Shown: positions 1 to 64,000 of the stretch, in pieces
Position numbering within the stretch: the first letter of the stretch is position 1
Layout: each line of letters opens with the position of its first letter
Source: Martelella lutilitoris
Lineage (GTDB): Bacteria; Pseudomonadota; Alphaproteobacteria; Rhizobiales; Rhizobiaceae
Assembly (NCBI RefSeq): GCF_016598595.1
Contig: NZ_CP066786.1
Span: 3,802,001-3,866,000, forward strand
DNA: 64,000 bases
Reading direction: 5' to 3'
Notes under the pieces: generated by a model
The model's input: the letters and a program-made list of their open reading frames with translations, nothing else
What the model was told of the DNA's origin: nothing
Databases searched by the model: none
Position numbers and translations under genes: made by a program

Positions 1-344
1 TGATCTGCCTTGCCATCGCGCTCGGCCAGCAGCACCGCATTGCCGAGGAAATGGGACTGACCGTGGTCTCGGAAATCTTCGCCGACCGCGCCTATACCGA
101 CGAGGGCATTCTGGTGCCGCGGGGCATGAAGGGGGCGGTGATCCGCGATCCGGATGCCGCCGCCTGGCGCGTTGTTGAAATGGTCAGCGAAGGCGCGATC
201 GTCACCGTTTCCGGCAAGCGGCTCGAAACGCCGATGGGCTCGATCTGCGTCCACGGCGACGCGCCCGAGGCGCTCGCGATCGCCCAGGCCGTGCGCAACG
301 GCCTGGAAAAGCAGGGCTTCGCCATTGCCAACTTCATACGCTAG
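1..344 (+). CDS. pxpA: LamB/YcsF family 5-oxoprolinase subunit A, 3' end only
   Basis: The reading frame is already open at base 3 and runs to the TAG at 342-344, giving about 113 C-terminal residues of a protein whose start lies outside the window. The stretch containing 'EIFADRAY' followed by 'G.LVPRG..GA' is typical of the LamB/YcsF family. In that family PxpA works with PxpB and PxpC to hydrolyse 5-oxoproline to glutamate using ATP in the cytoplasm. The C-terminal 'ICVHGD' segment, with family-conserved His and Asp, is also present. PxpB/C would be expected upstream but cannot be seen. The identification is by family motifs only. Confidence 0.85.
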   Translation, partial: ICLAIALGQQHRIAEEMGLTVVSEIFADRAYTDEGILVPRGMKGAVIRDPDAAAWRVVEMVSEGAIVTVSGKRLETPMGSICVHGDAPEALAIAQAVRNGLEKQGFAIANFIR

Positions 345-403
345 ACTGTAACAGGGGCGGATTGACCTTTTTCGGCCGCATTGCGGCGGCCCGGTATTCG
401 ACC

Positions 404-434
404 TTGACTTCTCTAGAGAAAATCGTATATACGA
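404..434 (+). promoter_or_regulatory. Promoter with two perfect palindromes in front of the ArsR gene
   Basis: TTGACT (404-409) and TATATA (426-431), 16 bases apart, fit a sigma-70 promoter. It would start transcription almost on the ATG at 439, and no Shine-Dalgarno is visible, so the transcript may be leaderless. Two perfect 12-base palindromes lie in it: TTCTCTAGAGAA (409-420) in the spacer and TCGTATATACGA (423-434) across the -10. Either is well placed as an autoregulatory operator. The function is inferred. Confidence 0.55.
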
Positions 435-438
435 AATT

Positions 439-759
439 ATGAAGATTGAATCCGAAAACATGGTCGAATCCGCGGATGAAGCCTGCGAGCTGTTGAAGGC
501 GCTGGGCAATCGTCACCGGCTTCTCATTCTCTGCCAGCTCATCGATGGCGAACGATCCGTCGGTGAACTTGCGGATTTTCTCGGCATCCGGGATTCCACC
601 GTTTCCCAGCATCTGGCGCTTCTGCGGCGCGAGAAGCTGATTGCCGGTCGGCGCGAGGGGCAGACGATCTGGTACCGGATAGAGAGCGAACCCGCGCGGC
701 AGATCCTCACCACGCTTTACGACGCCTATTGCGTGAAAGACCGCAACCGGACGAGCTGA
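439..759 (+). CDS. ArsR-family winged-helix repressor, BigR/SqrR-like
   Basis: This 106-residue protein is an ArsR/SmtB-type dimeric winged-helix repressor. The recognition helix region is 'DSTVSQHLALLRRE', followed by the wing 'GRREGQTIWYRI'. There is no metal-binding ELCVCD motif. It has Cys32 in 'LLILCQLIDGE' and Cys98 in 'LYDAYC', 66 residues apart. From memory that is the same spacing as the redox pair of BigR (42/108) and SqrR (41/107), which form a tetrasulfide or disulfide with reactive sulfur. A third cysteine, Cys16, is not part of that pair. The start at 439 lacks a ribosome binding site; ATG 460 is an alternative. The MFS gene begins 48 bases downstream and is the likely target. 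Persulfide sensing is an inference from the residues. Confidence 0.88.
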   Translation: MKIESENMVESADEACELLKALGNRHRLLILCQLIDGERSVGELADFLGIRDSTVSQHLALLRREKLIAGRREGQTIWYRIESEPARQILTTLYDAYCVKDRNRTS

Positions 760-807
760 GCCACCCGCACATCACACGGGCGAACGCCCCGGAGCCCCTT
801 ACTGCCG

Positions 808-2010
808 ATGAACACCGCCGACAGCCCGGACACCGCCCGCCGCAACATCCGCATCCTCACCCTGTCGCAGGCCGTCGGCGGGGCCGCGCCACCCATCGTT
901 ATCTCGCTCGGCGGCATTGTCGGGCAGGTTCTTTCGCCCGATCCGGCCTTCGCCACGGTTCCCGTCAGCCTCTATAATCTCGGCGTTGCCGCGGGCACGC
1001 TTCCGGCCGCCTTCATCATGCGCCGGGTCGGCCGCCGGCTCGGCTATATCTTCGGCGCGCTGATCGGCATTTGCGGCGGGCTTGTGGCGGCGACAGGCGT
1101 TGCCGCCTCCACCTTCCTCATCTTCTGCATAGGCACGATCCTGATCGGGCTTTACGGCGCCTACCTGCAGAGCTTCCGCTTCGCCGCCGCCGATTCGGTC
1201 TCCGGCGACATGAAGGCGCTCGCGATCTCGCGGGTGATGATCGGCGGACTGGCCGCGGCCATCATCGGCCCGCAGGTGGTGATATGGACCAGCGACGCCG
1301 TGCCGGGCCTGCCTTATGTGGCGAGCTTCATCAGCCTTTCCGGCCTCGCCCTTCTGACCCTGTTTCTGGTTTCGCAGCTGAAGGTGCCGCGCGCCGACAA
1401 GGCCGCCGCCGTCAATCTTTCCGGCGGGCGCCCGTTGTCCGCGATCGCGCGCTCGCCGCGCTTCATCCTTGCCGCCGGCACCGGCGTCATTTCCTACGCA
1501 CTGATGGCCTTCATCATGACGGCGACGCCGCTTGCCATGGTCGCCTGCGGGCACACGGTCGGCGAGGCGACGCTTGGCATCCAGTGGCACGTGCTCGCCA
1601 TGTTCGGGCCGAGTTTCTTCACCGGAAGACTGATCGCCCGATTCGGCAAGGAGACAATCGCCGCCACGGGCCTTGTCCTGATCGCGGCCTGCGCGGCGAT
1701 CGCGCTGTCCGGTCTCGGGCTCACCCATTTCTGGGCCGCCCTCATCCTGCTCGGCGTCGGCTGGAATTTCGGCTTCATCGGCGCCACCGCGATGATCACC
1801 GACTGCCATACGGCGGAAGAACGCGGCAAGGTGCAGGGGCTGAACGACTTCCTGGTTTTCGGCTCGGTGGCCTCCGCCTCCTTCCTCGCCGGCGCCCTCG
1901 TCAACACCGATAACGGCTGGAGCCTGATGAACTGGCTGGTCTTTCCTGCCGTTCTGGTTGTCCTCGTGCCGCTTCTCTTCGGCCGTTTCTCCAGCGCCTC
2001 GCGCGCCTGA
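808..2010 (+). CDS. Major facilitator superfamily transporter
   Basis: A 400-residue protein made of about twelve hydrophobic segments, the size of an MFS permease. The loop after the second segment, 'RRVGRRLGY', resembles the MFS loop 2-3 motif, and a related 'GRLIARFGKE' appears at the equivalent place in the second half, as expected from the 6+6 repeat. It would sit in the inner membrane and move a small solute by a proton-coupled or uniport mechanism; the substrate cannot be read from the sequence. It starts 48 bases after the ArsR gene with no terminator between, so the two are probably cotranscribed. If the regulator senses reactive sulfur, a sulfur compound or thiol is one possible cargo. 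Confidence 0.85.
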   Translation: MNTADSPDTARRNIRILTLSQAVGGAAPPIVISLGGIVGQVLSPDPAFATVPVSLYNLGVAAGTLPAAFIMRRVGRRLGYIFGALIGICGGLVAATGVAASTFLIFCIGTILIGLYGAYLQSFRFAAADSVSGDMKALAISRVMIGGLAAAIIGPQVVIWTSDAVPGLPYVASFISLSGLALLTLFLVSQLKVPRADKAAAVNLSGGRPLSAIARSPRFILAAGTGVISYALMAFIMTATPLAMVACGHTVGEATLGIQWHVLAMFGPSFFTGRLIARFGKETIAATGLVLIAACAAIALSGLGLTHFWAALILLGVGWNFGFIGATAMITDCHTAEERGKVQGLNDFLVFGSVASASFLAGALVNTDNGWSLMNWLVFPAVLVVLVPLLFGRFSSASRA

Positions 2011-2218
2011 CCGGCGCGCATATCTCCTCCCCCGCTTCGACTCAATTCCGGTTAATTCGGCAACACCTGAATTTTCGGGATACAACCGGTGGGCGCATTC
2101 TGCTTTTTTCATTCTGCATGACATAAATCAAATTGCCCGCGGGCCCTCTCGGCTAAACCCGTTGAAATAGAAGGGGGTTCGGTTGCGCAATTTGATGTCG
2201 GGCGGGGATGGCCTTGCA

Positions 2219-2263
2219 CGATATCAGATATCGCGGTACAGAGTTTTCAGAAAAAACTGAAAA
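2219..2263 (+). promoter_or_regulatory. Two inverted repeats upstream of the GbsR-type regulator
   Basis: CGATATC-A-GATATCG occupies 2219-2233, and TTTTCAG-AAAAAA-CTGAAAA occupies 2244-2263, ending 22 bases before the regulator ATG. Both are perfect. The second has the geometry of a MarR/GbsR dimer site (arms about 13 bases centre to centre). They are candidate operators for autorepression and control of the cyd operon. The rest of the 2011-2285 gap shows no gene. Confidence 0.5.
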
Positions 2264-2285
2264 TACAGCCCGATCAGGATAGCCG

Positions 2286-2864
2286 ATGACAATGTCGCCC
2301 ATCGTACAGGATTTCGTTCTCCATTTCGGCGAGATGGGCAGCCGTTGGGGCATCAACCGGTCGGTGGGACAGATTTACGCTCTTCTCTATGCCTCGCGCG
2401 AGCCGCTTTGCGCCGACGACATGGTGAGCGAGTTGAAGATTTCGCGGTCCAACGTGGCCGCCGGACTGAAGGAGTTGCAGTCGTGGGGGCTGGTTCTCCT
2501 GAGGCACAGGCCGGGCGACCGGCGCGACTACTACACGACGCCGGAGGATGTCTGGTCCATCCTGCGGACACTGGCGGAGGAGCGGAAGAAGCGGGAGGTC
2601 GACCCGACGCTCGCCCTGCTTGCCGACGTCACCACGCGCACGCCGCGCGACGAGGATGAGGAATACGCCCAGAAACGCATGGGCGAAATGCATGACCTGA
2701 TCGCAAGGCTCTCGTCCTGGTACGACGATGTGAAGGGCCTGGAGACGGAAAGGCTGCTGATGCTGCTGGGCATGGGCGCGCGGGTAACGCGGCTCATTGA
2801 GACGGCAGACAAGATGACATCGTTCGGCCGCAAGGCCGGGCGCGATCAGAATGAGAAGGTTTGA
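2286..2864 (+). CDS. GbsR/MarR-family transcriptional regulator
   Basis: A 192-residue protein with an N-terminal winged helix-turn-helix. The helix 'ISRSNVAAGLKELQSWGL' and the wing 'RHRPGDRRDYY' are the usual GbsR-type signature, and a helical C-terminal part follows. The family lacks the classical MarR ligand pocket and often controls osmolyte or respiratory genes. The stop codon is three bases before the cydD ATG, so it is the first gene of the cyd operon and the probable local regulator of it. The ATG at 2286 is followed by a second ATG at 2292; both are possible. The inverted repeats just upstream suggest autoregulation. Effector unknown. Confidence 0.85.
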   Translation: MTMSPIVQDFVLHFGEMGSRWGINRSVGQIYALLYASREPLCADDMVSELKISRSNVAAGLKELQSWGLVLLRHRPGDRRDYYTTPEDVWSILRTLAEERKKREVDPTLALLADVTTRTPRDEDEEYAQKRMGEMHDLIARLSSWYDDVKGLETERLLMLLGMGARVTRLIETADKMTSFGRKAGRDQNEKV

Positions 2865-2867
2865 GGC

Positions 2868-4655
2868 ATGAGCGAGCTTGTCTTTGAAAAAGCCGCCGAC
2901 GAACGGAAGGACGCGCCGCACGGGCAACCCCGCGCGGAACGCGCTGCCGTGCGCCCTGCCTCAACCGCACAAAAGAGCCAGCGGCGCGCCCGTGCGCCCA
3001 AGCCGCGCGGGCTGAAGATTGCCGCATGGCTGCAGACCTTCGCCGAACTGATGTGGCTGCCGCAGGCGGCCTGTCTCGCCCATGGCATCGGCCTGATGGC
3101 GCGCGGCGAGGGCGTTTCGGCCGTGCTGCCGCTTGCAGCCGCCGTTCTTGCGCTCGGTTTTCTGAAGGCGATCGCCGAACGTGCGGGCAGCCGTCTTGCC
3201 TACAGGACCGCTCGTGCGATCCTGAGCGAGAAACGCGAGGCAGCGCTCGCAGCGCTCAGCCGCCGTTCGCCGCTCGATACCAGCCGCGTGGCCTCGGGCG
3301 AGGCTGCGAGCGTGATCGCGGAGCAGGCCGAACATATCGTGCCTTATCTGGCGCGGTTCCAGACGGCCCGGTTCAAGGCCACGGTCGTGCCGCTTGCCAT
3401 TCTCGCCGTCATCTTTCCGTTTTCCTGGATTGCCGGCCTTGTCCTCCTGATCGCCGCCCCGCTGATTCCCGTCTTCATGGCGCTGATCGGCTGGAGCGCG
3501 CAGTCGGCGAGCGAAAAGCACCTCGCCGACATGGGCACGCTCAATGCCTTTCTCCTCGACCGGTTGCGCGGGCTCTCGACGATCCGCGCCTTCGATGCCG
3601 TCGATCTCGTCTCCCGCCGCCTGACGCTCAGGGCGGAAAACCTTCGCCGTCGCACCATGTCTGTGCTGCGCATCGCCTTCATGACCTCTGCGGTGCTGGA
3701 ACTCTTCTCCGCGCTCGGCGTCGCAATGGCGGCCGCCTATATCGGCTTTCATCTGCTCGGCCAGATCGGCTTCGGCGCCTGGGGCGGCACGCTGACGCTG
3801 TCCGAAGGCCTGTTCATCCTGTTGCTGGCCCCCGCCTTCTTCGATCCGCTGCGCATGCTCTCGTCCGTCTGGCACGACCGCGCGGCGGGCGAGGCCGCAC
3901 TTTCCGCCCTGGACAAACTGGCCGAGGATGGCCTGTCGATGGTCGGCGCCGAGAAGGAAGACATCGCTCCTGCAAAAGCATCGGATCGGGTTCGTCCCGT
4001 CAGCGTCGAGTTCCGCGATCTCGGCTTTGTCCATCAGGGCTCGCGCGATCCGGTGTTCGAGGGATTCAATCTCCACGTTGCCCCCGGCGAACATGTCGCC
4101 CTGCTCGGTCCGTCCGGCAGCGGCAAGTCGACGCTTCTGGCCCTGCTGGCGGGCCTTGCCGAACTTCGCCACGGCCGCATCCTGATCGACGACGTGACGC
4201 TGGATGATGCCAATGCGGCGCGGCTTCGCACCCGCATGGCCTGGATCGGCCAGAACCCGCATCTCTTCGCGGGCTCGATTGCCGGCAATATCCGCCTGCA
4301 CCGCGACGACATTTCCCGCGAGGCCGTGGCCGATGCGCTGAAGCTTGCCTCGCTCGACCATGTGGCCGAGGCTCATGGCAATGCCATGGTCGGCGAGAAC
4401 GGCGCGGGACTTTCCGGCGGCGAGGCCTTGCGGCTGACGCTGGCGCGCGCTGCCGCCAATCGTGCCGCCGGGCTGATCATCGCCGATGAGCCGACCGCCC
4501 ATCTCGATCACCGCACGGCTAGCGATATCGCCGAGGCGCTGCTGACGCTTTCAAGCGGCCGCACGCTGATCGTCGCCACCCATGATCCGCTGCTCGCCGA
4601 ACGCATGGACCGCGTCATCCGCCTCAACGAGGATTTTCGGGAGGTCGCGCGATGA
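2868..4655 (+). CDS. cydD: Thiol reductant ABC exporter subunit CydD
   Basis: This 595-residue half-transporter pairs with CydC to export glutathione and cysteine to the periplasm, which is needed to assemble cytochrome bd. Residues about 45-320 form the six-helix ABC transmembrane domain. The nucleotide-binding domain follows, with Walker A 'GPSGSGKST' near residue 420, an 'LSGGE' signature and Walker B 'LIIADEPTAHLD'. The first 45 residues are polar and unusually rich in Arg, Lys and Pro, more than in typical CydD. It starts three bases after the regulator and its stop overlaps the cydC start in ATGA (4652-4655), which implies translational coupling and equal subunit production. Confidence 0.95.
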   Translation: MSELVFEKAADERKDAPHGQPRAERAAVRPASTAQKSQRRARAPKPRGLKIAAWLQTFAELMWLPQAACLAHGIGLMARGEGVSAVLPLAAAVLALGFLKAIAERAGSRLAYRTARAILSEKREAALAALSRRSPLDTSRVASGEAASVIAEQAEHIVPYLARFQTARFKATVVPLAILAVIFPFSWIAGLVLLIAAPLIPVFMALIGWSAQSASEKHLADMGTLNAFLLDRLRGLSTIRAFDAVDLVSRRLTLRAENLRRRTMSVLRIAFMTSAVLELFSALGVAMAAAYIGFHLLGQIGFGAWGGTLTLSEGLFILLLAPAFFDPLRMLSSVWHDRAAGEAALSALDKLAEDGLSMVGAEKEDIAPAKASDRVRPVSVEFRDLGFVHQGSRDPVFEGFNLHVAPGEHVALLGPSGSGKSTLLALLAGLAELRHGRILIDDVTLDDANAARLRTRMAWIGQNPHLFAGSIAGNIRLHRDDISREAVADALKLASLDHVAEAHGNAMVGENGAGLSGGEALRLTLARAAANRAAGLIIADEPTAHLDHRTASDIAEALLTLSSGRTLIVATHDPLLAERMDRVIRLNEDFREVAR

Positions 4656-6352
4656 GAGCCGGCAAGTTTACAAGCCTCGGTCCGATCATCCGGCTTTTCT
4701 GGCGCGAACGGCGCGGCGGGCTAATGGCGGGCGCTGCCCTTTCGGCTGCCACCGTGCTTGCCGGCATTGCCCTTCTCGGCGTTTCCGGCTGGTTCGTCAC
4801 CGCCGCGGCCATCGCCGGGCTGACGACCGCCACCGCGCTTGCCTTCGACGTCTTCGCCCCGTCGGCGGCCATCCGCTTTCTGGCGTTGTCGCGCACGGCG
4901 GCGCGCTATTTCGAGCGGCTGCAGACCCATGACGCGACGCTCAGGGTGCTCGCCGGCCTGCGCGTGCGCCTGTTTCAGGGCTTTACCGCACCGGGCGCCG
5001 CGAAGGCGCTTGCGCTGCGCCCCGCCCGCCTGCTGTTCCGCCTGACGGCTGACGTGGACGCGCTGGATTCGCTTTATCTCAGGGTTCTGGTGCCGGGTTT
5101 CGTCGCCATCATCGCCGGCCTCGTCACCATCGCCGCGCTCGGCGCGCTGTCCTGGCCGCTTGCCTTTGCCGTCGGCGCCGCGATCGTCATTCCGGGCCTC
5201 GCCATTCCGGCACTTTCCGCGCGCTTTGCCGAAAAACCGGCGCGTCGCCTCGCCCATGCGCAGGAGGCACTGCGCGCCCGCTCGGTTGATCTGGTCGCCG
5301 GCCAGAGCGAGCTTGCCTTTGCCGGCGGTCTTCAGGACCAGCGCGCCCGCGTTGCGGCGGCCGACGCCCGCGAACATGCCTCGGATCTGGCGCTGAACCG
5401 GATCGAGACCAATGCCGGTTTCGGCTTCGACATCGTCACCGCCTTCATCCTGTCGGGCGTCCTGCTGGCCGGCGCGTCGCTTGCTTCCGCAGGCACGGTC
5501 ACAGCGCCGCTGGCAGCCCTTGCTCTGCTGATCGCCTTTGCCGCGCTGGAGCCCTTTGCCGGCCTGCGCCGCGGCGCGATGGAACTCGGCCGCACGCTTC
5601 TGGCCGCGCGCCGCCTTTCGCCGCGCCTTGATGCGGAGCCTGGCAGCCGTTTCCGGCCGGAAGCGCCGAAGCCCGGCCATGCGCTCGCGCTCGATAATGT
5701 GACCATGCGCTACGAAGGCCGCGCCCGCGCCGCCGTCTCGAACCTCTCGATTTCCGTGAAGACCGGCGAGAAGGTCGCGCTGATCGGCGCCAGCGGTGCG
5801 GGAAAATCCTCGATCATGGCGCTTTTTGCAGGCGAGGCCGCACCTCAGGCCGGAACCGTCGCCGCCCTTGACGCGACGATCCTCAGCCAGCGCACGGAGC
5901 TTTTTCAGGATTCGCTGCGCGCCAACCTGAAGATCGCAGCCCCTGCCGCCGATGACGACGCCATGATGGCGGCGCTTGATGCGGCCGGACTCGGTGAAAC
6001 CGTTCGCGCCCTGCCGCAAGGCCTTGATACCGATCTCGGCGAACAGGGCATCGGCCTTTCCGGCGGCCAGTCGCGCCGCCTGGCGCTTGCCCGCCTGCTT
6101 TTGCGCGACACGCCGGTCTTCCTGCTCGACGAGCCGACCGAAGGCCTCGACGGCAAAACGGCGCGCGATGTCATGTCACGGATCAATGCGCGCGCCGGCG
6201 AGAGCCGTACGCTCCTCGTCGCGACGCATATCCGCAGGGAGGCGGAAATCGCCGACCGGCTGCTTGTTATCGAACGGGGGCGGATCATTTCCGCCCCCAA
6301 ACGAGGCGAACCCGGCTTTGACGCCGCGCTCGCCGCCTTGAGGCCGGACTAG
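4652..6352 (+). CDS. cydC: Thiol reductant ABC exporter subunit CydC
   Basis: The 566-residue partner of CydD, with an N-terminal transmembrane domain and a C-terminal ATPase. Walker A is 'GASGAGKSS' near residue 377, the signature is 'LSGGQSRRLALARLLL' and Walker B is 'VFLLDEPTEGLD'. The short transmembrane region contains the 'GVSGWFVTAAAIAG' motif that is distinctive of CydC. The start lies inside the cydD stop (ATGA), preceded by a good GGGAGG at the expected distance. A small hairpin (6382-6399) lies in the 91-base gap before cydA and could set the relative level of exporter and oxidase. Identification is firm from motifs and context. Confidence 0.95.
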   Translation: MRAGKFTSLGPIIRLFWRERRGGLMAGAALSAATVLAGIALLGVSGWFVTAAAIAGLTTATALAFDVFAPSAAIRFLALSRTAARYFERLQTHDATLRVLAGLRVRLFQGFTAPGAAKALALRPARLLFRLTADVDALDSLYLRVLVPGFVAIIAGLVTIAALGALSWPLAFAVGAAIVIPGLAIPALSARFAEKPARRLAHAQEALRARSVDLVAGQSELAFAGGLQDQRARVAAADAREHASDLALNRIETNAGFGFDIVTAFILSGVLLAGASLASAGTVTAPLAALALLIAFAALEPFAGLRRGAMELGRTLLAARRLSPRLDAEPGSRFRPEAPKPGHALALDNVTMRYEGRARAAVSNLSISVKTGEKVALIGASGAGKSSIMALFAGEAAPQAGTVAALDATILSQRTELFQDSLRANLKIAAPAADDDAMMAALDAAGLGETVRALPQGLDTDLGEQGIGLSGGQSRRLALARLLLRDTPVFLLDEPTEGLDGKTARDVMSRINARAGESRTLLVATHIRREAEIADRLLVIERGRIISAPKRGEPGFDAALAALRPD

Positions 6353-6443
6353 ACCCCGGCCTCCAATAACGAAATGCGGTGCTGCCGTTGGTCCGGCAGA
6401 ACCGATGAAACTTGAGACCCGGTTTGAACGCGGGAGAGACGCA

Positions 6444-8036
6444 ATGGAACTGGACATCGTGGCGCTATCGCGCCTTCAATTTGCTATGACGGCGCTATAC
6501 CACTTTTTGTTTGTGCCGTTGACGCTGGGCCTTTCCATGATCGTTGCGATCATGGAGACGACCTACGTCATGACAGGCCGCAAGATCTGGCGGCAAATGA
6601 CTAAATTCTGGGGGACGCTGTTCGGCATCAATTTCGTGCTCGGCGTATCGACCGGCATCGTGATGGAATTCCAGTTCGGCATGAACTGGAGCTATTACAG
6701 CCACTATGTCGGCGACATCTTCGGCGCACCTCTCGCGATTGAAGGGCTGATGGCCTTCTTCCTCGAAGCAACCTTCGTGGGCCTGTTCTTCTTCGGCTGG
6801 GACCGCATGTCGCGGGTCGCCCATCTGATCACCACCTGGTGCGTGGCCATCGGCTCGAACCTCTCGGCTCTGTGGATCCTGATCGCCAATGGCTGGATGC
6901 AGAACCCGGTCGGCTCGACCTTCAACCCGGTCACTATGCGCATGGAGGTCTCGAACTTCTTCGCGGTTCTGACCAACCCGGTCGCCCAGGCGAAGTTCGT
7001 CCACACCGTTTCTGCCGGCTATGTCACCGCTTCGGTCTTCGTGCTCGGCGTTTCCGCCTGGTACGTGCTGAAAGGCCGGCATTCCGAGCTCGCCAAGCGG
7101 TCGATGACGGTAGCCTGTTCCTTCGGCCTGGCCGCTGCCCTTTCGGTGGTCGTGCTCGGCGACGAAAGCGGTTATCTGACCACCGAACACCAGAAGATGA
7201 AGCTGGCGGCAATCGAATCCATGTGGGAAACCGAGCCCGCGCCCGCCTCCTTCACCCTGTTCGGCATTCCCGACACGCAGGACCGCGAGACGCATTACGC
7301 CGTCAGGATCCCGTGGGTCATGGGCCTGATCGGCACGCGATCGCTCGACACGCCGATTGAGGGCATCAACGAACTGGTGGAAAGCGGCAAGACCCGGATC
7401 GAAAACGGCATCCAGGCCTATACCGCGCTCACCAACATGCGCGCCAATATGGGCACCGGCACGCCGGACACGGCGGACCAGGCGATCTTCGAGCAGTATG
7501 GCAACGATCTCGGCTACGCCTATCTTCTGAAGCGTTTCGTCGATGACCCGAGCCAGGCGACGCCGGCCCAGATCGAACAGGCCGCAAACAGCCTCGTTCC
7601 GCCGGTCGGCACGCTGTTCTGGTCGTTCCGCATCATGGTCGGAGCCGGCTTCCTGTTCATCGCGGTGATGGCGACCTTCTTCTACCTGTCGGCCCGCCGC
7701 CGCCTCGATGCACATCGCTGGCTGCTGCATGTCGCGGTCTGGATCATTCCGCTGCCGTGGATTGCCGCCGAATGTGGCTGGATCGTCGCCGAACTCGGCC
7801 GCCAGCCATGGATCATCGAGGGCATCCTGCCGACGGCGCTCGCCGTTTCCAGCCTCGGCGCAGGCACGCTGCTTCTGACGCTCGCCGGCTTCGTCGCAAT
7901 CTATACGGTGCTGTTCGTCATCGAAATGGGCCTGATGCTCGCCGCGATCCGCAAGGGACCGCAGCCTGACAACGGACCCGAGATGCCTGTGCTCGGCTTC
8001 CGCCGCGTCCAGGGCACCATGACACCCGCGGAGTAA
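6444..8036 (+). CDS. cydA: Cytochrome bd ubiquinol oxidase subunit I
   Basis: A 530-residue haem-carrying subunit of cytochrome bd, which oxidises ubiquinol and reduces oxygen to water in the inner membrane without proton pumping. The first helix ends in 'TALYHFLFVPLTLGL', with the conserved haem-binding His at residue 20. The periplasmic loop after 'GDESGYL' is long and carries 'KLAAIESMWETEPAPA', so this is the long-Q-loop, E. coli-like bd type rather than the short-loop cyanide-insensitive CIO type. ATG 6444 is chosen because it follows a GGGAGAG element and gives the canonical 'MELDIVALSRLQF' start; the upstream in-frame ATG at 6405 has no comparable site. Confidence 0.96.
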   Translation: MELDIVALSRLQFAMTALYHFLFVPLTLGLSMIVAIMETTYVMTGRKIWRQMTKFWGTLFGINFVLGVSTGIVMEFQFGMNWSYYSHYVGDIFGAPLAIEGLMAFFLEATFVGLFFFGWDRMSRVAHLITTWCVAIGSNLSALWILIANGWMQNPVGSTFNPVTMRMEVSNFFAVLTNPVAQAKFVHTVSAGYVTASVFVLGVSAWYVLKGRHSELAKRSMTVACSFGLAAALSVVVLGDESGYLTTEHQKMKLAAIESMWETEPAPASFTLFGIPDTQDRETHYAVRIPWVMGLIGTRSLDTPIEGINELVESGKTRIENGIQAYTALTNMRANMGTGTPDTADQAIFEQYGNDLGYAYLLKRFVDDPSQATPAQIEQAANSLVPPVGTLFWSFRIMVGAGFLFIAVMATFFYLSARRRLDAHRWLLHVAVWIIPLPWIAAECGWIVAELGRQPWIIEGILPTALAVSSLGAGTLLLTLAGFVAIYTVLFVIEMGLMLAAIRKGPQPDNGPEMPVLGFRRVQGTMTPAE

Positions 8037-8042
8037 ATCATC

Positions 8043-9194
8043 ATGGTACTACACGATCTCATCTCCTACGAAGTCCTCCGCGTGATCTGGTGGCTGCTGC
8101 TCGGCGTCCTGCTGATCGGCTTCGCCATCATGGACGGCTTCGACCTCGGCACGGCAACGCTTCTGCCTTTCGTTGCCAAGGGTGACACCGAACGCCGCAT
8201 CGTCGTCAACACGGTCGGCCCGGTCTGGGAAGGCAACCAGGTCTGGCTCATTCTCGGCGGCGGCGCGATCTTCGCCGCCTGGCCGGCAATCTACGCCGTG
8301 TCCTTCTCGGGCTTCTACCTGGCGATGTTCGCGATTCTGTTCGCGCTCATCCTGCGCCCGGTCGGCTTCAAGTACCGCTCCAAGCGCGAAAGCGCCACCT
8401 GGCGCAATACCTGGGACTGGATGCTGTTCATCGGCGGCTTCGTGCCGACGCTGATCTTCGGCGTGGCGCTCGGCAATGTGCTGCAGGGCGTTCCCTTCCG
8501 GCTCGATGACGACCTTCGCATCTTCTACGACGGTTCGTTCTTCGGCCTTTTGAACCCCTTCGCGTTGCTGGCTGGCCTCGTCTGCGTCGCGATGCTTGTC
8601 ATGCACGGCGCGGCCTACCTGTCGACCAAGACGGAAGGCCCGATCAACGACCGCGCCCGCGCCTATGGCTCGGTCTCCGCGCTCGCGCTGATCGTGCTGT
8701 TCGCGCTCGCCGGCGTCTGGCTCTATTACGGCATTGACGGCTACGCCTATACCGGCGCCGTTGACGCCGCAGGACCTTCGAACCCGCTCCTGAACGACGT
8801 TGCCCGTGAACAGGGCGCCTGGTTCGTCAACTACGGACGCTACCCGTGGATGATGCTGGCGCCGGCGCTCGGCTTCCTCGGTGCGATCGGCGCCTTCATC
8901 GGGCTGAAGGGCTCCAAACCGGCGCTCGCCATGCTGTCGTCCTCGGCTGCCGTGTTCGGCGTCGTGGCTACGCCCGGCGTCGCGATGTTCCCCTTCATCC
9001 TGCCGTCGTCGGAGCAGCCCGCTGCAAGCCTGACGGCCTGGGATTCATCGTCGAGCCACCTGACGCTGTTCATCATGCTGGTCTGTGCCCTCATTTTCGT
9101 GCCGCTCATCCTCGCCTACACGTCGTGGGTCTTCCACATCATGTGGGGCAAGGTGACCGACAAGGACATCAACGGCGGCGGACACGCCTACTGA
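8043..9194 (+). CDS. cydB: Cytochrome bd ubiquinol oxidase subunit II
   Basis: A 383-residue membrane subunit of cytochrome bd, structurally similar to CydA and forming the heterodimer with it. The N-terminal 'IWWLLLGVLLIGFAIMDGFDLG' region is diagnostic for CydB, and about nine hydrophobic segments follow. The length matches E. coli CydB (379). It begins six bases after the cydA stop with a GGAG element upstream, so it is in the same operon. The 67-base gap to cydX contains a perfect 10-bp hairpin that is annotated separately. Confidence 0.96.
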   Translation: MVLHDLISYEVLRVIWWLLLGVLLIGFAIMDGFDLGTATLLPFVAKGDTERRIVVNTVGPVWEGNQVWLILGGGAIFAAWPAIYAVSFSGFYLAMFAILFALILRPVGFKYRSKRESATWRNTWDWMLFIGGFVPTLIFGVALGNVLQGVPFRLDDDLRIFYDGSFFGLLNPFALLAGLVCVAMLVMHGAAYLSTKTEGPINDRARAYGSVSALALIVLFALAGVWLYYGIDGYAYTGAVDAAGPSNPLLNDVAREQGAWFVNYGRYPWMMLAPALGFLGAIGAFIGLKGSKPALAMLSSSAAVFGVVATPGVAMFPFILPSSEQPAASLTAWDSSSSHLTLFIMLVCALIFVPLILAYTSWVFHIMWGKVTDKDINGGGHAY

Positions 9195-9205
9195 TCACCG
9201 AGGCA

Positions 9206-9233
9206 GGGCCGCGCCTCCTGAAGGGCGCGGCCC
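9206..9233 (+). other. Perfect intercistronic hairpin between cydB and cydX
   Basis: GGGCCGCGCC (9206-9215) pairs completely with GGCGCGGCCC (9224-9233) around an 8-base loop. No T run follows, so it does not look like an intrinsic terminator. It may protect the 3' end of the cydB message or reduce read-through to cydX. Confidence 0.6.
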
Positions 9234-9261
9234 GCCCCGACCGAAACACAAGGAGTTTCAA

Positions 9262-9384
9262 ATGTGGTATTTCGCATGGATCCTCGGCCTGCCGCTTGCC
9301 GCTCTTTTCGCGGTGCTCAACGCGATGTGGTACGAACTGATGGATGACCGCGCCAAGGCGCGCCAGAGCCAGAAACAGGGCTGA
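9262..9384 (+). CDS. cydX: Cytochrome bd accessory small subunit CydX
   Basis: A 40-residue single-span membrane protein, beginning 'MWYFAWILG' and ending in a polar tail rich in Lys, Arg and Gln. The 'MWYFAWILG' start and the 'E' after the helix are hallmarks of CydX/YbgT proteins, which bind CydA and stabilise its haems. An excellent AAGGAG (9250-9255) precedes the ATG by six bases. It is the last gene of the operon, between an intercistronic hairpin and the terminator at 9406-9440. It is short enough to be missed by automated gene calling. Confidence 0.93.
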   Translation: MWYFAWILGLPLAALFAVLNAMWYELMDDRAKARQSQKQG

Positions 9385-9405
9385 TACATCCCTGTCGCAC
9401 TGAAC

Positions 9406-9440
9406 AAAGCCCGGGTCTGCCACGCGCAGGCCCGGGCTTT
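9406..9440. terminator. Bidirectional terminator between cydX and ccmG
   Basis: AAAGCCCGGG (9406-9415) and CCCGGGCTTT (9431-9440) form a perfect 10-bp stem around a 15-base loop. The arms end in T or A runs on both strands, so it can stop the cyd operon on + and the ccm operon on -. Confidence 0.85.
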
Positions 9441-9461
9441 TGGTTTCATCGGTCCTTGGGA

Positions 9462-10061
9462 TCAGTTCATCAGGCGCGAGGCCGGGCCGATCGAGCGGTT
9501 GATCACGGGAAGGATTTCCCGTTCATAAGATGTGGCATCGATCGGGCCGACCTTCTTGAAGATGATCGTGCCGTCCGGCCCGACGACGAAGGTCTCGGGA
9601 ATGCCGTAGACGCCCCAGTCGATCGCTGCGGCCCCGCTCCGGTCGACGCCGATCGCGGCGTAAGGATTGCCGAGTTGGCCGAGAAACCGCAACGCATTGT
9701 CCGGGTTGTCCTTGTAGTTGATGCCGACGACGTTGATCGCCGGGTCTTCGGCAAGCTTCATCAGAAACGGATGTTCCTGCCGGCAGGGCACGCACCAGGA
9801 GGCGAACACGTTGACGAGGGTGAACTTGCCGGCGATCTCCGCATCGGTGAGCGCCGGGCGGTTGCTGCCTTCAAGCGGCGGCAGGTCAAGCGCGGGCGCC
9901 TTCTTGCCGATCAGGACCGAAGGGATTTCCTGGGGATCGCGGCCGGAGAGGATCTGCCAGCCGAAGACGGCGAACAACGCCGCGACCACGATCAGCGGTA
10001 TGGCCGCCATCAAATAGCGCTTGTTGCCCGCGCCCTGCCCCGTATTCTCTTCTTCGCTCAT
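9462..10061 (-). CDS. ccmG: Cytochrome c biogenesis thioredoxin-like protein CcmG/DsbE
   Basis: A 199-residue protein with one N-terminal membrane anchor (about residues 16-38) and a periplasmic thioredoxin fold. The active site is 'WCVPC' with Cys90 and Cys93, and the family-typical 'GIPET' with cis-Pro follows. CcmG keeps apocytochrome c cysteines reduced before haem attachment. Its ATG overlaps the ccmD stop region (10058-10061), so it is translated with ccmD. It is the last gene of the leftward ccmABCDG operon; ccmE, ccmF and ccmH are not in the window and must lie elsewhere. Confidence 0.95.
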   Translation of the reverse strand: MSEEENTGQGAGNKRYLMAAIPLIVVAALFAVFGWQILSGRDPQEIPSVLIGKKAPALDLPPLEGSNRPALTDAEIAGKFTLVNVFASWCVPCRQEHPFLMKLAEDPAINVVGINYKDNPDNALRFLGQLGNPYAAIGVDRSGAAAIDWGVYGIPETFVVGPDGTIIFKKVGPIDATSYEREILPVINRSIGPASRLMN

Positions 10062-10219
10062 GCGCCCTTGCCCGCGCTGCGGCGACGTGCGCCGGCCTTT
10101 TCAAGGGCCGCGAGCTCGCGCCGGCGGGCGCGACCGTCCAACACCAGCCATGCGACAAGCCCGGCAAAGACCAGCGCCGTCGCGCCATAGGCGGCGGAAA
10201 TGAAGAAGGCGTGGCTCAT
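10058..10219 (-). CDS. ccmD: Haem exporter protein CcmD
   Basis: A 53-residue protein with a single hydrophobic helix ('ATALVFAGLVAWLVL') followed by an Arg-rich cytoplasmic tail, which is the standard form of CcmD. CcmD releases haem-loaded CcmE from the CcmABC complex. The ATG (10219) overlaps the end of ccmC, with GGGAG upstream, and the stop overlaps the ccmG start. Identity rests on size, topology and position between ccmC and ccmG, since the sequence itself is poorly conserved in the family. Confidence 0.9.
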   Translation of the reverse strand: MSHAFFISAAYGATALVFAGLVAWLVLDGRARRRELAALEKAGARRRSAGKGA

Positions 10220-10995
10220 TCTTGCTCCCTCGGCTGCGGGCGCGCCGCCTCCTCCGCCCGGCTCGCCGCGACGCGGCGCATGGCGGCGACCCGGCGGCGG
10301 TAGATCTCGTTGCGCATGGCGGCAAGGTGCATGGTGAAAAAGGCGAAAGTGTAGGCAAGCGCCATGGCGGCGAGCGGCCACAGGAACACCGGATCGATGG
10401 TCGGCCCGTCAAGCCGGATGACGCTTGCCGGCTGGTGCAGCGTGTTCCACCAGTCGACGGAAAACTTGATGATCGGGATGTTGATCACGCCGACAAGGAT
10501 CAGGATCGCCGAAAGCCGGGCCGCGCGCTGCGGCTCGTCGACGGCCCGGTTGAGCGCGATGATGCCGAGATACATGAGAAACAGGATGAAGACCGAGGTG
10601 AGCCGCGCGTCCCACACCCACCATGCGCCCCACATCGGCTTGCCCCAGAGCGAGCCGGTCAGAAGCGCCAGGAAGGTGAATGCCGCGCCGATGGGGGCAG
10701 CAGCCTTGTGGGCGACATCGGCAAGCGGATGACGCCAGACCAGCGTGCCAAGCGCTGCCGCCGCCATCACCATGTAGCACATCATCGAAAGCCAGGCGGC
10801 GGGCACATGGATATACATGATGCGCACCGTATTGCCCTGCTGGTAATCGGCTTCGGAGGTGAAGGAGAGAAAAAGCCCGACGGCAAACAGGACAAGCGTG
10901 ATCGCGATCATGAACGGCAGAACGCGGCCGACGAGCGTGAGGAACCGCGTCGGGTTCGCAAGCCCCGCAATCATCCCCGTCTTTGGCTTCATCTC
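10216..10995 (-). CDS. ccmC: Haem exporter/haem handling protein CcmC
   Basis: An integral membrane protein of about 259 residues with six hydrophobic segments. It carries the periplasmic tryptophan-rich WWD motif 'WGAWWVWDARLTS', which binds haem before transfer to CcmE. 'MYIHVPAAWLS' is another CcmC signature with a haem-ligand His. The start is uncertain. ATG 10995 has weak spacing to GGAGGA, TTG 11004 has GGAGGA five bases upstream, and ATG 11040 would overlap the ccmB stop by eight bases. The 3' end overlaps the ccmD start by four bases. Confidence 0.93.
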   Translation of the reverse strand, partial: EMKPKTGMIAGLANPTRFLTLVGRVLPFMIAITLVLFAVGLFLSFTSEADYQQGNTVRIMYIHVPAAWLSMMCYMVMAAAALGTLVWRHPLADVAHKAAAPIGAAFTFLALLTGSLWGKPMWGAWWVWDARLTSVFILFLMYLGIIALNRAVDEPQRAARLSAILILVGVINIPIIKFSVDWWNTLHQPASVIRLDGPTIDPVFLWPLAAMALAYTFAFFTMHLAAMRNEIYRRRVAAMRRVAASRAEEAARPQPREQE

Positions 10996-11032
10996 GTTCA
11001 AGAGCGTCCTCCAGGCTTCTATCGGGTTTCGC

Positions 11033-11692
11033 TCAATCATCGCCCTGACGCAAGGCCAGGCTTGCGGCAAGAGGCCCGACGACGGCAAAAAAAAGCGTGA
11101 GCGCGACAAGAATGAGAAAGGGCGGCAAAAATGCCTCGATCTCGGAGGTCGCCGCATAGCTTGCCCCGACCCCGAAGATCAGCACGGGGATTGCAAGCGG
11201 CAGGATCAGGATCGGCACCAGAAGCCCGCCGCGCGGCAGCGAGACGGCAATCGCGGCCCCCGCTGCGCCGATGAAGGTGATGGCGGGCGAGCCGACAAGC
11301 AGCGTGATAAAGGCCGCGCCAAGGCCCGCCGGGCCGACATTCATCAACAACCCCATGACCGGCGAGAGGATGATCAGCGGCAGGACATAGGCCGTCCAGT
11401 GGGCCAGGCATTTGACCAGAACGATCAGCACCAGCGGCTCGTCCTGCATCTTCAGAAGGTCGAGCGAGCCATCGTCCCGCTCGGCGCGAAACAGCCGATC
11501 GAGCCCGATCAGCGTTGAAAGCAGCACCGCGATCCAGACGATTGCCGGGCCGATGCGCGCAAGCAAGGCCAGATCGGGGCCGACGCCGAAGGGCACGGTG
11601 GCAACCACGCAGAGGAAGAACAAAAGTCCAACCAACGCTCCGCCGCCGGCGCGCAAGGCAAGGATCACATCGCGGCGGTAAAGCGCGCCCAT
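11033..11692 (-). CDS. ccmB: Haem exporter membrane protein CcmB
   Basis: A 219-residue membrane permease with about six hydrophobic segments, the usual CcmB length. With the ATPase CcmA and with CcmC and CcmD it forms the ABC complex that loads and releases CcmE during cytochrome c maturation. The segment 'ERDDGSLDLLKMQDEPL' between the second and third helices is typical of CcmB. It begins three bases after the ccmA stop and may overlap ccmC by eight bases, so the operon is tightly packed. The initiator is ATG 11692. Confidence 0.94.
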   Translation of the reverse strand: MGALYRRDVILALRAGGGALVGLLFFLCVVATVPFGVGPDLALLARIGPAIVWIAVLLSTLIGLDRLFRAERDDGSLDLLKMQDEPLVLIVLVKCLAHWTAYVLPLIILSPVMGLLMNVGPAGLGAAFITLLVGSPAITFIGAAGAAIAVSLPRGGLLVPILILPLAIPVLIFGVGASYAATSEIEAFLPPFLILVALTLFFAVVGPLAASLALRQGDD

Positions 11693-11695
11693 GGT

Positions 11696-12358
11696 CTAGA
11701 ACGCCTCCGCCATGAAAGGGTCTGCGACAAGACGCGTAGGGCCGGTGAACGCCATCGCCTTAGCGTCCTCAAGACCGAGCGGCTCATGAGTCGCGGCAAT
11801 GATGATGCCGCCCTTGCCAAGGTGGCTGTTCATCAGCGCGGCGACCGTCTCCCTGGCGGCCTTGTCGAGAGCGGCCGTCGGCTCGTCCAGGAGCCAGACC
11901 GGGCGATGGGCAACCAGAAGACGGGCAAAGGCAATACGGCGTTTCTGCCCTGCCGAGAGATAGGCAAAGGGAAGATCGAGCACGCCTTCCAGACCGACAG
12001 CCTCGGCGGCCTCTTCCGGGACCAAGCCCGCGCTGCCTTCAAAATCCCCCAGTATCCGTTTCCAGAGGGCCAGATTTTCACGCGCGGTCAGTTCCTGCTT
12101 CATGGCGTTCTGGTGCGCGAGATAATGGGCGGCAAAGGCGAGCGGCAGCGCGTTTTCGTCATCGCCGATGAAATGGGCATGGCCGTCGGTCTTCCCGACA
12201 AGACCCATAAGCGCGCGCAATGCCGTCGATTTGCCCGCGCCGTTCGGGCCGGTGAAGACCATGCTCTGGCCGGCGGAGAGCGTAAGCGACAATTTGCTGA
12301 AAATCAGCATGTCGCCCCGGCTGACCGAAAGGCCTGCAGCCTCTATGCGCAAAGCCAT
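11696..12358 (-). CDS. ccmA: Haem ABC exporter ATP-binding protein CcmA
   Basis: A 220-residue ATPase of the CcmAB complex. It contains Walker A 'GPNGAGKST', the signature 'LSAGQKRRIAFARLL' and Walker B 'WLLDEPTAALD'. ATP hydrolysis by CcmA is needed to release holo-CcmE. ATG 12358 is preferred because AGGGGAG lies directly upstream and the protein then begins 'MALRIEA'. The in-frame ATG at 12391 adds eleven residues without a ribosome binding site. It is the first gene of the ccm operon and is divergent from acnA across the AT-rich gap at 12359-12637. Confidence 0.95.
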   Translation of the reverse strand: MALRIEAAGLSVSRGDMLIFSKLSLTLSAGQSMVFTGPNGAGKSTALRALMGLVGKTDGHAHFIGDDENALPLAFAAHYLAHQNAMKQELTARENLALWKRILGDFEGSAGLVPEEAAEAVGLEGVLDLPFAYLSAGQKRRIAFARLLVAHRPVWLLDEPTAALDKAARETVAALMNSHLGKGGIIIAATHEPLGLEDAKAMAFTGPTRLVADPFMAEAF

Positions 12359-12637
12359 TTGCTCCCCTTCGCCGGACACGGCAGCCCGCATAACTTGCCG
12401 GTTGCTAAAAAAAATTTAAATTTCAACCATTGTTTATCTGGCACCTTTCTTAGAAATTATCTATACAATGCGCAACCACGCCAGCGGCCGGCGTGAAACA
12501 CATCCTTGTGCCGAACTTGAGGTCATTCGGCCTCACGTGCGGACAGCGGAAATGGTCGCACCCGCATCCTGATGTCGTAAGTACATAGGCGTTCGCACGG
12601 CTAGTCTTGGCCAATCAGAATGAGCGGGGTTTTATCC
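12359..12637. promoter_or_regulatory. Divergent promoter region ccmA / acnA
   Basis: This 279-base gap has no gene I can support. It opens with a markedly A/T-rich patch containing the perfect palindrome AAATTTAAATTT (12412-12423), and continues with small hairpins including CACGCC/GGCGTG (12478-12496 region) and TGAGG/CCTCA. It must hold the promoters of both operons, but I could not pick a convincing -35/-10 pair for acnA. Confidence 0.5.
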
Positions 12638-15331
12638 GTGGCTAAATCACTCGACAGTTTTGAATGTCGCTCCACACTCGATGTGGACGGCAAAGAATAT
12701 GTTTACTACAGCCTGCCAAAGGCAGAAGCGAACGGGCTCGAAGGCGTCTCGAAGCTTCCCTTCTCCATGAAGGTGCTTCTCGAAAATCTTCTGCGCAACG
12801 AAGACGGCCGCTCGGTCACCAAAGACGACATTCTTGCTGTCGCCAAGTGGCTTAACGACAAGGGCACGGCCGGCGCCGAGATCGCCTACCGCCCGGCCCG
12901 CGTCCTGATGCAGGACTTCACCGGTGTTCCCGCCGTCGTCGATCTCGCCGCCATGCGTGACGGCATCGTCAATCTCGGCGGCGATCCGGAAAAGATCAAT
13001 CCCCTGGTCCCCGTCGACCTCGTCATCGACCATTCGGTCATCGTCGACGAATTCGGCACGCCGCAGGCCTTCGCCCACAATGTGGAATATGAATACAAGC
13101 GCAACGGCGAACGCTACCGCTTCCTGAAATGGGGCCAGCAGGCGTTCAAGAACTTCCGCGTCGTGCCGCCCGGCACCGGCATCTGCCACCAGGTGAACCT
13201 CGAATATCTCGGCCAGACCGTCTGGACCAAGGAAGAGGATGGCGCTGAAATCGCCTATCCCGACACCTGCGTCGGCACCGACAGCCACACCACGATGATC
13301 AACGGCCTCGGCGTTCTCGGCTGGGGCGTTGGCGGTATCGAGGCCGAAGCGGCCATGCTCGGCCAGCCGGTCTCGATGTTGCTGCCGGAAGTCATCGGCT
13401 TCAAGCTGACGGGCGAGCTCAAGGAAGGCGTGACCGCGACAGACCTCGTGCTGACCGTCGTGCAGATGCTGCGCAAGAAGGGCGTTGTCTCCAAATTCGT
13501 CGAGTTCTACGGCGCCGGCCTTGATTCGATGACGCTCGCTGACCGCGCCACCATCGGCAATATGGGTCCGGAATACGGCGCCACCTGCGGCTTCTTCCCC
13601 GTCGACTTCGAAACCCTGCGTTACCTCGACATGTCGGGCCGCACCAAGGAGCGCATCGCGCTGGTCGACGCCTATACCAAGGCACAGGGCATGTACCGCG
13701 AATCGGGCGGCGAGGATCCGGTCTTCACCGACACGCTGGAACTCGACCTCGGCGACGTCGTGCCGTCGATGGCCGGCCCCAAGCGTCCGGAAGGCCGCAT
13801 CGCGCTGGAAAACATCGCATCCGGCTTCTCCGAAGCCATGGTCGACATGTACAAGAAGGACAAGGGCGAGATCGAGAAGCGCTATGCCGTCGAAGGCGCC
13901 GATTACGATCTCGGCCATGGCGATGTCGCCATTGCCGCGATCACGTCCTGCACCAACACTTCCAACCCCACGGTGCTGATCGCCGCCGGACTTCTCGCCC
14001 GCAACGCCGTCGCGAAGGGCCTGAAAACCAAGCCCTGGGTCAAGACGTCGCTCGCGCCCGGATCGCAGGTCGTTGCCGAATACCTGGAAAAGGCCGGCCT
14101 GCAGAAGGATCTCGACGCGCTCGGCTTCAACCTTGTTGGTTTCGGCTGCACCACCTGCATCGGCAATTCCGGTCCGCTGCCGGGCCCGGTCTCCAAGACC
14201 ATCAATGACAAGGGCCTGATTGCCGCCGGCGTTCTCTCCGGCAACCGCAACTTCGAAGGCCGCATCTCGCCGGACGTTCAGGCCAACTACCTGGCCTCCC
14301 CGCCGCTGGTTGTCGCCCATGCGCTGGCCGGCACGGTCAGGAAGGACCTGACCACCGAGCCGCTCGGCGAGGACAAGGACGGCAACCCGGTCTACCTCAA
14401 GGACATCTGGCCGTCCTCGAAGGAAGTGCAGGAGACGATCGAGAAATACGTCACCCGCGAACTCTACGAGACCAAATATGCCGACGTCTTCAAGGGCGAC
14501 GAAAACTGGCAGGCGGTCAAGATTCCCGACGGCCAGACCTATGCCTGGGACGATAACTCGACCTATGTCCAGAACCCGCCCTACTTCGTCGGCATGGGCA
14601 AGACGCCAACGGCCGTTTCTGACATCAAGGACGCCCGCATTCTCGGCATGTTTGGCGACAAGATCACCACCGACCACATTTCCCCGGCCGGTTCGATCAA
14701 GGCTCAGTCGCCCGCCGGCGAATACCTGATGGGTCACGATGTGGCTGTTGCCGACTTCAACCAGTACGGCACGCGGCGCGGCAATCATGAAGTGATGATG
14801 CGCGGCACCTTCGCCAATATCCGCCTACGCAACCACATGCTCGGCCCGAACGGCAAGGAAGGTGGCTACACCATCCACTATCCTTCCAAGGAAGAGATGT
14901 CGATCTTCGACGCGGCGATGGAATACAAGAAGGAAGGCGTTCCGCTCGTCATCTTCGCCGGCGGCGAATATGGCAACGGCTCCTCGCGCGACTGGGCGGC
15001 CAAGGGCACCAACCTGCTCGGCGTGCGCGCCGTGATTGCCGAAAGCTACGAGCGTATCCACCGCTCCAACCTCGTCGGCATGGGCGTGATCCCGTTCACC
15101 TTCGAAGACGGCGCGACCTGGGAAAATCTCGGACTCAAGGGCGACGAGACCGTCTCGATCGAAGGCCTCGCCGACATCAAGCCGCGCGAGAAGAAGATCG
15201 CCAAGGTCACCTTCTCCGACGGCACGGTCAAGGACGTTCCGATCCTCTGCCGCATCGATACGCTCGACGAGCTCACCTACGTCAACAATGGCGGCATCCT
15301 GCAGACGGTGCTGCGCGATCTGGCTGCCTGA
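12638..15331 (+). CDS. acnA: Aconitate hydratase A
   Basis: This 897-residue TCA-cycle enzyme isomerises citrate to isocitrate through cis-aconitate and can also act as an iron-responsive protein when its cluster is lost. The three 4Fe-4S ligand cysteines are in 'SCTNTSNP' and '[10 protein letters not shown]', and the swivel-domain motif '[10 protein letters not shown]' is present. The GTG at 12638 is preferred. It follows GGGG by eight bases and gives '[12 protein letters not shown]', matching the usual rhizobial N-terminus, whereas ATG 12620 has no ribosome binding site and would add six residues. The gene stands alone between divergent ccmA and a strong terminator. Confidence 0.97.
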
Positions 15332-15363
15332 GAAGGCCATGGCCATCGATGTGAGATTTGAAG

Positions 15364-15393
15364 CCGGGCAGCGCAAGCTGCCCGGTTTTTTTT
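15364..15393 (+). terminator. Intrinsic terminator of acnA
   Basis: CCGGGCAGC (15364-15372) pairs perfectly with GCTGCCCGG (15377-15385) around a GCAA tetraloop, followed by eight T residues. A textbook rho-independent terminator 33 bases after the acnA stop. Confidence 0.95.
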
Positions 15394-15423
15394 GTGCCTG
15401 ACCTTCCCTCCACAGCGTGTCTT

Positions 15424-15442
15424 CCTCGTGTTTGACACGAGG
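15424..15442. repeat. Short dispersed hairpin element
   Basis: CCTCGTGT-TTG-ACACGAGG is a perfect 8-bp stem with a 3-base loop, followed by 'GTCCAGGCGG'. The arrangement resembles the small intergenic hairpin repeats common in Rhizobiales genomes. Only one copy is in the window, so its repeat nature rests on general knowledge. Confidence 0.5.
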
Positions 15443-15525
15443 GTCCAGGCGGTATGGGCAGGTTGTGTTGAGGCCATACACCCTGTAACCCACCTCTCAA
15501 GCGCATTTTCAGGGAACCTTCGAGC

Positions 15526-16611
15526 ATGTCACCCATACCCTTCGCAGTCATCGGTTCGGGATGGCGGGCGTCGTTCTTTCTCAAGATCGCCGGAGTTCTT
15601 CCCGACCATTTCCGCGCCGTCGGCATCGTCTCAGGTCGGCCGGAGGCTGAACGCAGGGCGCTGGCGGAGCGTTGGAACGTCGCGGTATTTGATTCTGTCG
15701 ACGCGCTTCTGGCGGCAAAACGGCCCGAATTCGCTGTCGTTTCGGTGCGAAAGGGCGAGATCGTCGAACGTATCTCGGAATTTGCCGCGCGCGACCTTCC
15801 GGTCCTCACCGAAACTCCGGTCGCCCCCGATCATGATGGATTGCGCGCGCTCCACGAACTGGTCGAGGCGGGCGCGAGGATCGAGGTGGCCGAGCAGTAT
15901 TTCCTCCACCCGGTCATTTCGGCAATGCGGCGCCTGATCGCCGACGGGCTGATCGGAACGCCCGGCTACGCCCATGTCTCGATCATGCAGACCTATCACG
16001 GCATTTCCGTCATGCGGAAACTGCTCGGCATCGGCTTTGAAAACGCGACTGTCACTGCCAGCAGTTTTTCGCTGCCCGTGGTCAAGGGGCCGGGCCGCTA
16101 CGACCAGCCGGAACGCCTCGAGATCATCGAGGCCAACCAGACCATCGCCACCTTCGATTTCGGCGACAGGATCGGCATCTACGACTTTGCCGAGAGCCAG
16201 CACAGAAGCCGCATCCGCGCGCCGCGCATCACCGTGCGCGGCGAACGCGGCGAGATCACGCCGGAGCGTGCAACCTATCTGATCGACGAGCGCACGCCGA
16301 TGTCTGTGGAACTTGCCCGCATGGACAAGGGACATTTCACCAATTTCGAGGGCTATCACCACCACGCCATCATGGCCGGCGGACGCTATGTCTACGAAAA
16401 CCCCTTCCCCGGTCCGCACCTGACCGATGATGAGATCGCGGTCGCGACCTGCCTGCAGAACATGCGGCGTTTCGTCGAAAGGGGCATTTCATCCTACAGC
16501 TTCGCCGAAGCCGCCCAGGATTGCTATCTCGCAGAGGTGATGCAAAAGGCCGCCGCGGACAAGACGCCGGTGACGAGCGAGACGCAAGCCTGGGGCCGCG
16601 CCACCGCCTGA
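15526..16611 (+). CDS. Gfo/Idh/MocA family oxidoreductase
   Basis: A 361-residue NAD(P)-dependent oxidoreductase. The N-terminal Rossmann fold starts with 'FAVIGSGWRA', and the C-terminal alpha/beta domain contains the family helix 'EVAEQYFLHPVISAMRRLI'. The usual 'EKP' catalytic Lys position reads 'ETPVA' here, so the lysine is replaced by threonine. This occurs in some clades and makes a classical dehydrogenase reaction uncertain. Members act on sugars, inositols or amino-sugar derivatives; the substrate cannot be read. The gene appears monocistronic, between the acnA terminator and an ExoD-family gene 99 bases on. Confidence 0.85.
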   Translation: MSPIPFAVIGSGWRASFFLKIAGVLPDHFRAVGIVSGRPEAERRALAERWNVAVFDSVDALLAAKRPEFAVVSVRKGEIVERISEFAARDLPVLTETPVAPDHDGLRALHELVEAGARIEVAEQYFLHPVISAMRRLIADGLIGTPGYAHVSIMQTYHGISVMRKLLGIGFENATVTASSFSLPVVKGPGRYDQPERLEIIEANQTIATFDFGDRIGIYDFAESQHRSRIRAPRITVRGERGEITPERATYLIDERTPMSVELARMDKGHFTNFEGYHHHAIMAGGRYVYENPFPGPHLTDDEIAVATCLQNMRRFVERGISSYSFAEAAQDCYLAEVMQKAAADKTPVTSETQAWGRATA

Positions 16612-16710
16612 ACCCGCCAGACCGGGTTGCAAATCCTTCGTACTTGAAATCGGAACGATGCGCGCGCCTTCGCGTTTTGCCGCCAAGGGACACATTGAGC
16701 GGAGCAAAGC

Positions 16711-17304
16711 GTGAGCAGCAACCAGGACGACGACAAAAACGCGCTGACCGGGATCACCCGCGAGGCGCTCGACCATTCCGATGGAGAGCGGGTTTCCGTT
16801 GACGACATGCTCACCACCTTCGGATCGGCCTCCTTCGTGCCGCTCCTGATCCTGCCGTCTCTGCTGGTCATGTCGCCGCTGGGCGGCGTGCCGGGATTGT
16901 CCTCGCTGTTCGGCATCATGATCGTGCTGATCGCCGGTCAGCGGCTGATCGGGCAGAAGAGCATCTGGCTCCCGGGCTTCATCCGCAACCGCTCGATCGA
17001 GAGCGACAAGGCGGCCGGGGCGATGAAGAAGATGCTGCCTGCGACCCGTTTCATCGACCGGCATTCGCGCCGGCGGCTCGCCTTCCTGTTCCGCGATCCC
17101 ATTGCCCTCATCCTGCCTTTTGCCTGCGTACTGGCCGGCGCCTTCATGCCGGTTCTCGAGCTTGTCCCTTTCGCCTCGGCCCTTCTCGGGCTTGCCGTCA
17201 TGCTGGTCGCCTATGCAATGCTGAGCCGCGACGGTTTGTTCGCGCTCGTGGCGCTGGTACCGATCGCAGCGGCTCTCTGGACGGGGAAGACCGTCATCTT
17301 CTGA
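16711..17304 (+). CDS. ExoD-family exopolysaccharide synthesis protein
   Basis: A 197-residue protein with four or five hydrophobic segments and a polar N-terminus. The 'PLGGVPGLSSLFGIMIVLIAGQ' region and the 'WLPGFIRNRSI' motif are typical of the ExoD family. ExoD was named from rhizobial mutants affected in exopolysaccharide production and alkaline tolerance; the molecular function is not established. The start is GTG 16711 with GGAG six bases upstream. It is probably expressed alone; the next gene begins 111 bases later. Confidence 0.85.
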   Translation: MSSNQDDDKNALTGITREALDHSDGERVSVDDMLTTFGSASFVPLLILPSLLVMSPLGGVPGLSSLFGIMIVLIAGQRLIGQKSIWLPGFIRNRSIESDKAAGAMKKMLPATRFIDRHSRRRLAFLFRDPIALILPFACVLAGAFMPVLELVPFASALLGLAVMLVAYAMLSRDGLFALVALVPIAAALWTGKTVIF

Positions 17305-17415
17305 TTACATGTTTTTTTCACCCCATCGTGACTTTCGGTTGAAGAGCGATGAGGCTAGATTGACGCCGTGCTTGACAAGCGCCGGCTGATAATGGCCGCG
17401 CGATCCCTTTAACCG

Positions 17416-18168
17416 GTGAAGGTTCCTGCCGTGCTGAAGCAGACGATCATATCGGCCGCCTTTATTGCGGCTTTCGCCTTCTCCACGGCCGAGGCGGGCA
17501 AGATCCAGAACCCGCTCGGTGTCCTCGAGCTGTTCACCTCGCAAGGTTGCTCGTCCTGCCCGCCGGCCGACAGGGCAGCAGCCGAGATCGCCGACCAAGG
17601 GGACATCATCGTCCTGAGCTTTCACGTCGATTACTGGAACTATCTCGGCTGGAAGGACACGATGAGCAGCCGTCAAAACACCGAACGGCAATATGCCTAT
17701 GGCGAAGCCATGGGCCGCAGCGGGGTCTACACCCCGCAGGCGATCCTCAACGGCCGCGAGCAGATGATCGGCACCAGCAGAGCCGACCTCAACGACAGCC
17801 TCAGAACGCTTGCCGCCGAGGGAGACGGCCTCAACGTACCGGTTTCCACGCAAATGCACGGCGACGAGGTGCTGATCGATATCGGCGCGGGCTCCGGCAG
17901 GGCGGACGTCCTCGTCGTCTATCTCAAGGGCGAGGAAGAGGTCGCCATCAAGGAAGGCGAGAACAAGGGCAAGACGATCACCTACCGCAACATCGTGACC
18001 GATGTGCAGACGGTCGGCATGTGGCACGGTTCGCCGACCCGGATCACCCTTCCCGCCCGTGTGCTCGACGCCCGCGAGAGCGATGGCTGTGCCATTCTCC
18101 TGCAGTCGACCGACAAGGCGGGCAATCCCGGCCCGATCCTCGGCGCCACGCTGATCACCACCGGCTGA
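17416..18168 (+). CDS. DUF1223 secreted thioredoxin-like protein
   Basis: Up to 250 residues with an N-terminal signal peptide ('IISAAFIAAFAFSTAEA') followed by a thioredoxin-like DUF1223 domain. The active-site-like motif 'FTSQGCSSCPPAD' contains a CxxC pair just after the first beta strand, and 'FHVDYWNYLGWKD' is characteristic of the family. It is probably a periplasmic thiol-active protein, but no substrate is known. Start alternatives are GTG 17416 without a ribosome binding site and GTG 17431 with GAAGG eight bases upstream; the second may be correct and would leave a 245-residue precursor. Confidence 0.85.
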   Translation: MKVPAVLKQTIISAAFIAAFAFSTAEAGKIQNPLGVLELFTSQGCSSCPPADRAAAEIADQGDIIVLSFHVDYWNYLGWKDTMSSRQNTERQYAYGEAMGRSGVYTPQAILNGREQMIGTSRADLNDSLRTLAAEGDGLNVPVSTQMHGDEVLIDIGAGSGRADVLVVYLKGEEEVAIKEGENKGKTITYRNIVTDVQTVGMWHGSPTRITLPARVLDARESDGCAILLQSTDKAGNPGPILGATLITTG

Positions 18169-18303
18169 AGCGCCTGCCGAACGGGACTTTCGGCGCCCAA
18201 CACCGGGTTTGCCCGAAGAATTAACAACTTCTTTACCATGTTCGGCGAAAGCTATGGTCAGGACCTATGATGCGGTCTTGCGTGCGTAAAGGGGACAGCT
18301 TGC

Positions 18304-21300
18304 TTGATGCGCCGCAGGAACCGCCAACCAGAGCGGGCGAAAACCATGGCGCAAACGCGGATGACCCAGGACGCAACGGGCGGCAGGCCCTCCCTCGATG
18401 CGCTCAACCGCACGATCGAAGGGCTCGAGTCGCGCCTAAGCGATCTGATGGAAGCGCGCCCCTCGCCGCAGCGCCCCGCCCCGCGCCGCTTTCCCGAGCC
18501 CCAGCAGGAGCGGTTCCCGCGTGAACGCTCAGCCATGCCCAACCCCGGCTCCGCCCGCGTCGACGCCGAACTGCGCGAGATCGGCCGCACGCTGAAAGAT
18601 CTGCGCGCCAGCGTGCGCGAGGACTTCTCCGCAAGCCTGCGCGACGAGCTTGCCGGGCTGCACACCATGCTCAGCCATCTCGACCGGCAGACCGATACGC
18701 GCGATCTCGATGAGGAAACCCGCGGTGAGTTGATCCGCATTTCCGAGGCCGTGGATTGGCTGGTTGCCAATGCGGCGGCCGATGACGACAGCCGGCTGAT
18801 GGCCGAGTTCGACCATCTGCAGTCGCTTCTGCGCGGCCTTGCCGACGCCAAGAGCATCACCCGGCTGGAGAACCGGTTCGAAAACATCGAACGCCAGCTT
18901 GCCCCCTTCGATGCCGGCCGGCTCGATGCCGAACTGGCAGCCCTTGCGCGCGGCATTGATGACCTCCGCCGCCAGGCCGACGACGATGACAGCGCCCGCA
19001 GCCTCGAGGATATCGAGCACCGCCTGTCGTCGCTGGCCCAGGCCATGGAGATGCTGTGCACCCGCTTTCCCGCCGTCGGCAAGAAGCTCGATGGGCAGAT
19101 CGGCGCAATCGAACGGCGGATCGACGACATCAACCGCAATCTCGAAAACCTCGGACGCCGGCAGACCGAACCCGTCCGCGATGCCGCAATCGAACGGCTC
19201 GAGGGGCGGCTGTCCGAACTTGCGAGCGCGGTTACCGCCGTCGACTGGCAGATGCGCGACCAGGGCGCCAAACAGGCAACGCTTCTGGAAAACCTCGACG
19301 GCATGGCCCGTCGTTTCGAAGGCCATCGCGGCGATGACGGACATCTGAAGCTTGAGGCGCGCATCGAAAAGCTCGCCGCCGCCGTGGAACGGATCGGCCC
19401 GGGAGTGGACCGCCACGCCCTCGGCAAGGCCGTTGCCGAGCTCTCCGACAAGATCGGCGGGATCGACATGGACGGCGCGGTGCGCAAGCTTTCCGAGAAG
19501 ATCGAGGCCACCGCGTCCGCCGGCTTCGGAGAAGACGACCGGCGTGAGCTGAAGACACAGCTGGACCGCCTGGCAGGCCTCGTCGCCGACAGCGCGCTGG
19601 AGCCGCGCGCGCTCGAAGACGTCGTCAGCCGCATCAACGAGCGGATCGGGCGCATCGACGTTCAGGGCAGCGAACGCCGCCTTGCCGCCAAACTGGATTC
19701 GCTAAGCCTTTCCGCCACGGGCGATGATGACCGGGCAGCGCTTCGCGACGAGATCAGACGGCTTGCCGGCCTCATCGAAAACGGCCGCCGCGGCATCGAG
19801 CCGGCGGCACTCGACCAGGCCGTGGCGAAGATCAACGACAACATTTCCCGCATTGATCTCGCCGGCGCCGAGCGCAGGCTCTCCTCCCAGATTTCCGCCA
19901 TGCCGGCGCGCGTAAGCGAGCCCGCCGGCAGGACAGCATCCCTGGACACGGAAGCTTTCGAGAAGCGCCTCGCCGCCCGCATCGACGCGCTTGATCTTTC
20001 CGGTACGGAAGAGCGCATCACGCGCCGGATCGCCGCGCTGGAAAACGATGGCGCGGAGGAACGCCTCAGCGCCCAGCTTTCCGCCCTTGCCAGCCGTTTC
20101 GACGAAAGTCGGCGCGATACCGGCGCGCCCGCGCTTTCCAAACTGGAGCGCCAGATCGCCGAACTGACCACGCTCGTCAGCCGGCCTGATCCCAAACTGC
20201 CGCTGGCCGAGCTTGAGGACCGCATCGGCGCGCGCATCGAGAGCCTGACGGCCAGCAATGACGATTATCTCATCGAGGCGGCGCAACATGCCGCCGAGGA
20301 GGCGCTGAAGACGTTCGAGGCCCGCCGCAAGGGCGAGGCCGACGAACATATCGCCGTCATCAAGGCGCTGGCCGCCGACATGAGAAACCTCCATAAGGCC
20401 GGCCGCGACAGCGAGAGCGCCGCGTCCCTGCATGAAACGCTGAAGACGATCGCGGGCAGGCTCGACACGCTGAACGTCGATGATGACGGCAGGGCGTCGA
20501 CCGGTGAGCGGAGGCGCGAGGAGCCCGGCCCTTTCGTCGCGACAGCGGCGTCCGCCGCACCGGAAGCGAAGCGCGACGCTGAGGAAACAGTCCGGGAAGA
20601 GCGGCAACCGCCGCGCTTCGAGACCCGTTTTGCAGCGCCGGCAGCAAGGCCCGTCCCTGCCCCCGAGGTCAGGACAGACGACACGGCCAGCAACGATGTG
20701 CTCGATATCCTCTCGCGCGTGCGCGCCGGACAGAAGTTCGAAGGCCCGGTGCTGCCGGTCCATGACCGGCCCGTGGCCAGGACCGAATACAAGAAGCGCG
20801 ATCCCGGCAAGCCCGCAGGCCCGCGCAACCAGCGCTTATCCGCCATCGGCCCGCAGGGCGACCTGATTGCCGCGGCGCGCCGTGCCGCCCGTTCGGCGCT
20901 CGCCAACGCCGAGGACATGACGCCCTCGGTTTCGCCCAAGGCAGACAGGCACGCGAAGGACGGCAATGGCGACAGGGCCGCCGGCGATGGCTTCTCGCGC
21001 AGGCCCGTCTACCTTGCCGCCGGCGCCATTCTGCTGGCCATCGTCGCCTACCCCTTCCTCACCGATTTCGGGCGCGATCGGGAAACCATCATGGAGGCCG
21101 TCAAGACCTTCGAGAACAACCCGCCGAGCCTTGCCGCGCCGGCGCGCGCGCCGGCGGACCAGGCGATGCCGCAGACCCCGGCAACCCGCAACGTCGCGGC
21201 CGCCCCCTCCCTGCGCGCGCCCGAACGCGGCGTGGTCAAGTCCAATTTCGCCGCCGAGGCCCGCGAGATTGCCGCCGCACCCGCCGCCGACGCCTTCCGC

Positions 21301-22548
21301 ATGATCGAGGCCGACAACACACTCGTGACCGGCAGCATCAAGCCGGATGCGCCCGTCGCCGCGACGGCCGGCAGTCCCGTTTCAACGCCGGAGGCTGCCC
21401 CCGCCGAGCCGCCCGTTGCCGCCGCCCCGCCGGCTGCCAGGCCGCGCGAAATGGAAGCACCGGTTGAAACCGCGTCGGTCACCACCAAGGATGTACTCGA
21501 CATGCTGGCCGCGCCGTCGGCCGCACGCGAGGCGTCGTCGGTGCCCTCGGCGCCGGTCCGCAAAGACCCGCAGGCAGCGGCCCGGAAGACGCCGGCCGCT
21601 GCCGTCAGCAGTTCGCCGCCGCCCGAGGCAAGCGGAAAGAGCGAGGCGCTGACCGCGCAGCGACCGAAGGAACCCGCACCGCTCGACATTGCCGTTCCCA
21701 GGACCATAAAGCCGGTCGCACTCGCCGATGCGGCGCGGAACGGCAATCCGGACGCGCTTTACGAGATCGGCATGCGCTACCAGGAAGGTCTTGGTCTCAA
21801 GCGTGATCCGGCCGAAGCGGCCGTCTGGTTCGACGAAGCCGCCGAACGCGGTTCCGCGCCTGCCGCCTTCCAGCTCGGCAGCCTCTATGAGAAGGGCATC
21901 GGCGTCGACCAGGATGCAGCGAAGGCGATCACGCTCTACCGCTCGGCCGCCCGGGCCGGCAATGTCAGCGCCATGCACAACCTCGCCGTCATGCTCGCAA
22001 ACGGCGCCGGCAGCGGCAAACCCGACTTCGCCGAAGCCGCGAAATGGTTCAGGGAAGCCGCCGAGCACGGTGTCGCCGACAGCCAGTTCAATCTCGCCAT
22101 CCTGCATGCGCGCGGCGCCGGCGTCGATGGCGATCTCGCCCAGTCCTACAAATGGTTTGCGATCGCCGCGGACGGCGGCGACGAGGAAGCCGCCAAGCGG
22201 CGCAACGAAGTGGCCGAAGCCCTGTCCGACGCCGATCTCAACCGCGGCCGGAAGCTCGCAGCGGACTGGGAAGCCAGGGAACCTCTCCCGGCCGCCAATA
22301 CAGTGACCGCGCCGCCCGAATGGCTGCCGCAGGAAAAGGTCGCAAGCGCGCCCGACAAGCAGGCGATCGTCCGCGACATTCAGTCGATCCTCAATGAACG
22401 CGGCTATGACGCCGGTCCCGAAGACGGACTTCTCGGCGCAAAGACCGATTCCGCGATCAAGGCCTTCCAGACGAAAAACGGCCTTGAGCCAAACGGCGCG
22501 ATCACGCCCGCTCTGGTGGAGACATTGCTCAACGGCAACAGCGTCTGA
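18304..22548 (+). CDS. podJ: PodJ-like polarity/cell-pole protein (coiled coil, TM, Sel1 repeats, peptidoglycan-binding domain)
   Basis: A 1414-residue protein. Residues about 20-750 are long, highly charged helical segments with a recurrent pattern ('A.IDALDLSGTEERI', 'I.RIDVQGSERRL') that looks like a repeated coiled coil. A disordered Ala/Pro region, one membrane helix near 900-918 ('VYLAAGAILLAIVAYPFL') and another Pro/Ala linker follow. Four Sel1-type repeats lie at about 1145-1300, and a peptidoglycan-binding domain at 1353-1413 ends in 'GLEPNGAITPALVETLL'. This is the PodJ architecture: a cytoplasmic scaffold with a periplasmic Sel1/PG part that marks the new pole in alphaproteobacteria. 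TTG 18304 is placed eight bases after AAAGGGGA; ATG 18307 and 18346 are alternatives. The symbol rests on architecture, not alignment. Confidence 0.75.
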   Translation: MMRRRNRQPERAKTMAQTRMTQDATGGRPSLDALNRTIEGLESRLSDLMEARPSPQRPAPRRFPEPQQERFPRERSAMPNPGSARVDAELREIGRTLKDLRASVREDFSASLRDELAGLHTMLSHLDRQTDTRDLDEETRGELIRISEAVDWLVANAAADDDSRLMAEFDHLQSLLRGLADAKSITRLENRFENIERQLAPFDAGRLDAELAALARGIDDLRRQADDDDSARSLEDIEHRLSSLAQAMEMLCTRFPAVGKKLDGQIGAIERRIDDINRNLENLGRRQTEPVRDAAIERLEGRLSELASAVTAVDWQMRDQGAKQATLLENLDGMARRFEGHRGDDGHLKLEARIEKLAAAVERIGPGVDRHALGKAVAELSDKIGGIDMDGAVRKLSEKIEATASAGFGEDDRRELKTQLDRLAGLVADSALEPRALEDVVSRINERIGRIDVQGSERRLAAKLDSLSLSATGDDDRAALRDEIRRLAGLIENGRRGIEPAALDQAVAKINDNISRIDLAGAERRLSSQISAMPARVSEPAGRTASLDTEAFEKRLAARIDALDLSGTEERITRRIAALENDGAEERLSAQLSALASRFDESRRDTGAPALSKLERQIAELTTLVSRPDPKLPLAELEDRIGARIESLTASNDDYLIEAAQHAAEEALKTFEARRKGEADEHIAVIKALAADMRNLHKAGRDSESAASLHETLKTIAGRLDTLNVDDDGRASTGERRREEPGPFVATAASAAPEAKRDAEETVREERQPPRFETRFAAPAARPVPAPEVRTDDTASNDVLDILSRVRAGQKFEGPVLPVHDRPVARTEYKKRDPGKPAGPRNQRLSAIGPQGDLIAAARRAARSALANAEDMTPSVSPKADRHAKDGNGDRAAGDGFSRRPVYLAAGAILLAIVAYPFLTDFGRDRETIMEAVKTFENNPPSLAAPARAPADQAMPQTPATRNVAAAPSLRAPERGVVKSNFAAEAREIAAAPAADAFRMIEADNTLVTGSIKPDAPVAATAGSPVSTPEAAPAEPPVAAAPPAARPREMEAPVETASVTTKDVLDMLAAPSAAREASSVPSAPVRKDPQAAARKTPAAAVSSSPPPEASGKSEALTAQRPKEPAPLDIAVPRTIKPVALADAARNGNPDALYEIGMRYQEGLGLKRDPAEAAVWFDEAAERGSAPAAFQLGSLYEKGIGVDQDAAKAITLYRSAARAGNVSAMHNLAVMLANGAGSGKPDFAEAAKWFREAAEHGVADSQFNLAILHARGAGVDGDLAQSYKWFAIAADGGDEEAAKRRNEVAEALSDADLNRGRKLAADWEAREPLPAANTVTAPPEWLPQEKVASAPDKQAIVRDIQSILNERGYDAGPEDGLLGAKTDSAIKAFQTKNGLEPNGAITPALVETLLNGNSV

Positions 22549-22668
22549 GAAGAATAAGCGGATCGCAACCGTTTGAATTGACACAAGCGACATCAAGTCG
22601 CAGAAAGAAACCGGACCTTAAACAGGCTGGACGAAACCCGTCCGGCCGTTCCGCTATTGGGGAAACGC

Positions 22669-23595
22669 GTGTCGATTTACCTGCCGATTGCCGAACTTTC
22701 GGTGAATATCTTCGTCATTCTCGGCATGGGCGCGGCAGTCGGTTTCCTCTCTGGCATGTTCGGCGTCGGCGGTGGGTTCCTGATCACGCCGCTCCTGATC
22801 TTCTACCATATTCCTCCGGTCGTCGCCGTTGCCACCGGAGCGAGCCAGGTGGTCGCTTCTTCGGTCTCGGGCACGCTCACCCATTTCAGGCGCGGCACGC
22901 TCGACATGAAGCTCGGGACGGTGCTTCTGACCGGCGGTCTCGTGGGCGCGACGATCGGCGTATGGCTGTTTTCGCTTCTGCGCGATCTCGGCCAGCTCGA
23001 TCTGGTGATCTCGATCCTCTATGTGGTGCTGTTGAGCTCGATCGGCGCGCTGATGCTGGTGGAAAGCATAAGGGCGATCCGCCGCAGCGCCAGCCAGAAG
23101 CCGGTCTCCTTCCGCAAGCCCGGCCAGCACAACTGGGTCCACCGCCTGCCTTTCAAGATGCGCTTCAAGAAGTCGAAGCTCTATCTGAGCGTCATTCCGG
23201 TGTTCCTGCTCGGCGGCACGATCGGCGTCCTGACCTCCTCACTCGGCATCGGCGGCGGCTTCATCATGGTGCCGGCGATGATCTACCTGCTGCGCATCCC
23301 GACCAATATCGTCGTCGGCACATCACTGTTCCAGATCATCTTCGTCTCCGCCTACACGACCGTGGTTCAGGCCGTGACCAATTATGCGGTCGATATCGTG
23401 CTCGCCACGATCCTGATGATGTCGAGCGTGATCGGCGCGCAATACGGCGTGCGCGTCGGACAGAAGCTGAAGGGCGAACAGCTGCGCGCGCTGCTCGCGC
23501 TGCTCATCCTGGCCGTCGGCGTGCGCCTCGCCATCGGCCTGGTGGCAACCCCGACCGACCTGTTCTCCGTCGTCTTCGAGGGGGCGCCGGAATGA
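22669..23595 (+). CDS. TauE/SafE-family sulfite/anion exporter
   Basis: A 308-residue inner-membrane protein with eight or so hydrophobic segments arranged as two related halves. The repeated signatures 'GMFGVGGGFLITPLLI' and 'SLGIGGGFIMVPAMIYL' are diagnostic for the TauE/SafE (DUF81) family, whose members export sulfite, sulfoacetate or related anions. GTG 22669 is chosen: GGGGA lies five bases upstream and the protein then begins 'MSIYLPIAELSVN'. A TTGACA sits at 22578-22583 as a possible -35, without a clear -10. Its stop overlaps the next ATG (23592-23595), so the two are translationally coupled. Confidence 0.9.
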   Translation: MSIYLPIAELSVNIFVILGMGAAVGFLSGMFGVGGGFLITPLLIFYHIPPVVAVATGASQVVASSVSGTLTHFRRGTLDMKLGTVLLTGGLVGATIGVWLFSLLRDLGQLDLVISILYVVLLSSIGALMLVESIRAIRRSASQKPVSFRKPGQHNWVHRLPFKMRFKKSKLYLSVIPVFLLGGTIGVLTSSLGIGGGFIMVPAMIYLLRIPTNIVVGTSLFQIIFVSAYTTVVQAVTNYAVDIVLATILMMSSVIGAQYGVRVGQKLKGEQLRALLALLILAVGVRLAIGLVATPTDLFSVVFEGAPE

Positions 23596-24383
23596 TGAAA
23601 ACCCTCCTGTCGCTCCTCGCACTCCTCATTGCTCCCGCCCTTGCCCTGGCGCAGGAACAGGCGCCCGTCATCCAGCAGGAAACGCTGGAGATCGGCACAT
23701 CGACCAACGAGATCGCCATCACCTCGGACTTCTCCGGCGCCGACCTCACCGTGTTCGGCGCCATCAACGATGCCGATCCGATCCTTCTGTCAAAGGGCGG
23801 CTATGACATCGTGGTGATCCTCGAAGGCCCGAAGGCGGAGGCCGACGTGCGGCGCAAGGAGCGGGTCTTCGGCATCTGGATCAACCGCCAGACCATTTCC
23901 TTCGAACATGTGCCGCGCTCCTATTCGATTTCCAGCACGCGCCCGCTGGAAGACGTGACATCGCCGCAGGAACTGAATTCCGGCGGCATTGGCGTCACCC
24001 ATCTGCGCATTTCGCCGGTCGGCTATTTCGGCGATGCCAGCGATGTCGCGACCTTCCGTGAGGCGATGCTTCGGCTGAACGCGGCCGACGGGCTTTACGA
24101 TACCGAGGATGACGGCGTGAAATTCGTTTCCAACAGCCTGTTTCGCGCGAGCCTGAGGTTGCCGGTGAACATTCCCGAAGGCACCCACACCGTGCAGGCT
24201 TATCTGTTCAAGGAAGGACGCCAGATCTCAACGCAGAACCTGCCGCTCAATGTGGTCAAGACCGGGCTTGAGGCCCAGTTGACCACCGCCGCCCACGAAT
24301 ACCCGCTGTTCTACGGCCTTGGCGCGGTGTTCATCGCGCTCTTCTCCGGCTGGTTCGCAAGCGTCGTCTTCAGGAAGAACTGA
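23592..24383 (+). CDS. TIGR02186-type membrane-anchored protein, TauE partner
   Basis: A 263-residue protein with a signal peptide ('LLSLLALLIAPALALAQ'), a roughly 210-residue periplasmic beta-rich region and a C-terminal membrane helix ('LFYGLGAVFIALFSGWFASVVF'). The pattern fits the alphaproteobacterial TIGR02186 family, which is regularly found directly downstream of TauE/SafE exporters. Here the start overlaps the exporter stop by four bases. The reading frame stays open far upstream (from 22578), but that part is antiphase to the exporter and has no start context. Function unknown; a periplasmic cofactor or gate for the exporter is the natural inference. Confidence 0.85.
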   Translation: MMKTLLSLLALLIAPALALAQEQAPVIQQETLEIGTSTNEIAITSDFSGADLTVFGAINDADPILLSKGGYDIVVILEGPKAEADVRRKERVFGIWINRQTISFEHVPRSYSISSTRPLEDVTSPQELNSGGIGVTHLRISPVGYFGDASDVATFREAMLRLNAADGLYDTEDDGVKFVSNSLFRASLRLPVNIPEGTHTVQAYLFKEGRQISTQNLPLNVVKTGLEAQLTTAAHEYPLFYGLGAVFIALFSGWFASVVFRKN

Positions 24384-24394
24384 GGTTCCGGGCC

Positions 24395-25108
24395 CTACCC
24401 GGCAAGCGCCGCAAAGGGCAGCGCATAGACGCGGTCCGGCCCCAGCATGCGGACGGTGAGCGCCGCGCGGTCGAACAGGCCGGCAAAGGCCTTGTGGCGC
24501 AGATCGAGGCCGCCGCGCGTGGTGGCAAAGGCCGGCAGGATCAGCCGGTTTTCGTCCATCGCGAAACAGGGCCGCCGGACGGATTTGCCCGGACGGCTGA
24601 GCGTGGCGGAGGGGTGAAGGTGACCGCAGACTTCCGCTTTTCCCCCTCGCGACGGCTCATGACGGAAGGTGAGCCCTTCGCATGTCCATTCATCAAAGAC
24701 GCGGCCCGGCAGGCCAAAAACGCCGTCGGGATCGTGATTGCCGTTGATCCACACCCAATCAAGGCCTGTGGCAAGCGCCGAGAGCGCCGCGCGGTGATCG
24801 TCCGCCATCTCGCGCGCGCCGACGCGATCGTGAAAATTGTCGCCGAGCGAGACGACGCGGGCCGGACGATAGCGGGCGATCACGGCTGAAAGAGCGGAGA
24901 GCGTGCGCGCCGTGTCGTAGGGCGGCACGAAAACGCCGCGCCGGGCATGCGCCGCACCGCGTTCCAGATGCAGGTCGGAAACGACAAGCAACGAAAGCAC
25001 GGGAAAGAACAGCGCGCCGGAGCAATCGAAAACGACTGGATGGCCGGCAAAAAACGGCCCCGCATCGCTCAAATTGCCACTCTTCAATGATGCCGTGGTC
25101 AGGCTCAT
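24395..25108 (-). CDS. pdeM: Ligase-associated DNA repair endonuclease PdeM
   Basis: A 237-residue calcineurin-like metallophosphoesterase. The metal-binding motifs occur in order: 'SDLHLER', 'GDNFHD', 'GNHDPD' and 'GHLHPS'. This is the PdeM family, which travels with an Lhr-like helicase, an mRNA-cleavage-like exonuclease and an ATP-dependent ligase in a bacterial DNA damage response set. Its ATG overlaps the stop of the upstream helicase gene by four bases (25105-25108), so the two are coupled. The ligase and exonuclease partners are not in this window. Nuclease activity is inferred from the family. Confidence 0.9.
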   Translation of the reverse strand: MSLTTASLKSGNLSDAGPFFAGHPVVFDCSGALFFPVLSLLVVSDLHLERGAAHARRGVFVPPYDTARTLSALSAVIARYRPARVVSLGDNFHDRVGAREMADDHRAALSALATGLDWVWINGNHDPDGVFGLPGRVFDEWTCEGLTFRHEPSRGGKAEVCGHLHPSATLSRPGKSVRRPCFAMDENRLILPAFATTRGGLDLRHKAFAGLFDRAALTVRMLGPDRVYALPFAALAG

Positions 25109-27648
25109 ACTTCGGTTTCTTCCTGCCCTTCGTAAGCGTCTTCGCTTTCCGCCGCCTCAAGCGCCGCGGCGAGTTCATCGACGGCCTCGCGCAGCACCGC
25201 CTCGCCGGCCCCGCCATTGACGCTTTCGCGACCGATTTCCAGAAGCACAGGGACGGCGAGCGGCGAGACGCGCTTCAGACGGTAATGCGTCAGATGCCCC
25301 TTGATTCGTTGAAGCATTGTGCCAAGGCGGGCAATATCCAGCAAGCCGGAAGCCGCGTCCGCGCGGGTCGCCTGCAACAGGATATGATCCGGCTCGTGGC
25401 TTCTCAGCACGTCATAGATCAGGTCGGCAGACACCGTCATCTGACGGCCGGTCTTCTCCTTGCCGGGATAGCGGCGCTCTATCAGCCCGGCGATCGTCGC
25501 GCATGCGCGAAACGTGCGTTTGAGCATGTAGCTTTCATCGAGCCAGGCCTCCAGATCATCGCCCAGCATGTCCTCGTCAAACAGCGCCTTGAGGTCGAGC
25601 GCGCCGGAGGCCAACATTTCGCCGATATCCTTCAGGCCCCAGACGGCGAGCGAATAATCCGTGGACACGAAGCCGGTCGGCTGCGCGCCCGCCCGCTCCA
25701 GCCGCCGGGTTAAAAGCATGCCGAGCGTCTGGTGCGCAAGCCTGCCCTCGAAGGGATAGACGACCATGTAGAAGCGGTTTTCCAGCGGAAAGGTTTCAAC
25801 CAGGAGCTCGCCGCGCTTGGGCAGATGCGAATGCAGCTCCTGCAGCGAGAGCCATTCACGCACGGACGCGGGCAGCGCCTTGCGCCGCTCTTCGTCGTCC
25901 AGCATGGCGCGCACGCCGTCCGCCAGAAAGGTCGACAGCGGAAACTTGCCGCCCGCATAGGCCGGAATTTTCGGGTCGCTGTCGAAGGCGGCGGACGCCA
26001 TGCACTCGTTCTCCCGGATGCCCTCGAACCGCAGCACCTTGCCGGCGAACAGGAATGTGTCGCCGGGCCTGAGCATTTCGATGAAATACTCCTCGACCTC
26101 GCCCAGCACCGCGCCGCCGCGCAAGGGCCCTCCGCGCTTGCCGGGACGAACAAGCCTGATCTTCAGCATCGGCATCTCGACGATGGTGCCGAGGTTCAGC
26201 CAATACTGGCGGGCGAAATCAGGGTGGGTCAGACGGTAGAGTCCGTCGGCGGTCTTTCTGATCTTGGCATAGCGTTCATAGGTGCGAAGCGCATAGCCGC
26301 CGGTGGCGACGAAATCGACCACGCGGAAAAAAGTCTCACGGGAAAGCCAATGATAAGGCAGCGCCGAGCGCACCTCGTCAAACAACAGGTCCGGATCGAA
26401 GGGGCCGGCGCAGGCCATGCCGAGCACGTGCTGGGCCAGCACATCGAGCGCGCCGTCGCCAATCGGCGGGCTATCCTGCGCGCCGACATAATTGGCATCG
26501 AGCGCCGCCTGGCATTCCATCACCTCGAATCGGTTGGCGGGCACCAGAATGGCGCGACTCGGCTCGTCCATGCGGTGATTGGCGCGGCCGATGCGCTGGG
26601 CAAGCCGGCTTGCGCCCTTCGGCGCGCCGATATGCATCACAAGGTCGATATCGCCCCAGTCGATGCCGAGGTCGAGCGTCGACGTGGCGACAACGGCGCT
26701 GAGCCTGCCGGCGGCCATCGCCGCCTCCACCTTGCGACGCTGGCCGACATCGAGCGAGCCGTGATGCAGCGCAATCGGCAGATTGTCGTCATTGATCGAC
26801 CAGAGTTCCTGAAACACGATCTCCGCCTGCGAGCGAGTGTTGACGAAGATCAGCGTCATCTTGCGCCGTTTCAGTTCCGCGTAGATGTCGGGCGCGGCAT
26901 AGCGCGCCGAGTGACCGGACCAGGGGATGCGTTGTGACGTCCTCAAAATGGTGATTTCCGGCCGCGCGCCGCCGGCAACGGTGATCAGCCCGGCATGGGG
27001 CGGGTCCACCTCGCCGGTCTGGGCCACCAGCCAGCGCTGCAATTCCATCGGGTCGGACACCGTGGCGGAAAGACCGATCGCCGTCAGTTCCTGGCGCAGC
27101 CGCCTCAACCGCGCAAGGCCGAGCGACAGGAGATGGCCGCGCTTGGAGGTGACCAGCGAATGCAGTTCATCGAAGATCACGAAGCGCAGGTCCTCGAAGA
27201 AGCGGTCGGCGTCCTTGCCGGCCAGCAAGAGCGCGAGCTGTTCCGGCGTCGTCAGCAGGATGTCCGGCGGCTTCAGGCGCTGGCGCTGGCGCTTGGCCTG
27301 CGGCGTGTCGCCGGTCCGGGTCTCCATGGTGATGGCAAGGCCGCTTTCGGCGACCGGCTGTTCCAGATTGCGGGCGATATCGACGGCCAGCGCCTTCAGC
27401 GGCGAGATATAGAGCGTATGGACCCCGCGCGGCCGCGTTCCGGGCTTTAGCGGGCCTCGGGCATCGAGATCGGCAAGGGAGGGCAGGAAGCCGGCCAGCG
27501 TCTTGCCTGCGCCGGTGGGCGCGATCAGCAGCATGTCCTCGCCGCCGCCTGCGCGCTTGAGCAGGTCCAGCTGGTGCGGGCGCGGCTGCCAGCCCTTCGC
27601 CGCAAACCAGCGACGAAAGCGCTCCGGCAATGTTTCCGTTTCGTTCAT
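25105..27648 (-). CDS. Ligase-associated DEXH-box DNA helicase (Lhr-like)
   Basis: An 847-residue superfamily 2 helicase. It has Walker A 'APTGAGKTLAG' near residue 43, motif II 'IFDELHSL', motif III 'IGLSATV', and the C-terminal RecA motifs including 'QRIGRANHR'. A long Lhr-type C-terminal part follows. The ligase-associated group is shorter than full-length Lhr (about 1500 residues), and this size fits the group. It would unwind DNA 3' to 5' during repair together with PdeM, which it overlaps. The gene appears to be the first of a two-gene operon; the YitT gene ends 42 bases upstream on the same strand. Confidence 0.9.
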   Translation of the reverse strand: MNETETLPERFRRWFAAKGWQPRPHQLDLLKRAGGGEDMLLIAPTGAGKTLAGFLPSLADLDARGPLKPGTRPRGVHTLYISPLKALAVDIARNLEQPVAESGLAITMETRTGDTPQAKRQRQRLKPPDILLTTPEQLALLLAGKDADRFFEDLRFVIFDELHSLVTSKRGHLLSLGLARLRRLRQELTAIGLSATVSDPMELQRWLVAQTGEVDPPHAGLITVAGGARPEITILRTSQRIPWSGHSARYAAPDIYAELKRRKMTLIFVNTRSQAEIVFQELWSINDDNLPIALHHGSLDVGQRRKVEAAMAAGRLSAVVATSTLDLGIDWGDIDLVMHIGAPKGASRLAQRIGRANHRMDEPSRAILVPANRFEVMECQAALDANYVGAQDSPPIGDGALDVLAQHVLGMACAGPFDPDLLFDEVRSALPYHWLSRETFFRVVDFVATGGYALRTYERYAKIRKTADGLYRLTHPDFARQYWLNLGTIVEMPMLKIRLVRPGKRGGPLRGGAVLGEVEEYFIEMLRPGDTFLFAGKVLRFEGIRENECMASAAFDSDPKIPAYAGGKFPLSTFLADGVRAMLDDEERRKALPASVREWLSLQELHSHLPKRGELLVETFPLENRFYMVVYPFEGRLAHQTLGMLLTRRLERAGAQPTGFVSTDYSLAVWGLKDIGEMLASGALDLKALFDEDMLGDDLEAWLDESYMLKRTFRACATIAGLIERRYPGKEKTGRQMTVSADLIYDVLRSHEPDHILLQATRADAASGLLDIARLGTMLQRIKGHLTHYRLKRVSPLAVPVLLEIGRESVNGGAGEAVLREAVDELAAALEAAESEDAYEGQEETEV

Positions 27649-27690
27649 GAGGCTACGATTACAGGAAACAACGCCACGGGAAAGGCTTTT

Positions 27691-28326
27691 CTACATTGCG
27701 ATATAGCGGTCGCGGCGATGGTTGAAGGCGAGGATGAGGTTGATGACCAGCGCGCCGGCAATCGAGCAGGCGATGATGAAGGGCGTTGCCACGAAGAAGG
27801 AGAGCACCAGCACCATGCCGTCGAGGCCAAGCTGGACATAGCCTGCCTTGAAGCCGAAGCGATCCTGCAGGAACAGCGCCAATATGCCGAAGCCGCCGAG
27901 ACTGGCGCTGTGGCGAAAGAAGATCAGAAGTGCTGTCCCGACCAACGCGCCGCCGAAGAGGCCGGCGGCCAGCGGATGGGTATCGCCGATCGACAGGAAG
28001 CGCGGGATGATGCCGGTCAGCACCGAGGTGAGGCCGACGGCAATGAAGGTCTTCAGCGTGAAAGCGAGGCCGAGCCGTTTCCAGGCGAAATAATAGAACG
28101 GCAGGTTGACCGTAAAGAAGGCAAGTCCGAAGCCGATGCCGGTCGAATAGACCAGAAGAAAGGCAAGGCCAGCCGTGCCGCCGGTCAGAAGCCCGCCGGC
28201 CTTCAGCACCAGAACGCCGAGCGAGGCGAGCATCGCGCCGGTGACGATGCCCTGGACATCCTCCAGCACCGAATGGCTTTCGGAGGTTGAATTGAGGATG
28301 TTTCTGAGAAACCTGTTTTCTGACAC
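27691..28326 (-). CDS. YitT family membrane protein
   Basis: About 211 residues, with five or six hydrophobic segments. 'GAMLASLGVLVLKAGGLLTGGTAGLA' near the N-terminus is the YitT family signature. The family is widespread and uncharacterised, and some members are annotated as possible permeases. GTG 28326 is preferred because it is closer to a GGA-containing sequence and removes a Pro/Asp-rich leader; a TTG at 28362 would add twelve residues. The leader overlaps a perfect GGGGGCGCCCCC palindrome (28364-28375). Same strand as the helicase downstream, 42 bases apart. Confidence 0.8.
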   Translation of the reverse strand: MSENRFLRNILNSTSESHSVLEDVQGIVTGAMLASLGVLVLKAGGLLTGGTAGLAFLLVYSTGIGFGLAFFTVNLPFYYFAWKRLGLAFTLKTFIAVGLTSVLTGIIPRFLSIGDTHPLAAGLFGGALVGTALLIFFRHSASLGGFGILALFLQDRFGFKAGYVQLGLDGMVLVLSFFVATPFIIACSIAGALVINLILAFNHRRDRYIAM

Positions 28327-28448
28327 GTGACGATCGTCCGGCTGGAACAGGGGCCCCGACAAGGGGGGCGCCCCCTGAATGACATGACCGGGACGCTGGC
28401 GCGCATCCCGGCCTCTTCTTCAACCAAAACGGGGCTTTCGTCAAATCC

Positions 28449-28754
28449 TCAGACGACGTCGTCCTGGTTGACGCGGCCGCCCTCGCCTTCCCAGTTGAGG
28501 ATGCGCCGGGTTTCGCTCTCGGTGAACTTCAGCCGGATACCGACTCCGCCCTCTTTCTCTTCCGGCAGGAAGACGACGCCGAGCGCCTCGAGCGTCACCT
28601 TCAGCTTGTCGCGGCTGGCTTCGCCGAATTCCGCCGTGCCGTTTTCGAATTCGGCGATCTTGTCTTCGGCAAGACCGCTTTCATGGGCAAGCGCTTCGCG
28701 GTCGATATGGGCGAGGATGCGGGCAGCGTGACAGAGTTCCGGTGTCAGGGTCAT
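28449..28754 (-). CDS. Small XRE-type helix-turn-helix protein
   Basis: A 101-residue protein. Residues about 8-60 fit an XRE helix-turn-helix ('LAHIDREALAHESGLAEDKIAEFENG'), and a charged C-terminal extension ends in 'NQDDVV'. The motif is degenerate compared with phage repressors but keeps the expected spacing. It may be a small DNA-binding regulator; no target is evident. It lies 48 bases downstream of the methyltransferase gene on the same strand, so the two could be cotranscribed. Confidence 0.7.
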   Translation of the reverse strand: MTLTPELCHAARILAHIDREALAHESGLAEDKIAEFENGTAEFGEASRDKLKVTLEALGVVFLPEEKEGGVGIRLKFTESETRRILNWEGEGGRVNQDDVV

Positions 28755-28802
28755 GACGGGCCTCCTTGGTGATGTTTCAAGAGATACCTCGTCTGCAACG
28801 CG

Positions 28803-29756
28803 TCATGCGGGCCGGATGTTCCGTTCTGCCAGAAACAGGATGCCCGGCACCGGCTCGCCGGCATCCTTGCGCAATACCGTGCTGCGTTCCGCCTTCAAGG
28901 ACAGGCCGGCCTGCGCAAGCTGCTTCCTGACATAGGCCGCGGAATGCGCGTAGCGCAGCGAGGCCAGCAGGGTGAAATCGCTTCCCGGCTCTCCGGCCTC
29001 CACCGAAAACAGGAAGAGTCCGTTTTGTGCAATCAGCGCCCTGACGTTTTCCATCAGGCTTTCGAGACCGCCGAGATACATCAGCACGTCTGCCGCAATC
29101 ACCAGATCGGCGCGCTGCCATGGCATGTCTTCGGCGAAGAGGCCGCTTTCTTCCGGCGTCAGCAGCAGGTCGGCCTGCGCCAGCACGGCATAAAGCCCCT
29201 TTTCCTCCGCCTTCTGCAGCATGTTCTGCGACAGATCGAAACCCTCAAGCCGGGTGACGCGCTCTGAGAACGCCTCGCCCGAAAGCCCCGTGCCGCAACC
29301 GAGATCGACAGCCAGCGCAAACTGCCGGTCGGCGCCCTCCGTTTCGGCAAGAAGGGCTGCGAGACGTTGCGGCGCACTGTAGCCCAGCCGCTCCGTCAGC
29401 GCCTCGTCGAAATGCTCGGCATAGGAATCGAACAGCGCCTCGACATAGCGTCCGGGCGGATGGGCGGGCGCACGCGCAGCGCCGAGCACGGCCAGCTTCA
29501 GCCGCGCGGCGAAAATGTCCTCGTCATCGAGCCTTTCCAGGATTTCCAGCGTCTCGATCGCGCGGTCGGTCTCGCCGGCATGTTCGAGATAGGCTGAGAG
29601 CATGGCAAGGCCGGCCGGCCAGCCGGGCGCAAGATCGAGCGCCTGTTCCATCAGTTCGGCTGCGGCGGCAAATTCGCCCGCCTCATCCAGCATCCGCGCA
29701 TAATCGGCGCGGCGATCGGCGATCAGATCGCCGGAGGAGAAGAATAATATGTTCAA
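28803..29756 (-). CDS. SAM-dependent methyltransferase with N-terminal TPR
   Basis: About 317 residues. The N-terminal hundred residues are helical and TPR-like ('AELMEQALDLAPGWPAGLAMLSAYLEHAG'), and a class I methyltransferase domain follows. SAM-binding motif I is 'LAVDLGCGTGLSG' and motif II is 'GFDLSQNML'. The insertion 'YVEALFDSYAEHFDEAL' just before the domain is typical of a family of TPR-fused methyltransferases. TTG 29756 gives 'LNILFFSSGDLIADRRA', a common N-terminus in this family; the in-frame TTG at 29816 is unlikely. Neither has a clear ribosome binding site. Substrate unknown. Confidence 0.8.
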   Translation of the reverse strand: MNILFFSSGDLIADRRADYARMLDEAGEFAAAAELMEQALDLAPGWPAGLAMLSAYLEHAGETDRAIETLEILERLDDEDIFAARLKLAVLGAARAPAHPPGRYVEALFDSYAEHFDEALTERLGYSAPQRLAALLAETEGADRQFALAVDLGCGTGLSGEAFSERVTRLEGFDLSQNMLQKAEEKGLYAVLAQADLLLTPEESGLFAEDMPWQRADLVIAADVLMYLGGLESLMENVRALIAQNGLFLFSVEAGEPGSDFTLLASLRYAHSAAYVRKQLAQAGLSLKAERSTVLRKDAGEPVPGILFLAERNIRPA

Positions 29757-29916
29757 AGGGGTCGGGACCGGACAGTTGGACTGACCGCCAATGTCGCTTT
29801 TCAGGACGAAAAGCAAGCGGAATTGCGCGGCGAGTCTTGCCTTTCCCGGGAGCGGTTTCCATCTTGATTGCGCCCCAATGTCGCCTTAAGGACGGGCCGG
29901 AAAAAGGACGCGCGCA

Positions 29917-30183
29917 ATGAGCAATGAAGTCAATCGATTTTTGGGCGGTACCGTCGTCGGCACGATCGTCAGGCTGCTGGTGGTCTCGCTGATCGTCGGC
30001 TTCATCTTCTCCGCGCTCAATATCCACCCGCTCGACATCTGGTATGGCGTCATCGATTTCTTCGGCAATCTCTGGCGGCGCGGCTTTGCAGCGCTTGGCG
30101 AGATCGGCCATTATTTCGTGCTCGGCGCCATCATCGTCGTGCCCGTCTTCATCATCATCCGTATCTTGAGCTATCGCCGTTGA
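29917..30183 (+). CDS. DUF6460-type small membrane protein
   Basis: An 88-residue protein with two clear hydrophobic helices ('IVRLLVVSLIVGFIFSAL' and 'FVLGAIIVVPVFIIIRIL') separated by an amphipathic stretch with several aromatic residues. It fits the small DUF6460 integral membrane family of Rhizobiales; the function is not known. The stop codon TGA (30181-30183) overlaps the TTG start of the next gene at 30180, so the two are coupled. Confidence 0.75.
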   Translation: MSNEVNRFLGGTVVGTIVRLLVVSLIVGFIFSALNIHPLDIWYGVIDFFGNLWRRGFAALGEIGHYFVLGAIIVVPVFIIIRILSYRR

Positions 30184-30671
30184 CCCTATCCACGACCAGC
30201 CGCCGGGCCCTTGCGCTTTCAATCTTCGCAATCGGGCTTTCGGCCTGCAGTCTCTTCTCCGGCAGCGGGCTGCCGCGCGGCGAGGTCAGCGCCACGACGA
30301 TGACATCGACCTTCCTGCCCTGGGTCAATGAGCTGAGGGAAAGCCGCGGCCTTGCCCCGGTCAGCGCGTCCAGGGCCTGCAACGCGGTTGCCGCCGACCA
30401 GGCAAGCCGCATGGCCCTTGCCGACAGGATGAACCACATCACCGGCCCGGAAAGCGTTGCCGCCCGCTTCAAGCGCAACGACCTGCCGCTGCCGGCGGCT
30501 GAAAACATCGCCATGCATCAGGCAACGCCCGAGCGCGCATTCCGGGCCTGGGTGGTGTCGCCCAGGCATCTGGAGAACATGCTGGGAAATTATTCCCATC
30601 TTGGCGTCGCCAAGGCGACGAGCCCGAATTCCGGCAACACGCCTTTCTGGTCCATGTGCCTCAGCAGCTAG
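30180..30671 (+). CDS. CAP (SCP/PR-1) domain lipoprotein
   Basis: A 163-residue protein with a lipoprotein signal peptide ending in a 'LSAC' lipobox (Cys23), followed by a CAP domain. The CAP motif 'AADQASRMALADRMNHI' and the 'AENIAMHQATPERAFRAWVVSPRHLENML' region carry the conserved His and Glu of the fold. Bacterial CAP proteins are extracytoplasmic and mostly uncharacterised. The start is a TTG overlapping the previous stop. The 3' end overlaps the convergent pyrD gene by four bases; both stop codons read from the same CTAG (30668-30671). Confidence 0.85.
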   Translation: MTLSTTSRRALALSIFAIGLSACSLFSGSGLPRGEVSATTMTSTFLPWVNELRESRGLAPVSASRACNAVAADQASRMALADRMNHITGPESVAARFKRNDLPLPAAENIAMHQATPERAFRAWVVSPRHLENMLGNYSHLGVAKATSPNSGNTPFWSMCLSS

Positions 30672-31750
30672 ACTTGAAAGGGCCTCGACGCCCAATCACC
30701 GACGGCCGTGTCGCGCAATTCGCGAAGCGATGACGCACCGTCCCTGTCGAGCGCTTCCAGCATGGCAGCAAGACCGTCCGCGATCAGCTGCGGCCCCTCA
30801 TAGACCATGCCGGAATAGATCTGCACCAGATCCGCGCCGGCGCGGATCTTTTCAAGCGCGCGGGCGCCGGTCGAGACGCCGCCGACGCCGATGATCACCT
30901 TTTCCGGCCCGAGGCGCTCTCTGACGCGCGCCAGAAGCGCCGTAGAGCGTTCAAATAGCGGCGCGCCGGAAAGTCCGCCGCTCTCGCCCGCCAGTCTTGC
31001 GTCCGTCAGGCCGTCACGCGCAAGCGTGGTGTTGGAAACGATCACGCCGTCGAGCGTGCTTGCCGTGACCTCGGCGATGATATCGTCCAGCCCTGCCTCG
31101 GTGAGGTCCGGCGCGATCTTGAGGAATACCGGCAAACGGGATTCCGCCTTCTCCCGCGCCTCTGCGACGGCATCGAGCAACTGCCTGAGCTGTTCGCGCG
31201 CCTGCAGGTCTCTGAGGCCCGGCGTGTTGGGCGAGGAAATGTTGACGGTGAGATAATCGGCAAGCGAGGAGAAACGGGCGATGCCGGCGACATAGTCGGC
31301 AATCCGGTCTTCGGACATCTTGTTCGCGCCGATATTGACGCCGACGATGCCGCGCCGCTTGCGGGCCGCAAGCCTGGCTGCAAGCGCCTCATGGCCATCA
31401 TTGTTGAAGCCCATGCGGTTGATCACCGCTTCGTCCTTCACCAGCCGGAACAGGCGCGGCTTGGGATTGCCCGGCTGCGGGCGCGGCGTGACCGTGCCGA
31501 CCTCCACATGGCCGAAGCCGAGCTTGACCAGACCGTCGATCGCCTCGCCGTTCTTGTCGAGGCCGGCTGCAACGCCGAGCGGGTTGGCAAAGGACAGGCC
31601 TGCCGCGGAAACGGCAAGGCGGGGATCGGCGGCATGGCGTGCGCGCGGCAGAAGACCGGATGCGATGCCCTTGACGGTGAGCCCGTGCGCCACTTCCGGA
31701 TCGAGCATGAAGACGGCGTTGCGCGCGCCGCATTTGAACAGGTTGATCAT
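30668..31750 (-). CDS. pyrD: Quinone-dependent dihydroorotate dehydrogenase
   Basis: A 360-residue class 2 enzyme that oxidises dihydroorotate to orotate in pyrimidine synthesis and passes electrons to the membrane quinone pool through FMN. The N-terminal extension characteristic of class 2 is present. FMN and substrate signatures include 'FANPLGVAAGLDKNGEA', 'VNISSPNTPGLRDLQ' with the catalytic Ser region, and 'IGVGGVSTG'. The length is typical (E. coli 336). It overlaps the upstream DUF952 gene by four bases (ATGA) and the convergent CAP gene by four. Confidence 0.95.
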   Translation of the reverse strand: MINLFKCGARNAVFMLDPEVAHGLTVKGIASGLLPRARHAADPRLAVSAAGLSFANPLGVAAGLDKNGEAIDGLVKLGFGHVEVGTVTPRPQPGNPKPRLFRLVKDEAVINRMGFNNDGHEALAARLAARKRRGIVGVNIGANKMSEDRIADYVAGIARFSSLADYLTVNISSPNTPGLRDLQAREQLRQLLDAVAEAREKAESRLPVFLKIAPDLTEAGLDDIIAEVTASTLDGVIVSNTTLARDGLTDARLAGESGGLSGAPLFERSTALLARVRERLGPEKVIIGVGGVSTGARALEKIRAGADLVQIYSGMVYEGPQLIADGLAAMLEALDRDGASSLRELRDTAVGDWASRPFQV

Positions 31751-32094
31751 GCGACAAGCCCGCTGAAATCATGGCCGCCGGCTCTTGTTTCGGGGATCGG
31801 CTTCTCCCAGAGCACGGCGGAAAAGGGAAGGACCGCATAAAGATGGGGAAACAGCGCGCCACCGCGCGACGGCTCGTATTTCAGCGCCGGCCCGAGCGCC
31901 TGCGGGTCGACCGCGACCAGCAGGAGGTCGCGCTGTCCTCCGAAATGACGGGCTGCGGTCTCCTCCACCTGTTCCGCCGTCGAAAAGTGGATAAACCCGT
32001 CGGAAAGATCGACGGGGGCACCCCGATAGACGCCGGCAAGGCGGGCGGCCTGCCATTCTGAGCGCGCGACAATCTTGAATATCGGTTGCGGCAT
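31747..32094 (-). CDS. DUF952 domain protein
   Basis: A 115-residue cytoplasmic protein, 'MPQPIFKIVARSEWQAA' at the N-terminus, with 'DGFIHFSTAEQV' in the middle and 'LFPHLYAVLPFSAV' near the end; these are the core motifs of DUF952. ATG 32094 is preferred, with GGAG nine bases upstream; ATG 32100 is also possible. Its stop overlaps the pyrD start, and the same DUF952-pyrD pairing is known in other rhizobia. Function unknown. Confidence 0.85.
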   Translation of the reverse strand: MPQPIFKIVARSEWQAARLAGVYRGAPVDLSDGFIHFSTAEQVEETAARHFGGQRDLLLVAVDPQALGPALKYEPSRGGALFPHLYAVLPFSAVLWEKPIPETRAGGHDFSGLVA

Positions 32095-32353
32095 GAGCAT
32101 CGGCTCCGGTGGCTTGGTTGCGGCACGGTTTGAACCAGTAAGGGGCAAAAGTCCATGACAATTGAGACCCGCCGCATGAAAGCAACAGCAAATGCGGGCT
32201 TTTCCGCGTCGTTCCCGTTTTTTTTATTGATATCCGTTGCAAACACGCGATCATGGAAAAGACTTACGTCGTTTTGTTGCAGCATTGACGCGTTGCCTCT
32301 CTCGCGTGACAAGTAGCTCAGGTTGTGACATTGCCTTTGGGAGGAGGCAGGAA

Positions 32354-33001
32354 ATGACCGGACAGACAATACTGATCGCCGATGATCACCCGTTGTTCCG
32401 CAGCGCCCTGAAACAGGCCATCAGCGGCATGGCGACCTATTACGCCGTTGTCGAGGCTGGCGATTTCGACGGCGTGCAGCTGGCCGCCCGGGAAAACCCC
32501 GAGGCGGACCTGCTGCTGCTCGATCTCGCCATGCCGGGGGTCAGCGGGCTTTCCGGCCTGATCACGCTGAAGGCGGAGTTTTCCAGCCTGCCGATCGTGG
32601 TGATTTCGGCAAGCGATGACGACGATACGATCCGCCGCTCGCTGGCGCTCGGCGCCTCCGGCTTCATCTCCAAATCCGCCGGCATCGATGAATTGCGCAA
32701 CGGCATTCGCACCGTGCTTTCCGGCGAGATCTATACGCCGGAGAACTTCGAGGGCGGCGAGGAGACCGACCCCGACATCGCCGACATGCTGGAACGGCTG
32801 CAGACGCTCACCCCACAGCAGTCGCGCGTGCTGCGCATGTTGTGCGAGGGCCTTCTCAACAAGCAGATCGCCTATGAACTCGGCGTATCCGAGGCGACCG
32901 TGAAGGCGCATGTTTCGGCGATCCTCCTGAAGCTTAATGTCGACAGCCGCACCCAGGCGGTGATTCAGTTGGGCAAGGTCAACATGGCCATGGTCGCGTG
33001 A
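32354..33001 (+). CDS. NarL/FixJ-type response regulator
   Basis: A 215-residue two-domain regulator. The receiver domain has the acidic pair at Asp10/Asp11, the phosphoacceptor Asp57 in 'LLLLDLAMPG' and the conserved Lys in 'GFISKSAG'. The C-terminal LuxR helix-turn-helix reads 'LTPQQSRVLRMLCEGLLNKQIAYELGVSEATVKAHVSAI'. ATG 32354 follows GGAGG. No kinase lies beside it; the hybrid kinase at 38246-41749 is the only sensor in the window and is a possible partner. About 260 bases separate it from the divergent DUF952 gene, including a run of eight T. Confidence 0.92.
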   Translation: MTGQTILIADDHPLFRSALKQAISGMATYYAVVEAGDFDGVQLAARENPEADLLLLDLAMPGVSGLSGLITLKAEFSSLPIVVISASDDDDTIRRSLALGASGFISKSAGIDELRNGIRTVLSGEIYTPENFEGGEETDPDIADMLERLQTLTPQQSRVLRMLCEGLLNKQIAYELGVSEATVKAHVSAILLKLNVDSRTQAVIQLGKVNMAMVA

Positions 33002-33105
33002 CGCGCGACAAAGGATTTTATTCCTGTCATGGCTTTACGTCATGATAGGCCATGCGTTATAGTCCCGCCGTTATCAACGCGCCATCGTGGCCGGAGTGAA
33101 CAATC

Positions 33106-33783
33106 ATGTCCAGCAGGCTTCGCCACAGCGCCATCTGGGACGCGATCGATGATCTGGCCGCGCGCCACAAGCTGACCCCCTCGGGCCTTGCGCGCAGGGC
33201 CGGGCTTGATCCGACCGCTTTCAACAAGTCCAAACGGCTTGGCAAGGACGGGCGCGAACGCTGGCCGTCGATGGAATCGATCGCCAAGGTGCTCGATGCG
33301 ACGGGCAGCGATCTGACTGCCTTTCTCGACGCGGAAGCCGGCCGCGCGAACGATAGGGGCGCGCCGCCATCAGGCGCCTTCCCGCCGCAACCCTCCACCA
33401 TTCCCCTGCTCGGCCTTGCCCGCGCAGGCACCGGCGGCTTTTTCGACGACGGCGGCTTTCCCGTCGGCCAGGGCTGGGACGAGGTCGATTTCCCCGCGCC
33501 CGCGCGCGACAGCCACAGCGTCTATGCGCTCGAGGTGCAGGGCGACAGCATGCTGCCGCTCTACCGCGACGGCGACGTGCTGATCGTCGAGGCCAACGCC
33601 GAAACCCGCAAGGGCGACCGCGTCGTGGTCAAGACCCATGACGGCGAAGTCATGGCCAAGGTTCTGGTGCGCCGCACCAGCCGCCAGATCGAGCTCATGT
33701 CGATCAACCCCGCCCACGAAAACCTCACCTTCGATCTTGCCGCCGTGGAATGGATCGCCCGCATCATCTGGGCGAGCCAGTGA
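33106..33783 (+). CDS. XRE-S24 (LexA/CI-like) transcriptional regulator
   Basis: A 225-residue protein with an N-terminal helix-turn-helix ('LTPSGLARRAGLDPTAFNKSKR') and a C-terminal S24 peptidase domain. The catalytic pair is visible: Ser148 in 'QGDSMLP' and Lys185 in 'VMAKVL'. An Ala107-Gly108 step lies just before the S24 domain, where LexA-family repressors cut themselves. The family is therefore competent for self-cleavage in principle, but RecA dependence cannot be judged. The gene is isolated, with no phage genes nearby, so it is a chromosomal regulator rather than a prophage remnant. Confidence 0.88.
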   Translation: MSSRLRHSAIWDAIDDLAARHKLTPSGLARRAGLDPTAFNKSKRLGKDGRERWPSMESIAKVLDATGSDLTAFLDAEAGRANDRGAPPSGAFPPQPSTIPLLGLARAGTGGFFDDGGFPVGQGWDEVDFPAPARDSHSVYALEVQGDSMLPLYRDGDVLIVEANAETRKGDRVVVKTHDGEVMAKVLVRRTSRQIELMSINPAHENLTFDLAAVEWIARIIWASQ

Positions 33784-33784
33784 A

Positions 33785-33826
33785 GCATTTCGCAGTCAGC
33801 CGGAACGCCTGACCTCCGCGAAAATG
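33785..33826. repeat. Dispersed short repeat, copy A
   Basis: Begins GCATTTCGCAGTCAG and continues with a GTCAG/CTGAC hairpin around 'CCGGAACGC'. The first 15 bases are identical to copy B at 34296, on the same strand. The core CAG..GGAA..CTG resembles intergenic repeats frequent in Rhizobiales. Confidence 0.7.
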
Positions 33827-33871
33827 CAGGAAAGCCAATAGAATGCTGAAATCCGCATCCAATCGAAAGAC

Positions 33872-34294
33872 ATGCCTATGACCCGGACACCGCTCACTCA
33901 TTATGATGCCCTGATCTATGTGATGGTCATGGCTTCAGCTGTAGACAGCGCCATGAGCGATGACGAACTGGCCCGCATCGGCCATATCACCCGCTCGCTG
34001 CCGGCCTTCCGCGGGTTTGACGAGGACCGCATAACCGATGTCGCCCATGCCTGCGCCGACATCCTGTCCGGCGACGAGGGCATGGATATCGCCCTCGAAA
34101 TCATCCGAGACACGCTGCCGGCGCGGCTTTACGACACGGCCTACGCGCTCGCGGTCGAGATCATGTCGGTGGACCAGGCGATCAGACCGGAGGAGATCCG
34201 CCTGCTGCAGTTGCTGCGCGACAGGTTGCACCTCGACAAACTGACCTGTGCGGCAATCGAACGCGGCGCGATTGCGCGCTACCGCGCGCTCTAA
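33872..34294 (+). CDS. TerB-like (tellurite resistance/DUF533-type) protein
   Basis: A 140-residue helical cytoplasmic protein that fits the TerB fold ('YVMVMASAVDSAMSDDELARIGHI' and a second half with 'VDQAIRPEEIRLLQLLRDRL'). The two halves have matching 'D..(M/I)...E' acidic patterns, as in TerB, where such sites bind divalent metal. Isolated TerB-like genes are common in alphaproteobacteria and their role is unknown. ATG 33872 and 33878 are both possible. The gene is bracketed by direct copies of one short repeat (33785 and 34296). Confidence 0.75.
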   Translation: MPMTRTPLTHYDALIYVMVMASAVDSAMSDDELARIGHITRSLPAFRGFDEDRITDVAHACADILSGDEGMDIALEIIRDTLPARLYDTAYALAVEIMSVDQAIRPEEIRLLQLLRDRLHLDKLTCAAIERGAIARYRAL

Positions 34295-34618
34295 CGCATT
34301 TCGCAGTCAGATGGAATCATCTGGCGACCGCAAAGATGCATCAAAACAAAGAGATAGGGCGGTTCCGCGCGTCCGTGAAAGGCGAAACCGCTCTGGATGT
34401 CAGCGTCGGGCGCGAAAGTGGGACTCGTTTTTCGACAAGCCGATGATCTGGACGCGGTTGTTGATTTTTTGGCCGGGAACGCGAGGGTCAGGCCGCAGGC
34501 TCGAAGAATCTTAGCGTGTATTTGATAAAAATCGCTCTTACATGTTGTGATTTTTTCAAAACGTGCCTTTACTTGAAACCTGCAGAATTGCACGTATTGC
34601 GGGTTTCAGGAGGGTTCG
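34295..34618. other. Intergenic gap with repeats
   Basis: No gene is supported. The gap holds repeat copy B and a second hairpin repeat with arms GCGGTTCCGC (34359-34368) and GCGAAACCGC (34382-34391), then an A/T-rich stretch (about 34510-34580). That stretch is the likely promoter region of the glycosyltransferase. Confidence 0.6.
34296..34340. repeat. Dispersed short repeat, copy B
   Basis: Begins GCATTTCGCAGTCAG, identical to copy A for 15 bases, and then carries a perfect CAGATG-GAAT-CATCTG hairpin (34309-34324) where copy A has a different hairpin of the same shape. The stem has changed while its pairing is retained. Confidence 0.7.
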
Positions 34619-36514
34619 ATGACGGCTTCGTCCTTGTACGCGGTACCGCGCCCAAGCCCGAAGCCATCGGCCCGGCGGGACGGTCGGTTGAGCGATCCGT
34701 TTGCCGGCGAGCGGCGCATGCTGCGCCGTCTTGGCTACGAGGACGCGCTGATCGAACGGGCCGAAACATCCGCCCGGCAAAACGGCACCACCATAGAGGA
34801 CGAACTTCTCGCCGAAGGCTCTGTTCTGCCGGAGGCCTATTATCGTCGCCTCGCCTTCTATCTCGGCCTGCCTTTCCTTGCACGGATCGACTCCGAAGCC
34901 GTTTCCGACCGGCGCAGGATCGACCGGCTGCTGGTCTCTCCGTCCGGTCTGCGCCTGGAAAGCGGCGAGGGCGGCGCGACATTCGCGATCATCCCGCGCG
35001 CGAAAGACCTGGCAGATCTGCATGCCCGCCTTTCCTTCCGCCCCGCCATTCGCCGGGCCGTGGTGGTAACCATGCCGTCGACGATCCGCGAGACCGTCTG
35101 GCAGGTGGGGGCTCAGCGCCGGCTCGCCAACACGATCCACCGGCTGATGGTATGGGAACCGCGCTTTTCGGCGCGGATCGTGTTCTGGGGCAAGCAGGGC
35201 TTTCTGCTCGGCGGCAGCGTTGCCACCTTTCTCGTCGGACTTGTCCTTTTCACCGCCGAGACGCTGCTCCTGACGCATATCCTGTTTTCAACTCTCTACG
35301 CCCTCTCCCTTCTCATCCGGCTTGCGGCGGTGGCAAGCAGTCCCGGCGAGGAAACGCAATCCGTGGAAGACGAAGAGGAAGGCGCCTTGCCGGTCTATAC
35401 GGTGCTGGTCGCCCTCTACCGCGAAGCCAACATGATCCCGCAGCTCGTCGACCACATGAAGAGACTGAACTGGCCTGCCTCGCGGCTTGACGTCAAGTTT
35501 GTCTGCGAAGCCGATGACAGCGCCACCATCGCCGCCATAAGGGCCGAGAGGCTGCCGCCGCAATTCGAACTGGTCAGCGTTCCGCCGGCCCTGCCGCGCA
35601 CCAAGCCGAAGGCGCTGGACTACGCGCTTTCCGGCGCGCGCGGATCTCTTCTCACCATCTATGATGCCGAAGACCGGCCGCATCCCGACCAGCTGCGCGA
35701 GGCCTGGCGCGCCTTTCGGACGGGACCGGCGTCGCTTGGCTGTCTGCAAGCGCCGCTTGTCGTCGACAATATCGGGCAAAACTGGATCTCGGCGCTGTTT
35801 GCCTGCGAGTATGCAGGCCTCTTCCGGGGCATCCTGCCGTTTCTGGCGCGCCACCGTTTCCCCCTGCCGCTTGGCGGAACGTCGAACCATTTCCGCACCG
35901 ATGTCCTGCGCGCGTGCCGCGCCTGGGACCCCTACAATGTGGCCGAAGATGCCGATCTTGGCCTGAGGCTGCACCGTCTCGGCTATCACTGCGGCGTGAT
36001 CGGCAACCCGACGCTGGAGGAAGCGCCGACAAGTGCGAAAGCCTGGATCGCCCAGCGCTCACGCTGGATCAAGGGCTGGCTGCAGACGCTTCTGGTCGCG
36101 CTGCGCGAGCCATCCCGGCTCTTTTCGGAACTGGGCACGCTTGGCGCACTGGTGTTCCTCGCCAACGGCGCAGGCGTCGTCCTGTCCTCGCTGCTGCACC
36201 CGCTCCTTTTCGCCGCGCTGTTCATGACGACCGCGGCGATCATCCATCCGGACTATGATTCCGGTCCGCTTCACCAGGTTCTCTCGGGCATCGACATTGC
36301 CAACATCCTGGCAAGCTACTGGGTTTTCCTGAGGCTCGGCCTGTCCCGCATGCAGCCGCAGGAAGCGCGGCAGATGCGCGCGGATGCGCTCTACCTGCCG
36401 ATCTACTGGCTGATGCTGTCCTTTGCTGCCTGGAAGGCGCTGGCCGAGCTCTATCGTGCCCCGTTTTTGTGGCGCAAGACGGCGCATCGGCCGAGCCGTA
36501 AAGAGAGCCGCTGA
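34619..36514 (+). CDS. Family 2 glycosyltransferase with GspE-N-like N-terminal domain
   Basis: A 631-residue membrane glycosyltransferase. Residues about 30-150 resemble the GspE/MshE N-terminal module ('IEDELLAEGSVLPEAYYRRLAFYLGLPF'). Two membrane helices follow, then a GT2 catalytic domain with 'VALYREANMIPQLV', the metal-binding 'YDAEDRP' near residue 348, 'AEDADLGLRL' and 'QRSRWIKGW' near 478, and further helices at the C-terminus. The D,D,D,QxxRW set is that of processive enzymes such as cellulose and chitin synthases, so it probably makes or extends a surface polysaccharide. MshEN modules bind cyclic di-GMP in some proteins, which would suit a regulated synthase. Product unknown; no other polysaccharide gene adjoins it. 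Confidence 0.85.
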   Translation: MTASSLYAVPRPSPKPSARRDGRLSDPFAGERRMLRRLGYEDALIERAETSARQNGTTIEDELLAEGSVLPEAYYRRLAFYLGLPFLARIDSEAVSDRRRIDRLLVSPSGLRLESGEGGATFAIIPRAKDLADLHARLSFRPAIRRAVVVTMPSTIRETVWQVGAQRRLANTIHRLMVWEPRFSARIVFWGKQGFLLGGSVATFLVGLVLFTAETLLLTHILFSTLYALSLLIRLAAVASSPGEETQSVEDEEEGALPVYTVLVALYREANMIPQLVDHMKRLNWPASRLDVKFVCEADDSATIAAIRAERLPPQFELVSVPPALPRTKPKALDYALSGARGSLLTIYDAEDRPHPDQLREAWRAFRTGPASLGCLQAPLVVDNIGQNWISALFACEYAGLFRGILPFLARHRFPLPLGGTSNHFRTDVLRACRAWDPYNVAEDADLGLRLHRLGYHCGVIGNPTLEEAPTSAKAWIAQRSRWIKGWLQTLLVALREPSRLFSELGTLGALVFLANGAGVVLSSLLHPLLFAALFMTTAAIIHPDYDSGPLHQVLSGIDIANILASYWVFLRLGLSRMQPQEARQMRADALYLPIYWLMLSFAAWKALAELYRAPFLWRKTAHRPSRKESR

Positions 36515-36594
36515 GGCGCGCCGGACAGGCCCGTGATGAGAGCAAGCGCCGTGCAATCGGCGAGGCGCTCCCGGAAGGGCGCGTCGCAATCCAT

Positions 36595-36668
36595 TGGAGC
36601 GGGTAACGGGAATCGAACCCGTGCGTTCAGCTTGGGAAGCTGACAGGCTACCATTACATCATACCCGC
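36595..36668 (-). tRNA. tRNA-Gly (anticodon CCC)
   Basis: On the minus strand the sequence folds into a complete cloverleaf: acceptor GCGGGTA with its complement TACCCGC, a D arm, an anticodon stem TCAGC/GCTGA with the 7-base loop TTCCCAA (anticodon CCC), a T arm with GGTTCGATTCC, and an encoded CCA (36595-36597) after the discriminator. It reads GGG glycine codons. Confidence 0.95.
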
Positions 36669-37078
36669 GCATGGCCTGATGGCGATCATTACCACCGCCG
36701 CGGGCTTTCCGGCAAGCTGAAAAACAGGTCGGCGGCCCGGAGCGCCGGAGCCGACAGGCCATAATCAGAGGTCACAACGCCGGAGGGGTTGACGGCGCGC
36801 GCGGCGTGGCTAAATCTGTGAGCGCCGATCGCAACAGGGCAGACCCGCAGGGGCCGGCCATTTTTTGCGCGACGGGGTCATCCCCCAAAATCCGCGCGCG
36901 ACGGCAAACCCGGTGCCGGGCCCCTCTGGCGAGAGTTTGACGGCGCTCTCGTGATGTCGGCACCGCCCGCAAATTAGCCGGCGGACATGTCTATCATGCT
37001 TCACAACCATCGCGTCGGATCGCATGCGCAAGGCGCATGCGCGTCCAACGACATCGCCGCATCATCGAAGGTGCTGCC
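36669..37078. other. Intergenic gap with a nested stem structure upstream of the DUF475 gene
   Basis: This 410-base gap has no gene I can support. Besides the tRNA promoter, it holds a nested structure at 36911-36965. An outer perfect 8-bp stem, CGGTGCCG (36911-36918) with CGGCACCG (36958-36965), encloses an inner 6-bp stem, CGAGAG (36930-36935) with CTCTCG (36946-36951). The element ends 113 bases before the DUF475 start, in leader position. It does not match the yybP-ykoY manganese riboswitch as I know it. Confidence 0.45.
36686..36715 (-). promoter_or_regulatory. Probable promoter of tRNA-Gly
   Basis: On the minus strand TTGCCG (36715-36710) and TAATGA (36691-36686) are 18 bases apart and would start transcription about ten bases before the tRNA 5' end. 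Confidence 0.4.
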
Positions 37079-38128
37079 ATGACCTCCACCCTTTCCTATT
37101 TCAAATGGGCCTTCATCGTCACGGCGGTCGGCCTTCTCGCCAGTGCCGCCTACGGCTATTTCAGCTTCGGGGCCGGCGGAGCGCTGACCTTTCTCTTCAT
37201 CACCGCCGTGCTCGCAGTGCTCGAAATCTCGCTCTCCTTCGACAATGCGGTAGTCAACGCCAACAAGCTGAAGGCGATGAGTCATGTCTGGCAGCGGCGC
37301 TTCCTCACCTGGGGCATTCTGATCGCCGTTTTCGGCATGCGGCTTGTCTTTCCGCTAGTCATCGTCGCGCTTGCCGCGAAAATCGGACCGATCGCCGCCA
37401 TTCATCTGGCCTTCGCCGAACCGCGCGCCTATGCCGAGATCATGCATCATGCCCATCTGCCGATCGCCGCTTTCGGCGGCACTTTTCTTCTGATGGTCGG
37501 GCTCACCTATTTTTTCGATCATGACAAGGACGTACACTGGCTGCCCTGGCTGGAGGAACCGATGGCGCGATCGGCCTCGATCAAGGGCATCGAGATCGGC
37601 ATTGCGCTCGTTCTCATCCTCGTCTTTTCCGGCCTGGTGGCCGAAGAGCGCGCGCAAGATTTCCTCTATCCCGCGCTTTACGGCCTGATCACCTTCCTTG
37701 CCGTCGAAATCCTGAGCGGCTTTCTGGATGCAAGCCAGGCCAAGGCGGCAAAAACGGCGGCCCAAGGCGGGCTCGGCGCCTTCATCTATCTGGAAGTGCT
37801 GGACGCGAGCTTTTCCTTCGACGGCGTGGTCGGTGCCTTCGCCCTGACGAAAAACCTGCTGGTGATCGCCATCGGACTTGGCATCGGCGCGATGTATGTG
37901 CGCTCGTTGACAATCCTGCTGGTCGACCGCAAGACGCTGTCCCAATTCCGCTTTCTCGAGCATGGCGCCTTCTACGCCATCCTGGTGCTCGCGGTAATCA
38001 TGTTCGCCCAGACCCTCGTTCATATTCCCGAAGCAGTGACCGGGCTTGTCGGCGCGGGCCTGATCGGGCTTTCGCTCTGGTCATCGCTGCGCTGGCGAAA
38101 GCTGGAGCGGATAAAACAGGCGCTTTAG
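37079..38128 (+). CDS. DUF475 TerC-family integral membrane protein
   Basis: A 349-residue protein with about nine hydrophobic segments. The two related halves carry acidic membrane motifs, 'EISLSFDNAVVNANKL' and 'LEVLDASFSFDGVVGAFAL', the TerC/DUF475 signature of buried aspartates likely to bind a metal ion. TerC-family proteins act in metal (often manganese) export or metal loading of secreted enzymes; the substrate here is not known. ATG 37079 has GAAGG seven bases upstream and is preferred to the in-frame ATG at 37037. It is monocistronic, convergent with the sensor kinase at 38246. Confidence 0.9.
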   Translation: MTSTLSYFKWAFIVTAVGLLASAAYGYFSFGAGGALTFLFITAVLAVLEISLSFDNAVVNANKLKAMSHVWQRRFLTWGILIAVFGMRLVFPLVIVALAAKIGPIAAIHLAFAEPRAYAEIMHHAHLPIAAFGGTFLLMVGLTYFFDHDKDVHWLPWLEEPMARSASIKGIEIGIALVLILVFSGLVAEERAQDFLYPALYGLITFLAVEILSGFLDASQAKAAKTAAQGGLGAFIYLEVLDASFSFDGVVGAFALTKNLLVIAIGLGIGAMYVRSLTILLVDRKTLSQFRFLEHGAFYAILVLAVIMFAQTLVHIPEAVTGLVGAGLIGLSLWSSLRWRKLERIKQAL

Positions 38129-38245
38129 AACATTGCCGACCCGCAAGGCCGGTTTTCGCCCTCGCTGGGATTGCTCAGGCGTCGCGTCGGTTCGCGCGGT
38201 CAAAGGATGGCCTGACTGACCGGAGACATAAACGAGGGGCGCCCC

Positions 38246-41200
38246 CTATTCCGCCGCCGCCCGGTGGAAGATCGCGATCTGATTGAGGAAGGCGCGCAGC
38301 AAAGCCGGTTTCAGCGGCTTGTGCTGAACGACAATGTCCTCCTCCTCCGCCAGGTCGCGCACGTCCTGGGTGCGGTCCGCCGTCAGCAGAAGGGCCGGAA
38401 CGTGACGCTGGTAATGCTCGCGAAGGGCAACGACCGCGCGCACGCCGCTGCCGCCATTGTCGAGGTGATAGTCGGCGATGATGACGTCAGGCACAATGTC
38501 GATCGCACCGGCTGTTTCCGCGCTGCGGGCGACGTGGACATCCGCTCCCCAGCCGCCGAGGAGCACCCGCATCCCCTCGAGAATGGCCTCCTCATTGTCG
38601 ATGCAGAGCACCTTGAGGCCGGCGATGGCCTGGCCGGGCAAACGGCCCGTCGGCTTTGCCGCCTGCGGCGCGGTCTCGGCTCCGGCGTCGGCAAGCGGCA
38701 CGGTCAGCCGGAACACGGTGCCCCCGCCAGGCGCAGGAGAAAGCGCGACCGGGTGTTCGAGCATGCGGGCCAACCGGTCGACGATCGAAAGGCCGAGACC
38801 GAGCCCCTGGGCGGCGCGCGCGCCCTCGTCCAGCCGGGTGAACTCCTTGAACACGCTTTCCGCCTTTGAGGCCGGAATGCCGATGCCGGTGTCATGCACC
38901 TCGATCACCGCGTGATCACCATGGCGGCGCACGCCGACCAGCACCTTGCCGGAAATCGTGTACTTGATCGCGTTTGACACCAGGTTCTGCACCAGACGCC
39001 TGAGGGCGTGGGCGTCCGAGCGCACCTTGAGCGACGATCTGACCACGGTGAATTTCAGCCCCCGCTCATCGGCAAGCGGACGAAAGTCGGTTTCGACCCG
39101 CTTCAACATGTCGCCGAGATTCACCGCGGTGAAATGCGGTTTCATCGCGCCGGCGTCGAGCCTGGAAATGTCCAGAACAGCACCCAGAATATCCTCGACC
39201 GATTGCAGCGCGGAATCGATCTTCTCGGCGAATGCGCGATCCTCGCCGTCGGCGGGCATGCGCTCGCCCAGCGCAGTTGCATAAAGCCGGGCGGCGTTGA
39301 GCGGCTGCAGGATGTCATGCCCGGCGGCGGCGAAGAACCGCGTCTTGCCGATATTGGCCTCGTCGGCGGCCGCACGCGCGACACGCAGCGCCTTGTTGAC
39401 CTCGGTGAGCTCCGCCGTGCGCGCGGCCACGCGCTGTTCCAGCGTCTCATTGGCCTGCTTGAGCGCCAGATCGGCCTCCACCCGCTGGGTGACATCGGTG
39501 AAGGTGACGACCATGCCGGCTTCGGGCATGGCGCGCGACTGCACCTCGATGATGCGCCGTCCCTTGTCGAGAACCATCGGAAAGGCGCTCTCGTGCGCGC
39601 GCAGCCGGCGCAGCGCCTCTCGCGCCTCGTCGCCGGTAAGATCGCCGCGCGAGGACAACCGGCCCATGATGTTGATCAGCGGATAGCCCACCTGGCCGAC
39701 CTCTTCGGGCAGGTTGAGCAGCGCGCGGAACCTCTTGTTCCAGACCGTAAGCCTGTTAGACGCGTCGAAGACCGCAATGCCCTGATCGATCTGGGCGAGC
39801 GCCGTCTGCAACAGGCCCTGATTGTACTGCAGCGCCTCGCTTGCCTGATCGAGCAGGAAGGCGGCATCGCCGGAGGCCGCTTCGGCGCGCTGCAGCACCA
39901 GCGACAGGACGAGGCGCGCCGAGGACGAGCCGATGGCGCTGCCGAGCAATTGCTCGGAAAAGTGAATGAGCGCCATGTCGGCCTGTTCGTCATCGCCCAT
40001 GCGCCGGCCGGCATTGCGCTCGAATGTGGCGAAGGAGCGCGCCGTGCGTTCCGTGCCGAGATAGCCGTTCAGGGTCTCGCGCAGCATGCCGACGGAAACG
40101 CCCGTGCCGATGCCACGCGCGGACGATTGCCAGCGGGCCTGGCGCTTGACGAAGATGCCGGACTGGATGCGCTCCAGCGGACGCGCCTGGCGGCTGAGCG
40201 AGCCGAGAACGAGGCCGGCGACATTGATCAGCAGCGACAGGCAAGTGACGTTGAGAAGAATATCGGCATCCGGGCCGACGAAAAGTCCGGTTCCCGGAAT
40301 GATGAAGTTCATCACTTCGCCGGCAATCGCCGAATGGTCCGGCCCGCCAAGGCTCGGCACGAACAGCAGATAGACCCAGGTGAGGAAGCCCAGCGACAGG
40401 CCGAGAATGGCGCCGCGTGCATTGGCCGTGCGCCAGACAAGGCCGATGAACAGCGCCGGCGCCACCTGGGCGATTGCCGCGAAGGCCAGAAGGCCGATGG
40501 AGAACAGGCCCCGGTCGCTGTCGATATGACGGTAATAAGCATAGCCGAGCAGCATGACGCCGAGGATCGATGCGCGGCGGATATTGAGCAGCAGCGAATA
40601 GAAATCCTGGCGGTGGGCGCCGCCGGCAATCATCCGGCGTCTGAGCAGGATGGGGTTGACGATATCGTTCGAGAGCATGATGGCGAGCGCCACCGAGGCG
40701 ACGATGACCATGGCCGTTGCCGCCGAAAAGCCGCCAAGGAAGGTGACCAGCGAGATCAGCGGCTGCCCCTGGGTGAGCGGCAGCTGCAGCACGTAGAGAT
40801 CAGGGTCGACGCCGGGCCCCAGCGTTATCGCCCCGCCGATCGCAACCGGCAGCACCAGCAGGTTGATCGCGATCAGATAGGCGGGGAACAGGAAACGGGC
40901 GAGACTGAGCTCGCCCTCGGTCCGGTTTTCAACAACGGTGACGTGAAACTGGCGCGGCAGAAGCAGGATGGCGAAGGCCGACAGCACGGTGAGCAGAACC
41001 CAGCGGCTCATCGGCGTCTCGTAAGTGAGCGCCGCCGCAGCCGCCGCATTTTCCCGGGCTGCGGCGAGAAGATCGGCCGGACCGTTATAGAGTGCGAACA
41101 GCACGAACAGGCCAACGGAACCGAAGGCCACCAGCTTGACCACCGATTCCATGGCGATCGCCAGGATCAGCCCGTCCTGATGCTCCGTCGCGTCCGTGTG

Positions 41201-41749
41201 GCGGGTGCCGAAGACGATGGCAAAGCTTGCAAGGGCCAGCGTGACGGCGAGCGGCAGGCCGACGCCGAAGGCCGCGCCGACGGAGGGCGGATCGACCGTA
41301 CCACCGACCATGACGGCGACCGAATCGGAGACCGCCTTCAATTGCAGCGCGATATAGGGAATGGCGGCGGCAAGCGAAATCAACGCCACAAGCCCCGCCA
41401 CCATCGGGTTCTTGCCATAGCGGGCGGCGAGAAAGTCGGCCGCCGAGGTCAGCTTTTCCGATTTCGCCAGAGAGACGATGCGCCGAACCACCGGCATGCC
41501 AACGGTGAAGACAAGAATGGGGCCGATATAGATGCCAAGAAACTCGAGCCCGCGCGTTGCGGCGAGGCCAACGCCGCCGAAATAGGTCCATGAGGTGCAA
41601 TAGACGGCGAGCGACAGCGCATAGACGAAGTTGCGGCCCGACCGCGGCGCCAGCTCGCGCTTTGCCCGCCGGTCGCCGTAACTCGCCACGGCAAACAGCA
41701 GCATGATGTAAAGCAGCGCCGCCAACAAGATCAGCCAGCCCGGCAGCAT
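38246..41749 (-). CDS. Hybrid sensor histidine kinase with sodium/solute symporter domain (NahK/ErcS/CbrA-like)
   Basis: An 1167-residue inner-membrane protein. Residues about 1-500 are thirteen or so membrane helices of the sodium:solute symporter (SLC5) type, starting 'LPGWLILLAALLYIMLLFAVA'. A PAS domain (about 655-770), a coiled coil and a histidine kinase core follow. The phosphoacceptor His is in 'AAAGHDILQPLNAARLY' near residue 811, and the ATP-binding part has 'NLVSNAIKYT', 'DTGIGIP' and 'GLGLGLSIVDRLA'. A C-terminal receiver has its Asp in 'IIADYHLD' near 1093. Such fusions may couple solute flux or binding to kinase output. It has no adjacent output regulator; the NarL-type protein at 32354 is a candidate. 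Confidence 0.92.
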   Translation of the reverse strand: MLPGWLILLAALLYIMLLFAVASYGDRRAKRELAPRSGRNFVYALSLAVYCTSWTYFGGVGLAATRGLEFLGIYIGPILVFTVGMPVVRRIVSLAKSEKLTSAADFLAARYGKNPMVAGLVALISLAAAIPYIALQLKAVSDSVAVMVGGTVDPPSVGAAFGVGLPLAVTLALASFAIVFGTRHTDATEHQDGLILAIAMESVVKLVAFGSVGLFVLFALYNGPADLLAAARENAAAAAALTYETPMSRWVLLTVLSAFAILLLPRQFHVTVVENRTEGELSLARFLFPAYLIAINLLVLPVAIGGAITLGPGVDPDLYVLQLPLTQGQPLISLVTFLGGFSAATAMVIVASVALAIMLSNDIVNPILLRRRMIAGGAHRQDFYSLLLNIRRASILGVMLLGYAYYRHIDSDRGLFSIGLLAFAAIAQVAPALFIGLVWRTANARGAILGLSLGFLTWVYLLFVPSLGGPDHSAIAGEVMNFIIPGTGLFVGPDADILLNVTCLSLLINVAGLVLGSLSRQARPLERIQSGIFVKRQARWQSSARGIGTGVSVGMLRETLNGYLGTERTARSFATFERNAGRRMGDDEQADMALIHFSEQLLGSAIGSSSARLVLSLVLQRAEAASGDAAFLLDQASEALQYNQGLLQTALAQIDQGIAVFDASNRLTVWNKRFRALLNLPEEVGQVGYPLINIMGRLSSRGDLTGDEAREALRRLRAHESAFPMVLDKGRRIIEVQSRAMPEAGMVVTFTDVTQRVEADLALKQANETLEQRVAARTAELTEVNKALRVARAAADEANIGKTRFFAAAGHDILQPLNAARLYATALGERMPADGEDRAFAEKIDSALQSVEDILGAVLDISRLDAGAMKPHFTAVNLGDMLKRVETDFRPLADERGLKFTVVRSSLKVRSDAHALRRLVQNLVSNAIKYTISGKVLVGVRRHGDHAVIEVHDTGIGIPASKAESVFKEFTRLDEGARAAQGLGLGLSIVDRLARMLEHPVALSPAPGGGTVFRLTVPLADAGAETAPQAAKPTGRLPGQAIAGLKVLCIDNEEAILEGMRVLLGGWGADVHVARSAETAGAIDIVPDVIIADYHLDNGGSGVRAVVALREHYQRHVPALLLTADRTQDVRDLAEEEDIVVQHKPLKPALLRAFLNQIAIFHRAAAE

Positions 41750-41913
41750 GAAACGCCTCCCTTCGCGAGCTTTTCCACCATAGGCTATCGGCGGCCGGTT
41801 TCAAATGCGACTGTCGCAGCAGATGCCATCACAAAAAACAATGATTTCGTTCCTGAATTTGATGGAATGCAGGCCGTTCTCCGCATTAAAACGGATTGAG
41901 CACGGAGAACCGC

Positions 41914-43080
41914 ATGACACTCACGAAAAGCCTCAGCCTCAGGGCACAGGACGCGCCGGAAAGCGGCATTGTCGAAATCATCAATTATGGCCGCGACCGC
42001 GACAGGCTTCTGCCGCTCTGGGCGGGTGAAGGCGACCTGCCGACGCCGCAGTTCATCCGTGATGCGGCCAAGGCGGCGCTCGACAACGGCGAGACCTTCT
42101 ATACCCATCAGCGCGGCATCCCGCCGCTGCGCGCAGCGATCGCCGATTACTACGCCCGCCATTTCGGCGCGAAGCTTTCGCCGCAGCATGTCTATGTCAC
42201 CGGCTCCGGCATGCATGCGATCAAGATCATGGTCGAGGCGATGACGGAGCCCGGCGACGAGGCGATCTATTTTACGCCCGCCTGGCCGAATATCGCCGCA
42301 GCGCTCGGCGTCTCCGGCGCGCAGAAGGTCGGCGTGCCGCTTGAATTCGCCGATGGTCGCTGGAACCTTGATCCCGCCCGCGTGGAAGCGGCGATCACCG
42401 AAAACACCCGGATGATCTTCGTCAACACGCCGGCCAACCCAACCGGCTGGACGGCAAGTCTTGCCGATCTTTCCGCCCTTCTGGAGATCGCGCGCCGTCA
42501 CGGCATCTGGATCCTCGCCGACGAGATCTACGCGCTCTATCATTTCGCCGGCGGCCGCGCGCCCTCCTTCCTCGACATCATGGAAGAGGGCGACCGGATC
42601 GTGTTCATCAATTCCTTCTCCAAGAACTGGTCGATGACCGGCTGGCGCGTCGGCTGGCTGGTCGCCCCGCCCGAGATCGGCGACACGATCGAAAACCTGG
42701 TCCAATACACGACGTCGGGCGTTGCCCAGTTCATGCAGCAGGGTGCGCTCGCCGCAATCCGCGACGGCGACCCTGTGATTGCCGAGAATTATGAGCGCGC
42801 GCGGATCGGACGCGACATTTTCTGCGACCGGCTGCTTGCCACCAACCGGGTGGAGACGCTGAAGCCCGACGGGGCGCTCTATGCCTTCCTGAAGGTGGAC
42901 GGCCTCACCGACAGCCGCCGGGCCGCGCTCGATATCCTCGACAAGACCGGCGTCGGCCTCGCTCCCGGCTCGGCTTTCGGACCAGGCGGGGAACCCTTCC
43001 TCAGGGCCTGTTTCCTGCGCAATGCCGGCCAGTTGGAAGACGCCGCAGAGCGGCTGGCGGACTATATTGCGGGGACTTGA
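41914..43080 (+). CDS. Class I/II PLP-dependent aminotransferase
   Basis: A 388-residue fold type I aminotransferase. The PLP lysine is in 'NSFSKNWSMTGWRVGW', with the 'NTPANPTGW' and 'ADEIYALYHF' motifs that place the pyridine-ring Asp and Tyr. It resembles aspartate/tyrosine-type aminotransferases that share 'PGSAFGPGGEPFLRACF' at the C-terminus; the amino donor is not determined. ATG 41914 follows GGAG by seven bases and is preferred to TTG 41896. It is divergent from the kinase gene and ends 25 bases before the split repeat carrying the IS element. Confidence 0.9.
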   Translation: MTLTKSLSLRAQDAPESGIVEIINYGRDRDRLLPLWAGEGDLPTPQFIRDAAKAALDNGETFYTHQRGIPPLRAAIADYYARHFGAKLSPQHVYVTGSGMHAIKIMVEAMTEPGDEAIYFTPAWPNIAAALGVSGAQKVGVPLEFADGRWNLDPARVEAAITENTRMIFVNTPANPTGWTASLADLSALLEIARRHGIWILADEIYALYHFAGGRAPSFLDIMEEGDRIVFINSFSKNWSMTGWRVGWLVAPPEIGDTIENLVQYTTSGVAQFMQQGALAAIRDGDPVIAENYERARIGRDIFCDRLLATNRVETLKPDGALYAFLKVDGLTDSRRAALDILDKTGVGLAPGSAFGPGGEPFLRACFLRNAGQLEDAAERLADYIAGT

Positions 43081-43104
43081 GAGGGCGACGGGGCGGGCGT
43101 ACCC

Positions 43105-43149
43105 CTAGAGCGCCGTGCGTCCTTTCGGACGCACAAAGGACGCTCTAAC
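43105..43149. repeat. Left half of a dispersed hairpin repeat interrupted by an IS
   Basis: Starts CTAGAGCGCC and contains the perfect hairpin GTGCGTCC-TTTC-GGACGCAC (43115-43134), enclosed by GAGCG (43108-43112) and CGCTC (43141-43145). It ends in TCTAAC (43144-43149), which is repeated after the IS. It joins to the segment beginning at 44191 when the IS is removed. Confidence 0.8.
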
Positions 43150-44101
43150 TGTGGAGCCTCAAGAGGTTGTCTCGGTTCATGCCGAGTCGACTGATCGGTG
43201 TTTTTGACTTTATGCCGCCATGCGGACGGTGCCAATTGTACATGTGGTTCCAGTTCGGCAGATGCCGTTTTCGGTGCTCTGAGGATGGATAGGCGCGCGC
43301 ATAGGCCCATTCGCGCAATGCCGTCTGGATGAAGCGCTCGGCCTTGCCGTTTGTCTTTGGTGTATAGGGTTTGGTACGGATGTGCTTCAGATGGAGCGCC
43401 TTGCAGGCTTTCGCGAAATCCCCGGCAATGTAGCACGAGCCATTGTCGGTCATGACCCGCTTCACCGTGATGCCGAAGCTTTGATAATAGGCGACTGCCG
43501 CCTTGAGAAAGGCGACGGCGCTTTCAGCCTTCTCGTTGGGCAAGATGTCAGTGAATGCGATCCGGGATGCATCGTCGATACACACATGCACATATTCCCA
43601 GCCGATGCCGCGTGAATTGCTCTGGCCGGTTCTGTCGCCTGTGATGCGGTGGCCGACGCGATTAAAGCGGCCAAGGCGCTTGATGTCGAGATGGATCAGG
43701 CCGCCCGGCTCGTCATATTCGTAACGCACGACCGGTTCGGCTGGAGCAATGTCCTTCATCCGGGACAAACCGACCCGCTTGAGAACGCGGCTGACGGTGG
43801 CCGGTGACACGCCTGTCTCCATGGCGATGTGCCTGCCGGTCAGGCGCTGACGACGAAGGGCGGCAATGCGCTCGCACAAGATGGCATCGGTCTGCCGGGG
43901 ACTGCTCCTGGGCCGCGACGACCGGTCAGCCATTGCAGCGCGTCCACCCTTTCTGAAGCGCTCGACCCAACGAGACACGATCTTGTGGGAAACGGCATAG
44001 ACTAAAGCCGCCTGCGCTTTCGTGAGCGCGCCAGACAGAACGGCAACAGCCATCTCCTCTCGACGCAGCGGGGTCAGTCGGGCATTCTTGTGAATGTTCA
44101 T
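43145..44101 (-). CDS. IS481-family DDE transposase
   Basis: A 318-residue transposase. N-terminal helix-turn-helix segments ('AQAALVYAVSHKIVSRWVERF' and 'VSPATVSRVLKRVGL') bind the ends. The rve core has its DDE residues in 'LIHLDIKRL', 'MTDNGSCY' and 'KTNGKAERF'. ATG 44101 is chosen, with GGAGG six bases upstream. The frame runs through the left terminal repeat: the last residue and the TAG stop (43145-43147) use bases of the target-site duplication, so the stop codon is supplied by host DNA. No frameshift is seen, so it should be active. Confidence 0.93.
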   Translation of the reverse strand: MNIHKNARLTPLRREEMAVAVLSGALTKAQAALVYAVSHKIVSRWVERFRKGGRAAMADRSSRPRSSPRQTDAILCERIAALRRQRLTGRHIAMETGVSPATVSRVLKRVGLSRMKDIAPAEPVVRYEYDEPGGLIHLDIKRLGRFNRVGHRITGDRTGQSNSRGIGWEYVHVCIDDASRIAFTDILPNEKAESAVAFLKAAVAYYQSFGITVKRVMTDNGSCYIAGDFAKACKALHLKHIRTKPYTPKTNGKAERFIQTALREWAYARAYPSSEHRKRHLPNWNHMYNWHRPHGGIKSKTPISRLGMNRDNLLRLHS

Positions 44102-44184
44102 TCGGAGCCTCCGGTGAGTGCTGAAGCGTGGTAACTCCAGTCTCCTCGGTCCGCTCCGAATGGACAACCTCCTGAAAGCCCACA
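43150..44184 (-). mobile_element. IS481-type insertion sequence, 1035 bp, intact
   Basis: Terminal inverted repeats begin TGTGG and end in GGTTGTC: 43150-43171 matches the reverse complement of 44163-44184 in about 17 of 22 positions. A perfect 6-base target duplication, TCTAAC, flanks the element (43144-43149 and 44185-44190). One transposase gene fills it on the minus strand. The intact ends, exact duplication and unbroken gene indicate a recent insertion. It lies in a dispersed repeat between the aminotransferase and galE, so no gene is broken. Confidence 0.93.
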
Positions 44185-44255
44185 TCTAACCTATTGAATC
44201 TACGCATCGTGCTTTCCGAAAATCGATTCCGATTTTCGGGCCGATGCGCTAGAGC
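44185..44255. repeat. Right half of the interrupted dispersed repeat
   Basis: Starts with the duplicated TCTAAC and contains a perfect 10-bp hairpin, CCGAAAATCG-ATTC-CGATTTTCGG (44216-44239), within GCATCG (44204-44209) and CGATGC (44242-44247). It ends in GCGCTAGAGC, so the galE stop codon (44249-44251) and the codons before it lie in the repeat edge. Confidence 0.8.
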
Positions 44256-45241
44256 TTCACCCGCCCCTTCACCAACTGGTCTTCCCAGGCAAGCGCATGG
44301 CGGACAATGGTTTCGAGGTCGTCATATTGCGGCTCCCAGCCAAGGATTTCACGCACGCGCGTTGAATCGGCGACCAGTGCCGGCGGATCGCCGGGACGAC
44401 GCTCGGCCATGTCCACGCGGAAGTCGACGCCGGAAACCTGCTTGATCGCATCAACCACCTGCAGCACGGAAAAACCGTGGCCATAGCCGCAGTTGGCAAC
44501 GAAATTCTCGCCGCCGTTCAGAAGATGCATCAGCGCCTTCACATGGGCGTCAATCAGGTCGGTGACGTGAATGTAGTCCCTGAGGCAGGTGCCGTCCGGC
44601 GTCGGATAGTCCGTGCCGAAGATCTGCATGCGATTGCGTCGTCCGGTTGCCGCCTGGGCGGCGATCTCGATCAGGTGCGTGGCATGTTCGCGGGTCTCGC
44701 CGGTGCGGCCTTCCGGATCGGCGCCGGCGACGTTGAAATAGCGAAGGGCCGCATATTTCAAACCATAGGCGGCCGCGCTGTCACGCAGCATCACTTCGGT
44801 CATCAGCTTCGACCAGCCATAGGGCGAGACCGGCTGCAGGTTCTGTTCCTCATCGAGAAGATCAACGCCGGGTTCTCCGTATACGGCGGCCGTCGAGGAA
44901 AACAGGAAGGCCTCGATCTTGGCCGCCACGGCCGTTTCGATCAGCGCGCGTGATTTGACCGTGTTGTTTTCGTAGTAGGTCAGAGGATCGGACACCGAGT
45001 CGGAGACCACGATCGAGCCGGCGAAATGGGCGACGGCGTTGATCTTCTCATCCGCGATCAGCTTCGAGACCAGCTTCTTGTCAGCGATATCCCCCTCGAC
45101 CAGCTTGGCCTTTTCGGGGATCAACTCGCGGTGGCCGGTCGACAGATCGTCGATGACCACGACGTCCTCGCCGCGATCGATGAGCGCATGCGCCATGTGG
45201 CTGCCGACATAACCGGCGCCGCCTGTTACGAGTATTGCCAT
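44249..45241 (-). CDS. galE: UDP-glucose 4-epimerase
   Basis: A 330-residue extended short-chain dehydrogenase. It has the NAD motif 'TGGAGYVGS' at residues 6-14, catalytic Tyr141 and Lys145 in 'SPYGWSK', and the serine pair in 'LFSSTAAVYGE'. It interconverts UDP-galactose and UDP-glucose, closing the Leloir cycle and feeding surface polysaccharide synthesis. GGAGG precedes ATG 45241. It lies 44 bases after lacZ, the last gene of the galK-galT-lacZ-galE series on this strand. Its final codons come from the edge of a dispersed repeat. Confidence 0.95.
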   Translation of the reverse strand: MAILVTGGAGYVGSHMAHALIDRGEDVVVIDDLSTGHRELIPEKAKLVEGDIADKKLVSKLIADEKINAVAHFAGSIVVSDSVSDPLTYYENNTVKSRALIETAVAAKIEAFLFSSTAAVYGEPGVDLLDEEQNLQPVSPYGWSKLMTEVMLRDSAAAYGLKYAALRYFNVAGADPEGRTGETREHATHLIEIAAQAATGRRNRMQIFGTDYPTPDGTCLRDYIHVTDLIDAHVKALMHLLNGGENFVANCGYGHGFSVLQVVDAIKQVSGVDFRVDMAERRPGDPPALVADSTRVREILGWEPQYDDLETIVRHALAWEDQLVKGRVKL

Positions 45242-45285
45242 ATCTGGACCTCCTTCTGGCGCAACGCGCCCTGCTCAACGTTGTT

Positions 45286-48363
<3,078 letters not shown>

Positions 48364-48387
48364 TCAATATCCTGGCTTTCCGGCCAA

Positions 48388-49425
48388 TCAGTCTGCGAGA
48401 TAGTGGATGTCGGGCAGGTCGCGCAGCCGGTCTGCCGCCTGCTCCGGCGTCAGGTCGCGCTGCGGCGAGCCGAGCAATTCGAAGCCGACCATGAATTTCT
48501 TCACCGTGGCCGAGCGCAAGAGCGGCGGCAGGAAATGGGCATGCATCACCCATTCATCATGATCATCGCCGTCGGTCGGCCGCTGGTGGAAGCCCATGGA
48601 ATAGGGAAACGACGTCTTGAAAAGATTGTCATAGCGCACGGTGACCTTCGACAGCGCCTCGGCGAGTTCCTCTCGTTCCCTCTCCGTCATCTCCTCCATC
48701 GAGCGGATATGACGCTTCGGCAGCACCATGGTCTCGAATGGCCAGACAGCCCAATAGGGCACCAGCACCACGAAGCCCTCGTTTTCGAACAGGATGCGCT
48801 CCCCGAGCGCCAGTTCCTGCTCGAGATAGGCCATCAGAAGCGGCTTTCCATGCTTCTCGTAATAGGCGCGCTGGTTCTCCGTTTCCTTTGCCGCTTCGTT
48901 CGGCAGGCTGCGGCTTGCCCAGATCTGGCCGTGCGGATGGGGATTGGAACACCCCATCATCGCGCCGCGGTTTTCGAAGATCTGGACGTGATTGATGTCG
49001 GGGTGGACGCCAAGTTCCTCATATTGCGCGACCCAGCTATCGACCACCTTGGCGATATCGGCGACCGCCATGCGGGCCAGCGTCAGGTCGTGGCGGGGCG
49101 AAAAGCAGATGACGCGGCATATGCCGCTCTCGCCCTCTGCCAGAAGAAGCCCGTCTTCGAAACGCTCCTTCGGCGCGTGCTCCGTCAGCGCCGCGAAATC
49201 ATTGTCGAAGACATAAGTGCCCGTGTAATCGGGGTTCTTCTCACCGTTAACGCGGGTATTGCCGGGGCAGAGATAGCAATCCGGATCATGGGCTGGCATC
49301 TCCTGCGTCGCCGCGTCCTCGACCTGGCCCTGCCAGGGGCGCTTGGCGCGATGCGGGGAGACCAGCACCCAATCGCCCGAAAGCGGATTGTAGCGGCGAT
49401 GCGGGTGATCGGAAAACGCGTTCAT
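48388..49425 (-). CDS. galT: Galactose-1-phosphate uridylyltransferase
   Basis: A 345-residue Leloir enzyme that exchanges galactose-1-phosphate with UDP-glucose. The uridylylated active-site His lies in '[14 protein letters not shown]', the HPH motif of the family. An N-terminal metal-site segment 'CYLCPGNTR' with a CxxC pair is present. ATG 49425 follows GAGGAG and gives '[19 protein letters not shown]'. It lies 33 bases after galK and is followed by lacZ, so the genes look cotranscribed. Confidence 0.95.
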
Positions 49426-49458
49426 CGTTTCAACTCCTCTCATTCATCCGGCCTTCCT

Positions 49459-50616
49459 TCATCCGAAAAGGGGACCGGCGCCATCCTGCGGGGCGCAGGC
49501 AAAGATGTCGGAGGTGTGGCCCGTGGCTTCGAAATAGGCCGCACGCACACTTTCAATAAAGTCATCAACCGCCTCGACGGCGACAAGGCTGACCACGCAG
49601 CCGCCGAAACCGCCGCCGGTCATTCGCGCGCCGAAAACGCCCGGCAGCGACTGAGCAATCTCAACCAGCTTATCGACCTCGGCGCAGGAAATCTCGTAAT
49701 CATCGCGCATCGAAACGTGGGAGGCGTTCATCAATCGTCCGAAAGCGTCCAGGTCGCCGCGCTCCAGCACCTCGGCGGCGGCGAGCACGCGCCCGTTCTC
49801 TGTCACGATATGGCGGCAGCGTCGGTAGGTTGCCTCCGGCAGAAGATCGCGATGCTCCTCGAGCGCGTCGAAACTGACATCGCGCAGAGCCTTAATGTCG
49901 CCCAGCGCGGGCTGAAGCAGGCGCACGCCCTCCTCGCAGGAGTTCCGGCGCTTGTTGTACTCGCCGTCGGCAAGCGCATGATGGACCATGGAATTGGCGA
50001 CCACGATCCGCGCCTTCGGGTCGATCGGCACCGGTTTGCGCTCCAGCGAGCGGCAATCGATCATCAGCGCATGGTCATGCACGCCGTTGCAGGAGATGAA
50101 CTGGTCCATGATGCCGCAGCGCATGCCGACATACTCGTTTTCCGCCTTCTGGCAGATTTTCGCGAGTTCGACGGTATCGACCGCGTAGCCGGAAAGCGAC
50201 AGAAGCGCATAGCCGACCACCACTTCGAGGGCAGCCGACGAGGAAAGGCCGGAACCGACGGGCACGCTCGATGAGACCAGAATATCCGCGCCCTTGAGCG
50301 TCGTGCCTGCCTTTTCGATCATGACGGCGACGCCGAAGGCGTAATCCGTCCAGTCGCCGCGCGGCGCGTTCGCCTCTGCGTCGAGATCGATTTCGGCGCT
50401 CCTGCCGTTGTTGAGGGAGTGGATCGTGATGATCCGGTCTTGGCGCGCGGCGGCCGCCGCCTCCGCCTCGAATTCGAGCGCCGCCGGCATGACGAAACCG
50501 TCATTGTAATCGGTATGCTCGCCGATCAGGTTGACGCGTCCCGGCGCGCGGAAAAATCGAGGGCTCCCGCCGAAACGCTCGGCGAAGGCCTCACGCAGTG
50601 AAACGGTGTCGGACAT
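49459..50616 (-). CDS. galK: Galactokinase
   Basis: A 385-residue GHMP kinase that phosphorylates galactose at C1. The signature 'GRVNLIGEHTDYNDGF' and the ATP loop 'PVGSGLSSSAALEV' are present, with the catalytic Asp in 'CGIMDQFI' and the C-terminal 'ARMTGGGFGGC'. ATG 50616 is preferred because GGAGG lies four bases upstream and the protein begins 'MSDTVSLREAF'. It is first in the gal series, separated from the ABC operon by a terminator at about 50737-50768, so it probably has its own promoter in the 170-base gap. Confidence 0.95.
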   Translation of the reverse strand: MSDTVSLREAFAERFGGSPRFFRAPGRVNLIGEHTDYNDGFVMPAALEFEAEAAAAARQDRIITIHSLNNGRSAEIDLDAEANAPRGDWTDYAFGVAVMIEKAGTTLKGADILVSSSVPVGSGLSSSAALEVVVGYALLSLSGYAVDTVELAKICQKAENEYVGMRCGIMDQFISCNGVHDHALMIDCRSLERKPVPIDPKARIVVANSMVHHALADGEYNKRRNSCEEGVRLLQPALGDIKALRDVSFDALEEHRDLLPEATYRRCRHIVTENGRVLAAAEVLERGDLDAFGRLMNASHVSMRDDYEISCAEVDKLVEIAQSLPGVFGARMTGGGFGGCVVSLVAVEAVDDFIESVRAAYFEATGHTSDIFACAPQDGAGPLFG

Positions 50617-50736
50617 CTTCCCTCCCTGAAAATAAGACGGGCGCATGTGATGATGAATGAGGTTTGGCGTCAACCAGACTTGTCAAGAAGACCGGTTTTT
50701 TATGGGCAGACATGCCAAAAAATGCGGGGATAGCAG

Positions 50737-50768
50737 AAAAGCGCGCCCCGGCGGAGCAGCCGGGACGC
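50737..50768 (-). terminator. Terminator of the ABC-transporter operon
   Basis: On the minus strand a 10-bp stem (arms 50768-50759 and 50752-50743, one G-U pair) is followed by a short T run (50740-50737). It lies 19 bases after the binding-protein stop. Confidence 0.7.
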
Positions 50769-50786
50769 GTATCCTGTGTTCAGGAC

Positions 50787-52046
50787 TTACTTGTTGAGTT
50801 CCTGCTGGACGCCTTCATCCATGGTCTTCAGACCATCTTCGACCGAGATGTTGTCGGTCATGATGTTGTCATGGGCACGGTTCAAGACAACCTCGATATC
50901 GGCCGCCTTCAGGTTGACCGGCATTTCGAGATAGCTCTGGACGGTCTTGAGCGCCCCCTTGCTGGTCTCGTCCGTCGGGAAACCATCCTTCGACGTGATC
51001 GTCGCGAGAACCTCGTCCGTCATCAGCGCCGGAAAGGTGCCGGTTTCGGCGATCACCTTGGCGCCTTCGGGACCGGCAATGAAGTTTGCGAACTTCATTG
51101 CGGCATCCTTGTTCTCGGAATTGGCCGCAACGCCGATCGAGGTGACGGTGGCAGCCGTGGTGCCGGCCTCGACGCCTTCCATATGCGGATAGCGGGCGAT
51201 GCCCCAGTTGGTGGCCAGCGATTCGCCCGACTGAACCTTCTGGATCTGCGTGCCGATGAACCAGCTTCCCATGGGCAGCATGGCAACCGCGCCGTTGTAG
51301 AACGGGCCGGAATAGTGCGTGCCGGAGGTCTTCAGCTGGGCATAGGACGGCACGGCGCCGTCTTCCTGGAGGCTGAGAACGCGTTCATAGCAGGACTGCA
51401 GGAATTCGTAGGAACCACCATCGAGCGTATGTTCACCGTCCATGATGCAGGGCAGTTGCACGGTGGAACGCCACGTGTGAAACAGGCCGCCATAGGTCTT
51501 GTTGGCGCCGAAACCCGAGGTCAGCGCGCGCGCCTTTTCGGCGAATTCGTCCCAGGTCATGTCGTTGGTCGGATACTCGACGCCGGCCTCATCGAAGAGG
51601 TCCTTGTTGTAGTAAAGGATCCAGACATCGGAACGGAACGGCAGGGCATAGACATTGCCGTCAACCGTCAACGCCTCGATCAGGCCGCCATAGGCTTTTG
51701 TGTCGATGTCGTTTTCGGCGATATCGTCGTTGAGCGGAGCGAGAAGATTGGCCTTCACCAGATTGGCGTATCCCGGAATGTCCTTCACCTGGACGACATC
51801 GAGGTCTGAGCCGCCGCCGGAAAGCTGGGTCATCAGCATGGTGGAGAAATCGGCCGAACCGAGATCGGTGTGTTCGACGGTGATGTCGGGGTACTTGGCC
51901 TCGAAGGCGTCGATGATCGGCTGGTAATAGGCCGTCGCGTCCCAGTCCCAGAGCGCCCAGTTGATGGTCGTCTTCTCCTGTGCCTGGGCGGCAAGCGGCA
52001 TCAGGCCGACCGTTGCCAGAAGGGTCAGTTTGAGCAGGTTTTTCAT
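50787..52046 (-). CDS. ABC transporter sugar-binding protein (family 1)
   Basis: A 419-residue periplasmic binding protein with a clear signal peptide ('LLKLTLLATVGLMPLAAQAQ'). The beginning 'TTINWALWDWDATAYYQPIIDAFEAKYPDITVEHTDLG' is typical of family 1 oligosaccharide-binding proteins. GGAGGAG lies five bases before ATG 52046. It is the last and probably most heavily translated gene of the transporter operon and would define which oligosaccharide the system captures. The ligand cannot be read from sequence; the GH88 and lyase neighbours point to an unsaturated uronate-containing sugar. Confidence 0.93.
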   Translation of the reverse strand: MKNLLKLTLLATVGLMPLAAQAQEKTTINWALWDWDATAYYQPIIDAFEAKYPDITVEHTDLGSADFSTMLMTQLSGGGSDLDVVQVKDIPGYANLVKANLLAPLNDDIAENDIDTKAYGGLIEALTVDGNVYALPFRSDVWILYYNKDLFDEAGVEYPTNDMTWDEFAEKARALTSGFGANKTYGGLFHTWRSTVQLPCIMDGEHTLDGGSYEFLQSCYERVLSLQEDGAVPSYAQLKTSGTHYSGPFYNGAVAMLPMGSWFIGTQIQKVQSGESLATNWGIARYPHMEGVEAGTTAATVTSIGVAANSENKDAAMKFANFIAGPEGAKVIAETGTFPALMTDEVLATITSKDGFPTDETSKGALKTVQSYLEMPVNLKAADIEVVLNRAHDNIMTDNISVEDGLKTMDEGVQQELNK

Positions 52047-52060
52047 GATTACTCCTCCGT

Positions 52061-52792
52061 TTAGGCGCGCTTTTGCGCCGTTGCCATGGTTTTCGCGTCC
52101 TCGTCACCCTGATTGATGCGGGAGAACGCGAAACCGGTTGCCTTGTGCGCGCCAAATGCCAATGCGAGCGCGCCAAGGGAAAAGTTGAAGACCACCGGGG
52201 TGAACACGGTGACAGGATAAAAGGCGATGTGGACGAGCCAGAGCGTCGCCATGAAGGCGAGGCCGGCGAGAACCGGCAAAGGCCGCGCGATCGCCGCAAG
52301 TAGTGCCACCTGAAGCAATCGACCGCCGGCAAGTTCAAATCGCGTCATGGCCGAAAACAAGCAAACCGCCACGATCGCGACAAAGGCGATTACGCAGACG
52401 CCGATGGCCGTCGGTAGCACATAGACGAGCGCGTGCCGGGCGAGCTGGCCGTAGATATAGACCGCGTAGCCGGCAAGACCGAGGATCAGCGCAAGGCCAA
52501 GCCCCCATGCCGTCGCCCGCAGGAAGTGGCGGGCGAAGGCGCGGCGGAAATCCCGCCAGAGCCAGACGTTTTCGTCCTCGATCATCACATTGGCGATGTT
52601 CATGCCGGCTGCAAGCGCGGCAGGCGCCGTCACCACCGGAATGGAGCAGACCAGCATCAGGATATTGAGCCTGAACAGGTCCCAGGCCTCGCGAACGAGA
52701 ATGAAGGCGAAGAGGGCAAGCCCCTTCTTCTTCGGCGCATTCTTGGGAATGCCCGGTCCTTCCCGCATCATCCAGTTGGTCAGCCAGTTCAT
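52061..52792 (-). CDS. YesL-like (DUF624) membrane protein
   Basis: A 243-residue protein with five or six hydrophobic segments. The motif 'EAWDLFRLNILMLVCSIPVVT' is that of the DUF624/YesL family. YesL proteins occur next to carbohydrate ABC importers in many bacteria, including the Bacillus rhamnogalacturonan yes cluster, but have no proven function. It lies 36 bases after the ATPase gene and 14 before the binding protein. It is sandwiched among the transporter genes, so an accessory role in uptake is likely. Confidence 0.85.
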   Translation of the reverse strand: MNWLTNWMMREGPGIPKNAPKKKGLALFAFILVREAWDLFRLNILMLVCSIPVVTAPAALAAGMNIANVMIEDENVWLWRDFRRAFARHFLRATAWGLGLALILGLAGYAVYIYGQLARHALVYVLPTAIGVCVIAFVAIVAVCLFSAMTRFELAGGRLLQVALLAAIARPLPVLAGLAFMATLWLVHIAFYPVTVFTPVVFNFSLGALALAFGAHKATGFAFSRINQGDEDAKTMATAQKRA

Positions 52793-52828
52793 GTCAAGAC
52801 GCCTCCCGCGTCCCTCAAACCCGAATTG

Positions 52829-53938
52829 CTAGTAGAGAATGGATTGCTCCGTTTCCTTGTCGAAGAGATGCGGATTGACGAGATCGGCGATCAGATCGAT
52901 CGCTTCGCCGTCCTTCGCCGCGCAGCGCGGTGAAACCCGCGCGATCATGTCGTGGCCATGGGCCGTCATGTTGAGATGGATCTCCGCGCCCATCGGCTCG
53001 GCCAGATCGACCAACGCCGTGAACGGGCAGGTGAATTCCGGCGCGATGTCATGGGGCTGGCTTTCGTGGAAGTTTTCCGGCCGAAGACCGAGAATGATTT
53101 CCTTGCCCTCATAGGGCGCAAGCCGGTCCGCCTTGTCGCCGACGATCAGCGGAAACGCCGTCTCGTGGAAGCGTCCGACCCAGTCTTCGCCATCGCGTTC
53201 GACGGCGACCGGCAGCATGTTCATCTGCGGCGCGCCGATGAAGCCGGCAACGAACATGTTGACCGGATTGTCGTAAAGCATCTGCGGTGTGTCGACCTGC
53301 TGGATATAGCCGTCCTTCATGACGACGATGCGGTCGGCCATGGTCATGGCCTCGACCTGATCGTGGGTGACATAGATGAAGGTGCTGTCGAGCTGGCGGT
53401 GCAGCTTGGTGATCGCCGTGCGCATGGAGCCGCGCAGCTTGGCATCGAGGTTCGACAACGGTTCGTCGAGCAGGAAGACCTCCGGATTGCGCACCATGGC
53501 GCGACCCAGCGCCACGCGCTGGCGCTGGCCGCCGGAAAGCGCCTTCGGCTTGCGGTTCAGAAGATGTTCGATATCGAGGATCTTCGCCGTTTCGCGGACC
53601 TTCTGGTCGATCTCGGCTTCAGGCGCCTTTCGGAGCTGAAGGCCGAATGCCATGTTCTTGTAGACCGTCATATGCGGATAAAGCGCATAGTTCTGGAACA
53701 CCATGGCGATATCGCGTTCCTTCGACGGCACGTCGTTGACGAGCTCGTCGCCAATATAGAGCTCGCCCGCCGAAACCTCTTCCAACCCGGCAATCATCCT
53801 GAGCGTGGTCGATTTGCCGCAGCCGGACGGCCCCACCAGGATGATGAATTCCTTGTCGGCGATCTCCAGATCGATGTCGTGGACGACCGTCAGCGCGCCG
53901 TATGTTTTTCTCAGTTTTCTAAGCGAGATTCCGGACAT
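52829..53938 (-). CDS. ABC sugar importer ATP-binding protein (MsmK/UgpC type)
   Basis: A 369-residue ATPase. It has Walker A 'GPSGCGKST', the Q-loop, the signature 'LSGGQRQRVALGRAMV', Walker B 'VFLLDEPLSNLD' and the H-loop 'VTHDQVEAMT', then a C-terminal regulatory OB-fold domain ('LGLRPENF'), as in MalK-type importers. It energises the two permeases encoded upstream in the same operon. It follows the GH88 gene by 30 bases, an unusual place for the ATPase and evidence that hydrolase and importer are one functional unit. Confidence 0.95.
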   Translation of the reverse strand: MSGISLRKLRKTYGALTVVHDIDLEIADKEFIILVGPSGCGKSTTLRMIAGLEEVSAGELYIGDELVNDVPSKERDIAMVFQNYALYPHMTVYKNMAFGLQLRKAPEAEIDQKVRETAKILDIEHLLNRKPKALSGGQRQRVALGRAMVRNPEVFLLDEPLSNLDAKLRGSMRTAITKLHRQLDSTFIYVTHDQVEAMTMADRIVVMKDGYIQQVDTPQMLYDNPVNMFVAGFIGAPQMNMLPVAVERDGEDWVGRFHETAFPLIVGDKADRLAPYEGKEIILGLRPENFHESQPHDIAPEFTCPFTALVDLAEPMGAEIHLNMTAHGHDMIARVSPRCAAKDGEAIDLIADLVNPHLFDKETEQSILY

Positions 53939-53968
53939 AATCGTATCCTCTCAAAGCCGCCGCGGGCG

Positions 53969-55144
53969 TTACCAGTAGGAGGACCAGTTGCGCGAAAGCC
54001 GCGTCAACGCCTCGAGATAATAGTAGTCGCCCCAGGACACGCACTCGTCGACGCCTTCCGGCGTGCAGGTGTTGTAGGGCGTCTTCTTCGAATAGGTGCC
54101 GTGAAGCACGAGGCCGTTGGAAACCGCCGGATCCTTCACCGCGTAGTTGTCGGCCAGGCTCTTGACGAAACGCCTGGCGATATCACGATAGGCAGCGGCA
54201 TCCTCGCCGCCGACGATATCGGCCATTTCGAGCAAGCCGCAGGCAACGATCGCGGCAGAAGAGCTGTCGCGCGGTTCGTCATCGCCGTCGGAAAAAATCA
54301 TATCCCAATAGGGCACCATGTCGGCCGGCAGGCGCGTCATGAAGAAATCGAGCGCCTTCCTGAACATCGCCGCATATTCCGGCTTCGGGTCGTAGCGGTA
54401 GGACAGCGCCAGCCCGTACACCGACCATGCCTGGCCGCGCGCCCAGTCGCTGTCGTCGCGATAGCCCTGAACCGTAACGCCCTTCACAGGGCCGCCCGTC
54501 TGGGGGTCCATGAAGAAGGTGTGATAGGTCGAGCCATCCTCGCGGAAGGAATTGGCGAGCGTGGTCGCGGCATGAATGCGGGCGATGTCGCGGTATTTCC
54601 CGTCGCCCGTCTCGCGGCTAGCCCAATAGAGCAGCGGCAGGTTCAACAAGCAGTCGATGATGTAGCGGTAATTCTCCCGCGCGCCCATTTCACCCCAGGC
54701 CTGGATGAAACCGCCGACTTCGTGAAAACGCGCAATCAGCTGGTCGGCAGCAAGGATCGCGGCCTTGCGCCCGTCCTCGTCGCCCACCAGTTTCCAGGCG
54801 GCGACGCAGGTCGGCGAATAGAGGAAGCCCATATCATGATGGTCGACCTCGATTTTGTTCTCGATCCGGTGCAAAAAGCTCTGCACCTGAATCTGGGCGG
54901 CATGCTGAAACACCTTGTCGCCGGTCAGTTCATAGGCGAGCCAGATCTCGCCCGGCCAGAAGCCGCAGGTCCACTGGTTGTTGTCGATCGCCGGATAGAA
55001 ATTGTCGACGCTCGAATGGTTCTGCTGGCGATAGGTGAAGGCCGGCAGGTTGCGGCGCACCTGGGCGACGGCAACGGCAATCGCCGCGTTGACTTCAGCG
55101 TCTGTGATCGGGGCGACGGCGGTGTTTTTCTCGTCAACGGTCAT
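53969..55144 (-). CDS. Unsaturated glucuronyl hydrolase, GH88
   Basis: A 391-residue (alpha/alpha)6-barrel enzyme that hydrates the C4-C5 double bond of unsaturated uronic acids left by polysaccharide lyases, releasing the sugar. It matches the UGL pattern: 'TCGFWPGEIWLAYELTGD', 'DHHDMGFLYSP' with catalytic Asp near 104, 'FIQAWG', 'IIDCLLNLPLLYWAS' with the second Asp at 164, and 'WGDYYYLEALTRLSR' at the end. The two Asp are about 60 apart, as in the characterised enzyme. ATG 55144 is used; the open frame reaches to 55432 but overlaps the permease antisense to its coding logic. No signal peptide. Coded between permease and ATPase. Confidence 0.9.
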   Translation of the reverse strand: MTVDEKNTAVAPITDAEVNAAIAVAVAQVRRNLPAFTYRQQNHSSVDNFYPAIDNNQWTCGFWPGEIWLAYELTGDKVFQHAAQIQVQSFLHRIENKIEVDHHDMGFLYSPTCVAAWKLVGDEDGRKAAILAADQLIARFHEVGGFIQAWGEMGARENYRYIIDCLLNLPLLYWASRETGDGKYRDIARIHAATTLANSFREDGSTYHTFFMDPQTGGPVKGVTVQGYRDDSDWARGQAWSVYGLALSYRYDPKPEYAAMFRKALDFFMTRLPADMVPYWDMIFSDGDDEPRDSSSAAIVACGLLEMADIVGGEDAAAYRDIARRFVKSLADNYAVKDPAVSNGLVLHGTYSKKTPYNTCTPEGVDECVSWGDYYYLEALTRLSRNWSSYW

Positions 55145-55149
55145 CAGGA

Positions 55150-55986
55150 TCAGCCTTTCAGTCCGGCATTGGCGACGCCTTCGACGAAGAAGCGCTGCAG
55201 CGCCAGGAAGACGGCGAGGACGGGGATGATGGCAACGACGGATGCCGCCATAATCAGCCCATATTCGGCCGAGTATTGCGAAATGAACATGCGAAGGCCG
55301 ATCTGGATCGTCTTCAGATCCGTTTGCGTCAGATAGATCATCGGGCCGAGGAAGTCGTTCCAGGCGAAGACGAAGGTGAAGATCGTCAGCGTCGACAGCG
55401 CCGGCTTCGACAAGGGCAGCATGATCTTCCACCAGATCTGGTACTCATTCATGCCGTCGACGCGCGCGGCCTCGCACAGCTCATCGGGGATCGACATGTA
55501 GAACTGCTTCATCAGGAACACGCCAAAGGCGGTGAAGGCCTGAAGCGCGATCAGCGCCCAGTGGGTGTTGTAGAGCCCGAATTCCCGCATCAGGATGAAC
55601 TGCGGCACCATGTAGACCTGCCAGGGCATGGCGATGGTCGCGATGTAGCCGAGGAACAGCACGTCGCGATAAGGGAATTTCAGCTTGGCGAAGGCATAGG
55701 CTGCGAACGACGAGGTGAAGAGCTGCAGCAGCGTCACCATGATCGTGATCTTGGCGGTGTTGAAGACGAAGAGACCGAGCGGAATCTTGGTCCAGATCTG
55801 CACATAGTTGGACCAGCGCGGATTTTCCGGGATCCAGTGGATCGGGAATTCGAACACCTCGCGGTTGAACTTCAGAGACGCCGAGAGCATCCACGCGAAC
55901 GGCAACAGCATGATGATCGTGATGACGATGATCAGCGCGTAGAGGGCGATCGTGGAGAGTTTGATCTTGCGACCGAAAATTTGCAT
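55150..55986 (-). CDS. ABC sugar importer permease 2 (MalG-like)
   Basis: A 278-residue inner-membrane permease with six helices. The EAA loop reads 'ELCEAARVDGMNEYQIWWKIMLPLSKPAL', which contacts the ATPase. The N-terminal helix 'ALIIVITIIMLLPFAWML' and the length are typical of MalG-type subunits. AAGGGGAAGGG precedes the ATG. It follows permease 1 by 13 bases and precedes the GH88 gene by five, so it is in the same operon. Confidence 0.95.
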   Translation of the reverse strand: MQIFGRKIKLSTIALYALIIVITIIMLLPFAWMLSASLKFNREVFEFPIHWIPENPRWSNYVQIWTKIPLGLFVFNTAKITIMVTLLQLFTSSFAAYAFAKLKFPYRDVLFLGYIATIAMPWQVYMVPQFILMREFGLYNTHWALIALQAFTAFGVFLMKQFYMSIPDELCEAARVDGMNEYQIWWKIMLPLSKPALSTLTIFTFVFAWNDFLGPMIYLTQTDLKTIQIGLRMFISQYSAEYGLIMAASVVAIIPVLAVFLALQRFFVEGVANAGLKG

Positions 55987-55999
55987 CTGACCCTTCCCC

Positions 56000-56941
56000 T
56001 TAATCGAGACTGCGCGAATAGCGGAACTGGATCAGCGTGACGGCCAGAACCAGGACGAAGAGGACAAGGGCGACCATGCTCGAATAGCCGAGATCCCAGG
56101 AGATGAAGGCCTCGTTGTAGATGTGATAGACCAGCACCAGCGTCGAGGTTCCGGGCCCGCCCTGCGTGATCATGTAGACCTGGTCGAACACCTTGAAGGA
56201 GTTGATGGTCAGCATGACCGAGACGAAGAAGGTGGTCGGCGCCAGCTGCGGCAGCGTCACGTTCCAGAACTTCTGCCACGCATTGGCGCCGTCGAGATCG
56301 GCCGCCTCATACAGCTCGCGGTTCACGCCCTGAAGACCGGCCAGATAGATCACCATGAAATAGCCGGCCTGCTTCCAGATGCCGAACAGGATGATGGTGA
56401 CCATCGCCCAGTCCTTGTCCGCCGCCCAGCCGGGCAGGTTCTTCGGATCGACGCCCATCGTATAGAGGATCATGTTGACCGGACCCATTTCCGGGTTGAA
56501 CAGCATGTTCCAGACGACGGCAGCGGCCACCAGCGATGCGACATAGGGAAAGAACATCGCCGCGCGGAAGAAATCGCGCCCGAAGATCTTCTTGTTCAGG
56601 AGCATGGCCAGACCCAGCGAGCAGGCCATTGTCAGCGGCACGGAGAACACCGTGTAGATGATCGTGTTCCAGAACGCGGCCTGGAAGGCCTTGTCGCGGA
56701 AAAGCTCGAAGAAATTGGCGAGGCCGGCAAACTCGATCGGGTTCGAGCCGTCCCAGTGCATGAAGGCAAGCGCGAAGGCGAAGATGATGGGCCCGAGGGT
56801 GAAAACCGCGAAACCAAGGAAGTTCGGCGCAATGAAGGAGAAGGCGACGAGGCTTGCCCGCCGCTTCTGCTGACTTTTCGTCAGCACACGGCGCTTCTTC
56901 CTCTTTTGCCCTGTCGCTAAGCCTAAGCCGGTGGCAGCCAC
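56000..56941 (-). CDS. ABC sugar importer permease 1 (MalF-like)
   Basis: A 313-residue permease with six helices and an N-terminal extension rich in Lys and Arg. The EAA loop is 'ELYEAADLDGANAWQKFWNVTLPQLAPTT'. It pairs with permease 2 to form the channel. The start is GTG 56941, with GGGAGG six bases upstream. It is the first gene of the leftward operon and shares the divergent promoter gap (56942-57243) with the lyase gene. Confidence 0.93.
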   Translation of the reverse strand: MAATGLGLATGQKRKKRRVLTKSQQKRRASLVAFSFIAPNFLGFAVFTLGPIIFAFALAFMHWDGSNPIEFAGLANFFELFRDKAFQAAFWNTIIYTVFSVPLTMACSLGLAMLLNKKIFGRDFFRAAMFFPYVASLVAAAVVWNMLFNPEMGPVNMILYTMGVDPKNLPGWAADKDWAMVTIILFGIWKQAGYFMVIYLAGLQGVNRELYEAADLDGANAWQKFWNVTLPQLAPTTFFVSVMLTINSFKVFDQVYMITQGGPGTSTLVLVYHIYNEAFISWDLGYSSMVALVLFVLVLAVTLIQFRYSRSLD

Positions 56942-57243
56942 GTGATCCTCCCATCCTGCGGTCCGCCGCAGGGCGACAAACCGGGAAAGCCTTTTACGAG
57001 CGCCATGGCAGACGTCCGTGATTTTGGCTCATCCTATCGTCGGAAAACATATAATACAAGTATCCAAAAATGTATTTTTCTGACTAAAACTTATCCGACA
57101 TATGTGCTAGAGCATAGCGAAATCCATGCCTCCCTCCGTAGACTGAGGGCCTCGCGGCCCGAGGACAGGCACGGAAAAAGAACAAGTTCATGCCGCGCCG
57201 TCGCCCGTCCGCACACGGGACCGGCCGGATACGGGAGGACGGA
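56942..57243. promoter_or_regulatory. Divergent promoter region of the sugar locus
   Basis: No gene is visible in this 302-base gap. A long A/T-rich stretch (about 57041-57115) contains ATAATACAAGTAT (57051-57063), whose ATACAA box (57054-57059) is also found upstream of the FadR-type regulator. It is the natural control region for both the ABC operon and the lyase operon. Confidence 0.55.
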
Positions 57244-59034
57244 ATGTTTCGCGAGCGCCTTCAGGCCCTGCCAGATGCCTTCGAGCCTTTTTCGCCGGGC
57301 TGGCCTGCCGCCGACCGCGACAAATGGTCATCCCTGCCGGAGGAATACGCCGCCCGGCTGACCGAGGCGGCCGAGAACTGTCCTCTCGCATGGCCGGTGC
57401 TTCCCGCAAGCGCCTATCTCGCCTTTTCCCGCACCGGCGACCGCATCGGCTACGAGACGCCCTATATGCAGCGCCGCCGCATGCTGAACGCCCTGGCGCT
57501 CGGCGAATGCGTTGCCGGCGACGGGCGCTATCTTGATCGGATCATCGACGGCGCGCTGCTGATTGCCGAGGAAAGCGGCTGGCAGCTTCCGGCCCACAAT
57601 GTCTATATCCGCGATGCGCAGGTATTGCCGCTGCCCGACCCGCGCCGTCCGGTCGTCGATCTCTTCGCCGCCGAGACCGGGGCGGAGCTTGCCGTGCTTG
57701 CGACCCTGTTCGAAGCGGAACTGAACGCGGTGACGCCGATGATCGTCTCCCGGCTCGACGATGAGGTCAGCCGCCGCGTCATCCGGCCCTATCTGGAGGA
57801 GCACTTCTGGTGGATGGGCCGGGGCGACGAGCCGATGAACAACTGGACTGCCTGGTGCACGCAGAATGTGCTGCTGGCGGCCTTCTCACGCCCCTTCGAC
57901 ACTGACACCCGGCGACACGTCGTCGAAAAGGCCGCCGCCAGCCTCGACTTCTTCCTCAAGGACTATGGCGAGGACGGCGCCTGCGAGGAGGGCGTGCTTT
58001 ACTATCGCCATGCCGGACTTTGCCTTTTCAATGCCCTCAACATCCTCGCGACGGTCGCGCCCGACGCCTTTGCCCCGCTCTTCCGCGACCAAAAGATCCG
58101 CAATATGGCGGATTTCATCGCCTATATGCATGTGGCAGACGACCGCTATTTTAATTTTGCCGATTCGTCAGCCCGGGCAGGCTTTTGCGGCGCGCGCGAA
58201 TATCTCTTCGGCAAGGCCGTCGGTTCGACCATGCTTGCAGATTTCGCCGCCGCCGACTGGAAGACTTCGCCCGAACCCGACGCGCCGGAGGAGATCAACC
58301 TTTTCTATCGCCTGCAGGGGGCGGTGACCGCCCGGGAACTGGCAGCACACGAGGCGCAGCGCCCGGCGCCCGAAGACCGGTTCTTCCCGAGCATCGGCCT
58401 CCTGGTGGCCCGCGACCAGCGCTTCGCCCTTGCAGTCAAGGCCGGCGACAACGGCGAAAGCCATAACCACAACGACACAGGCAGCTTCACGATCTACAAG
58501 GACGGAAGGCCCTTTATCATCGATGTCGGCGTCGAGACCTATACCGCCAGGACCTTCTCTGCCCGTCGCTATGAAATCTGGACCATGCAGTCCGCCTTCC
58601 ACAACCTGCCGAGATTCGGCGGGGTGATGCAGCAGGACGGAGAAGCCTTTGCGGCAAGCGAGGTTACGGTATCGCTTTCAAACGAAGCCGCACGCATCTC
58701 CATGGAACTGGCCGGGGCCTATCCGAGGGAGGCGGGCGTCAAAACCTACCGTCGCACGGTGACTTTCACCAAGGGCCGGGGCATCGACATCACGGAGATA
58801 TGCGACGCGGAAAAGCCCGCCACGCTCTCGCTGATGGTCGCGATAAAACCCGAGGTCGCCGAAGGACGGATCACCCTTCCCGATCTTGGAGAGATCGCCA
58901 TCGAAGGCGGCGGCAGGCCGCAGGTCGAGGCCATCGCCATCACCGATCAGCGCCTCAGGGCCGCCTGGCCTGACACGCTCTATCGTATTCAAATCCCCCT
59001 GGGCGGTCGAACGCTCAGGCTTTCAATCAATTGA
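57244..59034 (+). CDS. Heparinase II/III-family polysaccharide lyase
   Basis: A 596-residue protein with an N-terminal helical toroid (about 1-360) and a C-terminal beta-sandwich. The junction carries the family signature 'SHNHNDTGSFTIYKDGRPFIIDVG' with catalytic-site His and Asp; 'NNWTAWCTQN' and 'YGEDGACEEGVLYYRHAG' are conserved in the toroid. These lyases cleave uronic-acid polysaccharides by beta-elimination. I see no signal peptide ('MFRERLQALPDAFEP'), so it likely acts on imported oligosaccharides. GGAGG precedes ATG 57244; the in-frame ATG at 57190 is less likely. Exact PL family and substrate are open. Confidence 0.87.
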   Translation: MFRERLQALPDAFEPFSPGWPAADRDKWSSLPEEYAARLTEAAENCPLAWPVLPASAYLAFSRTGDRIGYETPYMQRRRMLNALALGECVAGDGRYLDRIIDGALLIAEESGWQLPAHNVYIRDAQVLPLPDPRRPVVDLFAAETGAELAVLATLFEAELNAVTPMIVSRLDDEVSRRVIRPYLEEHFWWMGRGDEPMNNWTAWCTQNVLLAAFSRPFDTDTRRHVVEKAAASLDFFLKDYGEDGACEEGVLYYRHAGLCLFNALNILATVAPDAFAPLFRDQKIRNMADFIAYMHVADDRYFNFADSSARAGFCGAREYLFGKAVGSTMLADFAAADWKTSPEPDAPEEINLFYRLQGAVTARELAAHEAQRPAPEDRFFPSIGLLVARDQRFALAVKAGDNGESHNHNDTGSFTIYKDGRPFIIDVGVETYTARTFSARRYEIWTMQSAFHNLPRFGGVMQQDGEAFAASEVTVSLSNEAARISMELAGAYPREAGVKTYRRTVTFTKGRGIDITEICDAEKPATLSLMVAIKPEVAEGRITLPDLGEIAIEGGGRPQVEAIAITDQRLRAAWPDTLYRIQIPLGGRTLRLSIN

Positions 59035-59046
59035 CGGGAGACCCCC

Positions 59047-59841
59047 ATGGAGATCACGCTTTCCGTTCTCGACAAGGCCGGCGAGCTGCGCGCCCGAAAT
59101 ACCGGAAACGAGGCTGTTTCGTTGTTTTTCCGGAACGCCTACGCGCCCGGCGACCGGATCACCGTCGAGACCGGCAGCCCCGGGAGTTTCATCACGCTTT
59201 CAATCGATAATACACTCTCGCCGGCCGTCGTGTTCATGAAAGAGAGCGCGTTCAGCTTCCCCATTCCCTTTGGCGATGCGAAAACCGTTTACGCGCCGAC
59301 GGCGTTTTCCGGCGAGCACCACAGGATCTCGGCGCAAGCGACCGGCCCGGATGCGCTCTCCGGCATCCGCAATCTGGCGCTGAACCCGGCGGACCATGGC
59401 GCAAGCGCTGCAGCCTACCCGCACGCCTCCGCCAGCGTCGAGACGCGCGGCGAGGCCGCCTTTGCCGCGCGCAACGCCATCGACGGCGAGATCGCCAGCG
59501 ACGACCACGGCTTCTGGCCCTATACAAGCTGGGGCATCAATTGCGATCCGGAAGCAACGATGACGGTGGAATTCGGCCGCCGGGTCGTCGCGCAGTCGGT
59601 CGTGCTCTTTACCCGCGCCGACTTTCCCCATGACGCCTGGTGGACCTCGGCCCGCATTGTCTTCAGCGACGGCCATTCCATCAATGTCCCGCTTGAGAAA
59701 ACCGGGGCGGGACAGCGCTTTGCCTTTCCCGAGCGCGAAACGGAATGGGTGCGGCTCGAAAAACTGGTCAAGGCTGACGACCCCTCGCCCTTCCCCGCTC
59801 TCACCCAGATCGAGGTCTGGGGGCGCGAAGCAGGCCCCTGA
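59047..59841 (+). CDS. Unrecognised protein with discoidin-like (F5/8 type C) C-terminal half
   Basis: A 264-residue protein I do not recognise as a whole. Residues about 1-95 look like a beta-rich domain ('LSVLDKAGELRARNTGNEAV', 'PGDRITVETG'). Residues about 120-264 resemble a galactose-binding/F5-8 type C module: 'NLALNPADHGASAAAYPHASASVETR', 'AARNAIDGEIASDDHGFWPYTSWG', 'TMTVEFGRRVVAQSVVLFTRADF' and 'WVRLEKLVK'. There is no signal peptide or membrane segment. It lies 12 bases after the lyase stop with GGGAG upstream, so it is coexpressed with the lyase and probably binds the same sugar or supports its active form. Confidence 0.75.
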   Translation: MEITLSVLDKAGELRARNTGNEAVSLFFRNAYAPGDRITVETGSPGSFITLSIDNTLSPAVVFMKESAFSFPIPFGDAKTVYAPTAFSGEHHRISAQATGPDALSGIRNLALNPADHGASAAAYPHASASVETRGEAAFAARNAIDGEIASDDHGFWPYTSWGINCDPEATMTVEFGRRVVAQSVVLFTRADFPHDAWWTSARIVFSDGHSINVPLEKTGAGQRFAFPERETEWVRLEKLVKADDPSPFPALTQIEVWGREAGP

Positions 59842-59865
59842 GCACTCATCCTGCCGGAGCGAATG

Positions 59866-59898
59866 TTGTATTGTATTTCCGTTCAACTTATCATACAA
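59866..59898 (+). promoter_or_regulatory. Candidate operator cluster upstream of the FadR-type gene
   Basis: TTGTAT occurs at 59866-59871 and again at 59871-59876, and the inverse ATACAA at 59893-59898, all within 33 bases and 90-120 bases before the regulator start. The ATACAA element recurs at 57054-57059 in the ABC/lyase promoter. The repeated, inverted arrangement suits a GntR-type dimer; binding is not shown. Confidence 0.45.
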
Positions 59899-59986
59899 TT
59901 TTTAAAGAAGAGCTGCTTCTGTCGTCCGGCATAAACAGTTCGCAGCCGGCGTCAGGGCCGATGCCTGACCGCAAAGGGGATGAATT

Positions 59987-60748
59987 TTGGCAACGCAAAC
60001 CGCCGCACGCAATGGAACCCTGGTCCATAAGGTCAGCGAGGCCTTGCGGCGGTCGATTCTGGACGGCGCGTTTCAGCCCGGCGACAAGCTGCCGAGCGAG
60101 GCCCGACTGACCCAGGAACACGGCGTTTCGCGCACCGTGGTGCGCGAGGCGGTTGCCGCCCTCAGGTCCGACGGCCTCGTCGAGCCGCGCCAGGGCGCCG
60201 GCGTCTTCGTCCTCGACCCGATCTCCTTCGCCTTCAGGCGCACCAATCCGATGGTCGATTCCGAGCGGATCTATACATCGCTCGAAATCCTCGAAGCGCG
60301 CACGCCGCTGGAAATCGAGGCGGCGGGGCTTGCCGCGCTCAGGCGCTCGCCGGCGCAGGAGGAAGAGATTTTCGCTCGCCATGCCGAAGGCATTGCCGGG
60401 CGTCATGACGGCAAGGCCTGGAGCGAGGCCGATATCGGCCTGCATCTCGCCATCGCCAAGGCCACCAACAATCCGCTGTTCGCGACCTTCCTGGAAATGC
60501 AGGGCAAGGCCATCATCCCCCAGACGGGCCAGGTGATCGAAACCGACGACGGCGGCGAGGTCGCCTATCGCAACCTGCTGATCAAGGAACATGAGCGCAT
60601 CATCTTCGCCATTTCCAACGGCGATGAACAGGGCGCGCGCGATGCGATGCGGGAGCACCTCAAAGGCAGCCTCGGGCGCTATCGCAGCCTTCTGCGCGAG
60701 GAGCGCGTGCGCCACATGGCCAAGCTTCAGCAGGACAGCGAAGCCTGA
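59987..60748 (+). CDS. FadR-subfamily GntR transcriptional regulator
   Basis: A 253-residue regulator with an N-terminal winged helix-turn-helix ('AFQPGDKLPSEARLTQEHGVSRTVVREAVAALRSDGLVEPRQGAGVFV') and a helical FCD domain whose metal-binding residues are expected in 'DIGLHLAIAKATNNP' and 'EHERIIFAI'. Many relatives of this type control uronate or sugar-acid genes. The start is TTG 59987 with AAGGGGA upstream. Its location beside the lyase genes and the TTGTAT boxes point to local control of the sugar locus. It is convergent with the DUF2264 gene. Confidence 0.9.
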   Translation: MATQTAARNGTLVHKVSEALRRSILDGAFQPGDKLPSEARLTQEHGVSRTVVREAVAALRSDGLVEPRQGAGVFVLDPISFAFRRTNPMVDSERIYTSLEILEARTPLEIEAAGLAALRRSPAQEEEIFARHAEGIAGRHDGKAWSEADIGLHLAIAKATNNPLFATFLEMQGKAIIPQTGQVIETDDGGEVAYRNLLIKEHERIIFAISNGDEQGARDAMREHLKGSLGRYRSLLREERVRHMAKLQQDSEA

Positions 60749-60799
60749 CCACCCCCGGATGGCGGGCCGTCATTCGGCTCCAGCCGCCCTTGTCCTTGC

Positions 60800-62680
60800 T
60801 CAGACAGTCACCCCGTTTTCGGCGCAGAGCGCCCTGACCGCTTCCGGCAGGTCGACCGGCGGCAGCGCCTCCACAGGATCCGTCACGCCATAGACTGCGG
60901 TGACGATGAAATGCTCACCGGCGGGAAATTCGCCCACAAGCCGGGGGAACAGCGTGCGCGGAAAACGGATATTCGTGTTGGGCGCCGCGCGGATGATCTC
61001 GCCGGCCCGCGTCCCGGACAGGTCAATGATCGCCGATGTGTGGGTCGGCGTTACGATTGCGGCGCGGCCGCTCTCATGCGAAAGGCCGCCGGCAAAGGCA
61101 GGATCGCGCTCGCCGGTGCGGTCCACGGCAAAGCCGCCTTCGCTGACGAACAGCCTGCCCTTCGTCCTGATGCGATGCAGGCGGACATGCCAGCCGGCGC
61201 CGGCGAAATCGAGCCAGGTGTCGATCCTCAGCCGGTCATCCGGCTGCCATGCGCCCCAGACCATGCCGTAGTCGACGCCCTCTTCGGTGATCACCGCACG
61301 CGAGAGGTAGCTCAGGCCGTCGCGCGAGACGGCAAGGCCGCAATCCACCGCGCTGCGATCGGGATGGTCGGGCAGGGTCACATCGGCTTTCACCGAGAAC
61401 CCGAAGGCGGATGAATAGGCGAAGCGGGCATATTTGGCATCATGGGCGCGGTGTTCGCGTCCGTCCTGCCCGCCCGTCAGCATCACTGCGTCACCAGGAG
61501 CGCGCCTGAGGATAAAACCTGCCGCCGGCGAAAATACGCGGCCGCCGGGAAGCGCTTCCGGCGGCTCTTCCGCCGCCGCCCAGAAGGGATGATCCTCATC
61601 AAGCGCCAGCACGAGGAATGATTTCAGCGCCCAGTAGGGCGAGCCCGGCGCATTGTAGGATTCCGACATCAGCAGGTTCGGATAGGCATAACCGATGGAA
61701 AGCACGCCGTCCCTGTCGGCGATCGGCATTTTCGACCACCAGCGCAGATGCCTCAACAAAAGGCCCTTGATCCGGCCCCAGGGCAGCACTTCCTCATCGG
61801 CAAAGGCGCAGGCCGCCCAGAAGGCGCCCTCGGCGAAACGATAGGTCAGCGAGCGGCCGTGAGGCACGGCCGCGCCGTCATCGGCAAACCAGTGCTGGAA
61901 ATCCTGCGCATAGATGCGGGCGCGCTCCCGGTAACGCGCCGCGTGGTCGGGAAAGATGTCGCCGGCATACCTGGCGACCATCAGTCCGTAGAAATGCAGC
62001 GCCATCGGCAGGTAGTAGTCGCGGTGGCCCCATTGGCCGTCGCGATAATAGCCGTCGCCGAGATAATAGGTCTCGATGCGCTCGAGTGCGGCGTGCACCG
62101 CTTCTTCAGACCATTGCCGTCCGACGTTGCGGAGTCCGAGATTGACCAGCACGCGGAAGAACAGCCAGTTATTGTCGGGCACCTCCCGCTCGTTGATCTT
62201 CAGGAGCCAGCGCTCGGCCTTGTCCTTGGCAGGCTCCGACATCGGCCGCCAGAAGCTATCCGGCGCGACGAGCAGGGCAAGGGCGATGCCTGCCGTCTCG
62301 ACCAGACGCTGGTCGAAATCACCGGGCTCGCCCCAGAATTCCTCGTGGTTGACATCCATGCCGTGGGAGAAGCCCTCGACGAAACGCCGGCAATCCTCGA
62401 AATCGAACCCGCCGGCGACCAGCGGCACGATACCCCACAGAGGGCGGATGAAAGCCTCCATTTCGGCTGCATCGTCATCATAGTGGGCGGAGCCCGCCGA
62501 AAGTCGCAGCCGCGCATTGCCGGGGGAATACCACGGCACGAGCGGCGCGTAGAAACCGGCGACGGCGGCCTGGAGATCGGCCTTGGTCTTGAGCGGGTTA
62601 CCGGCCATGGGATTGCAGTCCGCCATGCGCCGCACAAGCGGCTGGCGATCCCATTGCGAAAACGACTGTCCGGAAACCAT
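60800..62680 (-). CDS. DUF2264 domain protein
   Basis: A 626-residue protein. The N-terminal 350 residues are rich in aromatic, helical segments ('NWLFFRVLVNLGLRNVG', 'DGYYRDGQWGHRDYYLPMALHFYGL', 'DGAAVPHGRSLTYRFAEGAFWAA') like an (alpha/alpha)6 toroid, and the C-terminal part is beta-rich. This is the DUF2264 family, found in carbohydrate-use loci and structurally reminiscent of lyases and unsaturated-sugar hydrolases. No activity is established. No signal peptide is evident, so it is probably cytoplasmic. It has its own promoter in the gap at 62681-63063 and faces the FadR-type gene. Confidence 0.85.
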   Translation of the reverse strand: MVSGQSFSQWDRQPLVRRMADCNPMAGNPLKTKADLQAAVAGFYAPLVPWYSPGNARLRLSAGSAHYDDDAAEMEAFIRPLWGIVPLVAGGFDFEDCRRFVEGFSHGMDVNHEEFWGEPGDFDQRLVETAGIALALLVAPDSFWRPMSEPAKDKAERWLLKINEREVPDNNWLFFRVLVNLGLRNVGRQWSEEAVHAALERIETYYLGDGYYRDGQWGHRDYYLPMALHFYGLMVARYAGDIFPDHAARYRERARIYAQDFQHWFADDGAAVPHGRSLTYRFAEGAFWAACAFADEEVLPWGRIKGLLLRHLRWWSKMPIADRDGVLSIGYAYPNLLMSESYNAPGSPYWALKSFLVLALDEDHPFWAAAEEPPEALPGGRVFSPAAGFILRRAPGDAVMLTGGQDGREHRAHDAKYARFAYSSAFGFSVKADVTLPDHPDRSAVDCGLAVSRDGLSYLSRAVITEEGVDYGMVWGAWQPDDRLRIDTWLDFAGAGWHVRLHRIRTKGRLFVSEGGFAVDRTGERDPAFAGGLSHESGRAAIVTPTHTSAIIDLSGTRAGEIIRAAPNTNIRFPRTLFPRLVGEFPAGEHFIVTAVYGVTDPVEALPPVDLPEAVRALCAENGVTV

Positions 62681-63063
62681 GCCTTGAAACTCCTCGTATG
62701 CACCCTGCCCCGATCCTCTGCGGCAGGTCTACCGCGACGCAGCGACAAATGAAAGGGCTGCGCCCGAAGGCGTGCGGCCGCCTCGGGAACGGTTGTCCGC
62801 TCGGCCGACGAGCACAGCGCGTCGCTCCCTGCAGGGTAGCGAATTTTAGCAATGTAAGAAATAGCTAACTTTGAAGATCCGGAATTTATCGGACGCCGAG
62901 ATCCGGGCCGGCTTCGAAGCGTCCATTCGGTCGCGCCGAAGGTGCGGGAAGCGGCTGGGCCACAGGCATTCTGGTTACCAGAGGGTTACCCCGCCCTTAG
63001 GCAAATTTTAAAAGTACCGCGCTAGCTTGACGGCATAGGTTGTGAGTTTGTGTAGAGAGTACG
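62681..63063. promoter_or_regulatory. Divergent promoter gap DUF2264 / sciP with CtrA-like site
   Basis: This 383-base gap contains no gene I can support. On the sciP side TTAC-N7-TTAC (62975-62989) has the spacing of a CtrA box (TTAA-N7-TTAA) with one changed base in each half, about 75 bases before the ATG. Near 62847-62869 TTAGC and GCTAA form a spaced inverted repeat in an A/T-rich patch on the DUF2264 side. Confidence 0.5.
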
Positions 63064-63339
63064 ATGACCGAATTAGCCCGCGTTCGCGCAAAATACGTCA
63101 TAGGCCCGGACGGCAGTCCGCTGACCGTGGCAGACCTGCCGCCCTCAAACACGAGACGCTGGGTCATCCGGCGAAAGGCCGAAGTTGTGGCGGCGGTGCG
63201 CGGCGGGCTTTTAAGTCTCGAGGAAGCGTGTGAGCGCTACTGCCTGACCGTCGAGGAATTCCTCTCCTGGCAGGCCTCGATCGACGATCACGGCCTTGCC
63301 GGCCTCAGGACCACCAGAATTCAGCAATACCGCAACTGA
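63064..63339 (+). CDS. sciP: SciP-type CtrA inhibitor (DUF1153)
   Basis: A 91-residue protein matching SciP/DUF1153: 'YVIGPDGSPLTVADLPPSNTRRWVIRRKAEVVAAVRGGLLSLEEACERYCLTVEEFLSWQ' spans nearly the whole protein, ending in 'TTRIQQYR'. In Caulobacter SciP (about the same length) binds CtrA and blocks its activation of target promoters. The helix-turn-helix part and the conserved Arg-rich segment are present. It has a CtrA-like site upstream and its own terminator downstream, and fliJ lies opposite, which fits the known CtrA neighbourhood in Rhizobiales. Confidence 0.93.
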   Translation: MTELARVRAKYVIGPDGSPLTVADLPPSNTRRWVIRRKAEVVAAVRGGLLSLEEACERYCLTVEEFLSWQASIDDHGLAGLRTTRIQQYRN

Positions 63340-63381
63340 GGCGGCGCGAACCCTCGACCACGGGTTCGGCCATCCCGAGAC

Positions 63382-63417
63382 AGCGCTTTCGTTCGCAAGG
63401 ACGGCAGCGCTTTTTTT
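63382..63417 (+). terminator. Terminator of sciP
   Basis: AGCGCT (63382-63387) pairs with AGCGCT (63406-63411), with a short inner CGT/ACG stem, followed by seven T (63411-63417). It lies 43 bases after the sciP stop. Confidence 0.7.
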
Positions 63418-63433
63418 GTGTCGCCCGTCAACC

Positions 63434-63460
63434 AAAAAAGCCGCACCCGGCGGATGCGGC
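63434..63460 (-). terminator. Terminator of the fliJ operon
   Basis: On the minus strand GCCGCA (63460-63455) pairs with TGCGGC (63445-63440), followed by six T (63439-63434), 29 bases after the fliJ stop. Confidence 0.8.
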
Positions 63461-63489
63461 TTTCGCGCGTTCTTTGCGGCGCCAAAGGC

Positions 63490-63840
63490 TCAGGCGCGTT
63501 TGCGGTTCGGTCCTTCCCGCAGCTCCAGCGCAGCGGCGCGCTCGTAATCGATTTCCATCTGCGCGAGCTCGGCTTCGGCGACCGCCTGCTGCTGGCGCAG
63601 GTCTGCCACCGAGACGGCGAGATTATCTGCCCGCTGACGGGCGGATTTGGCGAATGTGGAATAGGCGAAATGGGCGGGATCGGAGATCCCGGAACGCTTT
63701 TCTTCCGCAGCGATCTGCTGCATGAGCTCGTCCGACATGCGCGCGAACTCATCCATCATCAGTTGCAGTTGCTGTAACTGCCGCTTCTTTTCCTTCACCT
63801 GAAACGCCTTGAGACGCAACAGACTGTTTCGTGCCTTCAT
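63490..63840 (-). CDS. fliJ: Flagellar export protein FliJ
   Basis: A 116-residue, almost entirely helical protein rich in Gln, Glu, Arg and Lys with coiled-coil heptads ('LLRLKAFQVKEKKRQLQQLQLMMDEF', 'QQQAVAEAELAQMEIDYERAAALE'), typical of FliJ. FliJ is the stalk of the FliI ATPase ring in the flagellar export apparatus. ATG 63840 is chosen; ATG 63846 adds two residues. The 'SDPAHFAYSTFAKSARQRADNL' stretch is the rhizobial form. The flanking fliI gene is not in the window, but fliJ in Rhizobiales lies in the same CtrA-linked region as sciP. Confidence 0.88.
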   Translation of the reverse strand: MKARNSLLRLKAFQVKEKKRQLQQLQLMMDEFARMSDELMQQIAAEEKRSGISDPAHFAYSTFAKSARQRADNLAVSVADLRQQQAVAEAELAQMEIDYERAAALELREGPNRKRA

Positions 63841-64000
63841 ACGCAAAACTCCCCGGCTGACGAACGCATTGCCGAAAGGCGCCCCCCTTCATGATTTCTG
63901 ATTCGTTCTCCAGTCCCTGGGAATTGATTAACGAATTCGAAATCCCGGTAACCTTTCATTTACAGTCATCAATGATCATAGGGCGCATCACTTAAGGGTC
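63841..64000. promoter_or_regulatory. Candidate cell-cycle promoter at the window edge
   Basis: Contains a GATTC (GANTC, CcrM-type methylation) site at 63900-63904 and a TTAAC half-site at 63928-63932, plus GGTAACC (63947-63953). It lies between fliJ (minus) and whatever follows, probably the promoter of a divergent gene. In relatives that gene is ctrA, which is outside the window. Confidence 0.4.

Follow-up and report, generated by a model that had tools for sequence, protein, structure and literature searches.

The published systems closest to the locus described here handle uronate-containing glycans. In the accessible part of one report, haloarchaeal glycosaminoglycan (GAG) loci cluster an ABC oligosaccharide transporter with GH88 and GH154, as our locus does, and one of them also has GH2, as do the Lacrimispora-type loci discussed below; they carry an extracellular PL8-type lyase and a sulfatase, whereas the lyase of our locus is a PL33 that lacks an obvious signal peptide, the window set contains no sulfatase, and a DUF7402 protein is added (PMC13260240). 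The Streptobacillus moniliformis GAG cluster is similar in its ABC import of disaccharides, which depends on a solute-binding protein (SBP), in its predicted cytoplasmic GH88, and in KduI/KduD, but it contains PL8, PL12, and sulfatase genes, and GH154 is not named in the part of its gene list available (PMC5430744). In Bacteroides caccae PUL25, a lyase, a dehydratase, and GH88 work as one cycle, but the lyase is PL35, GH109 is added, and the available text names no ABC importer (PMC12269599). In ulvan degradation, the dehydratase P29_PDnc prepares a saturated uronate at the chain end for an unsaturated-uronyl hydrolase; that hydrolase is GH105, the substrate is sulfated (PMC8511951, in part), and P29_PDnc is described as having no sequence relation to GH154 (PMC12269599, in part). 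The Bacteroides hyaluronan pair BT4410/BT4411 (PL33 and DUF4627) also places PL33 beside an accessory protein, but the published description makes BT4411 a probably periplasmic protein of a family other than DUF7402 (PMC11848413 and PMC12877422, both in part). We found no profile similarity between DUF7402 and a B. finegoldii BT4411 homologue, and the gene table of a B. finegoldii plasmid with PL33, itself incomplete, lists no ABC or GH88 gene within 8 kb.

Open-access literature yielded no report of the locus itself (the papers found treat enzyme families or relatives) and no single paper that covers PL33, GH88, and GH154. The logic of the locus is near that of the published GAG systems, and the differences lie in the lyase without an obvious signal peptide, the lack of a sulfatase in the window set, and the two-domain DUF7402 partner. 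In this respect the original prediction, that no described pathway fits the set, was not supported as worded: precedents for every enzyme step are published, in the accessible parts of four reports (PMC11848413, PMC12269599, PMC5430744, and PMC13260240).

Gene content and organization

The window is the whole 64,000-nucleotide stretch of Martelella DNA that we analyzed. Coordinates and family-profile matches placed every gene that had been named within 50787–62680 where it was expected. The minus strand carries genes for a CUT1-type SBP (50787–52046; PF01547; 570 bits to 4rk2, whose entry name gives no ligand and on which open-access literature yielded nothing pertinent), a YesL/DUF624 (MusI-like) membrane protein (52061–52792; PF04854, 32.6 bits; NF052431, 70.7 bits, under the cut-off), a MalK/UgpC-type ATPase (52829–53938; PF00005 and OB_MalK; NF008653, 462.7 bits against a cut-off of 432), a GH88 unsaturated glucuronyl hydrolase (53969–55144; 379 bits to the S. 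agalactiae UGL 3anj/2zzr), and two ABC permeases with PF00528 matches, of the G type (55150–55986) and the F type (56000–56941). The 487-aa GH88 frame overruns the permease gene, and an internal ATG is the likely start. On the plus strand, beyond a divergent intergenic region (56942–57243), lie a PL33-like polysaccharide lyase gene (57244–59034; the frame is open from an ATG at 57190, but 57244 is the likely start), a DUF7402 gene (59047–59841; PF24135; database name "carbohydrate-binding protein"), and a GntR/FCD regulator gene (59987–60748; PF00392 and PF07729). A minus-strand DUF2264 gene (60800–62680; PF10022, 408.7 bits; 83.8 bits to 9o4u) encodes a probable dehydratase of the former GH154. 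The galE-lacZ-galT-galK genes (44249–50673) lie on the importer strand, as had been stated. A scan of the window genes between 41896 and 63846 revealed no sulfatase.

By hydropathy alone, none of the enzymes shows an obvious signal peptide, which agrees with the original prediction, although the ranges of the enzymes and of the control, the binding protein, overlap; export of the enzymes, which would have contradicted that prediction, was not seen by this measure. The start of one alphaproteobacterial PL33 frame (L134) is uncertain, and a hydrophobic stretch lies close to it. When the genome was searched with PF02278 (PL8) for an extracellular lyase there was no match, but the control searches were equally silent.

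Both arms of the module are probably under the control of the GntR/FCD protein. Within the divergent region, a stretch at about 57049–57063 is partly conserved across five Martelella sequences and is a candidate for a regulatory role. A T.GT..AC.A-type pattern was absent from six intergenic stretches of the window. The sequence TGGTCAAA was found in 42 of 52 intergenic sequences between the F-type permease and PL33 genes (41 of the 47 from outside Martelella and one of the five from Martelella, which was that of L060 and not that of the window), and a relaxed palindrome allowing up to two mismatches matched positions 44000–64000 of the window only at 54524 and 63923, neither of which is in this intergenic region.

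Active sites and the DUF7402 protein

The PL33-like protein aligned with 8r75 across residues 39–602 of 614 (308 bits). Eleven residues named in PMC11848413 were matched in it after the BtPL33 numbering had been anchored on N238, whereupon the remaining residues agreed. These residues (R85, H136, L158, W207, N218, W219, W222, Y271, H425, Y451, and F456) are identical in all 19 family sequences and in all 73 of a wider set made up of the window and 72 of the 80 named loci, except that R85 is found in 72, with one gap. They include the counterparts of the catalytic N238, Y291, and H444 of BtPL33 (N218, Y271, and H425; 19/19 and 73/73), the −1 subsite Trp (W242 in BtPL33, here W222; 73/73), which is the subfamily 1 state and is Val in subfamily 2, and the Y470/F475 clamp (Y451 and F456; 73/73). 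BtPL33 position 301 (His; Tyr, with Val, in subfamily 2) is Gly in 40, Asn in 25, Thr in five, and another residue in three of the 73 clade sequences, and the PDB row aligned for this position carries Asp. The five subfamily-1 PL33 enzymes purified all come from Bacteroides and Prevotella, according to the accessible part of PMC11848413, and we found no enzyme assay for any member of the window's clade in open-access literature. The window protein and a B. finegoldii PL33 are 33% identical.

In GH88, D104 and D164 align with D115 and D175 of the 3anj chain, which we take to be the catalytic Asp pair, and both are identical in 19/19 family sequences. DUF2264 is the former "GH154," re-described as a β-glucuronate dehydratase that acts with GH88, and ten active-site residues of the B. 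caccae-study enzyme BcGDH gave inactive mutants (PMC12269599, in part). All ten are present in the window protein, with the numbering offset inferred; across the family, nine are identical in 19/19 and N170 in 18/19. The match to BcGDH is just 84 bits, and the window protein has a C-terminal domain that is missing from the 400-residue BcGDH chain. Its residues suggest that it is a probable β-D-glucuronate 4,5-dehydratase. No open-access paper was found that treats DUF2264 by name.

AF2 models (pLDDT 84.4 and 85.4) and fold searches resolved DUF7402 into two domains, an N-terminal β domain and a discoidin/CBM32-like jelly roll, and its loop residues include invariant ones. It probably binds oligosaccharide or assists PL33, and we predict that in alphaproteobacteria it is a dedicated partner of PL33.

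Conservation of the gene set

PL33 orthologues (>50% identity) occur in 19 of 297 Rhizobiaceae genomes. The GH88 subfamily (at least 69% identity) occurs in the same 19, linked to PL33 in every one, and the clustering is therefore beyond chance. DUF7402 was found in 18 of the 19 genomes. Comparison of about 9 kb either side of PL33 in the 18 family loci besides the window showed that both permeases, GH88, the ATPase, YesL, the SBP, and DUF2264 are present in all 18, a GntR homologue in 16, and DUF7402 in 16 (L037 is without it, and L038 stops at a contig end).

Among 80 named PL33 loci, 71 have the complete set of SBP, both permeases, and GH88, and 63 have DUF2264 alongside. Four Lacrimispora-type loci were counted as without DUF2264, but by coordinates the match sits 240–252 bases beyond the fetched edge. 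Nine named loci miss part of the SBP/permease/GH88 set; four of these are on contigs shorter than 8.2 kb, whereas L062, L066, L115, L130, and L137 are on longer contigs. Outside the family, lyase and importer genes were found together in Lachnospiraceae and in single genomes of Treponema and Calditrichales, where DUF7402 is mostly missing; in 21 loci of other phyla, DUF7402 exceeded the thresholds in just three, and the ATPase, YesL, and GntR homologues in none. When 14 genomes were searched for DUF2264, it was not found in two (those behind L114 and L066), and the match was weak in that of L122. The closest named PL33 to that of the window is from M. lutilitoris (90% identity), and the named hosts are mostly Rhizobiaceae, many with plant sources listed. 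Among 128 plasmid records matching PL33 at E ≤ 1e-60, 126 are rhizobial and 71 are typed conjugative. A coherent import-first module for uronate oligosaccharides, the part of the original prediction that was supported, is kept together well beyond the genus, contrary to the lack of conservation in relatives that would have refuted it.

Proposed route and candidate substrates

We consider it likely that the module provides an import-first route for short oligosaccharides containing 4-substituted β-D-glucuronate. Uptake into the cytoplasm would be by the binding protein with the CUT1 ABC transporter. There PL33 would β-eliminate at 4-substituted glucuronate, so that the new nonreducing end carries a 4,5-unsaturated uronate. 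The DUF2264 enzyme would dehydrate terminal glucuronate that is still saturated, giving the same unsaturated residue, and GH88 would release the unsaturated uronate as 5-keto-4-deoxyuronate, which would pass to KduI and onwards. KduI-type genes are present in the loci of four relatives (two were scanned, and both scored above the cut-off), and a KduI-family gene lies elsewhere in the window's genome (361.7 bits). KduD scored above the cut-off in L134, and the SDR of L125 scores as gluconate 5-dehydrogenase rather than KduD. The freed sugar would be metabolized separately; some of it may, in Martelella, be β-galactoside that feeds LacZ and the Leloir enzymes. The four Lacrimispora-type loci have an added GH2 (c31), and the one scanned scored 627.7 bits to the β-glucuronidase 6ncy; the idea that this GH2 substitutes for DUF2264 was dropped because the DUF2264 matches lie just past the fetched edge.

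It is possible, although we think it unlikely, that the module is a GAG-scavenging system (for hyaluronan, chondroitin, or heparosan) that differs from known ones solely by its intracellular lyase. Characterized PL33 enzymes are mostly GAG-active, with one active on gellan, in the accessible descriptions; published GAG loci also have ABC and GH88 (PMC5430744, in part) and GH154 (PMC13260240, in part); and the closest PDB relative of the window GH88 is streptococcal UGL. Against this, six residues are inserted in the C-terminal loop of GH88 when it is compared with that UGL, most named hosts are Rhizobiaceae, many with a plant given as source, and no sulfatase or hexosaminidase was found among window genes or annotated recurrent neighbors, many neighbors being unannotated.

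Rhizobial exopolysaccharide and arabinogalactan-protein side chains (Rha-GlcA-Gal) are glycans with glucuronate beside galactose. A plant or bacterial glycan of this kind, with LacZ and galKTE completing the pathway in Martelella, is an equally tentative candidate for the substrate. In 13 Martelella genomes, lacZ and PL33 are present together in nine and both missing in four, despite the intervening galK-galT and the presence of galT in all 13, and BT_3677, the founding member of GH154, was earlier reported as an exo-β-1,6-glucuronidase (PMC12269599, in part). However, the four genomes form one clade, so the co-absence may be a single event; linkage of gal/lacZ to the module was seen only in Martelella, with no gal gene above thresholds in the loci compared outside it; and the Lacrimispora GH2 resembles β-glucuronidase, not β-galactosidase. 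It is improbable that PL33 is not a lyase here and that it or DUF7402 performs another reaction, such as dehydration or epimerization, on imported mono- or disaccharides, since PL33 retains the catalytic and +1-site residues that were mapped, even though the clade is only about one-third identical to tested PL33, PL33 shares features with GAG epimerases (PMC11848413, in part), and DUF7402 has invariant loop residues.

A broader version of the import-first reading is also tentative. It holds that an intracellular PL33 branch is common to rhizobia and gut Lachnospiraceae (with lyase and importer genes in a Treponema and a Calditrichales genome too), that the alphaproteobacterial DUF7402, its dedicated partner, is either an enzyme not described before or a new kind of protein that handles oligosaccharides in the cytoplasm, and that with the importer, dehydratase, and GH88 they form a self-contained import-then-depolymerize route for a glucuronate glycan not yet named for these bacteria.

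The import-first route would extend the dehydratase-plus-GH88 idea to another setting with another lyase. Genes now known only as heparinase, DUF2264, GH88, or DUF7402 in many rhizobia and gut Firmicutes would thereby receive a chemistry that can be tested. The role of the DUF7402 family can now be tested against a defined partner, and glucuronate oligosaccharides may be a nutrient common to rhizobia and gut Firmicutes.

Gene content of the module and identity of its enzymes

The original prediction placed a uronate island at 50787-62680, and our ORF listing with Pfam and NCBIfam scans confirmed these coordinates exactly. On the minus strand, an importer arm runs from 56941 down to 50787 and encodes two permeases, GH88, an ATPase, YesL/DUF624, and a CUT1 binding protein, beyond which lie galK, galT, lacZ, and galE, in that order and on the same strand. 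The heparinase II/III-type protein, the DUF7402 protein, and a GntR/FCD regulator are encoded on the plus strand, and DUF2264 on the minus strand. The listed GH88 frame is overlong, and its true start is likely an internal ATG; comparison with relatives probably places the lyase start at 57244. The window occupies C1:3802001-3866000 of a 4.79 Mb genome. An IS481-family transposase gene (43145-44185, minus strand) lies immediately downstream of galE.

The heparinase-type protein matched the PL33 structures 8r70-8r75 with 308 bits over residues 39-602, the next entries scoring at most 36 bits; among the matches listed, its nearest named relative is M. lutilitoris PL33 (90% identity), which assigns the genome to Martelella. 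Residue numbering was anchored at N238 of the 8r75 row, after which the remaining residues lined up without further adjustment. In the numbering of PMC11848413, N218, Y271, and H425 of the window correspond to the catalytic set N238, Y291, and H444; W219, W222, Y451, and F456 to W239, W242, Y470, and F475; and R85, H136, L158, and W207 to R103, H154, L174, and W224. The 8r75 row has Asp at 301, where that paper gives His for BtPL33, so the row possibly represents the enzyme of B. cellulosilyticus. The Trp at 222 (W222) is typical of subfamily-1, of which the five enzymes purified in PMC11848413 came from Bacteroides and Prevotella. The same genome carries another PL33-like gene, only distantly related (31% identity; G000:C3:225561-227378, locus L050), which adjoins a further ABC system; three more Martelella genomes and a plasmid of Martelella sp. 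AD-3 have similar genes.

GH88 matched streptococcal UGL with 379 bits. DUF2264, the family formerly named GH154, is reported in PMC12269599 to be a beta-D-glucuronate dehydratase, acting on saturated terminal glucuronate and so priming it for GH88. Of the residues at which alanine substitution abolished activity in that study, the window protein keeps 10/10; its overall likeness to that enzyme is modest (84 bits). A different GH88/GH105-family gene, adjoined by a KduI-family match, lies at G000:C1:4082590-4084358 in the same genome.

Conservation within and beyond Rhizobiaceae

PL33 was matched (E<=1e-20) in 20/297 Rhizobiaceae genomes, 19 at >50% identity and one as a 35% paralogue. GH88 was found in 25 of them (E<=1e-60); it reaches >=69% identity in exactly the 19 with the >50%-identity PL33, the other hits being only 34-40% identical. 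All 18 genomes with DUF7402 fall within these 19, and the gene adjoins PL33 in 17, the remaining one beginning another contig where the PL33 contig stops. Both permeases, GH88, the ATPase, YesL, the binding protein, and DUF2264 were found in 18/18 fetched family loci, with the importer divergent from PL33 in 17. DUF2264 follows the binding protein in all 15 non-Martelella loci of this set and is placed elsewhere in Martelella and in loci L064, L123, and L134. According to record annotation, gene order is identical in R. etli CFN 42 and A. vitis. The sequence TGGTCAAA, a candidate regulator site, occurs in 42/52 intergenic sequences between PL33 and the divergent permease gene (for example, near 9885 in L068): 41/47 outside Martelella and 1/5 within it.

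The gal genes follow another pattern. None scored above thresholds outside Martelella, either in the fetched family loci or in 80 named loci, the best of at least 589 PL33 relatives. Within Martelella, galT is present in 13/13 genomes; PL33 and lacZ occur together in nine, and neither was found in the other four, where galK-galT-galE are grouped and no importer of the module type was found inside the 20 kb fetched around them. Because galK-galT sit between the module and lacZ, the difference involves two distinct segments; because the four genomes form one clade by galK and galT, the co-absence counts as one branch of evidence.

Among the best 80, 59 loci are alphaproteobacterial and 21 come from other phyla. 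The binding protein, both permeases, and GH88 are present in 71/80 (55/59 and 16/21, respectively), and with DUF2264 in 63/80. Four Lacrimispora-type loci scored as lacking DUF2264 have, by coordinates, a match 240-252 bases beyond the fetched edge; in 14 genomes searched further, DUF2264 was not found in two (behind L114 and L066) and its match was weak in one (behind L122). In the 21 other-phyla loci, no ATPase, YesL, or GntR homologue scored above thresholds and DUF7402 did so in just three; these loci instead carry genes that by eye resemble a sensor kinase (20/21) and a response regulator (19/21). The eleven mapped PL33 residues are invariant in 19/19 family sequences and identical in all 73 formed by the window and 72 named loci (R85 in 72, with one gap), eight named loci having no usable PL33 frame.

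Two further genes accompany some named loci. A GH2 gene lies between permease and GH88 in L121 (948-2777, minus strand) and three other Lacrimispora-type loci; the single one scanned closely resembles beta-glucuronidase 6ncy. A long hexapeptide acyltransferase-like protein (about 530-550 aa) is encoded in 21/80 of the best-80 set, 0-11 bases from DUF2264 in 11 loci, while in eight more the GntR gene is no more than 1.2 kb away; examples include L092:67-1734 (-), L105:66-1703 (-), L106:18239-19894 (+), and L134:2081-3667 (-). In the two scanned, the C-terminal part is mostly without a Pfam match.

Cellular location and proposed pathway

Median N-terminal hydropathy was 0.76 for PL33, 0.97 for DUF2264, 1.22 for GH88, and 0.97 for DUF7402, compared with 1.92 for the binding-protein control; these N-termini are less hydrophobic on the whole, with overlapping ranges. 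The PL33 frame begins 40-57 residues ahead of a common anchor in 21/21 other-phyla sequences, none of which showed a typical leader by eye, and 41 ahead in the window; one Bacteroides PL33 is longer there (76 residues). The L134 PL33 has a hydrophobic stretch close to an uncertain start. Hydropathy and frame starts together suggest that PL33 is likely cytoplasmic.

Family knowledge suggests a probable order of reactions. Short glucuronate oligosaccharides would be imported first, PL33 would cut at 4-substituted glucuronate, DUF2264 would dehydrate saturated ends, and GH88 would remove unsaturated ends, feeding the Kdu pathway. KduI-type genes lie in the loci of four relatives (the two scanned both exceed the cut-off), KduD is above cut-off in L134, and a KduI-family gene (361.7 bits) lies elsewhere in the window's genome, findings that fit release of 5-keto-4-deoxyuronate. 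For the SDR of L125, the scan pointed to gluconate 5-dehydrogenase, not KduD. Candidate substrates are a GAG, an exopolysaccharide of bacterial origin (gellan, for instance), and a plant glycan, none being favoured.

The logic of such a pathway has been published piecewise (PMC12269599, PMC5430744, PMC13260240, and PMC8511951); among the open-access papers found that cover two of PL33, GH88, and GH154, none covers all three. What sets this variant apart is a probably intracellular clade of PL33, DUF7402 as a dedicated partner in alphaproteobacteria, and a lyase-importer-GH88 combination conserved across phyla. A bolder joint reading, rated slightly lower on checking because few loci outside alphaproteobacteria carry DUF7402, is rather unlikely to be right in full: the module may represent an intracellular PL33 branch with a new type of partner in DUF7402, serving a self-contained import-then-depolymerise route for a glucuronate glycan.
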